A stretch of 64,000 nt of DNA from Gautieria morchelliformis (Eukaryota; Basidiomycota; Agaricomycetes; Gomphales; Gomphaceae), in NCBI GenBank assembly GCA_015179125.1, contig WHVA01000003.1:124001-188000 (forward strand). Direction: 5' to 3'. Under the pieces are notes generated by a model. That model was not told the origin of the DNA. It was given only the letters and a program-made list of their open reading frames with translations, and did not search any database. Positions within the stretch are counted from its first letter, which is position 1. The number at the start of each line of letters is the position of its first letter. Below, piece by piece: positions 1 to 64,000 of this stretch. Made by a program: the position numbers and the translations under genes.

Positions 1-1557
1 TGCACCCACTAGGAGTGTGGGGCAACGTGGACCAGGAGCGCGAGGCGAGCTTGAAAAGGAGCGCGGGGTGACGTGGACCACCATGGGCACAGGGCGATAT
101 CGAGAAAGGGCGCGGGTGATGTCGAGAAGGAGCAGGGTGATGTGGACCCATGCTCCTGGTGGGTCCATGTCACTCTGCGCTCCTGGCGGGTCCACATCGC
201 CCCGCGCGCCCTCCGTCGTTTCATGTTCGCACCCCTCCCTCACTCTATTGTATGTTTATTCCATCTCCTTAGTATCATGACTGCGCACCCCTATCCAACC
301 CTGACTCGTGACAGCCTCTTTCCTATTCGCTGATACCGTATGAGCATTAGATATAAGTAGTTTACATTCGCATGTATATTCCCCAGTTCAATTATCATAC
401 GTCGTCCATCTTGTGCAAACTTGACCTCACTGTGATCATCGTCATTGAGCCTCCCTTTGAAGATTTCTATCTTCAACCGGCCAAGGACTTAGGCATCACT
501 GGTGAGTTCTCATACTTCATCTTCGTTACCTTAGCCTTCGAACCATTTTCTGTGCTGTTGGCAAAGGGCTCCGAAGGAGCACCTTCGCCAGTGAAGGGAT
601 TGTCGAGACTTAGACAGCCCTTCCGTGAGACCTTGCACGTTACATCGTCAAGAGTCATGGGCTATTTCGCTACGACTGTAGATAGGACGAGCCCTGTTTA
701 GGCAAACCCTCTTACCTTGTGAACATTCATTGGTTCACCTATTCACCGAACGGCATACTTATTCGCACAAGTTATTCGGGCATTCGCTGTGTTCACTAAT
801 ACACGATATTAACGCTTGAAAACCAATCTTGACAACTACCACATATTTTATCAACTCTGCGCAGGTGCTCCCCGCAAGGAACGGAAAGACTTGGGTCTAG
901 AAACTGACATTACCAAGTTTTTCTACCTGAAGCAAGCTGGTCCTAGTTCGACACCAATTCCCAACTTCGATGCTGCTGCTCCTGCCGCTCCGACTCGTCC
1001 CGCACTCCTGGTCCACGTCGCCTCATGCTCCTGGTGGGTCCACGTCACCTGTGGATCCCCCGCACCGAGCTCGAGCTCCTGCAGCTTCACCATGCATCCC
1101 TGCGACAGATCCGCCCCAGGGCCGATGTACCAGCCAGCTCACGATGCTCCCGCGCTGTGAGCCCAGGGGTGGCGACTTGGGCCTGCATCATGGAGCGGGC
1201 ACGTGAGGATATGATGTCAATGGTGAGCCGCCTTGGGAGGAGCAACACTCTGCGATGAGGTCACATAACGTCCATCGAAACTGTCTTGCAGATCACACAG
1301 CCTGGGGAGGGCTGGGTCACCGAGGAGGTGCGGAAGATTGGGGTGGGAAGTGCATACTCTGCCCTCATCGCATGTGGCGACGGCTGCGCGTGCTGCGCCT
1401 GTGCGTGTATGTTGTTAAGTTTCATTCATTAGATATACGTCTCACCTGATGGATGGGTCTCCATCCAGTGCCTTCCCGCGTGTCTCGCTTCGAGTCTCCC
1501 TATCGCTGCTACTGCGCCTGCCATTCCGACTCGTCCCCGCGCTCCTGGTCCACGTTG
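1..1557. repeat. Degenerate GC-rich minisatellite-like motif upstream of LINE
   Basis: No gene is recognisable here. A motif built around CTCCTGGTCCACGTC recurs in both orientations, for example near 40, 75, 145, 180, 1005, 1030 and 1540. The phrase around CGACTCGTCCC plus GCACTCCTGGTCCACG occurs near 991 and again near 1526, just before the LINE coding remnant. It may be decayed 5' sequence of the LINE or an independent satellite; the copies are too diverged to define a unit length. Confidence 0.4.
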
Positions 1558-3916
1558 GGAGCAGCTAAGGATGTGTGGCGCAAGGGCAAGGTACTGGGGG
1601 TACTGTTTCTGGACATAAAGGGCACCTTCCCGAGCATCATACTCAGGCGGCTTGTACATGACATGCGCACAAGAGGGGTGCCACAAGAATACGCGAAATG
1701 GATACAAAGGAAGGTGGAAGGGAGACTCACATCACTGCAGCTAGACGACTATGGCACACCGATGATCGAGATAGGGTGAGGCATGGACCAAGGGTGCCCC
1801 CTATCCGCCATAGCCTACCAGTTCTACAGTGCCGGCCTGGCCGAAACCACGCATGGGAAGAAGGGCGAGGATTGCATCAGCTTCATCGATGACACAACGA
1901 TAATAGCGGAAGGAATCAACCTCAAAGAGGCGTTCAACAAATTTGTGGACATCATGACTAGGCCAGGGGGAGCACTCGACTGGGCAAAATCACACAACTG
2001 CACTTTCGCGGTTGAAAGGTTCGCACTTATGGGACTAACCAGATGGTGTGAAGCAGACCCAACTAGACCAAGAAAAACCAAACCGCTCACCAGACCATCG
2101 ATAATGATCGGTCACCATGTCATCCAACCGGTGTCGTCGCACAAGTTCCTCGGAGTTATAGTCGACCAAGAGTTGTGCTTCAAAGAGCACGTAAACTATG
2201 CACTCCAGAAGGGCAGCAAATTCGGAGAACAGTATTGTAGGCTGGCAAGGCCGTCGAAAGGGAGCTAAGCACATGCGCCAATATTATCTCTCGGTAGCGG
2301 TTCCAAGGCTACTTTACATGGCTGACGTGTTTTTAATACCAGGCACTGCATGGAAAAAAGGAACAAAAGGGTATATAAACAAACTAGCAAGGGTTCACAG
2401 GCAAGCAGCGATAGCCATAACTGGGGCCATGAGAACTACGGCGAGTGACCTGCTCGACGCACATGTGAACCTGCTGCCCTTTCATCTGCTGGTTGACAAA
2501 ATAATACACAGAGCCGCAATGCGACTAGCATGCCTTCCCAACAAACACCCCCTTCCGCGAAGATACAGCGAGCTGCCTCAAGGTATGTGAAGAAACACAG
2601 AGTGCCACTGCATGAAGTCATGCACGCATACGGGCTACAACCACGCAGAATGGAAAAAATAAAAACAGTGTCCAAAGGGCCGAAATGGGTCCCAGCATTC
2701 CAGATTGAGATACCACTGGATGAAAAGAAGGCGATAGCAGAGATGGAAGCTGACACACCGCGAGCAAGTATTCTCAGACAGGTCCTGCATAGATGGCGGA
2801 GTAGGCGCAGCAGCCATCCTATACAGGGACGGCAAGGAGGAGAAGGTGGTAAGACTCTATTTAGGCACCGACAAAGAACACACAGTATTCGAGGCCGAGT
2901 TGCTAGGAGCGGCGATGGGAGCAAAACTGCTGAACAGCGAGCGCAGTGCGAGATACGTCATCGGCATAGATAATCAGGCAGCCATACTGACAATGAGGAA
3001 AGACAAATAGATGTCGGCGCAGTATTTGGTTGAGGCCCTGCATAGGCAAATGGAAGGAATCAAAAACATGCAATGGAACACCACAATAGAGATGAGATGG
3101 ATGCCAGGGCACAAAGGGATCAAGGGGAACGAGAGGGCAGATGCAGAGGCAAAGAGAGCAGCGAAGGGGGAGAGCAGCAAGGAGATATTCGTCCCAATCG
3201 AGTGCAGGGGCAAGCTGCCACTGAGAAAAGCGGCTGAGCTACAGAGATTCAAGGTCGAGCTCAGGGGGAGGGTCAGAGACATATTCACCAGGTCCCTGAG
3301 GTCAGATTACGTGCACTGAATCGACAAGACCATGCCATCCCCAGCTTTTGCAAGATTGACAGCGGGCATGGCGCGCAGACAGGCGGCGATCCTAATCCAG
3401 ATCAGAATGGGTCACACAGCGCTCAACAAGCACCTTTACAAGATAGGGAAAGCAGACTCTCCCATGTGCGCAGCGTGCAAACAAGCAGACAAAACGGTGC
3501 ATCATTTCTTGTTTCGATGTCCCACCTACAAGGAGCAGAGAAAACAGCTCGAGCACTCATTGCGGAGGAGCGCGAAGGAACTCAATGCGCTGCTAGCCAA
3601 GCCGAAGGCGATGAAACTGCTGTTAAAGTACATAAGCGGCACAAAGAGATTCGAGCACACATACGGGAACCTGGAGATGAGGGAAGGCGACGGGCAATGA
3701 AGAAGGGAGAAGCCAAGAGACTGTAGCAGACCGCGCAAAAAGCGCGACCACACCTCACTGCCGGAGGCATGGAAACGCCCAGGGCTTCGCCCACGGAGCA
3801 CTAGCGGAGACTGAGAAAGAGAGGTTAGATAGAAACCATGTCGAACGGGCACAGATAGTCACATCTTACATAGGGCTGCGCCCCAAAAGACAATAAATTG
3901 GATTTAAAAAAAAAAA
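1558..3916 (+). mobile_element. Decayed LINE (non-LTR retrotransposon) with RT, RNase H and zinc knuckle
   Basis: This is the 3' part of a LINE resembling the Tad1/I-type elements of basidiomycetes. In order it has a reverse transcriptase segment (LFLDIKG near 1605, DQGCPLS near 1786, the catalytic box as FIDD near 1882), a thumb/connector region, an RNase H domain (DGGVGAAAILYRDG near 2800, IDNQAA near 2967, WMPGHKGIKGNERAD near 3100), and a C-terminal Cys/His knuckle (CAACKQADKTVHHFLFRC near 3470). An AATAAA signal near 3893 and an 11 bp A run at 3906-3916 mark the 3' end. The copy is dead: in-frame stops at 1777-1779, 3008-3010 and 3317-3319, and frame changes near 2250, 2590 and 2790. The endonuclease domain is absent, so it is 5'-truncated. 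No target duplication was found. Confidence 0.88.
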
Positions 3917-3924
3917 TTTTTTAT

Positions 3925-4145
3925 CGACAGAGAACCAGAATACGAAATCTTGGAAATACTCAACTCCAAGCTCAACAAATGATACGGATGCCAACTCCTG
4001 TACCTAGTTAAGTGGGAAGGCTACCAAACCACCGATGAAGAGACTTCCTGGATTTCTGCCATGGAACCAGACCACACCTCCGAACTCATCTCTGATTTCC
4101 ACAAGGCATACCCTGCCAAGCCTGGACCCCTTCCCACGCAATAAG
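3925..4145 (+). mobile_element. Ty3/gypsy fossil: integrase chromodomain tail
   Basis: Directly after the LINE poly-A the plus strand encodes the typical C-terminal chromodomain of chromovirus-type Ty3/gypsy integrases: an EYEILEIL-like start, a LYLVKWEGY core and an ETSW segment. Only the tail of the element is present and it is broken. The abrupt LINE/chromodomain boundary suggests that the LINE inserted into, or recombined next to, an older gypsy copy. Confidence 0.7.
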
Positions 4146-4694
4146 TCATTTCCAACATGATTCAGAAGCCCTTGAGAGGTTTCATCTTGGCAAATGGGGG
4201 CTCAATGAAGGTGATGGCACCTTTTATGGGCAAAGATTGACATAAAAATTTGGGATGCTCTTTGATGCCCATTCCAATGCGCAACGATTCAGTTGGATTT
4301 CCAGCTTTTTTGGGAAAGTGGTGGGTGTCCTACACCTAGGTGTGGAAGTACGATGTTATTTTTGTGCTGTGCCCTGCTACACCATTTTCTTGAAGCTATT
4401 TCAAGCTCCGATGTTTCAAGGCTGCACGTGACCTGAAGCATTGTTTTGGTATACAACAAACACTAGATGTAGGGCCCCGGTGCCGGCAGTACCCTTGCTT
4501 GCCCTTGCACGCTAGCCTGTTCAAGCAAGGAGGCATCGTAATTTGGTAGTGTATATGCATGTACAATTGGTAGTGCTACTTAGGTGCAATAGACAAGCGT
4601 GGTTTCTTTGGTGTCATAGATGACAGCCCACCCATTAAACTCCTTTTAGTTGGACTCTGGGGCAGTCCCTGAGGCACACACAGAACTATCATCT
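4146..4694. other. No gene seen; probable 3' remnant of the gypsy fossil
   Basis: There is no open frame of note. The text just after the chromodomain (around GGGGGCTCAATGAAGG, near 4196) resembles the region that follows integrase in fungal gypsy elements, but no LTR boundary could be fixed. Confidence 0.3.
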
Positions 4695-4702
4695 CCCACA
4701 GA

Positions 4703-5346
4703 TAGTGATGGGCACGGCCCGGCCCAGGCCGCGGCTTAGCCCGAGCCGAGCCCCCGAAAGCCCGAGCCGGGCCAGGCCCAAGCCGTTGACCCGCCGGGCT
4801 TCCGGGCCTGGCTCGAGTTTTGACAAGCCCGAGCCGGGCCCTGAAGCCGCGGCCTCGTAGGCGCCCACCGGCACCGCTGCCGCCCGGCGCTTCTCCTCCT
4901 TCCGCCCCACCATCCCGCACAGTGCCTTGAAAATCCCGCCCCCACCCCCGCCATCTCCTTCCTTCACCTGTACCCTGCAGCGAGAGCAGCGCGGTACGGG
5001 CCTTGCTCCTCCACGTGGGTGTGCGGGTGCGTGTGGGCGTCTGCGTGGGGGTGGGCATGCACATGTGGCTGCGTGTGCACGTGCGTATGGGGCTGCAGGT
5101 GCGTGGAGGGGGGGTGGGGGGATGGGCATGCTTGTTTGGCCGTGCCAGCGGCGGGTGGTGGTGCTGTTGTTGGAGGTGCAACACATGTCTAGTTCCCCAC
5201 CAACAGGCCGCGGCCCAAGCCGGGCTTAGCCCGAGCCGAGCCGGGCCTGCTGGTGAGGGCCTGGCTCAGGATTTGGGAAGCCCGAGCCCGAGCAGGCCAG
5301 GCCCAAGCCCAGGCTTTGGGGCCGAGCCGGGCCCTGCCCATCACTA
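4703..5346. mobile_element. Non-autonomous hAT-like DNA transposon (MITE), 644 bp
   Basis: The left end reads TAGTGATGGGCACGGCCC (4703-4720). The right end, read on the other strand from 5346, is TAGTGATGGGCAGGGCCC, so the terminal inverted repeats match at 17 of 18 positions. The element is flanked by a perfect 8 bp direct repeat CCCACAGA at 4695-4702 and 5347-5354. Eight-base target duplications and YAGTG-type ends are hallmarks of the hAT superfamily. Subterminal regions are packed with short GAGCCGGGCC/AGCCCGAGCC motifs in both halves (4730-4860 and 5205-5335), also common in hAT elements. No transposase is encoded; long frames inside are low-complexity GC-rich readings. Relatives too diverged to bound may lie near 27150-27290 and 34815-34915. 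Confidence 0.85.
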
Positions 5347-5998
5347 CCCACAGATCAGCTACTAATGTAGATCCTTTCCTTCCAATTAGGTAGTGAATCA
5401 GTGTCAGGTGCACTTCTACAATCACACCGAGCAGACAATGTTTGTAGTCTTTTGGCGCAATCATAGAGTAGTCGACGTTATAAGCAGGGAGCAGATTGAT
5501 GTTATGTGTGCCTTTGACATTGTCAAGCTCATCACGCCACAGATGCATGACTGGCCAACCGTCAAACAATAGTTGCATCATTTTGGCTTTGGCCAATGTA
5601 CTCAGCAAGGTAAGTGAATGCCTTAACAATGAGCACCCACCATTGTCTTGTTCGGAGAGATCATCACCATCGTTGCTCTCCGTTCTCTCCTGGACAACAG
5701 GGAGTCAGAGCTAGTACTAGTACATGCATGTAATTTATTTGACTCACAATAACAAGTGGATGTCTGATGGTGAGGCGAACATGTCCATGCTGCACAGGAT
5801 CCTGGCGGTCAGAACATTGGCCTAAGGAGGAACATGTACAGGCAGGTTGCGATGAGAAGATGGAAGACCAGAAGATATTCAAAGGTGACATTTATACTGT
5901 TGAAGGTGGCCAATGCACAGGCGATGAATAAGAACACCAAGGCCATGTGACATGAAGGAAACACATTAAAGAAAGACCAACTGACCACTAACAGACTT

Positions 5999-6310
5999 AT
6001 TAAGGAAAGGCATTGAAGAACAACCCTGAGCACCAATGACTATGACAAGCTTGGAAAGACACAGACAGGATATGCGAAAGCAGGTGGCAGGTGGTCAAAG
6101 ACAAAAGCTGTAATCTTGGTAAGGAATTGTGGGAGAGGGCACAGAGGGCAAGTGTCATTAAGGAAAGACAATGAAGAAAAAGACATTGATCACTAATGAC
6201 AGTGACTAATCATGAAAGACATGGACAGGATAAGGGAAAGCAGGCGGTAGGCGCACACAGTGCAAACAAAGACAAATGCTGCAAGGAATAGCATGAGAGT
6301 GCACTAATTG
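5999..6310. repeat. Diverged direct duplication, about 155 bp x2
   Basis: Two adjacent segments share the same order of words: TTAAGGAAAG, an ATTGAAGAA-like word, CACCAATGAC/CACTAATGAC, GAAAGACA, GACAGGATA, GAAAGCAGG and a tail around CAAAGACAAA. A weaker third copy may begin near 5965. Function is unknown. Confidence 0.55.
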
Positions 6311-7849
6311 CATAATATGCAGAGAAACCTCAGCAAAAGGTGTCAGATTTCCACGGTATTCTCACATCCCAGTGCTCTTGACAAGCAAGGGGACAACCTT
6401 CCATCCATACTGTCATAAAAAATATCCGTAAGCTATCACTGCCATCACAATATGCCGAACCGCCGCATATACACCGTCCCGTGTCTCACACATACCTTCG
6501 CCCACATCACCCACATCTACCCGAGTCCACACACACGTCCGCACGACATATCATGTTATTCCCACCATTCTACTGATCCGACCCTGACCCAATGCCCACG
6601 GATCCACTCAACCCGAGTCAGAGCCCGAGCCCGAGGGGCGCTGATCCACGGAGGAGCTAGTCGTTGAGCCACACGTCTACATATCTTCCATGTTATTTCC
6701 CTCATTAATTCACAACCCATCTTTCTGATGCATATGACTACCTACACCCCTTCCCATTCGATACATCAATTCCCTAGCTACCGCTGTCCCCGGACCACCG
6801 TACTCCCGAGTCCAGATGCATCAGTCGACCCATGCATTCCCACTCTACTCTTCGCGCCGCAGCACACCTAGTAGCTAGTTAAATAGTTCAGCATGTACAC
6901 ACATATTCTTCAGTCAATTAGAACTCACATTCTTGAAGTAACTTGGTACCTTGCGATGCATATACCTGCGTAGTTGTCACTGAAGAGCATACACACCTTG
7001 TGTTTACTCTATCTATCTGTTTTTACGACTCCACTCGATTCGACTTCAAACCGAAGTCTGAATCTACATCTAATCCATCATCAGCTGCTCTTAATCTATC
7101 ACACATACCACCACCAATGTGCCTTGGGTCCTCGAGCTGCAGACACACTGCATACTTTTCTGATAGTTCTTTATGACTCCCCATGGGTGCTAATACATTC
7201 TGGTAAAATTTTATATTCGCTCGGTCATTTCTTCCCCTGCACCGCATGCTTCATTTGAGCTCATCAGTACTTGACAAGTGTCAAACTTAGAATGGCATAA
7301 GCATTTGCAACTAAACTGCTCTGTGATTGTTGGACTGTCACCCATGGCTGATCCAATCTTACACTTGACCACACATTGTCATGGAGTGCCACAGTTGTCA
7401 GGAGGTGTCATACGATGCTTGTGATGCAGGTGGGGCTCCTACTCTCCACAGTGGCAGGTAATCCTTTGTGTAGGGATCTTTCCATGATGTGTATGTGCAC
7501 CAGCTCAATGGCCATCTAGCCTGGCAATGCTTTAGCATGAAATCCACTCAGAGTCTCTCTCACCTCAAGAGAATCGGTATGGTAATGGCAGGTAACTCCC
7601 TGCAATATTTTTTAACTACAACACAATGTTGACATGTGCTGTCATGCACACCTTCTGATCATGCAAGATGACCGAAACCCAAACTTCAATCTGACAAAGT
7701 TGATGCTGGCCGCACCGCCCATTGAAGAATGAGGATTGAGAATGGCTTGAGGTCCCATTTGCTAATTTATTCACCTACAGATCATAGTAAGCATACAGTA
7801 TAAATGAGAGATATTGATTCCAAATGAGCTTGAATTGAAGAAATACAGC

Positions 7850-8050
7850 AGACAGCCTACAGCGCAACTACCTCGTTACATCGACCTACAGCACTCAATG
7901 TACTCTTGTGTGTCCACTGCATAGGCCTACAAGGCAGCTACATGGGCCTACAGTACCACCATCAAAATATGGTATGCTACATAAACAGCCAATGTCCTAC
8001 AGGCCTACAAGTCCTACATAGCCTACATAGGACTTCATAGGACTGTGTAC
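7850..8050. repeat. Degenerate CCTACA-rich tract
   Basis: The hexamer CCTACA (often GGCCTACA or CCTACAT) occurs about ten times in 200 bp at irregular spacing, interleaved with related CTACAT words. It looks like a decayed simple-sequence array; no open frame covers it. Confidence 0.5.
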
Positions 8051-8459
8051 CACCATGCCTTTTTCCTGATGCGGGCCATGTATAACACGACACATAGGCT
8101 GAGGTGAACTGAGTCAATGTCACAAGGCCAGAGCATAACTGCTGGGGGTCACCAGGTATTTTTCAAAATAATGTAAACCCATCATGTCTACTATGCACAT
8201 CAGCTCTTTCTCCAACCTGCTCTACCTCAACAGCACCTGATGGCCATGCCTTGGCACTTCAACCTCACTCTGCAGGCAGAATCACTCCCGCTTATTTAAC
8301 TTTCTCACCAATCGCCCCTGTGTGCTATCCGCTCGCAGCACTCCCCATTGCACAGGTAGCCCCACACTTGGCTCACTTGCCGTGCTCTTGCTAACATTCA
8401 CACAGTTTTTCACAATTGTTTCACTTCATTTCTTATACACATTAACATCTAGCTTCTCA

Positions 8460-11400
8460 TGGCTGGCAATGCTCAACCACTTGCTCCCTCCAGGTCCAAC
8501 ACAACTGGAATCGCCACAGAATGCCTCCGAATCGTTGAGTGCAGGCGTTCTGGGGAGATCACCACCGCCGATGCCTCTTTGCTCTTGTCTCCTTCCCAAT
8601 GATGGACCGGGTGAATCCACGTACAAGCGATACCCCAACCTTTGTGCAGAAATTGACTGTGAGCATGCCGTCCCTGCCGCACGAGGTGGAACCAGGTCCT
8701 CGTTCACAATTAACACACGCCAATCAGAGCGACCCCGCAGCAGGAAGTGACCTGCAGAAAACATCATGGACAAATCATCTTCAGACACAGACTCCAACCA
8801 TATGGGCTAAACACCGACATCCGGAGCCTGAAAGTGAAGATAATGCGGGAAGAGGGCAGAAGAAACTTGATATCTCCAAACTCACATGGAACCTGTTCCC
8901 TGAGTCCATGCTGCTCGTTGACCCATGCGTTGCGAAAACACTGTCTCTCAAGGCCAATCACCTCGTCAACCTGAAAGCAGAGAAAAATAATCTCCTCGCC
9001 TGACTTGATTGCTCAAACCTCCCTGAGTCCTTATGGCTCAACGTCCTTGCCAACCAATAGGTTGACTTGGACAAAATCTACTCAGGATACTACTCCCTCG
9101 AGTCCAATTACCAACTCACGGAGTCAGTGGGAAACGTCAACATCACGCTGTCATCAGGAAGCGGTGCATCCAAACCAACTAGGAGGGTCGAATCCCACAG
9201 AGATTGGTTGATCACTTTCGCAGTCGCCAAGAAAGCCATCCTCTACATCTATCCACACCGAGCAGACAAGTTCACACAATACAAAGAGTATAATCCTTGG
9301 GAAATTCCCCGCAATGCACCACCCCAGGGAGCAACACAAAGTACTCAACCTGGATAAGGCCATCCATGTTCAAGTCACCCGAGACAACAAACTGTCCCTC
9401 GCCTCCTTTAACAAATTTGCAGACCTCTCCACCAAGTATTTCGTCTTGCAGCAAAGCACCTATTCAGGAGAGGTCAAACACTTCCAACCCACCATTGGAG
9501 GTATCCTGCCTATTTGCAGGTGATTCAATGAAAAGTGGTGCATGAGTAAATCCTGCAAGTACCGACATATCTGCTCAACCTGCTCTGGAAAACACCCAGC
9601 CAGAGATTGCGCCAGCGTCCAGAAAGGAGAATCCACGAAGTGAAGCAAAGAACTCAAAATGGGAGCAACCTCAATGGACTCATGGTTTTGTGTGGTCCTC
9701 ACAGCCTGTATCAGTCTGTCCCTCAGCTGCCTCCATGGAGCTTTGCCTTCCGTTCCCCCTTCAGTCCTGAATGACACTGCAGCTCAACAAACCATTTCTG
9801 ACAATCCCAACCTTTTCAGAATCATCACTCCTATTCGTATTGATTGGTTCCAAGCTCTCCTTCATTCGCATCCCAAACGTCCCCTAGTTGATTCCATGTG
9901 TTGAAGTCTCAGGGAAGGAGTCTGGCCTTTTGCCTTTCCTGATGAGTCCGCCCCAGTTACCTTTGATTTTTCTCAGAGAGGGATCAGCAATGCCAGACTC
10001 GATTTCTTGCGAGAGCAACGAGACATCGAGATCCATGCCGACCGTTACTCCCCCTCTTTCAGAACTGATCTCTTACCTGGAATGTATAGCACCCCAGTCG
10101 GAGTGGTTCCAAAACCTCACTCTGACAAATTTAGACTCATCAACGACTTGAGCACAGGACCACATGCCCCCAATTCCTGGATAGCTCACAACGACTATTC
10201 TGTCTGTTTCGACAATTTACAGGATTTCAGCTCGATCTTGCCCAGCATCCGCAATCATTGCAAGAAGCCCCCCGCCTGGCTTTTCAAAGATGATGTGTCT
10301 GGCGCCTACCGCCACTGGCCCATCCGCCCATTGTGGCAAATCAAACAGATCATCACCATAGATGGACAGTGTCATGTTGACTGATGCATGGAATTTGGCA
10401 CCCGCAGCGCCACTCACATCTGGTGCCTTTTCATGGGACTCGTCACATGGATTGCTATCCACATGAAAGGCATCACCGATCTTCTGCATTACATGGATGG
10501 TGCCTGGTCCCACGACCTTGACCCATCCCTCTACCTATACGAAGCTTACAGTGAACGCTATCCAGCTAAGCAAGTCCTCCTTCTCTGCTTGTGGGACGAA
10601 TTGGCTTGCCACACAAGAAACCCAAGCAAACCTTTGGCAAATTCTTGCGCATCATCAGTTTCGACGTCGACCCCCATAACATGTCAATTTCTTTCCCTAC
10701 CGACAGTAAAGAAGCACTAGTAGCGGTGATTCATTCCTTCACACATGCGTCAGTCTCTCATCCTGCCCTCTCGTCCACTGGCAATGACTCTTAAGATGGA
10801 TCAACTGGTCCCTCAACATCTTCCCACTCTTGCATCCTGCCCTGCAATCTTCCTATGCCAAGATTGCAGGCAAATCCATCCCCAAAGCACCCTGCATCTC
10901 AACCGCGCCATCATCTCCCACTTGAATTGGCTCACCGACACCATTGCCACCTCGAGTGGCATATGCCTTCTTGACTCCATCGCCTGGAGCACATCCGAAG
11001 CAGATCTAACCATCTTCTGCGACGCTTCTCTCAACGGCCTGGGATTCTATGTTCCTCAGCTTAGCTTGGCCTTCTTTTCTCCTGTCCCTCATCTGCCCCC
11101 TTCGTTCCATATCTTCTTTTATGAGGAGTTATCTGTTGTGTCCACACTTGCTTACGCCGTCACGCTACATCCCCCGCCGACTCCTCATCTCCACCGACTC
11201 CATGAACACTGTCGACATTTTCCACTCTCTGAAAGCCCACAATGAATACAATCACCTCCTCATGTTCACCATCCGACTCCTCCCACACACAACCTCCCTC
11301 AGAATCTTCCACATTGCAGGTGCCGACAACACTGTCGCTGATGCCTTGTCCCACGGACCTTTCCACATCGTGTCAGCCATTCACCCTGACCTGCACATCC

Positions 11401-12435
11401 ACCCTTTCAAACCCCCTTGGGATGCGATGGGGGCAGTCAAGTGATGCTACAACCAATAACATGGAACCAGCAACCCTTTCATGTTGCCTCGTCTGGGGAG
11501 AAACTCTTTCACAAGCGTGCCATCGCACTTGGCCACTCCATAGAGCTCTCCACTGTCCACACCTATAGTTCCCATTTGCAGTCCTATCTCAGCTTTTGTA
11601 AACTTCACGATTTCCCTGTCGAACCTACTTCCGACACCCTCAGCTATTTTGTCATGTTCTTGTCCCACCATATCAAGCCTTCCTCCGTCGCTGCCTACCT
11701 CTCCGGTATCTGCAACTGTCTTCAACCTCACTTCCCTGACTTCTGCGCCGCTCGCAACTCTGCTATTGTCGCACACTGCCTAGCTGGCTTGAAAAAACGA
11801 TGCGCTTCTCCCCCTCCACACCAAAAACGCACTCTATCTTCTGAAGACCTTTCCACTCTCCTTCGCACTTACCAATCTGACTCACACGACAACCTCTTAT
11901 TTCTATCCATGCTTCTCCACCCTTCTTCACCTCGGCGAAATGATCGTGTAGAACTCCCCCGCCAAATGCTCATCGAAAAAGATTACTGCCCGCCACACCC
12001 TCTCTCTCCAGCACAAGCAGTTCTCTTTTCAACTCCCCTATCACAAAGCCGACAGATTCTACCAGGGCAGCACAATCATCGTCCTAGCCAAACTTACTTC
12101 TCCTCTCAATCCCCTGCCCCTCATGTCCCACTACCTATCGTCCCGCGACTCCCTCTTTCCTTTCCACCCCAAGTTGTGGCTCACCTCTGCCGGTTTCTCT
12201 CCCACCTCGTCCTGGTTCACTTCCCGGCTTCGCCCCATCCTTGGTCCTGACTTCGGCGGCCACTCCCTGCGTTCCGGCGGTGCCACTGCCCTCGCCCTCG
12301 ACGGGGTGCCTGACAACATCATTCAAGGTATGGGCCGTTGGTCCTCCGACACCTTCAAAGTGTATATTCGCAAGCACCCCGTCGTTCTTCACACTCTCAT
12401 CCACGGCCCGCCCTCCATCAATCCTTCCTAAACCT
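8460..12435 (+). mobile_element. Fossil tyrosine-recombinase retrotransposon (DIRS/Ngaro-like)
   Basis: Three parts in order on the plus strand. A gag-like region lies at about 8460-9640, ending in a Cys-rich patch. A reverse transcriptase/RNase H region lies at about 9670-11430, with DVSGAYRHWPI near 10300, WSHDLDP near 10510 and an FCDASLNGLGFY RNase H start near 11015. A tyrosine recombinase lies at about 11417-12431, with the catalytic C-terminal block GGHSLRSGGATALA near 12255 and GMGRWSSDTFKVYIRKHP near 12330, i.e. the H-x-x-R ... W ... Y signature. RT plus tyrosine recombinase and no DDE integrase defines the DIRS/Ngaro order. The copy is broken at many points (roughly six or more). 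Terminal repeats were not identified. Confidence 0.85.
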
Positions 12436-15250
12436 CTACATCATCATCATTTTCTACCTCAATACGTATCTTAAATCTATGTCTCCCTTGCGGTGCCTCG
12501 CTCGGCACCGGCATCCGTAGTCTGAGCCGCTTCCAGGGCATACCGGAATTCGGGACTCTATAATACGCGCCCCGAGGGTTCTGAGACTGGGTGGTGCAGG
12601 AGACGTGTTGGCCACATGGCCGCTTGTCAGCGCCTACATATTAAAAAGAGACCGAATTCACCTGTATAAGTAGAACGAGACTTTTAGCACCCATGTTAAA
12701 AACATTGATTCAGACTGGCTATCTCGAGGACTTCCTCAAAAGAAACATTTCACTTTACTCAGAATCTATCGCTTAGCTTAAAGCTTCGATTATAACTTCG
12801 TTACAACGCCCCACCGGATAGCGCAAAGGCTCCGCAAGCCACTGATTAGATATGGAGCCACTTGCCGGGATAAAAGAGAAGGGTCACGGCCACAGTACCA
12901 CTGTCACAAGGCAAGATCCAGGGACTGGGCCAGGAAGAAAAATTGCTGGTGCCCGGTGACCGAGCCACTGATTAGATATGGAGCCACTTGCCAGGGTAAA
13001 TGAGAAGAGTCACGGATACAGTACCACTGGCATCACAAGACAAGACCCAGGGACTGGCCCGGGGCCAGGAAGGAAAATTAACCGTGGAGCCAATTAGAGC
13101 CACGTGCCTTACTGTAAGTTGTAGCTTTCGCTTTGCTCACTTTTTTTCAGTTTACCTAAACCCAGTTCATTGGACTCGAAACGCCGCGGCAGTTACCAGT
13201 GCATATTCTTCCTCCAAGTAATGTCAAGCAACCCACGCGATCGTCGACGGCTATCCACTCCCGAATCAGCCATCAAATTCTCCGGCAAGTAGTTCGCTCT
13301 CTGTTCCGCACCAGCGTGTATATCTATGAATCCGCTTCACGTTCATTTCCACCGAAGACGAGCCGGAGGGCTCAGGGTCTCAATAATATGAATCTTAAGA
13401 CGCTCACCCAGGTCAAATGCGGTTATGGGCGGCGATTAAGCCGACTGAAATGTGAGTGGTTATGGCTTTCATAGGCTCAAACAGACTCCTTTCGTGGCTA
13501 CATGCTGCACTTGACGTGCTGCCTCTGGAAGCACCAACCGATTGACAGGTCCAAAGAAGTTGCTTAAACAGACGGGTTGACGGCAGTTACACTGCCCATC
13601 TGGTGAGTCTAGATCTATTTTGATATTCGGCTGCATAGAACCTTGGTTATCGACAGTGTAGTCGATTTCGATTTCGATGACTCTAACGAGCAGGCGTCCA
13701 CGTCGATCCCCGCTCAGCAGCGTCAACAGGGAGTTGCTTAGTCTTAAGGCGGCGGCGTCCGGGGAGGTATCGCGACTGAACTAAATTGATGCCGGAATAG
13801 AAAGAAAGACAAATCTTCAGGAGAGAGTAAAAAGGGAGGATAGATAGAAGCAGCCTAAGAAGGTAAATACTTGGGACGGTTCACGTACAAGAATCCCCAT
13901 GACACCCACATGATCTCAAAGCTGATCCATGACGCGTTTGCAACTGCAGATGTACGTAGCCTGCCTTTGCATGCCAACACCAGTTACTAGCTGTTCAGCG
14001 TCCAGTGGAGGCTATTTCATGGTCACTCAATCCTGCCCTCTCCTGGTTGTCAATGCTTCTGCTTCGGGTTATGGCCTTGTCTTCGCGTTCCAAAAAGCTA
14101 TAGACAATTTTTCTATAGCGTTCTGGAACGCGACTTCTTCACACCCCTACACGATGCACGTTTAAAAAAACTTACCGCTACGCTCCCGTTCTGGATGCCA
14201 TCGAGGTAGAATCACAACCAAATGTCTACCTACCTATGCGAGCAGGCTTTACGTGGGAAGATTACACCTGGTTGCGCTTACGGTCTTTCGTTGTATAGAG
14301 CCGAGCTGAAGATCCACATGAGATAATGATAGATATGCATCTCCGATCAGCTGTCCAGTTACTTCTCGTGAACTCTCACTTTAATTTCACCGCTCATTTT
14401 CTTGGTAGCAATAAACGCCACGACAGGTTTCTACATTTTACACTTTGAGATCTGGAACACCTCCGTCCCCTATCCTATGATCCCGCTTACTGGTTAAGAA
14501 ACTCCACTACCTATTTTTTGTATTTTTACGCAACTGACCGCGCTTGTGTGTAACAGGCTTTAATCATGCTGACCGGTCGTGTATTTCTGAAGCAACTCCC
14601 ATATGGTGGCAATGACCCTCGGGCCACGGGGCAGATCCGTCGCCATGTCAAGGCGGATATTTCTGGGTCTTCATATAGTGGGTGATTGAAGATATGCTCT
14701 TTGACACATGGAAGGAAGGGTTTCGGGCCCGGAGAGAGAAGATGGTGTAGTTGATAGTTGATGACGGGACTGCTGTACTCACGACACTTCCGCGGACTGC
14801 GAGAAGGGTGCTTGCTTATTGTTATGAGCACGATGCTTTGAATTCAGTCTGTACCATGACGTTAAGTTAGGCGGGCAACCTCCTTCCCATTGAATTTTTT
14901 CACCCGGGAGGCAAGCCACCCCGTTAAATTCAAAGCGCAGAGATCGCCCTAGCGGTACATCCTGTTATGCATGGGGAAATACTCCTCGTTACAGAAACAT
15001 GTCCGTGACCTTAAAATCGGGTTCTCACTCGGCTAGGCGCTTGACCGCTGATTCACAATGCGATTGGTGCGAATCGGATTGATCAACGTGATCCTCAATC
15101 GCCCATCAGGCCCTTCTAATGCTCCATACTGTACTGTAATGCAACCTGTATTCTTTCATGGACAGCTCTACACTGCGTCTATATAGCACGTTAAACCCTT
15201 TAAATACAAGGCAAATGATATATTATTACTTATAACAACCATATAATAGC
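12436..15250. other. Intergenic; no recognisable gene
   Basis: Short frames on either strand (for example 13469-13726 and 14526-14831, both minus) show no motif I know. The segment holds the 126 bp tandem duplication at 12838-13090. A short plus frame at 13929-14165 is faintly reminiscent of a retroelement RNase H but cannot be supported. Confidence 0.5.
12838..13090. repeat. Tandem direct duplication, period about 126 bp
   Basis: GCCACTGATTAGATATGGAG starts at 12838 and again at 12964. The two units stay alignable through the AGTACCACTG and CCAGGGACTGG blocks to the end of the unit, with small indels. The second copy has an extra CCCGGGG-type insertion near 13060. Confidence 0.75.
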
Positions 15251-15252
15251 AA

Positions 15253-16903
15253 CTAGGCCTTCGTGGTGCGCTTTGTGAAGATGATATTTAAATCGTAAGG
15301 CTGGTTGATGTTCGTGCCGAACGCGAACCCGTTGTGAATGCGGTCACGATGAATCGAGTCTTTCGGGAGCGTCCACTCGTACTCCTTGAGTAGGATTGTC
15401 ACGATGGTTCGCAGCTCCCACATCGCAAAGTTCTTCGCCGGGCACTGCCTCGGGCCCAGACTGAACGAGGACGCGACGAGGGTATGTAGGACCTGACCCG
15501 TCATGAACCGCTCTGGGTCATAGTGCTCGTTGTCCGCCCAAGTGGCCTCCACATGGTGCGACGCGTATATATTGAAGGCGACGAGTGTGTTAGGAGGGAT
15601 GGGGAACTTGCCGAGCTGAGTTGGTATCCCGGCAGCACGCGGTAACGTCGCGTTTGAGGGGTCGTTCATGCGCATCGCCTCCTTAACACACGCGACTACG
15701 AAGGGCATGCGTACGATCGACTCCGAGTCGGGCTCTTTGTTGTCGCCGAGGACCGAGAGAACCTCAGCGCGGGCTGTTGCCTGGTGCTGAGGATACTTCG
15801 CAAGGTAATAAATCGAAGATGCGAGAGCGCTCGAAGTAGTGTCCTAGAACACTCTTGATTAATGAGGACGAGCGCGAATGTTAAGGAAACTCACATGGCC
15901 CGCGATGAACAAAACGACCATGTTATCCAGAAAGTCCGTTTCTGTGAATGCCGGCTCTTGAAGCATGGCCGAGATCACGTCGTCACCAGAGCTCTTACGC
16001 TTGTGCTGTAAAACCTCGCTGAAGAAGGAACGGAGCTTCTTCATCTCGGACTCTACTTCATGACGAGGCCAGATCTTCTCGAGAAAAGGCATAAACATAT
16101 ACGCTGGTTGCGTGAGTGCATGTACCACACGCGTGTATCCATTAACGAAGGGCGAATCGGGATTCTTGATGGCCTCGAAGTCGTAGCCGAGAATTGTCGC
16201 GCCCAGGACTTCAAGGGTGACACGCTGTGCCATTTCGTCCCATTTGATACTCTTCGTCCCATCGCCAATCGTCGCCACGAGACGCTGCGCGACGGCGGCG
16301 AAATCAGAGAACGGCGGGGGGCGCTGTAAAGCCGCATGAACGGACTTGGCGTGCAACTTCCATTCTTCGCCTTCAGTAAATAGCACATTATGGCGGCCTA
16401 CGAAGCGCCAGAATAACGAGTCCTGCGACGGGAGCTGCCTGGTGTACGCCGGATCTTTCCAGGTCTTCTGTGCCACCTGTATGACCAAAATATTCAGTAG
16501 GGTTACCAGGGAGAGGATTCCGACCTCCCTTGTGGTCTATAATGTGAACGACCCAGAGACCAAATGCCCAGACCAGGACGATAGGGTGGCCGTGCTTGTT
16601 CGCAAAGGGAACAACAATCCTTTGCGTGCGTCGATCCTCTGACTCTCCGGCAAGATAGCTTCTCAAAAGAGGAATTAATGGTGCTCTAGGCAGATGAGAG
16701 AGATTTCTGGGGACGATGAAAGGCCGAACAATCAAGAAGAGGAAGGCAGCAGCAACTACATAAAGTGCAATGGATGACGTTTTGAGGTTGGTAGCGCCAA
16801 TGAATGGTTTTGTCCAGTCTGCGCTGGCTGGCGTCAAATGTAAAGTGCTGAAGTTATGAGCGAAAGCCCAGTATTGGCGAAGGTCGGGCATCTTGTACTC
16901 CAT
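15253..16903 (-). CDS. Cytochrome P450 with terpene-synthase-like leader; first donor site lost
   Basis: Heme-thiolate monooxygenase of the left arm of the terpenoid cluster. Exons (minus strand): 16903-16529, 16476-15895 and 15843-15253, about 515 residues. Visible motifs: one membrane helix (residues about 45-62), the I-helix AGHDTTSSAL (across intron 2), ExxR as KEAMR, PERF, and heme ligand FSLGPRQCPAKNFA. The downstream P450 at 24.7 kb is a close paralogue with identical intron positions. Two oddities. Residues 1-35 match the N-terminus of the terpene synthase at 22.9 kb (both start MEYK, then PDL, YWAF and SADWT) and are absent from the paralogue. The 5' splice site of intron 1 (16528-16477, 52 nt) reads AAG|GGAGGT where the paralogue has AAG|GTAGGT, so normal splicing looks impossible; a cryptic GT four bases on would shift frame. 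It may be a recent pseudogene or a sequence error. Family is sure, activity is not. Confidence 0.85.
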
Positions 16904-16955
16904 TTCTAAGTGTGGATGGAGAAAGGTGTATAGGGGGTTCTAATCTCCCCATGGG

Positions 16956-16963
16956 TCTTTATA
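16956..16963 (-). promoter_or_regulatory. TATA box of the left P450, shared with the terpene synthase
   Basis: TATAAAGA on the minus strand, about 55 bp before the ATG. The surrounding text (a CCATGGGGA block downstream of it and an A/T run upstream) aligns with the same region of the terpene synthase promoter, so the promoter as well as the leader appears to be duplicated. Confidence 0.6.
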
Positions 16964-18060
16964 CAACTAGTGAGCCGAGAATGCTTTTTTCGGTGGAATT
17001 GGACAGCGGCTGTTGCCGAATGACGGACGAGCATCAATTGCGGTCAGGGAGGAGGCCTCAATATCGTACCAGACGCTCCGGGGATACGGACTAGATAGTA
17101 CCTGAGGGTGGCGGGTACCGGCATGATATATGTTGCTCACTACTATAGTTAGTAAGTGCCCCGGTAGGCTACCGCAGTCCTCGACCCTTAACCAGTAACG
17201 CTGCCTAAAGCTGCCGGTGATAAGCACAACCGACGCTCAGGTGAAATTGACGAGTCAACGTCGGCGCCTGACAGACTATATATATCCAGATGCTTTATGG
17301 CCAGTACCAGAGTCCGCGCGCGGACACATGTTTTGATTGATACGGTAGTCTGGCTTGATAAGGGGGAAAACCTTAGAAACATTGTCAGCGTATATGCGAG
17401 CATAATTTTTGCTTGCTTGTAAGTCCTGGCCACAAGTGAAACAGCAGTACTATCATACCAATCACATTGCGCTGCACATAAGTTTTCGGCGCATGCACAC
17501 AAGGATGTACAGGCTGGCGTACTTCGCAGCATTTGTGCGCACGCCTACACTTACACTTCTGCACGAATGTACATAGCGTCATTCCGAATTAGCAAAGTGT
17601 GTAATCGTCAAGTGGTGTGTAATGCCACTGCGAACCTAGCCGGGGAAGAGGTCAGGGCTATGAGGTAATTAAAAAGCAATTCTTGTGATAAATCTGAGGT
17701 GAGAATCAGTGCACACGTTGTTTCCGTCAGATAGCCTAGTAGGTAAGTTAATCCCAACGCTGATTGATCGGCTAGAAGGACGGGCGGAGTCAAATTGAGG
17801 CGGCGCCAAACCAGCTGCGGTCACATTGTATGGGCTTGCCGACGGCTAGTATCCAAGTAAGCCGTGTTGACTACTCGGGGCGAAGTTAGTAATGTAGGAT
17901 TTTCAGGTGCGAGTGCGTCATAGTACTTAAGCACCCGATTGGGGTCCGATTTTCTTAGCCCTGCTTGGCTTGTTCCAGCTGTATATCAATCTCAGATTAC
18001 CAGTGAAACTTGGTCCAGTCGTCCGTATAACGATACCTCACAGGTCGTACCTGAACAATC
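16964..18060. other. Divergent intergenic region between P450 and reductase
   Basis: About 1.1 kb without a supportable gene; it must hold the promoters of both flanking genes. Nothing further could be assigned. Confidence 0.5.
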
Positions 18061-19233
18061 ATGTCTGTCATCCCCACCGCCAGAGCTCCAAGGACTCCCC
18101 TAGGCATCCACCGTATTCTTAGCTCTCGGTGTGGCCTCCGCGTTTCGCCACTATGCTTCGGTGCCATGGCCATCGGAAACGCGCACGGTGCCTTCATGGG
18201 CAAAATTACCAAAGACGAGGCATTTAAGCTGCTCGACACGTACTACCAGTCCGGGGGTAACTTTATCGATACGGCCAACAACTACCAAGACGGAGAGAGT
18301 GAGGAATGGATTGGCGAGTGGATGGAGTCGCGGGGTATCAGGGACGAAATTGTCATCGCCACCAAGTATACCATGAGCCACAGGCAGTTCGAGATTGCCA
18401 AGAGTGAGCATGGAATCGGTTCTAATTATGGGGGCAATCATACCAAGTCCCTCCATCTTTCTCTCCGCGACTCTCTCAAAAAGCTCCGCACCGATTATGT
18501 CGATATTCTCTACGTCCATTGGTGGGACTATACTACCAGCATGGAGGAGATGATGCAGGCGCTCCATACCGTCGTCAAAACGGGGAAGGTATTTTACCTT
18601 GGCATCTCTGACGCGCCAGCCTGGGTCGTGTCAAAGGCGAACCAGTATGCCCGAGACCACACTCTCACTCCATTCGTCATTTATCAGGGCCTCTGGAATG
18701 TTATGGTCCGTGATTTCGAGCGCGACATCATTCCCATGTGTATCGATGAAGGGCTCGCCATCGCACCCTGGGGGCCTGCAGGACAGGGCAGGTTCAAGAG
18801 TAAGGCTGAGGTCGCCGAGCGCGAACGGAACAACGAGCGCATCCGTTCCTACACCGCCGAGGCCCAATCGCCGCTCGAAGAGACTATATCTGCTGCCCTC
18901 GAGAAAATTGGTAATGAGGTTGGCGCATCGATCACTGCCGTGGCCATTGCCTACTGCCTACAACGCTGCCCATACGTCTTTCCCATCGTCGGTGGGCGCA
19001 AGATCCCGCACCTGCTTGACAATATTAAGGCACTCGATATAACGCTCTCCGAGGAACAGGTCAAGTATCTGGAATCGCAATCGCCCTTTGATCCAGGCTT
19101 CCCGTACAGCATCTGCGGCACGGATCCCCGTCGCTTTGGACAGTCGCAGTTCGTCATGCAGTCCGTTTACCTTAACCTTGACTGGGTTAAACATACCCCT
19201 GCGGTGTCCAACTCGCCGTTGGGCAAGAAGTGA
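18061..19233 (+). CDS. Aldo-keto reductase (norsolorinic acid reductase / aryl-alcohol dehydrogenase type)
   Basis: NADPH-dependent cytosolic oxidoreductase that interconverts aldehydes or ketones and alcohols; 390 residues in a single uninterrupted exon. The AKR catalytic tetrad is visible: Asp in FIDTANNY, Tyr in NNYQDGESE, Lys in IATKYT and His in LYVHWWD. The C-terminal cofactor region (GLAIAPWGPAGQGRF, then FPIVGGRK) is intact, and length fits the fungal NorA/AAD-like subfamily. It lies between a P450 and a terpene synthase, so a tailoring role in the same terpenoid pathway is likely, but the substrate cannot be read from sequence. Start chosen at the first in-frame ATG, which gives the usual short pre-barrel leader. 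Confidence 0.9.
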   Translation: MSVIPTARAPRTPLGIHRILSSRCGLRVSPLCFGAMAIGNAHGAFMGKITKDEAFKLLDTYYQSGGNFIDTANNYQDGESEEWIGEWMESRGIRDEIVIATKYTMSHRQFEIAKSEHGIGSNYGGNHTKSLHLSLRDSLKKLRTDYVDILYVHWWDYTTSMEEMMQALHTVVKTGKVFYLGISDAPAWVVSKANQYARDHTLTPFVIYQGLWNVMVRDFERDIIPMCIDEGLAIAPWGPAGQGRFKSKAEVAERERNNERIRSYTAEAQSPLEETISAALEKIGNEVGASITAVAIAYCLQRCPYVFPIVGGRKIPHLLDNIKALDITLSEEQVKYLESQSPFDPGFPYSICGTDPRRFGQSQFVMQSVYLNLDWVKHTPAVSNSPLGKK

Positions 19234-21732
19234 GTGAGGGGCGGGAAGGAGGTGTAGCAAACGAATCTAATGAGGGATGGTAGTTGGACCGATGAAGTCT
19301 CAAAGGTGTCTCGAAGGCCAAATCGTACTAGACCGTCTCCATGGAAAGCTTTACTGTCGGGCTTGCTATGCGGAAAGTGTTTTCTGTAGATACTTTTTAG
19401 ACAGCTTGGTTGGTGTGGATGTATATGGACAACAACCAGTGGCCGCCCTATGCTTGTCGTGGTCCAGGGCCGAATGGTCCAGGTGTTACATCATTCGCAT
19501 GGGCCCAAGTATTACTGTAACCCGCAGCGAAACTATGTCTGAATTACATGCGCATCGAAACCGCACTGATGTGGGATAAAATAACAAATCGCTGTCCTTC
19601 AATTCAAGAGCAAAATCTGAATGGGAATGATTAAGAACTGTACGAGTGGAATGTCCACAAGCTTGAAGCTTCTGATACGGAACAAATATACTTATGGTAA
19701 GCCCGTCGACTACTGTGATTTGAAACGACTCCCAAATTCGGAAATAGATAGTATAACTCGGTGGTTTGATCTTGAGCCATAAGTTCACCCTGGCCATCCT
19801 AATACGGTTATAGTTGCGGCAGTGCGGATAAGGCTGATGCTATATAAGTTACTGGTGAAACGGTTTAGTATTAAATTGTGTGAAAGTTAATATTTCTCAC
19901 AAGCCAGGGTTGTTCTGCCCCGATCTGGTTCAATCACCGTCACTAAATGTATCACTGCCTTTCAACTTAAAGGGGGAGAAGAACGGTGAGGTACGTAGCG
20001 AGCACTCCCTGAATCACCCATATGATGCAAATCATTCATTAAACTGAGCCCTTGGACTCTCCAATTGGAAGGGGATGTTGGGATTTAGGCGATAAGCCTT
20101 GAGCGGAGGCGGGACGATCTAGTAATAGTGTCTTTGTAATCTCGGTCATGCATGACTGAGAGTCTCAGATGTATCTATCGACAACCTGAAGTAGTTAGTA
20201 GTGCCTCAGTGAATTGTCCATTCATCTAGATACCAAGACAGATGGAGACTCACTGTATTCTGTCGCTCCTTCATGTCTAGGTAGGCCCCAGTGAATTGTC
20301 CATTTCACTGAGCTCCTCCGTCTCTAGCTACTGCGCCGGCCGTATCTACCAGGGGAAAACAACGAGGGTCGGGCTGCGAGTTCGGGATGAGGAGCGATAT
20401 TACATAATTATTAATGACTTCTCGCTAGTCGGACGGAAGTCAGCCCTCCTTTGTTCTGTCAATTTGTCGTCCTACAAGAGGCCTACAGATCCTCTCTCCA
20501 AGTTGCAGAAACATGGACGCAAATGTACTTAGGCAGCGTTCTAACTAGACGGCATTTCGCCGATCCTGATTGCTGACTTGAGCGGAAAAGCATGTGGCCA
20601 CTTGCACGTGGCGATCATTCCGAGGGCGGAGCAGCATCCGAACCCGCATTCGCATGGCCCTGGTGCCGGGCCGAGAAGCGTCGGAGTTTGTGGTCCCCCT
20701 GAATTGTCATCAATTATCGATCATCACTCTCGATCGATCAATAAGACCCTTCTGGGATGTGAGAATACCGTGGAAAATCTGACACCTTTTGCCGAGGTTT
20801 CTCCGCATATTATGCAACCGCGTATTATTGTCCCTCTGCGTCGTGGTCGTTAGTGGTCAGGGTCTTTCTTCAAGGTCTTTCATTAATCCCTCTTAGTGGT
20901 CTCCGGTCTTTCTTCTATATCTCTCCTTAATGACACGCCCTCGCTTTTTATTCGTAGCCTTGTGCGTCGGCCATCCATCTTCTGTTCGCAATTCCACCTG
21001 TACATGTCGTAGTTGTTAATGGTCAGGGTCTTGCTTTAATGGTACAGCATGCCTGTCTACTGCACCGATGTAGCCTTCAAGTCTGAGTATTCATGCCTGT
21101 AAAGTATGTACACAATGGCGAGACCTGCTCCCCGAGGCCGCGTTCACTGTTACATACTATTGCGAGCATGCAAGGGTTCTGCCGAGTGCAAGCCGGCCTT
21201 TCCTCTAGTTGTCGAAGTCAGTCCCAAATAATGACGTCTACTTATACACATGGCTGCCAAAGAGCATAGCGATGCATCCTGGTTCTGGATAATGAGCAAC
21301 TCCAGGTAACTAAGCATAGCGCGTAACAGTTACATAACCACAACCCAGGTTACCCCCGCTCACTCGCGCCACGCCTCCTCCCAAGTTTGTCACATTTCCT
21401 ATCTTTCATTTGTGAATACGATGCTACGCGTCACTGTAGCATCAGGGAGGGAGAAGCAATCAGAGTGCTCGCTAGGTGGCGATGGTCCACTCTATCTATA
21501 TGCCAGTCATGGAGGAATGTCGTACGCAGCCACCCCTGGCAGAGGAATAAAATCTTTTCAAATCGGTATTTTCTACTTTCTTTTCGCACAGCAGGATTTT
21601 ACTTGATTCCATGCGATCTCCATTCCCCTCTTCACATCAGTGTTGAGTACATGATCCAGATGGGATTCCAAAGAAGTTAACACAGTATACAAGCATAGCT
21701 AAACTAAATCTATGCCTTTAGCAGTCTAAGCC
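19234..21732. other. 2.5 kb intergenic region inside the cluster; no gene seen
   Basis: Frames here are short and without motifs. A phrase CAGTGAATTGTCCATT is repeated at about 20209 and 20290, and GGTCAGGGTCTT recurs near 20857 and 21023. No transcription factor or transporter could be found in this gap. Confidence 0.45.
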
Positions 21733-22901
21733 TCAAGCAGCGACGGCAACCTGAGCGTTTGCCGGCCTCAAGAGAACCTTTCCGGTCTCCTTCACTGTCT
21801 CTATCTCATTTCCAAAGAACCGCTTGCTTCCGAAGCTCCACTCGTAGTTCGCAGTGACCCAGTTACCGAGTCCGTAGACATATTCCTTCAGCTGGTCCCG
21901 TGTCTTGATGTCGGGACACTCCGGCAGGTCGGTCATTGCTCTCATGAACTCATTGGCGCGATTGTGGTACCATCTGCAGACGTAGTCCATCCCCTCCTGA
22001 ACCGAGAAATTATACTGGTTCATGACAACAATGACTGCATTGTGAATGTCCCCGCGGGCCTGCTCCGCGTTGAACGACACGATGTCCTATAGTGCACACC
22101 AGTCAGCGACGTAGGCCGTCCAACTGGCAAAATTTCTTACGTTTGCGACAGCCACCATATCGATTGACATGAACTCGAGGTCCACGATTCTCTGGTCGAG
22201 TAAAACGGAGTCTGGGATCTCCATCGGCATCAACATGAGGTCGTACGATGGCTTGATGGCCCCGGTGAAACGCCTCAGGGTCAGATAGTCGTCAATGTTC
22301 TTGCGAATAGTAGTATTATTTCGGTCCTCGGCTTCAGCAATGACGGCGGTGACATAAGCCTCGTAACTCTTTATGAATCGTCGAGCTACAGTTTTACTTG
22401 ACACCTTTAGGGTGCGGGACCAGAAACTGTCGATAAATGAGTCAGTCGGTACCCAAGACCATCGATATGCTGCGCACCTCCTGTGGAGCTCGCCTATCGG
22501 GTGCTCCCCTTCGGGGCGTTTCTTTTCTGGGTTCCTAAGATCCCAAATTTCAGTCGCGATCCATTATTTGTACAAAATAAAGCGCACCTTAAAGCGTCAA
22601 GGGCAATTTCAGAAACAGAGCGTACTTCCTCGGGGCTGAGGACGTCTGTCACGTCGTCCATGGCAAAAAGAACATTCATCAGATCGCAGGCCTGTCGGAG
22701 CTGCTCCTTCGTGTGGTGAGGATACGCCAAGGAAGCAAGTAGTCCGACGTTGATTCCCCGGAATTTTCGAGCATGCGCAGGAGAGAAGATATTGAATGAC
22801 TCGGTCCAGTCTGCGCTCACTGGCGTCACCTCAGAGTGCCAGGGGCTCATGATACGAGGGAAGGCCCAGTACTTGTGAAGGTCGGGGAGTTTGTATTCCA
22901 T
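21733..22901 (-). CDS. Terpene synthase (sesquiterpene cyclase type, class I)
   Basis: Class I terpene cyclase acting on a prenyl diphosphate, probably farnesyl diphosphate, in the cytosol. Exons (minus): 22901-22588, 22534-22141 and 22086-21733, giving 353 residues, the normal size for basidiomycete sesquiterpene synthases. Both metal-binding motifs are intact: the aspartate-rich motif FAMDDVTD near residue 80, and the NSE triad NDIVSFNAE, whose Asn and Asp lie on opposite sides of intron 2 (22140-22087). Introns are 53 and 54 nt with GT-AG ends. The C-terminal WSFGSKRFFG segment contributes the conserved RY-like region in modified form. It is the core gene of the cluster with two P450s and a reductase. 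The exact product cannot be predicted from the sequence. Confidence 0.92.
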
Positions 22902-22975
22902 GGCGAGGTGATCGAGTGGAAGAAGCAAAAGTACACCGGAGGATGTAGTTATCTCAGGATCCCCATGAGTCCGAC

Positions 22976-22983
22976 TCTTTATA
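22976..22983 (-). promoter_or_regulatory. TATA box of the terpene synthase
   Basis: TATAAAGA on the minus strand, about 75 bp before the ATG, inside a roughly 60 bp block that aligns with the promoter of the left P450 (16940-16990). Confidence 0.6.
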
Positions 22984-22989
22984 CTTCTC

Positions 22990-24707
22990 GCTGAGAATAT
23001 TTTTTTTGATAAATCCGTGAGCGCCGGTTTGGCCGTGCAATCGCATTTTCCAAATTGCATTTTTGAGTTTTCAGCAGAACAGGCGGGAAACTTTGTGTGA
23101 TTTGGCCATAACAGCAGGACCAACTTCGGGGATCCGATGCGATCTTGCAGGCATGATGAGTCACCCTAACAAGTGCCATCACGGTGACGTGCGCAGGGGT
23201 CCTCCCCTCCTGCTACTGAAGCCACAAGTCTTGGCCATTAAGCATTCTGTGTGGATCCTGTATATAGCGGCCATTACGCCAGAGACAACGGAGTGCGAAG
23301 GGCAATCCAATGATTGCGATTGCGAGCAGTTCCGGTGGCAGTATTGAAAAAAAAAACGGGAGTACTACGCGTTTGAGAGATCAGTGGTTTTCTCAGCGAA
23401 TGGGTAAGCCGAACAGTCAGAAGATCTCACGCAACTTAGTCGATGACTTCATGCAATGTTGTGGGCAAGTACAGACGCCAGGCACGGCGGTGTAAAGCAA
23501 GGCGGGTCCGGGGTAGTACCGGGTAGACGGACTCAGTGAACGGTGTCAATTCATCCGCTGCGAAAATTAGCATTGATCAGCCATGAACATCTCGCAGATG
23601 GCACAGCTCGTGTCAGCGATTCACATCCCCGTTGACTCCTTTACAAAACGGACCCGCCTGACCTCCGCTACTGTTATTATCGGACATCAGGAGTTTGAAA
23701 CCGCCTTCCCTAGCAGTCGCACCACGCCCGATATCAATCTCAGTAGCTATAATTGAAGGCTATAGACCCTTTAACAAGGTTATGAAAGCAAAATATCAGA
23801 TCACGCTTGTGACAGGGAAGTAGGCATGTCAAGACTCAGTACTCAACAACCAAGTATACATCTTGATGAATTTTGTAGAGCTCAAATCTTTAGTATTCAA
23901 CTGTTATGAACAATGGTTCATTTTGTAGCTAAACTGCTTGAGGTCAGATGCGAGCGTAGTTCCAAACAGACGATAACCGATACTTAGTATAGTAATTGGC
24001 GCGCTCCGTGCCACAGCGTCAGCGCTTTCAGAAGATCAAGGGGGAAATAATAGGTTTGAAAGGAAATGCTTCAAAGGGAGAACGTTGCAGGGGCAGAATT
24101 TGTACATGCTATTTAGACTTTGGATTGAGAATTCGGCAGGTCATTTGTAGCGACAAGAAAATCTATACTTATCTACGAGCATCCCCGCTATCAAGTCGCT
24201 TGCTTATCTGCGTTTGCTTATCTGCGGAGATCTATGGCAACTTTATTAGGCCAAAGAGTGCTAATTTGAAATGTGCTGCATCAATCATCCACAGCGGAGC
24301 AGCTCAGGCATCAATCAATCTGAGTGCAACAGGGATGAGTTATGCTTACTAGTACATATTGCTTGCGATCCAACGTTACAGTGATTGGCGACCATTTTCG
24401 TGGAGCGTCACTTCCCTGCGTGCGATATTTTGAGGGCGTAATGAAATCAGGGTTGTACCGTTAGGAGCAGGTTATTGTTTACAAACTAAGGTAAGTCCGC
24501 CCGGCGCCGCCTCACTGGCGCTGTGACGACGAATGACGTATGTTTTCTGGATTTGGCGCAAGCCCATTTAGATGCTCTACGTTGTCTTTCCCGTCAGGGG
24601 TGGATATCCCGCAGGCGTCGTGTGTAATATGACTGTAAGTACAATATCTAGTGTGATCATGGTGTCGTTTTCATTCCAGAGTTCTCACCCCCCAACAGTA
24701 ATTTGGC
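22990..24707. other. Divergent intergenic region between terpene synthase and right P450
   Basis: No coding region supported. A probable 5' UTR intron of the right P450 lies at 24635-24679 (GTAAGT ... TTCCAG, 45 nt). An ATG at 24572 upstream of it is not in frame with the P450. Confidence 0.45.
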
Positions 24708-26229
24708 ATGTGGACTACTCTTTACGTCGTCCCCGTCCTCTTCGCGCTCCTGCTATACAAACTTTTCGTCGTGCCGCGGAGTCTCGCGCATATCCCCCGT
24801 GTCTCTGTCATTGCCCAGTTGAAAAGTTACATCGCTGGCGAATCAGAGGATCAGCGCATCAAACGACTCATCCTGCCTTTTGCTAATGAAAATGGGCACC
24901 CTATCGTTCTGGGCTGGATATTTGGCATCTGGATTGTCCATGTTATGGATTACAAGGTAGGTAGTTCATGCCTTTCGATTGCATTCATAGAATAATTTAT
25001 TCTTGATCAGATTGGGCAAGCTGCATTGAAGGATCGAGCATGGGTACGGCAACTCCCACCACAAGACCTCATGCTTTGGAAATTCGTTGGTCAAGCCAAC
25101 GTAGCCTTCACCATCGGCGATGTCTGGAGGAGACATTCAAGGATCGTTATCAAGGCTCTTTCCGGCTCTCCGCCTTTCGCTGACTTCTCGCTCATGGCAC
25201 ACAAACTATTCAGTGTTCTCGGAAGCGGCACGAAGACGGTCAAGTGGGACGAACTCTCTCAGCAGGTCACTTTGGACATCCTCGGCACGACTGTTCTTGG
25301 ACACGACTTTGAGGCGATCAAGAACCCTGACTCACCATTCGCAAGGGGATACCGCCATGTGATGCATGCGCTTACCGAGCCTCCTTACGTGTTCTTGCCC
25401 TTCCTCGACAAATATTTTCCCCGTCGTGATGTAGAGCAGGAGGCGCAAAATCTACGGAAAATCTTCAGTCAAATCATCGAATATAAGCGTACGCACCTCG
25501 CGGACGATCTCATCTCGCACATGATTTCGAACCCCGAGTTTTCTGACTCTGAATTATTGGATAATGTGGTTGTGTTGTTCGTTGCCGGTCACGTTTGTTA
25601 TTTCATTCATTATGTTTTAAAACCGATTTTAATCACGGCTGCCTCTCTAGGACACGACTTCAGGCGGGCTGGCGTCCGTTGTGTATTACTTAGCCCGGAA
25701 TCCCGACTGCCAAGCAAAGGCACGCCAAGAGGTCCTGTCCGTGCTAACCGATGGCAAAGATCCCACCATGGACACCGTGACGCGCCTTCCATACGTCTTT
25801 GCTTGCATCAAAGAAGCGATGAGGATGAACAACCCCTCGAACGGGACGCTCCCACGGAGTGCTGCTGTGCCCACGCAGCTGGGCAGCTACGCGATCCCCC
25901 CAAACACGCTCATGATGTTCAACATCTCCGCTGTGCACCATCTCGAGTCTGAGTTCAAGGACCATGACCGCTTCGACCCTGAGCGGTTCATGGTTGCCGC
26001 AGACGACAACACGCCTGTCGCGTTCTTCGGCCTCGGGCTGAGGCAGTGCCCTGCGAGGAACTTCGCTATGTGGGAGCTCCGCACGGTTACGGCGCTACTT
26101 CTGAAGGAATACGAGTGGTATCTGCCGAAGGCGTCGCCCCACGAGCACCGCGTGCATAACGCGTTCTCGTTTTCTACCAATCTGAATCTTCCCCTTGACT
26201 TGGATATTGTGTTCACGAAACGGCAATAA
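24708..26229 (+). CDS. Cytochrome P450 monooxygenase, intact paralogue
   Basis: Exons 24708-24956, 25011-25592 and 25651-26229, 469 residues, with 54 and 58 nt introns at the same places as in the left P450. Layout: an N-terminal membrane anchor directly after the start (LYVVPVLFALLLYKLFVV), the I-helix AGHDTTSGGL (across intron 2), ExxR as KEAMR, PERF in FDPERFM, and the heme-binding FGLGLRQCPARNFA. All splice sites are canonical and no break was seen, so this is the likely functional P450 of the cluster. It should sit on the ER membrane and oxidise the terpene skeleton with electrons from a P450 reductase encoded elsewhere. The chosen ATG gives an anchor but no terpene-synthase-like leader. 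Confidence 0.92.
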
Positions 26230-27329
26230 GTTGGGGCTCATATGTTTACCTTCTGGAATTTGGGCTTGATAGAAGTACGATTCTTTCCAAACTCTTCTTC
26301 CCTCCCTCGTATAACATAGAATATGGTTGATGGGTTGATAGAATGGTGATGGAACGGGATGGAATGGGAATATCAGAGATAAATTGTGCTTTGGTCACGG
26401 TTTCAGTGAATGAACGATATGTAGAGCCTACTGAGGATAGTTTGGGGGTTTAAACGAATAAAGGCCCACCCGGGCCATACGGTGCAGGGCTGTGTTGTGA
26501 TGAAGCCATACCGTTGGTCATCAGTTCTGATCAGGTGCGAGTGTGTTAGGAACCGGACCGCCGGCCGGTTACCTACTACAGTTAGAGTCGATAGTCTTGT
26601 TGCGACTCGGCCAGCGGGCACACGGCCGAGCTCCGACAAAGACACTAAAAATAGTGCTTCTGGCACTAGGACACCAGAGAGCACCGGAGCTGCCCCGTCA
26701 CGTCCGCGCAGTCGAGCGCAGCCGTATATCCAACAATGCCGGGATATGATATGCGCTCACCATCATTGACGGTGGTGAGCATAGACCTGTAACTCCCATA
26801 TATGGATTGACTTCCATGGAATGTTTTTTTATGTAACATTTCCTTTACTTGTTTTGTCTGGTGCGCAAAGAGGACCGACCGTTCGCAACCCTCCCCTCTC
26901 TCGTTGCACTTGCGGATTCCCCTGAGCTGGATTGTTCAAGTGGGCACGCTAAGCCTCGTTTGTGCATTCTAATAGGAAGCGCACCCGGCAGGAGTAAAGC
27001 CATTCTGTGAGGGGACACCCCCTTGTGCCAGTCCAACCCCGCTCAGAGTTCCGCTCGCTGCACTTCCATTTCTGCTCACTCCACCTGTTATGTATTGAGA
27101 ATCCTGGGAATAGGATCTAAAAGGACAGCTAGTGTTTTCCAAGTCTCGGCTAAAGCCCCGAGCTGGGCCGCTAAAAGACCGAGCCCGGACGGGCCCAAGC
27201 TGTTATGGGGTCAGCATTGAGGTCCTGTCCCTGGATCCAGAGAGCCCGAGCTGGGCCCAAAAGCTGGGGCTTTTGGGCGCTTCTCAGGCGATGCTGGAGC
27301 CAGCTCTTTACCCAGAATAGACAGGTAGT
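26230..27329. other. Intergenic; possible LTR-like debris
   Basis: No gene seen. Around 26544 a TGTTAGGAACCGG-type start resembles the solo LTR at 36760, but no matching end or target duplication was found. A small hairpin GCTCACCA ... TGGTGAGC lies near 26754-26780. GC-rich AGCCCGAGC words at 27150-27290 recall the ends of the hAT-like element. Confidence 0.35.
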
Positions 27330-27862
27330 TATCAGGGGACACCCTGTTTTCCATTTCCAGTTCTGACTCCACACCCAGTTCCGACTCCATTTCCGACTCT
27401 GGTTCTGGTTCCGGTTCCGATTCCATCTCCAACTCCACTTTCGGAAATGATTCCGCTTCTGGAAGAACTTCCACCAGTTCTGTTCGCCTTACCAATTCCA
27501 CTCCAATTTCCGACTTCCGCTCTCAGAACAGTGTCGGAAGTCAAGCGACTTGCATAATAGGTGGCATCAAGGGTCGATCAAGGGTCAGGGAGGTCAAGGG
27601 AATGCATGGTAGATGGCGGGTGCCAAGTGTTGGCCCTGACTGCGCAGCATAGTATAATATGGGCTCGCTGACATTGGGGGTCCTTAGACTTTTCTCTTCG
27701 GATTTCCCCTTGTCAGGTGAGAATCCCCTCTCTTGTATACTCTGTTCATTTATACATACTTCGGATTTCCCCTTGTCAGTTGTGTGGTAGCGTGATCTCC
27801 ACAGCCAGCTAGGGTTGCCATTACAAGTGTGATCTCAGTGACTAGCAAGGGCTGCCCTTACA
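27330..27862 (+). mobile_element. LTR copy, family TGTCAGGGGAC...CCCTTACA, with an extra LTR tail
   Basis: 27330-27835 is a near full LTR beginning like TGTCAGGGGACACC and ending GTTGCCATTACA. It is followed at once by a second family tail (27836-27862, ending GCTGCCCTTACA), which suggests insertion of one LTR into another or LTR-LTR recombination. No internal coding region remains. This is a fossil LTR. Confidence 0.7.
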
Positions 27863-28563
27863 GCGGAAAAGTTTCCATAGGGGACCGGCAGTCATACTGC
27901 ATATTGCTTCTGCCATAGGTGCATTCAGACTTGAGTGATCCCAGTTCTGCAATCTCCAATGCTGAGTCTAAGCTGGTAAGCCAGTTGAGGACTTAATTGG
28001 AACGGATGCGTGTTCTGACCTAATTTTCTATCAACAACAGCAGCTCACTGATCCCTTGTAAGTCTATTGGTCAAATAATCTCAAAAGCTTCAGTTACTAA
28101 TTTATTTACTCTAGTGCCATGTCCCACTTCTATTGACGCCATTGCAACGTGGCTCCAAATATCCTCTGAAATTGCAACGTAAGTCTCCATTGCATCCTAT
28201 GCTCTTTGCTATTGACTTGTGCCGAGACAACCCCAAATCGACTCGAACTGCTGTCACCAAAGCATACAATGCAATGCCCTGTGATCCTGAGCAATTACAG
28301 GTGAGTTTGGTGTTTCTTATCTGAATTCTTTCCATTAACTTGGCCTCATAGTTCTACACTAGCCTGAGGATCAGCAACAAAACCAACTGCGTCAAACCAA
28401 ACATGAATGGCACTGCTTGCAGCCAAACTAATGCCATTCCATCCTCTTCTTTTACACTTCCGGTATGTGCCTGCAGTTAAGTACTTGTTATTTTACTTGA
28501 TGTCTATTTACAGGTAGTGTCTTTCTGAAGAACAACTGTAAGCAAGTGGGATTGGACAGGGAC
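27863..28563. other. Unrecognised segment with an exon-like frame
   Basis: A plus frame at 28133-28306 ends at a donor-like GTGAGT, followed later by a second exon-like piece near 28352-28460. The encoded text has no motif I recognise. It lies between two LTRs and may be captured or transposon sequence. Confidence 0.25.
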
Positions 28564-28972
28564 TGTCAGGGGACACCCTGTTTTCCATTTCCAGTTCCGA
28601 CTCCATTTCCGACTCCGCTTCCGGTTCCAATTCCATCTCCGCCTCTGCTTTCGGAAATGATTCCGCTTCTGGGAGAACTTCCACCAGTTCTGTTCGCTTT
28701 TCCAGTTCCACTCCAATTTCCGACTTCCACTCTCGGAACAGTGTCGGAAATCAGGCGACTCACGTAATAGGTGGCATCAAGGGTCGATCAAGGGTCAGGG
28801 AGGTCAGGGGGATGCAGGGTTGATGGCGAGTGCCAAGTGCTGTCCCTGGCTGCGCAGCGTAGTATAATACGGGCTCGCTAACATTGGGGGTCCTTAGACT
28901 TTTCTCTTTGGATTTCCCCTTGTCAGTTGTGTGGTAGTGTGATCTCCACAACCAGCCAGGGTTGCCCTTACA
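28564..28972 (+). mobile_element. Solo LTR (409 bp) with 5 bp target duplication
   Basis: Starts TGTCAGGGGACACC and ends GTTGCCCTTACA. It is flanked by GGGAC at 28559-28563 and 28973-28977, so both boundaries are fixed. A solo LTR left by recombination of a full element, and the best-defined member of this family in the window. Confidence 0.85.
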
Positions 28973-28977
28973 GGGAC

Positions 28978-29710
28978 ACTGGGAGTCGATGTGGTTCAAT
29001 CTGGATCGGACCACTAGGAAAAATTCAGAATTGTATTGTAATTAGGTCACAAAGAATGTACAATAGATGTGGTCTGATCTCATACTATCAGAGCACAAAT
29101 TCTGTGTCATTTCAGTGGACCTGGTCGGGTGTGCTCATACTGATACTGCAGGTATGATTTGGCACAATGTCGTCTGAGCAGAGCAGTGTTGATTCTCACT
29201 GGGCATTAGCATTCCCTCTAGTAGTCAAATAATGATTGACTAATAATCACTCAGTATGATACAAATAGAGGTGCTCCTCGTAGGTTTGTTCTTAAGTAAT
29301 CTGGAGAGAAAATTTTAAGGTGTTTGAGCTGTTTCTTAACAATGGTCACTGAATTCTTTTCATCTCTATTATCGAGGGCAATACCGTATTGTATGCCTCT
29401 AACACAGACACCAGAAAGTGTATGGTTACAGTTATGGGGTATGGTTGACTTCGAGAGTGCAAAAAGCTGGCTTGACTGAATGATACGTTGCAGAGCTGTG
29501 GGATCTTCTTGTGTCTGAATGTGTAATTATGTGCCTCAAGAAGGATCTGGACATCAATGTTAAGGGAAGAGCACACTCTTCAAGAAGTTTGCTAGGCTAA
29601 TAGACGGGGATGGTCTATGTGGCACTCTGAACCTATCATTCTTGAAGTCCCCTTCCAAGGGGAACATCAATGTGTTGGTTCATAACATGAACGTCCCAGG
29701 AATCAAATAA
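28978..29710. other. No gene seen; sequence invaded by the copia element
   Basis: Short frames only. The text up to 29710 continues across the copia insertion at 34515, so this was one stretch before the insertion. Confidence 0.4.
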
Positions 29711-29715
29711 CATGG

Positions 29716-29955
29716 TGAAAATGTCTTTGCGCAGCTAAAGACAGGTTATCTCAGTAAACGGCAGTTTCACTGTGTGTGTATAATATAAGTACCTAAAGAC
29801 AGGGTATCTATGGGGACATGGTAAGTAAACTGTCTGTCCAACGACAGGTAAGTCTCACCTCAGTGCACGGCAGTTTCACTGAGGTGTGACGATGTTCTAG
29901 CGAGATTATATAATGGCGTCATGGTCCGTGCATTCTCTGCTTACTAACACTAACA
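29716..29955 (-). repeat. LTR (3' LTR in element orientation)
   Basis: 240 bp, same length as its partner; adjoins the polypurine tract. Confidence 0.92.
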
Positions 29956-32900
29956 CTCCCCCTTAAGCTGAACACACTCCAATGGATATTCGAAGGCAAG
30001 CGAGCTGCGGAGATGGCAGGGCCTTCGTGAGCATGTCTGCCGGCATGTCAGCGGTGGGGCAGTAGTCAATGGAAATCAGGCCGTGCTTGACCACATCATG
30101 GATGAAGTGGTACCGTACGTCAATATGCTTGGTGCATGCCTTGTACTGGTCATTCTTCGAAACTGATATTGCTGATTGGTTATCACAGTACATGGTGACG
30201 GGCTGTATGAGAGGACGGGTGATTTCGGCGATGAACATGCGAATCCACAGGCCTTCTTTCGCTGCGTGAGTGGCAGCTATATATTCTGCTTCCATCGTAG
30301 ATAACGCGATGATGGACTGCTTCTTTGAGCTCCAGGAAACGGCACCTTCGTCTATGGTGAACACATAGCCGGATATCGAATAACGATGGTGCTGTGAAGC
30401 TCCATCGGCATCCGAAAACCCTTCGAGTCCGGTGTGTTCTTGTTTTCCTGGCTTCGCCCATGTCCATGGATTCTTGACACCGATAACTAACTTTTGGTCG
30501 ATCGTCCCTTTCAGGTAATGAAAGACTCGCTTCACCTCTTCCCAATGAGGTCGCCCCGGGTTCTGCATGAATTGCGACAAGAAGGTGACGGCGAACATGA
30601 TGTCTGGCCTCGTTCCGAGGGCTGCGTACATTAGGGATCGGATGGCCTCGCGGTACAGGACTCCCTGGACGGCTTCATAGTGGTGCGGCATGACAGGGCA
30701 TTGAGCTAGGCTCAATTTGTGATGCAGGTCAAGTGGGGTCGATAGGCCCTTTGCATCTTGTAGTCCAAATCTTTCCAGTATTTTTGTTATATATGTGTGC
30801 TGCAAGAAAGATATAGTTCGCGCGTCCCTGTCTCTTGTGACTTCGATGCCTAGTATCCAGTGTAGGTCACCTAGGTCCTTGATTTTGACCTCCTGGCTAA
30901 GTTCCGACTTAAACTCGCAGATGACCTCTCTCGAGCTTCCAGCGATGGTCATGTCGTCAATGTCTGCAGCAACAAATAGACTGTTATTGTCCTCATGCTT
31001 ACAAAAAATGGCGTGTTCAACCCGGCATCTCCTAAACCGGAGTTTGAACATGATTGCGCACAGGTGGTCGTACCACTCGTGTCCAGACTGTCTCAGTCCA
31101 TAGATCTCTCTTTTTAGGAGGAATATGTGGTTCTCTTTGCCTTGAACCTCGTATCCTCTGGGCTGGCGCATGTAGATGGTCTCCCTCAGCCGTGCATTGA
31201 GGTAGGCTCCTTCCACATCTGTCTGCTCCAATTCCCAATCATTTCTGACCGCCAGAGCCGTCATGATCAGGATCGCTGAGAGCTTCGCTGTCGGCGCAAA
31301 GGTCTCATTGCAGTCTATGCCTTTGACTTGCGTGAACCCCTGGGCGACGACCCTGCTTTTGCGGCTGACAAGGTTGCCGCTCGCGTCGTGCTTATAGTGG
31401 AGAACAATCCAACTTCCAACGATGTTCACGTCCTTAGGTGGCTCTACCAGTTCCCAGGTACCCACCTCTTCGTGCTGTTTTAGCTCTTTTTTTATTGACG
31501 CGTCCCATTCTAGCCAATCGTCGAGTCTCTAGGCTTCCTCAATGTTCTTGGGGTCATTTCCCGCGCTTTGTGCTGCCATCATCGCATACTCCATATACTC
31601 CCCCTCGATTTCGACGTCGTCACAGTCTGAATCGACGGTGTACTCGGAATCATGGAGGGCTGCGATGGCAGCGGTCTCCCTGGAGTCCCTGCTCGAGTTC
31701 TGGATTGGGATCAGCATGCCTCGTGGATATAAAGGTGCGTTCGCACGTCCGGAGCTCATGCCTTGGCCCTGAGCCATATCGCGGACATACGCTGACAGTT
31801 TGCGTAGTCTATGTCCACGCCCTTGCTCGAGTCCCATTGCAGGTTCAGGCGGCTCAAAACCTTCGAGCGGGTCTACTTGCGGTGTTTGTGGATGCAGAGG
31901 TAGCTCTTCGCTGGTATCTTCTTGAGGTAAGTTGTGACTTTGGTTTGGAGCAACACGCTGACTGCGCTGTGTGCTCTCCCCCTCGTTCTCGGCCGATACA
32001 TCACTCGGACCAACGGTGACATTATTGTCAAATGCAATATTGTGTTCGTCTGTCACACATTGTTTCCCCGGCCAATAAACTCGGTGAGCTTGACTTTGCC
32101 TGCTATATCCAACCCAGCGTCCTTCATCCGCCTTCGCGTCTAGTTTCCTGCAATCCTCCTTTAATACCCAGACCTTGGCGCCCCATTCCGGTAAGTTTGA
32201 CAAATCCGTCTTTTTATTGAACATGAACTCATAGGGGGTTTTCCCATCCAATTGGTAAGTGGATGTGCGGTTTTTGAGCCAAACTGCGCGCTGAATTGAC
32301 TCCGACCAAAGGAACTTGGGTAGATCAGCTGCATAGTGCATGGCACGTGCATGCTCTATCAATGTGCGGTTCAGGCGTTCTGCTATGCCGTTCTGTTCAG
32401 GCGTATCATGGACGGTAAGGGCTTCGGATTATACCTTTCAACTTCAGATGATGATCAAACTCCTCGGATAGATATTCTCCCCCTCGATCGCTTTGAAGTC
32501 GTTTGACTTTCCCGCCATGCTGTGTCTCTATCCAAGCCTCGTACTGCTTGTAGCAAGTAAGTACTTCGCTTTTTCTTTTCATTGGTTCGACGCGTGACCA
32601 ATGAGTGAAATCGTCAGTAAAACTGATGAAGTATTCCCTCCCATCATAGCTCTGAGGTGTGGTAGGTCCCCATACATCGCTGTGTATCTTTTCGCTGAGC
32701 TTTGTAGCTCGCGGCCCTATTCTTTCCCTAGGGATGGGCTTGCGCATCATCTTCCCTTGCACACACGATGTGCAGAACGTAGGTACACTCTTCTTGTCTA
32801 CTTCAATGCCAGTGATGACACCTCTAACTAAGAGGCTCTTTATGGCGCGTGGGGAGATGTGACCCATCCTGCGATGGAGCTTGTCGATGGTGAGGACCTT

Positions 32901-34269
32901 CTGCACGGCGTTGGCTGATTCCATAGATGATCCATGTTCCACCTTATACAGTCCATCTCTGAGTGGTATCCTGCCCACAGTCATACCTTTCACATCTTGG
33001 ATCGTGCAATGCTGGTCGTGTAGTAGTACAACGAATCCAGCTTTATCACATCGCACTAGCAATATTAACGTGAATGCCAAGTCCTGGCAATAAAGTACGT
33101 CCTTCAGCATTATGTGAGTCATTGTTTTCCCTTTCAGGATGACAACACACATGTCTCCAACGCCGGTCGCAGTGAAGATCGTCTGTTCGGCCGTGGCAAT
33201 TCTACGGGGTGGGATTTCCTTGAAGGTAGTGAAACGATGGCGATCCAGGGACATGTGAGTCGAGGCTCCCAAGTCGTAGACATCAACTTCGGTTCCTTTG
33301 TGCTTGCTACTCTCCCGAGAGAGTATGTGACCGGCAAATGTGGTGGTGAAGGCCCACTCGCTGTTCTCGGTCACAGCATTTACTGACTCGCTCCCCTTCT
33401 TTTTATCGCCGTCCTTCTCCTTTTTTCCTTTTGATCTACAATCAGCCTTTATATGCCCCTTTTTTCCGCATTTCCAGCAATCAATGTCTGACTTCCCGGC
33501 ATTGCTAGAGCTGTCGGTATGTCTGCCTTTTCCATGACCCTTCGCAACTGTGAGTGCACTCTCGGTAGCCTTAAGCTGCCGTTCCTCTATCTTGAGCCGT
33601 TTGAACTCGTCGAGTAGACTCTGGACAACCATATCAGGTGTGAGTGTGAGTTGCGCGTGCGTAGCTGACAACAAGATAGCATTGATGAGTGGTCGGTACC
33701 CTTTTGGCAATGATCCTAGAATCATGGTGACGAGGTCGTCGTCGGTAAGGCCTGCATCCATCCCAGCTAACTGCTCTTGCATTTTCATGAGAGCTTCGAG
33801 GTGGGTGCGAACATTCGACTCATCCTCACACTTCATCTTGTACATCCTGTGCCGTATATCGACCTTGACCGTGAGAGCTCTACTCTCGTGCTTTGCACAT
33901 ATCGCCTCCCAGATTTCCTTCACTGAACTGAGCTTCCGAACCTCTATCAAGAGTGAGTCCGGTATTGTCGTGAAAATCTGTGCAGTAATTAAGGCCTCGC
34001 GTTGGTGATATTCATCCCAACGCTTCTCTGCCCTCTTGAGTGCCTCCTCCTCGTCCTCATCCAGGACCTGGTTCGGAGGGTACATCGGGATCGGGGCTGG
34101 TAACCGAGCTGTGCCATCGAGGTGTCATAGCACACCCTTGTTTGCCGTGAGGGTAGCCCTCGTCTGTATCTTCCACGTTACCCAGTTCGACCCATCCCGG
34201 GTGAGCTTGGGAACTGCGAAGGACTTTGCGCCGCTGGTAGGTACTATACTATCAATGGGGCCCATAACC

Positions 34270-34509
34270 TGAAAATGTCTTTGCGCAGCTAAAGACAGGT
34301 TATCTCAGTGAACGGCAGTTTCACTGTGTGTGTATAATATAAGTACCTAAAGACAGGTTATCTATGGGGACATGGTAAGTAAACTGTCTGTCCAATGACA
34401 GGTAAGTCTCACCTCAGTGAATGGCAGTTTCACTGAGGTGCGACAATGTTCTAGCGAGATTATATAATGGCATCATGGTCCATGCATTCTCTGCTTACTA
34501 ACACTAACA
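34270..34509 (-). repeat. LTR (5' LTR in element orientation)
   Basis: 240 bp; adjoins the primer-binding region. Contains TATATAA-type promoter sequence near its centre. Confidence 0.92.
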
Positions 34510-34514
34510 CATGG

Positions 34515-35154
34515 TGTCCCTGATATGATGAATTTAAAAAATTTAACTTTTGCCAATCCCTGAGGACTTTGTAGAACACATGATGGAAGTGACCATTTGG
34601 GTGTGTTCCCTTCCTCTTCTCTCCTTCCTCTCTCCTCATGTATAGTACACTAAAATTTAGTATAGAACAAGGTAATTTTATTGTGTCCTTCGCATCTCAC
34701 CCTGTCCCTGTGTCTCTATTCCCCGCTTCCTTCAGATAATTCGATAAACATGCTACTCTAGTTACTCTATCAAATACATTAGGGCTGTGCATCAGCCTAG
34801 TAAATATGTCACCTATTGGCCGGGGCTAAAGCTGGGCCAGGACTGGGCTGGGCTGGGACTTTGGCATTGGTTCAGGCTGAGCCAGGACTGACCAAGCCAG
34901 GCCCTAGCCTGGAAAACACTAAGGACAGCAGCTTCAACATATGTGTTGCACCCCCAATGAACTATCATCCTAAGTATTTCAGAGGATGTTCAGATTGACA
35001 ATTCTTCTAGGATATATTAGATATCTTTTAAAATATCAACCCTAACTGAATTCATAGTCCATCGTTTTGAGAAATGTGTATATTGTGGATATCCTAAAAA
35101 TTTTTGAATGTTCTGATATTTTAAAAATGTATTTGTATGTGTTGAAGCATAATG
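34515..35154. other. AT-rich intergenic with GC-rich hAT-like island
   Basis: No gene. The 34815-34915 island of GGGCTGGGCC-type words resembles the subterminal repeats of the hAT-like element, but no inverted ends were found. Confidence 0.35.
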
Positions 35155-35472
35155 TGTAAGGGCAACCTTACCTGCTCATGGAAAGTCACACAGAGCACTG
35201 ATAAGGGGGATCCAAAGATATATAAGACACTACTCAGTAACTACATAGATGACCTACACACCTGATAAGGGGGATCCAAAGAGAACAGGGTGAGGATCCC
35301 TTACCTAATTGACTAACTATACAGCTACTGAGAAGGCCAAACTACTGGATGTGAACATGGGTGGGGGAGCATGGGACTCAAATTTAAGAGAAGGGAGAAA
35401 CACGTGAGGACAACAGGTGAGGAAGGCAGAAGATAAAGGAAATAAGAGAAACTACTGGACTGTCCCCTGACA
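35155..35472 (-). mobile_element. Inverted, shortened copy of the TGTCAGGGGAC LTR family
   Basis: On the minus strand it starts TGTCAGGGGACAGTCC (from 35472) and ends in TTGCCCTTACA (to 35155). The phrase CTGATAAGGGGGATCC is repeated inside at 35199 and 35263. No clear target duplication. Confidence 0.6.
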
Positions 35473-36754
35473 GAATTTGTACTGATATAACAGAGCAATT
35501 TCAGATAGGATTTGGATGACTATATGTTAAAAGTATATACAAAGTTTGTTAGATGTATGTGTTGGGTGCATACATGCTCCTGCACCAAAATTGAGCATAA
35601 TGTATTCAATTTATTGTATGGTGTTCCCATTCTTTCTCACATTGTTCTTGTACCATGCATCCACTTCCCTGATTATTTTCGAAATTTTCTGGTCACTCCT
35701 TATCTTTCTATTTTGTTTTGTTTTCTTTATTTTCACAACTGGCTCCACCCAGCGGAGTTTGAAAGGACTTCGACGCGCGAGCTTGTGGGCACTAAAGGGC
35801 CAGGTGCATGTATATGCATTCTGAGACAGCATAATACTCCTCTCTCAGTGACAATAAATTCACTGAGAGAGTGAGTTTGATTCTAGCTTTCTAAGAATTC
35901 CGCGGAACCTTCTCTGCCATAACCCGAGTTGCTAACAGTATGATGATAGAATGTAGAGGCAAGTATGTACAATAACTCTACTATATGATTATATATGGTT
36001 GATAGATCTGATTAGAAGGTATGTTTAATTGGAGAAGCAACTCAGAGTCTGCAACTTGTCCCACACACACTGTATATGACAGCCCCTCGGCTTTTGTCAA
36101 CGTAGCCGCTTAGACTAACCCTCTGACTGAAACTCTACAAAGTGACAAGTTCCTTCTCAATTAGCACTCCAATACATAAGATGTGCTATTCAGTTGATTT
36201 TCCTATTCAGTGAAGATCCTTTGTGAACCTCATCCAGTAGGGGAGATTGCTATACATGTATTCCCAAAATATGTTCTTCTCTTTCACATCCCAGATATCA
36301 ATATTACCTTGGTGGATAAGTATCACACCTTGATGACACTCATTGGATGGCTGAAATGTATATATTCCAGGTTGCTTTGTGATATGCAGGGTCTGAGCCT
36401 TCACATACATCAATTAGCACATTGAATGTACTAATAATGAGTTGGTCATACACATGACATTTGATATTGGTGCCTTAAATGCCCTAGTTGCTTTAGAATT
36501 TGATCTCCTGAATGGCTCTGTATTATCTTATGCTCTGGGAAGATGCTCTCTAAAGCTGAGCTTCTTATATCCATCTAGTGGCCATTGTTATCGGCCTTAC
36601 AACAGCCTTTAGACATGTCAAAGAAGTGTTTCCACTGACCACCTTCCTCATACCCAACTTCAGCTATGTTGACTGGACGGGGAAACCATGGTGCAAATCC
36701 ATTGCCCTTCTAAAGTAAGTTCTTGTTGTAAGTCCCCTGTGGAAACATTGTAGG
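35473..36754. other. AT-rich intergenic; no gene seen
   Basis: Only short frames without motifs on either strand. Confidence 0.45.
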
Positions 36755-36759
36755 CAAAC

Positions 36760-37300
36760 TGTAAGGACCCGGCCTTTGGCCAGTTACTTACCGGTACAAC
36801 CCTTTTTCCGAGCCCGAGCCTTGTGATACTCATGCCCGAGTACTTGTGATGCTAATCCTGCACCCAAGCCCGAGCCCGAGCTTGAGCTCATATCCGACCT
36901 TGATCCCATGCCCAAATCCCCTTAGTTACTGATTCCGCTCCATCACGCATCATTCGTATATTACCTCGCCCTGACCTTCCCCTGCATTTGCTCGCCCCTG
37001 ACTCGTACCCTCGCTTGTATATAAACCCCCTTGTATGCATTCCTACTCCTCAGTCTGAAAATCAACTATCGTACCTCTTGATCCTTAGTTAGTTTCTAAG
37101 CCTTCGCCTCTTGAGGCAAACCTCGCCTCTTATTTGTTTACCTCCGAAGTTGGGACTCGTGTGTAGGGTCGGCGCAGCACCTAAGCTGAAGCCAAGTCCC
37201 TCTCCGACCTCCCTATCAGAACCTCACCCTGTAACCTCAGACCTTACCTCGGGTTTCGCCCCCAAGCTCGGTCAACCTTACGAAGGATCGTATCGTAACA
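36760..37300 (+). mobile_element. Solo LTR (541 bp), second LTR family, with target duplication
   Basis: Starts TGTAAGGACCCGGCC and ends CGTATCGTAACA. Flanked by CAAAC at 36755-36759 and 37301-37305. A TATATAAAC promoter-like site lies near 37017. A fossil LTR without internal region; superfamily not determinable from the LTR alone. Confidence 0.85.
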
Positions 37301-37495
37301 CAAACAAGCAGAGGGTGAAGTTCAAGAGTTGAACCATATGCCAACAATGTGATGCACCTTCTGGAGATTCACTGGCAGAAATGGAAGGTGCTGATGAGTT
37401 GCTGCCCAGCCAAGTGTCACACATGCCATACAGTGTGGGAGGAATGGCAAGAGCTGCAGAAGATGGAATGCCTCATATGTACATGTTGCCCCAGC

Positions 37496-37616
37496 TGTCA
37501 GGGGAACCCCTTTCTAAGACCATTTCTATGCTCAGCCCCAGACACCATCTGAACACACCCTAAGTTACTGAGCCATGATTGTGTAATCTCCACAGTGCAC
37601 GAGGGTTGCCCTTACA
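37496..37616 (+). mobile_element. Internally deleted copy of the TGTCAGGGGAC LTR family
   Basis: Keeps both ends (TGTCAGGGGAACCCC start, GAGGGTTGCCCTTACA end) in only 121 bp. Confidence 0.6.
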
Positions 37617-39215
37617 GTAATATACTACACTCAACCACAGCCAGGGCCATCACTTGGTACTTGCCAGCAGCTCATCCCTCCCCTGGCCTGCCCTGACCCT
37701 GGATGCTGTATACTAAGCAGCACCAGGTGCAAGTCACTGTTTGTTTACTGTAACCTACGGCAACAAATAGTGAAAAAAGAGGAAATCCATTAATAGTTTG
37801 AAACTATGGCAAATGGTCAAGAATCCCACTGGGTCAGGTGTGGTAATGGATGTGTCCCTGGCCAGGTCTGGTGTGCTAATGGCCATGCACTCAACCCAGG
37901 ATGTGCACTCCCCACCTTGAGTTAGTTTGAGATCGGCATGTTGCTGCGATCTTTGATGCTGGCCCTTTTCAGGGGTCTAGATCACATCCTAATTCACCAC
38001 AGGGTTAGCAGGGAAGTTAGGAGCACTTAAACAGTGAAATGAATGCCTTGACTTGTCTTTCAATGTCCAGGCCATATGATAGGGGACCCAGAAATTTGTG
38101 GAACAAACCAAATGAGTTTGGACCATGTGCACATGTTCCCACACATGTAGAAACCCTCTGGTAGGCAGTGACCCTGCTCAGGAGCTGCTACAGGAGTCAT
38201 TGATTCAGGGAGCACATCCCTGTATCACTGTGGGAGGTGACGGTTAATGTGCCGCGGTCAAGTGTAAGAGACACCATCACTCGTGCTGTGATATTGTGTT
38301 GCACTTGCACACTCTTGCAAGCCATGATGGGTGTCTGCTACATCAACATCATCCAGATCATAGGCAAGTGCATTGGTCTCTATGTTAGTTTGCCCATCTC
38401 CACCGGTGCCTTGGTCAATAACCTGCCATTCATGTATTATGAACAATCATTAGCCCCGCCCACTGCCTGAAGTATGCATGCACCTCTGATGATGAGGCTC
38501 CGTAAGCTGGCCTGATGCCCCAACCAGGGGGGCTAGGTGGTGACTGGTCTGCTGGTCATCCCCACTCATACCCATGAAGCCCAGTTCATAACACTGCCCA
38601 ACCCTCATCCATGTTCTCTAGGATGTTGGTGCTGTGCATCCTGCATTTATTCTGGTGCATGGTGAGGCACCTTTCTGATGTTGCATTGTACCCACAGTCA
38701 CAAGCAAAGAGTGCCATAAGGAGCCAGAGCAGTCAAAGACACTGGCAAGGTCCCTGCAACATGAGGCCCAAGAGGTCCAAAAGTACGTCCCAGTCCCTGC
38801 CTTTTTTTTTTCTTTTTTTTTGAGTCTGGAATAATGTGTTTGTATGAAAGTGGTGCATACCTGGTGGTAAACCATTTGTTTTGACTTGTCATCTCTCTTG
38901 AGCATCGAGAAAAACTGGATGATGTTTGAATTCTGTAGATCGGAGGGTTTGTTTGGAATACTGCTTGATGATGTGGGCACATCAGCACATGACATACTTC
39001 ATCATGCAGCTGAGTATCATCAGTCTGTTGTTAGCCCCTAGGGATTTGTGTAACAGCTCACCACCAGGAAAGCTCCACTCTGTTAATGGAATTATTATCC
39101 AATGACTTAAATGGGAATGCATGTAGAACAAACCATTGTGTTGCTGACCATTGCAAGTGGTGCTAAGGTGTTAATGGTCAATAATCAATGACTTAATTAA
39201 AGTACCTGTATGGAC
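37617..39215. other. Intergenic; no gene seen
   Basis: No motif-bearing frame. An interrupted T run lies at about 38800-38820. Confidence 0.45.
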
Positions 39216-39440
39216 TGGGAAAGTTACACCAAGCACATCAACATCCAGTTCCATTCTATCCAATGGATTGTCGAACAGGGGATCCTTTGACTAGTGTATT
39301 GCCCCACAGATGATATGGTAGCTGACACACTTACCAAAGTGCTCCCCTCCATGAAAGTTAAGCATTTCATGGTTGAGCTCAGGCTATCTACAGTTTGAGG
39401 GGGAGTGTTGGAAAGGCAAAAATTTAAAATGACTGTTTTC
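39216..39440 (+). mobile_element. Ty1/copia fossil: RNase H tail, polypurine tract and LTR start
   Basis: The plus strand keeps the end of a copia RNase H domain (a DDMVADTLTKVLPS-type block near 39305), then a polypurine tract TTTGAGGGGGAG (39394-39405) and an LTR start TGTTGGAAAGG at 39406. A different copia family from the 29.7 kb element, and broken. Confidence 0.7.
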
Positions 39441-39649
39441 ATATACAGCTCCCCTCAGTTGTTTGACTGCACATACATGTGCAAACACTGAGGTGAGACA
39501 TAGCTATATATTGCTTATTGTTTCTTATTCACCAGTATACTACAGTGTATTTGTATATTAGGTGAGTATACTTACAGCCATTTGACTTTGTATGCACATG
39601 CAAACACTGAGTGTATTTGTATTTGTTATCCCTACATTTCAGGGGATTG

Positions 39650-40344
39650 GGAGGGCAGGGCCACTGGTGAGTACTGAGTGATGGCCCATACTGCGGTCAA
39701 ACATAGTATAATACAGGCTCACTGGCAGTGGGGATCCTTAGACCTTTCTCTTTGGATTTCCCCTCTGTCAGGTGAGATTCCCTCTTATTGTATATTTCCT
39801 CATTTGTATACACTTTGTATTTCCCCCCTGTCAGCTCACATGACTGTGTGATCTCCATGACTAGCAAGGTGTCAGAGGACACCCTGTTTTCCAGTTCTGA
39901 CTCCATGCCAAGTTCTGACTCCACTTCCAGTTCCGCTTCAATTTCCGACTCCACTTTCAGAAATGGCTCTGCTTCTGGGGGAACTTCCACCAGTTCCATT
40001 CACCTTGCCAATTCCGCTCCACTCTCTGACTTCGGCTCTCAGAACAGTGTCGGGAGTCAAGCGACTCATGTAGCAAGTGGCATCAAGGGTCAATCAAGGG
40101 TCAGGGAGGTCAGGGGGATGCAGGGTTGATGGCAAGTGCCGAGTGTTGTCCCTGGCTGCAGACTAGCATAGTATAATACAGGCTCACTGACATTGGGGGT
40201 CCTTAGACTTTTCTCTTCGGATTTCCCCTTGTCAGGTGAGTATCCCCTCTCTTGTATACTCTGTTCATTTATACATACTTCAGATTTCCCCTTGTCAGCT
40301 GTGTGGTAGTGTGACCTCCACAGCCAACTAGGGTTGCCCTTACA
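39650..40344 (+). mobile_element. Two nested or abutting copies of the TGTCAGGGGAC LTR family
   Basis: 39650-39869 matches the 3' half of the LTR (GGATTTCCCC..., GTGATCTCCATGACTAGC). At 39870 a new, nearly full LTR starts (TGTCAGAGGACACC) and runs to 40344 (GGGTTGCCCTTACA). The arrangement parallels that at 27.3-27.9 kb. Confidence 0.65.
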
Positions 40345-40975
40345 GCTGACATACTTGACAGATGATGATAATCAGAACTGGGCTTCTAATACATTAGTAT
40401 GGTATAGATTTTATCTTGACCATCTGACTCCCATCTCTGACCTTCCACATCTCCACACCTCCAAAATTCTGACTTCTGAAATACATACAATGAGTAGTTC
40501 ATCTGTGCAATGGGCGGGCACTGCCAGCCAGTAATGCACAGGGGCAACTCAGCAAAGACACTAAATAAGCAGGAGTGATTCATCCGCTGAGACACTCATG
40601 ACAGTCCATGACATGGCCACTGATGCGACTCGCAGGACTCAAGTCTATGCAGGAGGTGAAGTTCAGTGGAACTTCAGAGAAAGCGTAAAAAGCAAAAGAA
40701 GTGTACCATTGGTTTTACAGTATGAAGAAAAAGAGGAAGGACAAGAAAAGAGTTGGAACTCAGCGTGGCGCCACGAGGGAGCCGCAGGTGGGTGCGGAAT
40801 TCGCCGTGTGTAAGAACGCTCCGCTACTTAAACCCTGAATCATGAAGCTCATTTGGAGTGGAAAACAGTGACAGCAACTGTAGCCGGCTGCACATAAATA
40901 CCTGGATCTACGGCTTACGTAAATAGTGCGTGGTCTGCGTGACTGTGACTACACCGCGCCTCGTGTGCAGCAACG
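40345..40975. other. Upstream region of the F-box/WD40 gene
   Basis: No gene seen; a purine-rich stretch lies at 40720-40755. Confidence 0.4.
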
Positions 40976-43900
40976 ATGTCGAGTGCGCAGAGACCATCCC
41001 GGCTACGCGCACCCTCAAAGCAGTCCGCCCGTTCTCCGAACGCGACGCCTGTCCCTCCAGCCTCGTCCATCTCCCCGCCGTCCGCGCTACCCAACTTGTC
41101 AGGCTTGCCGAGACCCTCCAACGCTTCACGCCGCGTTTCCGCACCAGTACCCCAGAGGACATCGGCAGTAAAGTCCCCAGAGACACCTACTCCCAACCCT
41201 GTCAGGCCCCGGGACCGTCCGCGGCCGTCCACCCCTGAGTCGTCCAGCACCAATCCCCCTGCAAATGGCGCACTCTCCGTGCCACGCCAGCGTGTCCTCT
41301 CCATGACCCCGCCCCGCAAGCCCGCTGTCTTCACGGGCGCCTCCCCAGCGCCGTCGGGAAGAAAGCCAGCTCCAGCCACCGCGTCGTCCATCCCCAGCAC
41401 AAGCCCCAAGCCTCCGAAGGCTGCAGCTCCGCCCAGCGGCGGCCTCGCTGCCACGACGCCCAATGGCAAGTCCAAAAAGTCCTCGCCCATTCAGTCCGCG
41501 GCGCAGTCCCCTGCCGGCCGCGTCCAGCGATCGCGCAACGGCTCCAACGTCTCCAGTCTTGGTCCGCTTCCGGCCGTGCCCTGGTCGTCCAATGGCGCAC
41601 TGGGCCGCCTCAGTGCAAAGCTCTTCGCCGATTCGCCCCCCACATTCATGCGCACCAACGAGCAGGATGGAGACTACATCCCGCCACCCCCGGACAGCCG
41701 CCGCACCAGCACATTTGACATGTCCCGGGCGATACGCCCTGGGAGGGCAATGACGACATGGATCTCGAGATGCTCACAGAAGTCATGGACGGCGGCGAAG
41801 TCGACGAGGAGGTGTGTCCCCACCGCTCGTCTCTTGATCCTCCGCTAAAGACACCCCGTCATAGTTCCAAGCTGCACTCGATCAGCTGACGCGCGCACAT
41901 ACGAACCGCTTGACCGACCTCAAAAGGCTGCTGGAACAGACCCAGACCGCATCGGCCGCACAGCTCCATGCCCTCCAGGCCGAGCTGCGTCTCCTGCGTG
42001 CGACAGTGGAGCAGGAGCGCGCCGCTGCGCGCGAGAGCGAGCTCCGCAGGGATCGCGAGCGCCTCACCATCGCGACGCGTCGCGCCGACGACGACAGCGC
42101 CGACTGGGACGTCGCGCGCGCGTTGCGCGGGGACGGGCGTGGCAATTTCAACGACGCAGAAGTTCGGAAGGCGGTACGTGGACTGAGGATGGGCGACAGG
42201 ATGCGTCTGTGCGCGTTTTCGCCTCGCTCGCCTTGCGCTCTACGCTCACAGCCCGCCACAGCATCGCCATCATTCTCGACTGTGCGTGTCCAGTTGCGCG
42301 TTCTTCCCCTGGGAATTGTCTATACTTAATTACACTCCTTAATTACACTCCACTATAGCGTGTCTTCCTGGCGACATATCCCGGCAGATCCTCCTGCTCG
42401 AAAAATACGCAAAAAGCGTGTTCGACCTCGTCGGCACGCTCCCGCCGGAACTGGGCGTGCGCTGTCTCCAGCACCTGCCTGTGCACGACCTGCTCCTGCA
42501 CGCCGAGCTCGTCTCGCACAAGTGGCAGAAGCTTGTGCACGCCCCCGCGCTCTGGCGTGCACACTGCCTCGCGCTCACCCGCACGGACCCCGTCCCGCTC
42601 CCCCCGCCCGCCCAACCCGACGAGTGGAAGGTGCTGTACAAAAGCCTGTTCCACCGCGAGCGGAACTTCAGCGATGCGCTGCCGCAGAGCGTCCGCTTCC
42701 TGAACGGGCACACGAATTTCTGCACAACGCTGCTGCTCAAAGGTGCGTCGGGATTGACTGCATAATACATTTTGCTGATGGTACGGTCGCGATCTAGGCA
42801 AACGGCTTATCAGCGGTTCGTACGACGAGACGATCCGGTTCTGGGATATCACTACGGGAGAGGAGAAAAAATGCCTCCAGGTCAAGAAGCCCGTCAGCTG
42901 CATCGACTTTCTGAGTGAGGAGGGTGGGTGCCTTCCCCTCTCAGTCGTAGCCCTGTACTTATCTTATGTTGCAGAGGTATTCGTTGTCGGTTTTCACGAC
43001 GTTGGGTGCGCACCCCTCTCAGCTTGCACACCCTCATTCATTCACACGCTTGCCTCTCAGCCGTGTCCACCTGTTCTCCTCCGTCACGTTCAATCCACTT
43101 CAACAACTACAAGGGTGAACGACCTCGATTCTAAAATACCCCCCAGCGGACGCTGACACTTCCGCATAGTCACCTGTACGGCATCCGCGCCGTCGCGCTC
43201 TCGTCAAAATACCTCGTCTCGGCGGGTGCGGACAAGGCGCTCGTGTGCTGGGCGTGGCGCACAGGCACAAAGATCGTGCGGTGGGGGCAGCAGACAAACC
43301 TAAGTGCGTTGTCGTCTTTCTGCTCGAATTGTTGACGACTGAAGCTGTGGACAGATATTGGCGTGCAGATATTGGCAGGGGCCGCAGAGGGTGGAGAGCG
43401 GGTCGTGAGCGTGACCATCGACGGTGCCGTACGCGTATTCTCTATCGGTAAGCAGGTGGCCCTTGACATTGTCAAGTCAACACGCTGAGTGACGGAGTTG
43501 CCGTCAGATAAACGAGAAATGGTGTCCCAGTTTAAATTATCTGAGTTAGGCGCCGGGGACCCAACATTATCCTCCAAGATATTCAACGTAGGCGCCGGCG
43601 CGAACAACATGCTGCAGTGCGTGTGAATTCCCGTTCACGTTGTATTGACGTTGACCTTCGACAAGATGGTTCGCTGCGCATGGTACCCAGATGACGGTAC
43701 GTACTCCCCTACTAACTACCATAAGCGACGTTGACAGCCGGCTCTGCTTAGTGCGCGACCAAATCCGTCATCCTCCACCTCCAATGGTCCGAAACCGACG
43801 CCGCCGCCATGGAGCCCCACACCATCGTCGCCTCCCCAACCTCGCCCAACCCGCTCGGACTCACGCCCCCCGTCCCCCCCCCACACGCACGCGCACCACC

Positions 43901-44866
43901 TCCGCGCTCTCCCTCTCCCGCTCCGGCGCCAAAACGCCGCGCCGGCAATCGCTCAACGTCACCACCGCCGCGCCGCCAGGGTCGGGCGGCTCCCTATCCA
44001 AGCCCGGAAGCCGCCGGGCCACGACGCCGCTCACGCCGCTGTCCGCCTCGTCGCGCATGGGGACACCGGCGGTCTTCGCGACGCGGTTCGGGACCGCGCC
44101 GCCGCGTATCGTCGCTGTGATCGAGACGCCGGACGTCGCGGTGGGCGCGGTCGACCCAAGGAAGAGGCGCGTCGTGACGGCGACGCGGTTCAGCTCGCGC
44201 GCGGGCGCGGATAGGAGGGTGCGTCATGTCTCCCCTCCTTCTCTCCTTCCCTTGTGTGTGTTGTACGGAGTGCCAATGTGACTGGCGTGTGTATCTAGAT
44301 ATTCATGTCGACGCATGACGACAAGCGGGCAAGGGCCGCGGCGCATGACCTCCCCGAGGACGAAGAAGACGGCGCGGTGGCGACGGCGGCTGCCGACGAG
44401 GAGCCCGACGAGACTGGGACTGGAGGGGCTGCCGACTTCTCGACGTCCATCAATGCGTTGGCGGGTGCGTGGGCAGCGTTAGCGACACACGACGACAGCG
44501 GGAGCAGCGGAGGGGGCTCCCCCCGCGTCGATGGTCTCCTGGGCACCCTCCCCGCGAAATTCGCTGGGCTCGCCACGCCGAATCTGAACCCGATGGCTAT
44601 GGCGTTAAGCCACGAGGAGGTGGTGGTCGGCTGTGCGGACGGCACGATATAGTGAGTGCTTACATCCATCATAATACGGTGAGGGTGTTGCGTGTCGTGC
44701 TGAGATGTGTTGCCGATATAGCGTGATGAGCTTTGTGGGGTATCAGTACCGCCGGAGGGGCCATGACGCGGACCTCCTTCAAGTTGTCGACGGTGCGGCT
44801 GCGGCGTCCCGGACAGGCGCGGTCGACGCCGAGTCGCGGGTGGAGGGGGACGACGGAGTGGATTGA
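40976..44866 (+). CDS. F-box/WD40-repeat protein, 14 exons, two apparent frameshifts
   Basis: Probable substrate-recognition subunit of an SCF ubiquitin ligase, about 1,040 residues. Exons: 40976-41811, 41865-42208, 42262-42281, 42359-42742, 42798-42923, 42975-43005, 43061-43114, 43170-43303, 43355-43447, 43508-43616, 43666-43696, 43752-44218, 44299-44651, 44722-44866. Layout: a Ser/Pro/Ala-rich N-terminus (about 250 residues), an acidic block and coiled coil ([10 protein letters not shown]...), an F-box ([20 protein letters not shown]), then WD40 blades ([60 protein letters not shown]) with a long Pro/Ser-rich insert. The 20 nt third exon is needed to keep frame. Two places break the frame: a one-base shift near 41728-41738, and a C8 run near 43876-43883 where one base must be gained or lost. 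The second could be a sequencing error. Function inferred from domains only. Confidence 0.82.
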
Positions 44867-45155
44867 TTGACGGGGCTTTGTCTAAGTTACAGTGACAGCG
44901 GTAAAACTGCCATGGCTGGCTGAGGCATGAGTTATTCAGTACGTGCTGAGTATAGTAGATTGGGTTTGCCCACTATGTTTTTCGGTCTGTGCATATGGCA
45001 CTGTATATCCTGACGCTGACGCTTTGTGTCCGCCACACGTGCGTCATGCATGCTGATGGAGATGATTCAGATTCCTGGCACGTGATCAACGCGAGCCTGA
45101 GTGCGCTCACGTGTTTACGACTCAGACAAAACCTCTGCGTGGGAACTTGGGATTC

Positions 45156-45420
45156 AAGGGGGAGTGTTATGAATTAGGTAATCGGGCTTGGCGGCACTTT
45201 GGTCGACAATACAGTTCGTGAGACAAGGTAGGTGGACGGGTGTGGACAAAGGATGTGGAGGAAACAAGGCATCGGGCAGACAATGAGAGATATTATTAGA
45301 TAGGACTCCATGTATATAAGGCTGCGACCTCTGGTCGCTGCTCACTATCGAATCAACCCCGTACTCTACTTCGACCTATAGGTGGTGTGAAGACTACGAT
45401 CGAGTCGCTTCATCAAATCG
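45156..45420 (+). mobile_element. Copia-type polypurine tract and LTR-like remnant
   Basis: AAGGGGGAG (45156-45164) is followed by TGTTATGAATTAGG, the usual junction of a copia polypurine tract and 3' LTR. TATATAAGG lies near 45314. The right end could not be fixed, and the remnant may supply 5' sequence to the NACHT gene. Confidence 0.45.
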
Positions 45421-45516
45421 CAATTGCAGATAGAGAAACAGGAGGTCAGTCTTCACTCATGGATTGATGCACACGTCGTGACTCGTGCCGTCATCCCCGA
45501 GCACAGTCCACATAGT

Positions 45517-47451
45517 ATGTTGAACACACTGAGCAAACGCTTTTCCGGGATGGTTGACAAGGCGCTGAAGGGTCAGTTGAACGAGATAGTCAGCGAAGCA
45601 AAAGATGTCACTAATATGAACCCCGCGCCGTCCCTAATCATTGATGCAGGGGATGTGCATGACGGCATCGCTGCCACCAGTGGCACCAGCACTGTCAAGC
45701 CGACAAAGGCGGCTTGGGATCCCCTCTTGCACAATATCGAGCTGTTTAAAAACGCTGTGGATGGCATACCAGAGGTAATCACGCCGTCAGCCTTCCCGCT
45801 CACTTGATAATGACGCATGACCTGTTTCTAGATCCGTATTGATGCAATAATGGCATCGTCCGTCTTGTCCAGTGCGCACGAGGTATATCTATCACTTGCA
45901 CCGACTGGGTAGCCATATCTGATATCTGGGTCAATTATATGCAGAGGATAATTGCTCAGAAGGACGGGGTCGATGCTATCAACAGGCTTGCTGAGAGTAT
46001 CGGAGACACGTACGCGTTCGTCCCCTTGGCAGAGCCGTTGAAGAGAATTGCATCGCAAAAGTCAATTTTACTATCCTTGACGATCCAAACGATAGAGTGC
46101 GCCTACTTTATCCATGACTACGTGAAAAACAAGGATCTATGTATGTTATCCCATTATGTCAGGCGGCGATAGTCCTTGTTGACCTTTGTTCAGGGAAGCA
46201 AACCGTGAAGAATCTAGCGTCGAATGTTGACAACAAAGTCAAGCAATATCAGGCTACGCTCAACAAACTCGGTTTGGCGATACAGAAGCAGGACGTTTTT
46301 ACAGACATACCTCTAGTATGTTTTCCCCAAGTTGTGGATTTCTGTGTGTTTTCCGATTTGGGGCCCTTCCCGAGGCTAATACAGCTTGTAAACAGCCTGG
46401 GAAATTCAACCGAGTGGCATGGTCTACGAAAGAAGAAAGTTCCTTTTGTCGGCCGTTAGACAATTCCAGGACGAGTTCAATCAACACCAGTTAGTACTAC
46501 AAGACTCAGATGCCGACACGCACACCATGCGTGTTGCGGATGCACTCCTGGATGCTGCCCATGACCTCCGTGTGTTTTCCGATTTTAATACCATTCTGAG
46601 ACTAATATGCCTTGCAAACAGAAGTAGAACTTGCCCTCAATGACATGCCATATGCAGCAGCCCGGTTTGATGCGGATAAAGTGTGTCGGCAAGGTACTCG
46701 GGAACAGGCCCTTATTGAGATCTGTGATTGGGTTAACCAGTATAGCGATGACACCACCCCCTGTATATTTTTCTTGAATGACGTTGCGGGTGCCGGCAAG
46801 TCTGCCATTGCGCACGAGGTTGCTCGACGATTTGATAGGCTACAACGCCTCGGGTCGTCGTACTTTTTTGACCACGCTCTTCAGGCAGAACGTTCCCCCG
46901 AAAATTTATTCAGCACGATCGCTCGTGATCTAGCTGATATCGATCCAGAACGAAAATCATCGTTATTCGGAGTGGTTCGGCAGAGGCGAGAACTTCGGAC
47001 TACACGCTCTCCTCACGTACAGTTCCAGAAGTTCATTCTAGACACTGGTCATGGGCCAACTAATATTGGACCCATCGTGATCGTCATTGACGCATTGGAT
47101 CAAATGGGAGGAGATGAGGAATCTCGCGAGGCTGTCTTGTCTGTGCTTGGCGACGAGACACTGGCAGGAAAGCTGCCGTCTAATTTCCGCATTTTTGTGA
47201 CAGGTCGTCCAGATGAAAAGATTGTCGAGGCCCTTGTTGGGAAGGAACACGTGCTTTCTAGGGGCATAGAGGTTATCGATTCAAAGCCTGCCTATGACGA
47301 CATTTGTCATGGTGGCGGCGTCTACCACGAGCGTGACGTGGCCACTTATGTAATTTACTGTAGCCCACGTTCGCGCATCATGGGCTGTCCGTGCTCAAAC
47401 CTCACCTATGTATTATATGTGACATTCATGTCCGAACCTTATCTACCATAG
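45517..47451 (+). CDS. NACHT NTPase (NLR-like), C-terminally truncated
   Basis: STAND-type NTPase of the NACHT class, which in fungi act in non-self recognition. Exons: 45517-45774, 45832-45882, 45945-46140, 46194-46343, 46396-46569, 46622-47451; about 552 residues. The first five exons give the helical N-terminal region found in mushroom NACHT proteins (AAWDPLLHNIELFKN, SSVLSSAHE, YAFVPLAEPLKRI, WKQTVKNLASN). The NTPase core has the P-loop FLNDVAGAGKSAIAHEVARRF (Lys codon 46798-46800) and Walker B IVIVIDALDQ near 47080. After about residue 495 (SKPAYDD) the sequence turns to unrelated text and stops; the WD40 or ankyrin domain expected in this family is missing. Start taken at the first in-frame ATG. 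Introns 4 and 5 are near copies of each other. It could encode a short receptor fragment or be a pseudogene. Confidence 0.82.
46344..46395 (+). repeat. Intron 4 of the NACHT gene, copy A of a repeated intron
   Basis: 52 nt, GTGTGTTTTCCGATTT... to ...TAAACAG, phase 1. About 39 of 52 positions match intron 5. Confidence 0.75.
46570..46621 (+). repeat. Intron 5 of the NACHT gene, copy B of a repeated intron
   Basis: 52 nt, identical first 16 bases and near-identical 3' half to intron 4, same phase. Confidence 0.75.
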
Positions 47452-48339
47452 ACATCTGCTCTTTACCCTCTGCTAGAGTGCAAACTTCCTCTCGCGCACT
47501 TATCTACGCCACCACCATTATACGGCGCAGCTACACAGGGACTACGGAAAGCAGTCGGTATTGCTCATTGGGTATCTTTATAGTTAAATTTTGTCCCTGC
47601 ATATTGTTCTGACACTACTTTCACAAGTCACGCTTGAATGGTATCACCTCAATACATTGTAGATGGCTATCTGCAAGCTCATCACACAATTATGATGTGC
47701 GACACAGGTAAGCCGTAGTTGACTTGAGTTTAGGGTCCGGATGGTCGTCGGCCACTGTCTATCTGTCGCCATTCTAGGAAACGCAGCTCTTAACGCCCCG
47801 CCCCCAATGCTACACACCCAAGGTATTTATTTATTTAATCTTATGAATTGCGTCCAAGCACGCTGCAGTCTGGGTCCTTGCCGCACCTGTCATCTGAACG
47901 AAGCACGTATTCATGGAGCTGTATCGCAGAGAATTGGTATTCACCTGCTAGTGCCCGCAGCACATTCGCGTGTCCGCCCGCTACGTCCAGACGGAGCCTG
48001 CTCAGTTGGATTTTCACGTAGAGGGCCTCTCTATGTGCAAACCCAACAGGGCAGCATTGGCCGCCCTCAAGCGAAACAAAGCTTGGTGTGGATTGTGATC
48101 CTTGCCATCTCCTTTAACAAATTGACAAGCAGTGGCCACTGCGTGTCAATTTGTCAAAGGAGATGGGAAGTATGGTCGGGATGCTGTTGATCAAATGGAG
48201 AAACTTTTGGTCAATAACCATGTGCTTCATTAACGCCATTATAATACTGCTGCAACTCAACCTGACTCGACTCGAATCCATAAATATCAGACTCGAATTT
48301 ACACAGTAAGACTCATTCAGCAACTTACGTCATTCAAGA
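47452..48339. repeat. Intergenic with dispersed repeat copy and strong palindrome
   Basis: 47806-48076 is about 85-90% identical by eye to 57708-57985 in the same orientation (shared words include CTATGTGCAAACCCAACAGG and ATTCATGGAGCTGTATC). A 62 bp near-perfect palindrome lies at 48105-48166. No gene supported. Confidence 0.6.
48105..48166. other. 62 bp near-perfect palindrome (hairpin)
   Basis: From the centre at 48135/48136 the two 31 nt halves pair at 29 of 31 positions. The outer arms read CCATCTCCTTTAACAAATTG on the left and its complement on the right. There is no loop: the middle is the perfect palindrome GCAGTGGCCACTGC. Confidence 0.85.
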
Positions 48340-49800
48340 CCACCTCCGCCCGGTATTGATACCCCACAAAGCACATCACGCTATATCGCCAATGGATCTC
48401 AGAACAACACCCAACGCCCTCACCATATCGTGCCGTCTGCACAGCCGACAGCTCCTCGTGGCTCAACTCCATGGCCATCGGGTTTTGATTCGGCGTGGCG
48501 AGCCCAGAGGGTGCCTAGGACGCCATCGACGTGGGAGAAGTCGCCGCCGCCGCTCTCGCTCTCGCTGTCGTCGTGTGTCGCTAACGCCGCCCACGCACCC
48601 GCCACCACATTGATCGACGTCGAGAAGTCGACAGCCCCTTCCGGCCCCGTCCCGCCGGGCTCCTCGGCAACCGCCGCCGCCTGCCATCCTCCGGGATATC
48701 ACGCGCCGCGGCCATTGCCCACTTGTCGTCATGCGTCGACATGAATATCTAGATACACACGCCAGTCACATCGGCACTCGTATCACACATACAAGAGAAA
48801 GAGAGGAGAGAAGGAGACATGACTCACCCTCCTATCCGCGCCCGCGCGCGAGCTGAACCGCGTCGCCGTCAGGCCGGCCCTCTTCTCCGGATCGACCGCG
48901 CCCACCGCGACGTCCAGCGTCTCGATCACAGCGACGATACGCGGCGGCGCGGTCTGGAACCGCGTCGCGAAGACCGCCGGCGTCCCCATGCGCGACGAGG
49001 CGAGCAGTGGCGTGAGCGGCGTCGTGGGCCGGCGGCTCCCGGGCTTCGATAGGGAGCCACCCGACCCCGGCGGCGCAGCGGTGGTGACGTTGAGCGACTG
49101 CCCGTGAGGTGTTTTGGCGCCGGTGAAGCGGGAGAGGGAAAGGAGGTGGTGCGCGTGCGTGTGGTGGCGGGGAAGGGGGGCGTGAGTCCGAGCGGGGTGG
49201 GCCAAGCGCCCGAGGTGGGGCAGGCGACGATGGCGTGGGGCTCCATGGTAGCGGCGTCGGTTTCGGACCATTGGAGGTGGAGGATGACGGATTTGGTCGC
49301 ACACTAAGCAGAGCCGGCCGCAACGCCGCTCGTGTTCGTTGGTTATCCCTAGGGGAGTATGCACCGTCATCTCGATATATTCGCTGCGAACCAACTTGTC
49401 GAAGGGTAAGGTCAATAGAGTGAACGTGAATTCACACCCACTGTAGCAAGTTGTTCGCGCCTGCACTTACGTTGGAGGACAACATCGGGTCCCCGGCGTT
49501 GAACTTTGACATATTGAACCGGGACACCGTTTCTCGTTTATCAGATCGCAGGTCCGTCACTCAGCGTGTTGACTGGACAACGTCCCTGCTCACCGATAGA
49601 GAATTCGCATACGGCGCCGTCGATGGTGGCGTCACGCTCACGACGCGCTCCCCACCCTCTCCGGCGCCCGCCGATGTCTGCACACCAACATCTGTCCATC
49701 GCATCACTTGTCAACAATTTCCCGTCCAGAGAGACAACAACGCGCTTAGAGGTTGTCTGCTGTCCCGTCCAGCACATGAGCGCCTTGTCCACATCCAACA
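48340..49800 (-). pseudogene. Inverted partial copy of the F-box/WD40 gene
   Basis: The minus strand repeats the 3' 1.5 kb of the gene at 40976-44866 (its 43225-44760), including introns, in the same order. Shared protein text includes [31 protein letters not shown] and [13 protein letters not shown]. Because introns are kept, it arose by DNA duplication, not retroposition. It lacks the F-box and most blades, has lost several short blocks (for example four bases near 49140), and cannot encode a complete protein. Confidence 0.85.
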
Positions 49801-51009
49801 ACAGCGTTCGATCCGCTGACAAACCGCTCATGCAAGGCTCTCCAACTGGCACATCTTAGGATGAATGGATGATGATTGATAATGACTAGGATGGATACCC
49901 ACTCCTACCCGCATCCGACCTTGTGAGTTGTATGATCACGACAGCACTTGACCCCCCACCCTCTCACGCGCACCGTACAATCACTGGGCTGGCGTTCCAT
50001 GCGCTATTCTCGTCCATGGACGTACGAGTAGAGTTAGGTCGGCGGCGTGAAGGCGGTTACTCTTTTTTCCCCATCATGGCTGTCACGGTCACATCACATG
50101 GCTTTTGGTACTTGAAAATAAGCGTCAACTAGTGTTTGGATGCTGTACGATTGAAGTCGTGATATTGGCATGTCCAGTGTTCTGAGTTGCGTGAAAAATG
50201 CTGATCAATCACGAATGGAACTATTGGAGTGACTAGGATCGCTGTAAGGAAGCTGAAGCCCGCGCAGTTGTGATGATACGAATGTCATTTTGTGCTAGAT
50301 AATGGCATGGGACGTAAGTCTAGACATGCTATATAAGCGCAGGCTTATATCTTCTCGTAGCTACATAACGGTCTTTCGGTGCTTTTAGACGGTAAACCCT
50401 ACCATTTATGTCGTGCGTGGTCCCTGAGCTAGCTGATTATTATAGACGTATGTACCACTCGAAGCTGAGAACCATCACAATCAAAAAGCGTTCCTCCTTC
50501 CTCGCTTGCTTCTCGGATCCCACCATCCTGATGATTTATTCGGCAGATTGTATATAGTGTATTGGTTGCTCACGCGGTGCACAGATGCAAGGTAAAGTAA
50601 TGCAGACTAGGATCTTTTTGGCAACTTGTTGCGGGAAGTTTCTATCTGTATCACACGGTAACCGGGGTCGAGTGTCCCAGCCTTTATCTAGTGGACATCA
50701 TACCATATTCCCTGAGCGACCGCACTGGCCCTATAAGAGGACGTGGAGAACAGCCACCGTTAATGTAATATTATCTCCTTACAAATCATCGATCTAATAT
50801 CTCCAACCTCTTTAAATTGTTCTTAATTGTGACCCCAACAGTAGTATTTCCAGCAGAGGGTTGGAGCTCCAAGGCCACCTCAAGAAGAGAAGAAAAGCAG
50901 CGGAGGGACATATCACAGAAAATGTGTGGGTTCGTCAATGTAGTTCGAAGGCGGGAGGGATTTATCAAGACATGATGGTAGAGATTAGGTAAATTGAACT
51001 TTAGGAGAA
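49801..51009. other. Intergenic; no gene seen
   Basis: Only short frames without motifs. Confidence 0.45.
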
Positions 51010-51540
51010 TTACTTTGATGTCCCTGTTTTAGGCTCCGCTTTTTCTCCTGCATTTTTCTTTTTGATGTGCCGTAGCGCGGCGTCCTTGCGTGAAAATAAC
51101 TGTGAGCAGCCGGAACATTCCCATTGACGACTACGATGGACTGTGTCGATATGACGCGTGAGGTCCCAAGGGCGACGACAACTGGCCCCGCACTGTTGGC
51201 ACTTGTATCTGTTGGTCGAAACCTTGCTGGCACGACTTCGACCGCCGAGATCACCGTGCTCTTCATCGCTCTCGTAGTACGGACGAGACTCTTTCTTCGA
51301 CGTCCTGCAGCTTCTTCTGAGCGGCTTTGGCTCTGAAATCTCTGCAGAACTAGCAGGAGCCTCGTTAGTTTCTAGTACTGCCGCCCGACGTTTCCGAAGT
51401 CTCGGGGCATTTGTGGCTATGCCTTTCACAGGACCCTCATTGGGCGTGACCTTCAAGGAAGATATAAGCTTTGGGTACTCGCTTCCACGCAAAGAACTCA
51501 CCATGGAGGAGTGACTTCTTTTAGACGTGCTTTTTGTCAT
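51010..51540 (-). CDS. Small C2H2 zinc-finger protein
   Basis: About 176 residues from the ATG at 51540, single exon, minus strand. A basic, Ser-rich N-terminus leads to two C-terminal fingers: a canonical one (C-x2-C ... H-x4-H: YKCQQCGASCRRPWDLTRHI, then DTVH), and a second (WECSGCSQLFSRKDAALRHI) that lacks a clear last histidine. The tail is Lys-rich. A TATATAAA box near 51587 on the minus strand supports a start here. An ATG at 51504 followed at once by GTGAGT could instead be a splice donor, so the N-terminus is uncertain. Probable nuclear DNA-binding protein; target unknown. Confidence 0.7.
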   Translation of the reverse strand: MTKSTSKRSHSSMVSSLRGSEYPKLISSLKVTPNEGPVKGIATNAPRLRKRRAAVLETNEAPASSAEISEPKPLRRSCRTSKKESRPYYESDEEHGDLGGRSRASKVSTNRYKCQQCGASCRRPWDLTRHIDTVHRSRQWECSGCSQLFSRKDAALRHIKKKNAGEKAEPKTGTSK

Positions 51541-53982
51541 CCACGGCAGGTTATGCGTTGTCACTAACTTGAAGAAGAACCATTTATATAAAGCGACTCG
51601 GCAATGTCACTTTTCTATTCTCCGCGTGAAAAACCGCGTAAAAAATGCACCAAACTCCAAACAACTTGGCTATGGGTTTACAGGTCGCATATTCCAGGAT
51701 CCATACCGGTACGTGAGTACCTTCTACTCTTCGGAGGTGATTACTGACCAATGTACAAATGTCTGCCATTTCCACCGGCCATCGGCGAAACCGCACGTGT
51801 AAGCGCTTTTCGTAAGCATGCCAGCGCCTCATACACGCTTGCAAGGGCCGTACAAAGTGTACATATCCATCACTCCTCAGGCAACACTTGAGGCTCAGTA
51901 AGTGTTTTATAATTGTTCCACAGGCTCACGCATGGAAGTTAAGCATTGTAGAACCCTTTTAAGTCTACAATTGGCCTTTATCCCACTTACATGAACAGGT
52001 AATCCTCGCAGCTCATTCCCGATGGCAAGATGCCTAAGGCTCACGTGGAGTCATACCCTTCTCCATCACCCCCCTCGTCACCATCTCCGTCCTCGTCTTC
52101 CTCCTCGTCTCCCTCATCTTCTTCTCCATGTTCGACCTCGCCGCTTGAGAAGTTTGGCTTCGAACTCTTCCTCCCCTTCTTCAGCCTCTTCATCGCGGTC
52201 AGGCGCGATCGCCGCAACATGTCCACAATATTGCCTTGGAAGTTGTCATACCACTTCAAAAGAAGCCCTCGACCAGCGAAAGAGTAGCAGGCCGGAGTGC
52301 TCGCCACCAAACGATTGTATTACTTATGCTTTAATCAGCGGGTCCCGTTCAGTCCGACTTCGTCAGATGCTCGGTAGCCAATACTGAGACGCAATGGCGA
52401 TGGCGGTTCTGCCACAACGGAGCCGTTGAAGGTTGTTCACCATTGGCATCATTGCAGCCCGCTCTTGCTCCTACTAGCGCCATGACTTTGCAACAATTGG
52501 GGCATTCAGACGTGGTGTCGATGGCCAGTCCGGCATACGGACTGGCCCTCTACACCACGCCTGTACAGCCGACTGACTGGCATGACGTCTTGGTGTGGTG
52601 CGAGTTTCGTGCCCGATAGAGCATAGTCTAGATCAATAAATCTCTCATCTCTGAGACAGTGGTTAACTCAGGGTTATGCAACAAGGCACTTGGGGCCATG
52701 GGAGACGCTTCTTTGGATCGCATTAGATTGCCATGGCTGAGTCGTGCTACGATTCGTCCAATCTGGACCCAACTGATCAAGTTCAAGGAGCTGATGCTGG
52801 CAAGTTGACACCTCACGGCTGCGTAGTCTTATAACAGTTTCGAGGCTGAATAAACCCTTGGGACGGCGCAAGGAAATAACCATGAGACTATTGAGCGGTC
52901 TTGTCATATCTCAGAACCATGTTGTCGAGGGAATAGCAGCTGGAATTGCGATAATACGAGATGGATGCTGCTGCAACCCGAGGTGTAATTTCGCCTCGCA
53001 TCTCCTAGAACGACAAGACATACTCTTCGGGAAGCCACCACGCCAAACAATGCATAATGACATTACACTCTAGGAACAAAACAGACTTCTCACCAATCCC
53101 TCGGGGACTGATCCAAAGTACTGATGGTGAGGTTGCAAAGTGAGAACGGACTGACATGATCTGCAGTAGCAGAAATGTCCGATCAAGTCTACTAGAGGAC
53201 CCACATGACTCAGGGACTTCATAAGAGTAAAAACTTTCATTGAGGGACTTATCTAAATATATAACAGGACTTGGTATAACTGACATATACGTCAGGTCTA
53301 GCGCGTCCACCAGCGCGTCCAATCGTGCGTCCCGCCCCCGCCGTCCCGCCCCTGCGCGAGCCGCAACACCTCCCGCGCAGACCCCAACTAGCACCGCACG
53401 CGAGCACTTATCATCAGCTACCCGAACGGACTCCTCAACGGTCCCCGCGCCTGAGGGACTGATGTGCAGTCCCTTTTCTTCCTACAGCGATTAAACTTGT
53501 CAGTTACTAACCTAAGCCTACATACACTTCTCGTGGAAGGCGTATCTCTGATCGAGACTTTTCACGAACTTCCTATCAATCCAGTCCCGATATACCTGAC
53601 GCATGGATTTTGTTCCATGCCGCCCGAGATTCATTTTTAAAGACACCCTAGATTATTTAAGACGAATAACTTTGACTCAGAGCTTTCATGTCCTCTGCAA
53701 GGGTCGTTTCCCAAGGCGACTATTCCTCCCCAAGCTAACCCAGTATGCATGTTCCGGATTACTTGCCTAAATTAACATATATATTGGCGTTTCTGCTTTA
53801 GTATCTTTTCTACTGCTGTCACTGTGATTGTAGCATTGGGCGGATATGTATCAAACAAAGTCTTTTCCTTCCTTTTTTTCTACAGTGCTTATACTATATA
53901 CAGTGAGCATATACTACTCCACTCACTGGATAAACTATTACTAAACAACGATAGTCCAATCTCGCTAGATCACTGTTCAAAC
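51541..53982. other. 2.4 kb without a firm gene
   Basis: A minus frame at 52310-52041 ends in an acidic Glu/Asp/Gly tract, mirrored on the plus strand as a CTC/TCC repeat. A plus frame at 53240-53494 is Ala/Pro/Thr-rich. Neither has a recognisable domain. A hairpin lies at 52511-52559. Confidence 0.4.
52511..52559. other. Two-stage hairpin
   Basis: CGTGGTGT (52511-52518) pairs with ACACCACG (52552-52559); inside it GGCCAGTCCG (52523-52532) pairs with CGGACTGGCC (52538-52547) around the loop GCATA. All 18 pairs are perfect, with a 4x4 internal loop. Confidence 0.8.
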
Positions 53983-55137
53983 CTAAAGCTGACTGTCTGA
54001 GCGTTTACCAGTAGCAGTGAGTTGACCTATTATTGGAACGTCCTCCGTAAGATTGGAGTCGCAAACAGTACATATATCTTCGTGCTGATCCCGTTTCTGT
54101 TTCCGCACAAATGCCCTCTGACTATAACACCAATAACAATAAAACAATTTCACAGGGAAAACATATATGATGTCTCACCAAAAGCTGCACTTGTATTTCT
54201 TCCCAGAAGTCATTGCATTGACATGCCGAATAGCCTCCTGCTTGCGTCCAAAAAGTGTTCCGCTAGGACATAAATACTACTGGATTAGAAGGGCCAATCA
54301 TTAAATTTACATAGAATGAACTCACCACGTGCACTGGAAGGGCCTCTCCTGCAGGTGAGCAGAGCGGATATGTGTGATGAGCTGCGCCTTTTGACGAAAC
54401 CCCACGGGATGGGTACAGTTATGCCAACCGCAGAAGAACGTTGGTACGCTATTGAAAGGCGCCTGCACGATCAGGTGGCTGAGTTGTTTTGTGCTTGAGA
54501 CAGGGGCTGTTTGGCACCATATGTGGTGGCACGCAGGCATGTCAGAGAGGTGGTCGCTGTCCGAGTAATGTGAGGGTGAGGAAACTGGGTCTGGCCCGGG
54601 ACAGAATCGAGGATTACCCTAGAATTTACAATAAGTGGCCGAGCTTTTGTATTGCGAGTCGAGTGCAACAAATGCTCTTACGTCATGACCCAAGGACTCA
54701 GGATGTGTGCTATAATCAGTTGGAAGTGGCATGTCATTACCACCAGGAAACGCGCTCAGGCTGACATGCGAGGTTGCTAGCGTAATTACGAGATTGGGAT
54801 ATGGTACAGTCAGGGAACAGCGGAACGCACCGGTCGCGGAACGCACCGGTCGCTACTGGTCCTAGCCCTGGTACTGAAGTCACACTCTGACTCTGATGTT
54901 CTAGTTGGTTCGGACCTGACTCAGAGGGCGTGACACTGCAATAGCCTTGCGAATCACCGTAGAGGTATGAACCCTGACAATAAATGTCTGTTCAAGATAT
55001 AAGTCATCATTCCCCGATTTTCTGAAGAAAAGGCGTGACTTACCAGTCATGTTTATGTCCGAAGTAGCTCCATCAGGATACCACACATCGCTACTACAGT
55101 TTCCCTCATTAGTGCTGGTGAACCCTCGGTCAGCCAT
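53983..55137 (-). pseudogene. C2H2 zinc-finger gene broken by a 16 bp tandem duplication
   Basis: Five exons on the minus strand: 55137-55044, 54987-54682, 54618-54326, 54262-54179, 54121-53983; introns 56-63 nt, all GT-AG. The product has a long N-terminus and three C-terminal fingers: FFCGWHNCTHPVGFRQKAQL with HIRSAH, a CGTLFGRKQEAIRH unit, and CSFCQRAFVRKQKRDQH ending in a Cys (C2HC). Exon 2 contains a perfect tandem repeat of 16 bases (54820-54851). With both copies the frame is lost; with a single copy all five exons are in frame at about 299 residues, so the duplication is the only break seen. A shorter product could start at the ATG at 54732 (about 188 residues) and keep all fingers. 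Probable transcription factor; target unknown. Confidence 0.78.
54820..54851. repeat. 16 bp perfect tandem duplication in zinc-finger exon 2
   Basis: GCGGAACGCACCGGTC occurs twice back to back (54820-54835 and 54836-54851). Sixteen is not a multiple of three. Confidence 0.9.
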
Positions 55138-55689
55138 CTCAAGTATGGGGGTAGATTACACTGTTGATTAATTGCGATCAGTGTCTGCTCTTGAGATTTA
55201 CAGTGACCTTACCGGGTTTAATAGCGTGCGTACTGAGAAAAATTACTATTATTACAGTAATTGTAATCGGGCTATGATCGATAGCACGTCACCTTTCATA
55301 AGTACTGTGTATCCTCCAAGGTAATTTGTAATATCTAGCGTAACCGATTATCAGCATGTGACACTATTACTAGAATAGGTAAGGTATACCTACTTCTAAT
55401 TATACCTGACAACCCATGATTACGAACCAAGCTGAGTAAGCGAAATTTGAAAGCGTATGTGAATTTCATCCGCAAGGGATGGATGGAGAAAGTTATTTTA
55501 TGGGATGGATGGGGGCTAGTTGTGTCGGAATAGATATAATAAAGATTCTGAGGGCAGGGAGGAGTCAACTACTTAGTCAGGACTGGGAGATGTCACGGTC
55601 ACTTGAGTGACGTGACTCAGGATTGACAGCGCTTTATAAAGCGCTGTGGCTTTACACCACGTTCGACATCCAGTCCGTCCTATGAGAGC
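55138..55689. other. Intergenic with palindromes
   Basis: No gene. Carries the palindromes near 55593-55647. Confidence 0.5.
55626..55647. promoter_or_regulatory. Perfect 22 bp palindrome centred on TATA
   Basis: ACAGCGCTTTATAAAGCGCT continues with GT to complete a perfect palindrome. About 30 bp upstream lies an inverted GTCAC/GTGAC block (about 55593-55617). It sits just before the kinase-like pseudogene and could be its old promoter. Confidence 0.5.
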
Positions 55690-55696
55690 ACGGCGT

Positions 55697-56060
55697 GCAC
55701 TACTTTTTCCGTCATCTTTGCGAAACATTCAACCTTGAATCGCTTCAGAAAAATCCCGTTGCAGACGGTCATCTGTACCCGGCATGGCACCCTGGTCTCC
55801 GCATCGCATCTGAACCTGAGCTTGAGTCTTAGGCTATTCCCCACGACTCGGACTATGTCAAACGACCTAATGTTGTATAGTACGTCGGATACGACAGAAT
55901 TGCGCGGTTTCTGTTTGCAGAGGCTGAGATCGTGACGCTGCTAGCGAAGAGCCCACATCCCAACATTGCCCAGTTTCGGGGTTGCTGTTGATGGATGGGT
56001 CAATAGCTGGGCTGAGTCTGCAACGCTATCCCCGGATACTGCAGCACGTAATCCCGCATG
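55697..56060 (+). pseudogene. N-terminal remnant of a fungal kinase-like gene
   Basis: The plus strand encodes RHLCETFNLESLQKNP, LYPAWHPGLRIASEPELES and DSDYVKRPN. After an intron-like gap ending in TTTGCAG (55920) it continues with EAEIVTLLAKSPHPNIAQFRG, which matches the alpha-C helix to beta-4 region (HPNI) of protein kinases. It is interrupted by TAG at 55830-55832 and TGA at 55989-55991, and the catalytic lobes are missing. The family resemblance is from memory of mushroom kinase-like proteins, so moderate confidence. Confidence 0.55.
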
Positions 56061-56748
56061 GAAAGCAGGTTCGTGCTGATGATGGCCCGCAAGGAAATAT
56101 TTCATATGAACACTCGGATTCGGAACAGCCCGATCGTGCGGCTTCGGGCCGTTCCCAATTGTGTTGGATCCGGCGGATGTAGAGCCTGCGATAGTGGCTG
56201 GAAAAGCCCTCATTGATACAGCAGCGTCTGGGGTCGCTTGTGAATGACTTGAGACAAACAAGAGACATCCTTAGCCTATAGGGCGTTGTGGATGATTATG
56301 TTTGAACCCTGACAGTTGTGAGCCATTTAACAGCTGCAGTTGCTTGTCAGTAGTGCAAAACACTACACACACTGCTCAATCTTCTAGGGACAGCGTATGC
56401 TGCGACGTCACTGCACTTACCAGGGTCAGTGGCACTACCGTACTTCGACACCCCAGTTGCTGTCTCCAGAGCCATTAGACAAAGGTTCATTTGAAATTTG
56501 ATGGTTTTTGTGCATACCTGAACCAAGCTGAGACATCATCACCGTCTCCACACCTCAACGCCATCACCCCGCCTGCCCCCTCGTGCGTTCTTCTCCGGAT
56601 AAAACTGGACTAGACGATCTAAGAGCGATACGGTACCGTGAAATGGAGACGCGAAAGACTACTGAGTGGGGAATTGGAACTTGGGGGCAATGATACCGAT
56701 GCTGTGCGCGTGGAATGGGGTGTAGAGCGGCGGAGCAAGGGGTCAACG

Positions 56749-57660
56749 GGGAGGTTAAAGCGCCGGTGTTTGGAACGGTAGACCCGGTGTCGTGGCCAAT
56801 TTCTCTCATGTCTCATCCCATGCGTTTGCGCAACAATCAGGCATGCTACAGACGTGAGCCATGAGTTACAGAGTAGGAGTATCTGGTGTCCTGTGATTTT
56901 AGTGTGCCTCCAGTTGCAAGAGAGGTCCAGAGCCTGCAGGATGGACGCTGACTGCGTCCGAAAGGGTACAACAGCAAGGTGGCGCGTCGTGTGGGTGTCG
57001 ATCGCGAGACGCGTTTTCGGGACTGGGCCGAGTTTATGAATCACGCCGAGACCCTGGAGCACGGTCAATCGTCAAAATTTAGGTTTCGTATTGGATAGTG
57101 AGGAAGGATAATGTTGGCGTAGAAAGAAGTGATTGGTGGGGATGATGAGGGCTCTCGTGCTGGGTTCTGGGGTGACGTTTAAGGTGTCAGATATCGTGAT
57201 GGTGGCAGGATATGCGAGGCTCTCTGATGCCGATCCGCGCCGTATTCCGGGTACCAGCTTGCCGTGAGAGAGCATTTGGGTGGCAAATGTGACCGATCAA
57301 TGACCGAGTCGATCAATTGACGTGTGGAAGTGACGTGTTCGCGTTCTGGGCGGTATTCTGTCCTCTTACATTTGTCGTTCTCTAGAGTGCCGCATGTTTA
57401 CCCGATGGCATGATCATACGCTTCGGCCGCTTACCGTGGAATTCAGCGAGGGCGCATAGCAGCGTCGTCTCGATCTCGGGTTCAGATCACCGCGCGCTCG
57501 CAAACCCAGATCGCAAACGCACCCCAGGTGACTTTTATTTCGTTCGCTCGTCTCTCTTAATGCGGAGGTGCAGGGCAGACACCCGTGAATTGCATCCGTT
57601 GCAACCCAACCTTTTCCTGGTTCATGTTGAAGAAGTTTCACGCCATCGCCAGAGTGACTC
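56749..57660 (+). repeat. Arm 1 of a long inverted repeat
   Basis: Matches the reverse complement of 62690-64000. The block 57072-57275 gives exactly the same 67-residue reading as 63466-63669, so it is close to identical there. A conserved frame (VARRVGVDRETRFRDWAEF, 56980-57097) runs through both arms, which may mark the end of an unrecognised coding sequence. Arm 2 is cut by the window edge. Confidence 0.8.
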
Positions 57661-57707
57661 AATGCACACCACTCCTTCAGGAAGACAGTCGGTATTGCTT
57701 ATTAGGT

Positions 57708-57985
57708 ACCAATGCTACCACCCAAGGCATTTATTTATTCTTATGAATTGCGCCCAAGCACGCTGAAGTCGGGGTCCTTGCCGTCATCTGTCATCTGAAT
57801 GAAGCAAGTATTCATGGAGCTGTATCACAGAGAATTGGAAAACAGCGGCATTCACCTGCTAGTGCCCGCAGCACCTTCGCGTGTCCGCCCTCTACGTCCA
57901 GACGGAGCTTTTCCAGTTGGGTTTTCATGTAGAGAGCCTCTCTATGTGCAAACCCAACAGGGTAGCATTGCCGCCCTCGAGCTCA
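57708..57985 (+). repeat. Second copy of the dispersed repeat found at 47.8 kb
   Basis: Direct-orientation copy of 47806-48076 with a few small indels. No coding motif; unknown element. About 235 bases of non-coding sequence follow before the epoxide hydrolase stop. Confidence 0.7.
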
Positions 57986-58221
57986 GTGCGGCGGGAGTTA
58001 CAAACCTATGTTTATAGCATAACTAGATTTACACTTGACGTCATTGTCTAGCACAAACTGGCATTCGTATCGCAACAAGTTCCCTGGCGTCAAATTACCT
58101 ACAGTGATCACATTGTCAGCCCATTAATGTGATTGACAGCATTTTCACGTGCCGATCAGAACCCAAATGGGCATGCCAATGCGACTTTAATCGCACAACA
58201 TCGAAACGTTCATGAACTTAC

Positions 58222-59845
58222 CTAAAGCTTCCCCCGCACTCCATTTCTATACCCCGTCTTTCCGGGCACAACCCCAAACGCCATCGCCCCCTTCCTGAAC
58301 ATCGCCCTGACATCGCCCACCAACTCCTGCGGCCTCTCATACGCTGCAAAATGGCCTCCCTTCGTATGTTCACCAATGAACACGACATTGGCGAGAGTGT
58401 GCACCCACGCCTTTGGCAGGACGAAGAGTTCTTTGGGAAAGAGCGATATGCCGATGGGGACGTGACGTGGGACAATCTGAGCAGAGGGGTCCCATGCGCC
58501 GGTGCGTGCGGCTTCGTAGTAAATCCGGAGCGAGGCCGCAGGGCCGCCACGGGAGAACCAGTATATGGATACCCAGGTTATGACTAGCGTCATCCACGTA
58601 CATTGATCAATGCATTATAACTGTACGTCAAGAAATATGTCTGTAGACCGTGACTTACTTTCATCGTCTGTCCACGGATACCCATCAGTCCAGGTAACGA
58701 GTTTTTCGTATATCCATGCAAGGAGTCCGACAGGCGAGTCGTTGAGAGAATATCCCACCGTCTGCGGCTGCGTCGACTGCAGGGCCGCATAGCCGGAGCC
58801 GCGCTCGCGGAACCACGCAAAACGCGCTAGGCCCGCTTTCTCGGTCGCTGTGTAAGGTGTCAAGAGGTGTTTAAGGTAGAGGAAAGGGTTTGTTAATAGT
58901 TGGGGGCGTAGGCCGCTTAGGTAGGGTGAGCCAGGCAGGGGAAGAGAACAGGATCACGTACAAGGGCATGTTTGTGTGGGATGCTTTGCAGTATCGACCG
59001 CCATAGATTTGTGCAATTTTTCGTGTTATCTGGAGGAAAATAAAGGGTTCAAACCAGGAAAGGGAGAAGCAACGAGGGCATTACAATGTAGCCCCAGTCT
59101 CCACCTATTTGCGACGAACGATACGAGGGGTGTCCTTGTTAGCGGATCACAGGACCAAAGTGACGCGATAGTCACCTTGGGTCACTGTACGCCGATGAGG
59201 ATGCCTGGAATTAAGATGATCGAATCAGCGGCGTACCGTATTCCTCATACCCAAGCCCCTGCATTAGCTTATGACCTACTTCCGCGTATTGCACTGCTGC
59301 AAATCCTTTGGTCTTTGGAGCCTCAGAGAACCCATATCCAGGCAAGCTGAACGCAACGACATGGAAACTCGGATCCTTTTCTGAAGAGGGTGCAGTTAGA
59401 AGCGGCAAGATTTTCGCCACTTCAAGGAAGCTCCCAGGCCCTGTAGCCAATGCCACACATGGACACGCATCAGAGCACACATCAGTCCTTGTCGCGCTCA
59501 AATAAATGCACACGCACACCCATGCACGAACAATAACGGAATGGCACTCTCCACGGCACTCCGCTTGTGAACAAAATGGATGTTCAGCCTCTCAAGCCCC
59601 TCCACGCTAATATCCGCCGTGAATTGAGGGAGAGATGCGTTGATGTCGCGCTCGTGCTTGCGCCAGTCGTACCCGTCTTGCCAGTGCGCTGCGAGCCGCT
59701 TTATATCAGCCAGTGGGGCACCGTATTCCCACCCCGCGTCGCTGAGCTCGTTGGGAAACTGGACGGTGGAAAGCTTGCTGTTGAGGGAGGCGAGGGCATG
59801 GTCTGAGATGGAGAGCGTGAATGGGACTGGGGATATGGTGGACAT
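58222..59845 (-). CDS. Epoxide hydrolase (microsomal/JHEH type, alpha/beta hydrolase)
   Basis: Hydrolyses epoxides to vicinal diols. Seven exons (minus): 59845-59518, 59440-59237, 59184-59176, 59104-59085, 59029-58962, 58915-58659, 58583-58222; 415 residues, normal for the family. An N-terminal EHN domain ([20 protein letters not shown]) precedes the alpha/beta hydrolase fold. The oxyanion-hole motif HGWPG is formed across intron 1, the nucleophile motif GGDWG across intron 3, and the catalytic histidine lies in [14 protein letters not shown]. Exons 3 and 4 are only 9 and 20 nt long, yet both are needed to build VTQGGDWGYI. All introns are GT-AG (46-77 nt). It is head to head with the methyltransferase, 91 bp away. 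No break was found. Physiological substrate unknown. Confidence 0.88.
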
Positions 59846-59936
59846 TGCTGAGCCCGGTCGTGGGAATATTGTCACGTGACTCACGTGACTCCAGGTTACT
59901 AATATTTCGGTTACCTTCCGTCCTTCCGTCGCGCTC
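59846..59936. promoter_or_regulatory. 91 bp bidirectional promoter with twin CACGTG boxes
   Basis: The whole gap between the two divergent start codons. CACGTG occurs at 59873-59878 and 59882-59887, centres 9 bp apart, within the phrase GTCACGTGACTCACGTGAC. CACGTG is the classic bHLH (E-box, Pho4/Cbf1-type) site. The spacing, close to one helical turn, would suit paired binding. Confidence 0.65.
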
Positions 59937-61158
59937 ATGGCTACCTTTGCGAAGCCAGCATTCAACGCGACCTCCTACTCGGCTATCCGCCCTACGTACC
60001 CTCGTGAGCTGTACGAATCTGTGTACGCATATCATCGGCGAAGCAAATATGCCCAGTGGGAGCTTGCCGTAGACCTTGGGTGTGGCACAGGTAAATACTC
60101 TTAGTCCAACGATCATCTCTCTCTATACGGAGGGCTGAAAAGTCCACGCGAACCGTATACGAATCGTACACGACCCAACTATGTGCTCATACATGCTTCC
60201 ATGAAGGTCAGGCAACAGCCGAACTAACGTCTTTCGACCATGTCATCGGCATCGACCCCTCAGAGTCCATGATTCAGAAAGCAAATGCCATCACCCCGCG
60301 CACCACTCCGCCCTCCAAGGAAATAACATACGTGACACACGCCGCGGAAGACCTGAATTTCCTCGAGACAGGGAGTGTTGATTTGGTGGTGTCGGGTACG
60401 TAGAGCTTCGTTGGAGTGCATCTTCCGACTCAATGGTTTATGTTCATTTCTAGCACAGGCTGCTCACTGGTTTGACTATGCAAGGCTCTGGCCGCAGTTG
60501 GCGCGCGTACTGCGTAAAGATGCGTCTGTCGCATTCTGGGTTAGGATCGTCTACACAGACGCCATAATCGTGTCTGATCGTTTAAATATGTAGGGCTACT
60601 CACAGTTCCGGATCGCAGGATATCCTGGATTGACCCCGATTATTCACGACTACTGTCAAGGCCGAAGTCTTACCAATTCGGTGGGCCCCTACTGGGAGCA
60701 ACCCGGGAGATCCATACTAGACAATCATCTTTTGGACATACCTAGGGCTCCAGAACCCCAATTCAAAGACCACGAGCATATCTTCTGGACTGGTTTGTGA
60801 AATTTGGTTGTATTACTGTGATTGCGCCATTAAACTTTATAATCTTTTTGCAGGTGATTATCACGATTCTATTCCGGATCCTCGCCCGGTTCTTTTACGA
60901 AAGAGCGTGTCTTGGGAGAGTCTCCAAGCCTACCTGCGCACCTTTTCATCGCTGTATACATTTTTCGAGAATAACCCTTCAGATGCTGCACAGCGAACAG
61001 ATTTGGCTCAGCGACCGTCTGATGGGAAAGGTGGCGATGTTGTGGAGCGGATCTGGTGGACGCTTAAAGAGGAGGTTGCGAAAGTGAATGAGGGACAACC
61101 TGGGGAGGAGGTTGTGGTAGAATGGCCACTGGCGATGCTGTTGTGCAAGAAAACTTGA
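59937..61158 (+). CDS. SAM-dependent methyltransferase (type 11, trans-aconitate/Crg1-like)
   Basis: Five exons: 59937-60090, 60207-60395, 60454-60539, 60594-60792, 60854-61158; 310 residues. Motif I is AVDLGCGTGQ (across intron 1), followed by the acidic loop HVIGIDPSESMI, a motif around VTHAAEDLNF, and VDLVVSAQAAHWFD. These are the hallmarks of class I methyltransferases. The C-terminal half (KSVSWESLQAYLRTFSSLYTF) fits the yeast TMT1/Crg1-like group, usually small-molecule O-methyltransferases. Intron 1 is 116 nt, the others 54-61 nt, all GT-AG. The gene shares its promoter with the epoxide hydrolase, suggesting common control and perhaps a common detoxification or metabolite pathway. Substrate unknown. 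Confidence 0.87.
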
Positions 61159-61559
61159 TAGCGGATATACTCTCGATAAGGGAGAGATGACGTAGATGCA
61201 TGTGCGAAGACGCTAGAGGACCAGATATCATCACCCAATAGGATTCAATGCAATGGTTCCCGTGCGTTTATGGCACCTGGGCATCCGTATATATATCCTG
61301 GTTCTCCAGCCGAGCCTGGGCGTGGTTGCCTATCATTCGGTTCTAACTACTCCCCAGCTCTTATCGCCGGTACCTCAGTGAATACTCTGCTTGAGCTGTA
61401 CATCACTTTGAGAGCTCCACTAGTGATTGGGAGGGTGAGTGATGTTGCGCCCCCCCACCTAAGTAGACATGGGGTGTAATTTCTCATTGCTATTTATGCT
61501 CCAGGGCATGCATTATAATAAGTCAGCTCCGACAAGGACGGTCAGACAGTCAGATTGAC
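61159..61559. other. Intergenic; no gene seen
   Basis: Nothing supportable between the methyltransferase and the WD40 remnant. Confidence 0.4.
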
Positions 61560-61930
61560 AATCACAGACATTGGGCTTGAAGTTTACCTTCCTCATTGTT
61601 GTCAATTCGGCTCCAATGACATGGCAAGCGCATCGTCTCCGGATCTTCCGACAAGACGATTGTAGAAACTGGCGGCGTAATTCAGGGTCAATCGAAGGCC
61701 ACATGCACACCATGTTGATCGCTTCGGTGGCTTCAGTTCTCGCAGGACGGCGAGCACGTTGTATCGGGATCTGATGACATGAGGATCCAGGTATCGAATG
61801 CGGACACTGGCTACGTTGTTTCAGGGCCATCGAAGGCCACAGCCAAGCGGTCACCTCAGTTGCATTCTCGCAGGACAGCAAGAGCATCATGTCGGGATCT
61901 GTAGACTGTGCGATCTGGGTATGGCCCCGA
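61560..61930 (+). pseudogene. WD40-repeat remnant (HET-E/NLR type)
   Basis: Three consecutive WD40 units can be read in shifting frames: GKRIVSGSSDKTI (near 61625), SQDGEHVVSGSDDMRIQV (near 61740) and GHSQAVTSVAFSQDSKSIMS with DCAIWVW (near 61835-61920). The roughly 42-residue spacing and high similarity between units are typical of the C-terminal propellers of fungal NACHT/WD40 proteins. No start, no NTPase and several frame changes: a fragment of a dead gene. It is the kind of domain missing from the NACHT gene at 45.5 kb. Confidence 0.7.
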
Positions 61931-62689
61931 GCGGTAAACGCTAACCACCTTGTACAAGCGCCATCTGACTCAAGGGCATCGATTCAGTGCGGCTGGAAAG
62001 CCGGGAGATAGCAGTGGATGGTTACTGAACCCGCTCTCAGAATGGTTGGCTTTGGGTGCCACCATGGGCATGAGCAGGCGTGTGGTGGCCCGGAAACACG
62101 CTTATCATCACGAACCTCGGGACAAAGCTCAAATTATCTGGTTTGTGCATGATACAGCATGGACGCAATGTAGAGGCGGCAGGCGGCAGATCCGACTCGG
62201 ATGTAATTGGTACCTGTATGAAAGGCTTACTATGCATTTGAAGTCATCCTGAGTTCGATTACAGGTACTCCTCGTACGTACTAATTGTAACTGTATACAC
62301 AATACTTGACAACTATAATCCAGATTTCGTACATGTACATACAGCCACGGATGCATGGCTGCTAAGCACCAGTGACCACTAGTTCTGCCTGTCACTATTG
62401 CACTACTGTACTGCCAAAGATGTTTCAATTCTATGTAGGCACTTCCATGAACGCAAGCACAGCCGTGAAGACCTCTGGAAGTTCTGCTTGTTATCTTTCC
62501 GCAATTAGCGTCATGGCTCGATCAGGGGTACGTGGTCACAGTCTTTTATGACTCCAACGAACTTGAATTATAGCACATGGCACCACCAAAGTAATACTAC
62601 TCACCTCAGGAAAATCCAGCTCCGTCGCCGAGTGTTTCATGCATGCTATTTCATAAGGATTGCTTGAAGGCGCAGTGGTGCGTTGAGTC
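61931..62689. other. Intergenic; no gene seen
   Basis: No motif-bearing frame. Confidence 0.4.
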
Positions 62690-64000
62690 ACTCTAGCGAT
62701 GGCGTGAAACTTCTTCAACATAGATAGGCCCTCAGGAAGAGGTTGGGTTACACCGGTCGTTGAGTGACCTTTCTGGAAGCACATAGTTGTTGGATGTACG
62801 ATGTCACACAGCACCACATGCACCCACATACGTGTCAGTACATGTATTTCAACCGCCGCCGACCCCTCTTTCCCTCAGTCGTTCACCTCTTTCCTGAACG
62901 TCTGAGGTAAGAGCTAGCTACTACTCCCTCTCATCGTTATGCGTCGCTTACTTGTCATTACCCGCACTACAGCTAATCGTAGTGCAGGTATAATATAGTC
63001 GTTCACCTCCTTCCTGAACGTCTGAGCTAATCGTAGTGCAGTTCCAACAATAGTCTGTCGAGTTCGAATTGCAATTGTACACCATTGCAACGCATGCAAT
63101 TCACGGGCCATTGCCTGCCCTGCTGCAACTCCGCATTAAGAGAGACGAGTGACCAAAATAACAGTCACCTCGGGTACGTTTGCGATCAGGGTTTGCGATC
63201 CCGTGGTGATCTGAACTCGAGCTCGAGACGACGCTGCTATGCGCCCTCGCCGAATTCCACGGTAAGCCAAAGCGTATGATCATGCCATCGGGTAAACATG
63301 CGGCACTCTAGAGAACGACAAATGTAAGAGGACAGAATACCGCCGAGAACGCGAACACGTCACTTCCCTGCCGCACGTGGCATTTGAGCAGTCACCCACG
63401 TGCACACAATCAGGAGCACGTCCATTGATCGACTCGGTCATTGATCGGTCACATTTGCCACCCAAATGCTCTCTCACGGCAAGCTGGTACCCGGAATACG
63501 GCGCGGATCGGCATCAGAGAGCCTCGCATATCCTGCCACCATCACGATATCTGACACCTTAAACGTCACCCCAGAACCCAGCACGAGAGCCCTCATCATC
63601 CCCACCAATCACTTCTTTCTACGCCAACATTATCCTTCCTCACTATCCAATACGAAACCTAAATTTTGACGATTGACCGTGCTCCAGGGTCTCGGCGTGA
63701 TTCATAAACTCGGCCCAGTCCCGAAAACGCGTCTCGCGATCGACACCCACACGACGCGCCACCTTGCTGTTGTACCCTTTCGGACGCAGTCGGCGTCCAT
63801 CCTGCAGCCTCCGGACCTCCCTTGAAACTGGCGGCACATTAAACTCACACGACACCAGACACTCCTGCTCTGTAACTCATGGCTCACGTCTGTAGCATGC
63901 CTGATTCAGTGATTCTTGCGCAAACGCATGGGATGAGACGTGAGAGAAATTGGCCACGACACCGGGTCTACCGTTCCAATCACCGGCGCTTTAACCTCCC
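62690..64000 (-). repeat. Arm 2 of the long inverted repeat (runs off the window)
   Basis: Reverse-complement match to 56749-57660, interrupted by about 310 bp of unmatched sequence (about 62770-63085). That insert contains the phrase GTTCACCTCTTTCCTGAACG twice (62880 and, with one change, 63000) and GCTAATCGTAGTGCAG twice. Position 64000 pairs with 56749, so the repeat continues beyond the window. Confidence 0.75.

Follow-up and report, generated by a model that had tools for sequence, protein, structure and literature searches.

How does a cytochrome P450 gene come to begin with the opening codons of a terpene synthase? This question is raised by a small gene cluster of Gautieria morchelliformis, which lies in a 64,000-nucleotide stretch of contig WHVA01000003.1 (the window). 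Four genes stand within 15.2-26.3 kb of the window: a left P450 (P450-L), an aldo/keto reductase, a sesquiterpene synthase, and a right P450 (P450-R), whose coordinates are collected in Table 1. A sequence-only reading of this DNA had proposed that a duplication placed the promoter and leader of the synthase onto P450-L. We followed up this proposal with alignments within the window and with searches of the 122-Mb assembly (1113 contigs, one genome). On the evidence below, we think it quite probable that P450-L is an old chimeric gene, which would have formed by a partial duplication that placed the 5' end of the synthase before the P450 membrane anchor.

Table 1. Features of the P450 and synthase locus, in window coordinates.
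Feature	Coordinates	Strand	Basis or remark
Synthase promoter and 5' UTR, probable copy, 5' of P450-L	16904..17018	-	ATG-anchored alignment to 22902-23035
Synthase-derived leader, 35 codons including the P450-L start codon	16799..16903	-	Coding alignment, genome DNA search
Junction, ~11 codons	16766..16798	-	Without detectable homology to synthase or P450-R upstream DNA
P450-L exon 1: leader, junction, anchor, first P450 part	16529..16903	-	ATG 16903
P450-L intron 1, 52 nt, donor GG	16477..16528	-	Placed via P450-R alignment
P450-L exon 2	15895..16476	-	Pfam PF00067 on exons 2+3, E 3.3e-61
P450-L exon 3: ExxR, PERF, and heme-Cys motifs	15253..15843	-	Pfam PF00067 on exons 2+3
Aldo/keto reductase gene, next to P450-L and divergent from it	18061..19233	+	Pfam PF00248, E 4.3e-74
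Sesquiterpene synthase gene, 4 exons, 336 aa, leader donor	21733..22901	-	ATG 22901; PF19086, E 5.9e-40 (query included 17 intron residues)
Synthase promoter and 5' UTR matching 16904-17018	22902..23035	-	ATG-anchored alignment
P450-R, leader-less paralogue, 469 aa, two introns with GT donors	24708..26229	+	PF00067, E 4.2e-58

Both partners in the proposed fusion are recognizable members of their enzyme families. The synthase carries the metal motifs DDVTD and NDIVSFNAE (at synthase residues 82 and 219), and among solved structures it comes closest to the Delta(6)-protoilludene synthase 8h72 (E 5.4e-62, again with the 17 intron residues in the query); its nearest solved relatives are suggestive of a basidiomycete. 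Two further synthase relatives, on contigs C260 and C206, are 31% identical to the window synthase; between their regions (8 kb each), 1.9 kb is 95% identical and another 0.5 kb is 87% identical, as would fit recent duplicates or alleles. P450-L has the makings of a membrane-bound cytochrome P450, with a PF00067 match, the motifs KEAMR, PERF, and FSLGPRQC, and an N-terminal hydrophobic anchor at residues 45-63. Exon 1 of P450-L gave no Pfam match on its own at E <= 10, and the start of the P450 part in this exon was recognized by alignment to P450-R.

The sequence-only reading had claimed that the left P450 opens with synthase-like codons, and the alignments bear this out. The P450-L N terminus, MEYKMPDLRQYWAFAHNFSTLHL--TPASADWTKPF, aligns with that of the synthase, MEYKLPDLHKYWAFPRIMSPWHSEVTPVSADWTESF, over 35 codons with a single 6-nt in-frame gap. 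The coding-only local alignment scores 273, against a mean of 88 (sd 15, max 141) in 300 dinucleotide shuffles. The nucleotide alignment of the two whole 5' regions that had been called for was likewise well above chance, with a score of 394 (shuffled mean 130, max 201, n=300), and it covers 16799-17018 on the P450-L side and 22791-23035 on the synthase side. A genome search with the DNA of 16800-18050 gave a single non-self match within the cut-off of E <= 0.01, at the 5' coding end of the synthase (72% identity, E 1.2e-8); this match covers 16903-16801 only, with the promoter outside it. At the protein level, residues 1-34 of P450-L are 62% identical to the synthase (E 2.3e-5). Among the direct repeats found within 14-27 kb, the two longest are both parts of the leader, which also contains a glycosylation sequon, NFS, at residue 17.

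The similarity continues upstream of the start codon. Here, the proper question is whether homology extends outward from the shared ATG, and we therefore prefer an ATG-anchored alignment to an unanchored one. The anchored alignment scores 121, against a null mean of 10 (sd 12, max 46), a score that none of 60 shuffles reached; it extends to 17018 in P450-L and 23035 in the synthase (115 and 134 nt, respectively), with 80 of 110 columns identical. The unanchored upstream-only alignment, in contrast, stays within chance (145, against a null mean of 108, sd 17, max 194, in 300 shuffles). On the anchored test, then, the claim that the upstream DNA also aligns is upheld, while its unanchored version fails. 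The motif TATAAAG stands 60 nt before the P450-L ATG (starting at 16963, and followed by CATGGGGA) and 82 nt before the synthase ATG (starting at 22983). The TATAAAGA..CATGGGGA pattern has three matches in the genome, and a reversed-pattern control has none; the pattern was derived from P450-L and the synthase, so two of the three are matches by construction. The third sits in an open frame that resembles a retroelement chromodomain, and we treat it as a chance match.

Could the shared upstream DNA belong to the cluster as a whole, or the entire similarity be accidental? The other five promoter pairs among the four cluster genes all align at chance level (anchored, 60 shuffles each), and this includes the pairing of P450-L with its divergent neighbour, the aldo/keto reductase, with which it has no promoter in common by this alignment. 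A cluster-wide shared promoter is thus ruled out, with P450-L and the synthase the sole aligning pair of the six. Chance or convergent similarity could appeal to the shortness of the stretch and to the unanchored upstream result, but the two genes align in frame, ATG on ATG, the coding and anchored upstream scores both lie beyond every shuffle, and the synthase was the one non-self match of the genome-wide DNA search at E <= 0.01. Together the shuffles and the search rule this explanation out, and we give it next to no weight.

Where the synthase similarity stops, a different gene begins. Synthase homology ends at about codon 35 and P450-R homology begins at the anchor, with a sharp junction between them, from which anchored extensions into the synthase and into the P450-R upstream DNA were both at chance level. 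Residues 46-125 of P450-L are 55% identical to P450-R, which lacks the leader, and the P450 parts align over 469 codons. P450-R itself starts with an ATG immediately before its anchor, nine bases downstream of an in-frame stop, and its Pfam P450 match begins at residue 65; the earlier statement that the paralogue at 24.7 kb starts directly at the anchor is therefore correct. In P450-L, the only methionines among the first 100 residues are residues 1 and 5, both within the leader. Since no other methionine precedes the anchor, an anchored P450-L must start in the leader, and the recipient P450 would have brought an anchor without a start codon of its own. P450-L thus combines donor 5' coding homology, an upstream continuation on the anchored test, and a remainder from a different gene beyond a junction, as expected of a chimeric gene.

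The direction of transfer, from synthase to P450, is well supported by these comparisons. The shared segment is the normal start of a synthase: among the matches listed, three solved synthases align with the window synthase from its residues 2, 3, and 4 onward. P450-R, in turn, lacks the segment. On these two grounds, the opposite direction, from P450 to synthase, is ruled out. The sequence-only proposal of a duplication that put a synthase promoter plus leader onto a P450 is well supported by the coding alignment, the anchored upstream alignment, the genome search, and the junction. In mechanistic terms, the alignments indicate that the synthase core promoter, 5' UTR, start codon, and ~35 codons would have been placed in frame before the anchor.

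A partial duplication is not the only way to reach such an arrangement. A whole second synthase may once have stood upstream of P450-L, with a deletion from codon 36 to the P450 start joining the two. The same orientation of P450-L and the synthase fits this history, as do the sharp junction and an upstream match that fades at 115-134 nt, as decay would give. Yet the synthase search near P450-L found residues 1-36 only, with no further synthase remnant, and a fragment elsewhere in the genome shows that 5'-only copies arise there: contig C417 carries, at 21098-21747, 650 nt that are 96% identical to the start of a synthase gene on contig C579 and comprise 320 nt from upstream of that gene plus its first 110 codons. 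A genome search (E <= 1) returned no further synthase match on C417. The copy stops where it meets a multi-copy element, presumably LINE-like by resemblance, and the same edge of the element is the start of 12 of the 49 listed matches to that element (best 40 of 1150 candidates). We therefore consider the deletion history somewhat unlikely. If instead the P450-L leader came by partial duplication, the C417 fragment suggests that 5'-only synthase copies arose at least two times in this genome.

The synonymous divergence indicates that the event is old. Synonymous sites between P450-L and P450-R are saturated (pS 0.77, dN 0.34), and the leader differs from the synthase with pS 0.56, dS 1.05, dN 0.22, and an omega of 0.21. 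The higher pS of the P450 pair (Fisher P 0.03 on rounded counts) argues that the P450s probably split first and that the leader arrived later, yet still long ago; this age and order of events rest on one genome and on a leader that holds 19.5 synonymous sites. The arrangement would then have persisted to a leader synonymous divergence of ~1, with the P450 part keeping its frame and its four motifs.

Has the leader itself been under selection? With the P450-side leader modelled as unconstrained, 16 or fewer amino-acid changes had P values of 0.000-0.023 at two fixed divergence times, and of 0.075-0.118 when the divergence time was left free. These values are no more than suggestive of purifying selection on the leader. 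One further idea is that the leader peptide has a function of its own, such as a tag for targeting or for binding a partner, which would bring P450-L close to the synthase. The low pairwise omega is in keeping with such a role, and so is the fact that upstream DNA and leader are still recognizable at a dS of ~1, but the selection test is not significant at free divergence time, and the predicted location of the leader is at odds with docking. In the standard P450 topology, an N-terminal extension lies in the ER lumen, and the synthase is presumed to be cytosolic. The P450-L extension would, under this usual topology, face the lumen, which makes a docking role unlikely; overall, we regard a functional peptide as very unlikely.

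The present state of P450-L is a separate matter from its origin. The donor of its intron 1 reads GGAGGT in the assembly, a defect that the sequence-only reading had overlooked, and the acceptor, ACAG, is intact. The equivalent P450-R intron, a phase-0 intron after ..DYK, has the donor GTAGGT, and across the gene models of both P450s and the synthase, all six introns apart from P450-L intron 1 have GT donors. With a GG donor, canonical splicing at the conserved intron 1, as a full-length P450-L would need, is not available. Retention of the intron shifts the frame and gives a 171-aa product without the heme domain, and the in-frame GT-AG alternatives use displaced sites (16506-16455, for example, replaces seven residues). 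Apart from the donor, the P450-L frame is open over 515 modelled codons, with no stop and no frameshift, and all four motifs checked are present: I-helix, ExxR (KEAMR), PERF, and heme (FSLGPRQC). The open frame and intact motifs imply that P450-L was maintained until recently, and that any loss is recent.

It is quite possible, then, that P450-L is now a pseudogene, i.e., a chimera that once worked until the lost donor ended production of a heme-binding P450, a reading that is compatible with a chimeric origin. The GG donor among six GT introns, the truncated retention product, and the displaced splice alternatives all point this way, but the otherwise open frame leaves room for a recent loss at most, and the donor would also be explained by one wrong base in the assembly or by non-canonical splicing. 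We found no second allele for the donor in the assembly, in which the cluster occurs once by protein and DNA searches. In sum, P450-L is today probably recently broken or unusually spliced, with a base error in the assembly as another possible source of the GG, and the current copy may fail to yield a full-length chimeric P450. The donor defect argues against present function of P450-L. A version of the chimera in which everything still operates, with P450-L firing from the synthase promoter and start, a selected leader at work, and intron 1 spliced non-canonically, seems improbable to us.

To the right of the cluster is a Copia-type retroelement on the minus strand (29963-34124), with three open frames and an RVT_2 match on 29963-31528 (E 5.4e-64). 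Reverse-transcriptase-like frames to the left are weaker, with an RVT_1 match just below the cut-off at 1780-2268. The open frames at 9888-12431 resemble a tyrosine-recombinase retroelement; the two frames tested there had no Pfam match. Just right of the cluster, at 27332-27825, a repeat of ~490 nt recurs at dozens of genome sites with 88-93% identity (best 40 of 3170 candidates). An NPHP3_N/NACHT-type NTPase gene with its flank (46000-48500) belongs to a large family with at least 100 matches (best 40 of 317 candidates), several of them on the same contig. Farther right, ~4.8 kb of the window (57351-62109), which includes a frame with an epoxide-hydrolase N-terminal domain (59498-59974), recurs near contig ends on C393 (97%) and C380 (96%). 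Protein and DNA searches found no cluster genes on these two contigs, and beyond the copy, a 10-kb stretch of C393 matches the window only at the repeated 210-834.

How the genes of a fungal pathway become jointly controlled is an unsettled matter, for which cluster-wide regulators are the usual answer. A promoter and start copied from the backbone enzyme to a tailoring partner would give a direct route to co-expression. In P450-L, the captured segment would drive the gene from the synthase core promoter and start its translation, and shared regulation of P450-L and the synthase seems likely. A chimeric protein may likewise be expressed. The event also shows that a P450 without its own start codon can be maintained with a foreign extension, and the recent 5'-only copy on C417 suggests that raw material for such fusions arises repeatedly.

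How does this arrangement compare with known systems? Work on protoilludene-type synthases and P450s, like this locus, places both enzymes in one pathway (PMC7778616, PMC6116744), and the available portions of these papers make no mention of a synthase leader on a P450. In the available portion of a fungal synthase survey, P450 is named in the reference list only (PMC10210940). Among the literature matches listed, the titles and abstract openings contain no description of a P450 carrying a synthase 5' end. Basidiomycetes do have synthase fusion enzymes: a review names HS-HMGS from Stereum hirsutum and A8411 from Steccherinum ochraceum (PMC9501842), in which, as in P450-L, sesquiterpene synthase sequence is fused in frame to another protein. 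As described in the accessible part of that review, these are tied to hirsutene synthesis and should therefore hold a working synthase. P450-L differs in that it has ~35 N-terminal codons with no catalytic motif, joined to a P450, and not a complete synthase domain with DDxxD and NSE.

The closest parallels in process come from animals. Chimeric genes formed by tandem or partial duplication are known in Drosophila and C. elegans, where, in the text available from these studies, the 5' end of one gene is copied together with its regulatory DNA and attached to a different gene, and control elements and an N terminus are shuffled (PMC5460883, PMC3449122). P450-L resembles these cases in both respects. 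Unlike them, its donor and recipient are two distinct enzymes from a single fungal terpene cluster, the recipient P450 lacks its own start codon before the anchor, and the event is old. The earlier statement that no described case of this exact arrangement is known thus needs to be divided. The process, a chimera made by partial duplication, is already known from animals; as far as the sources seen extend, it is the pairing of synthase and P450 that appears to be new.
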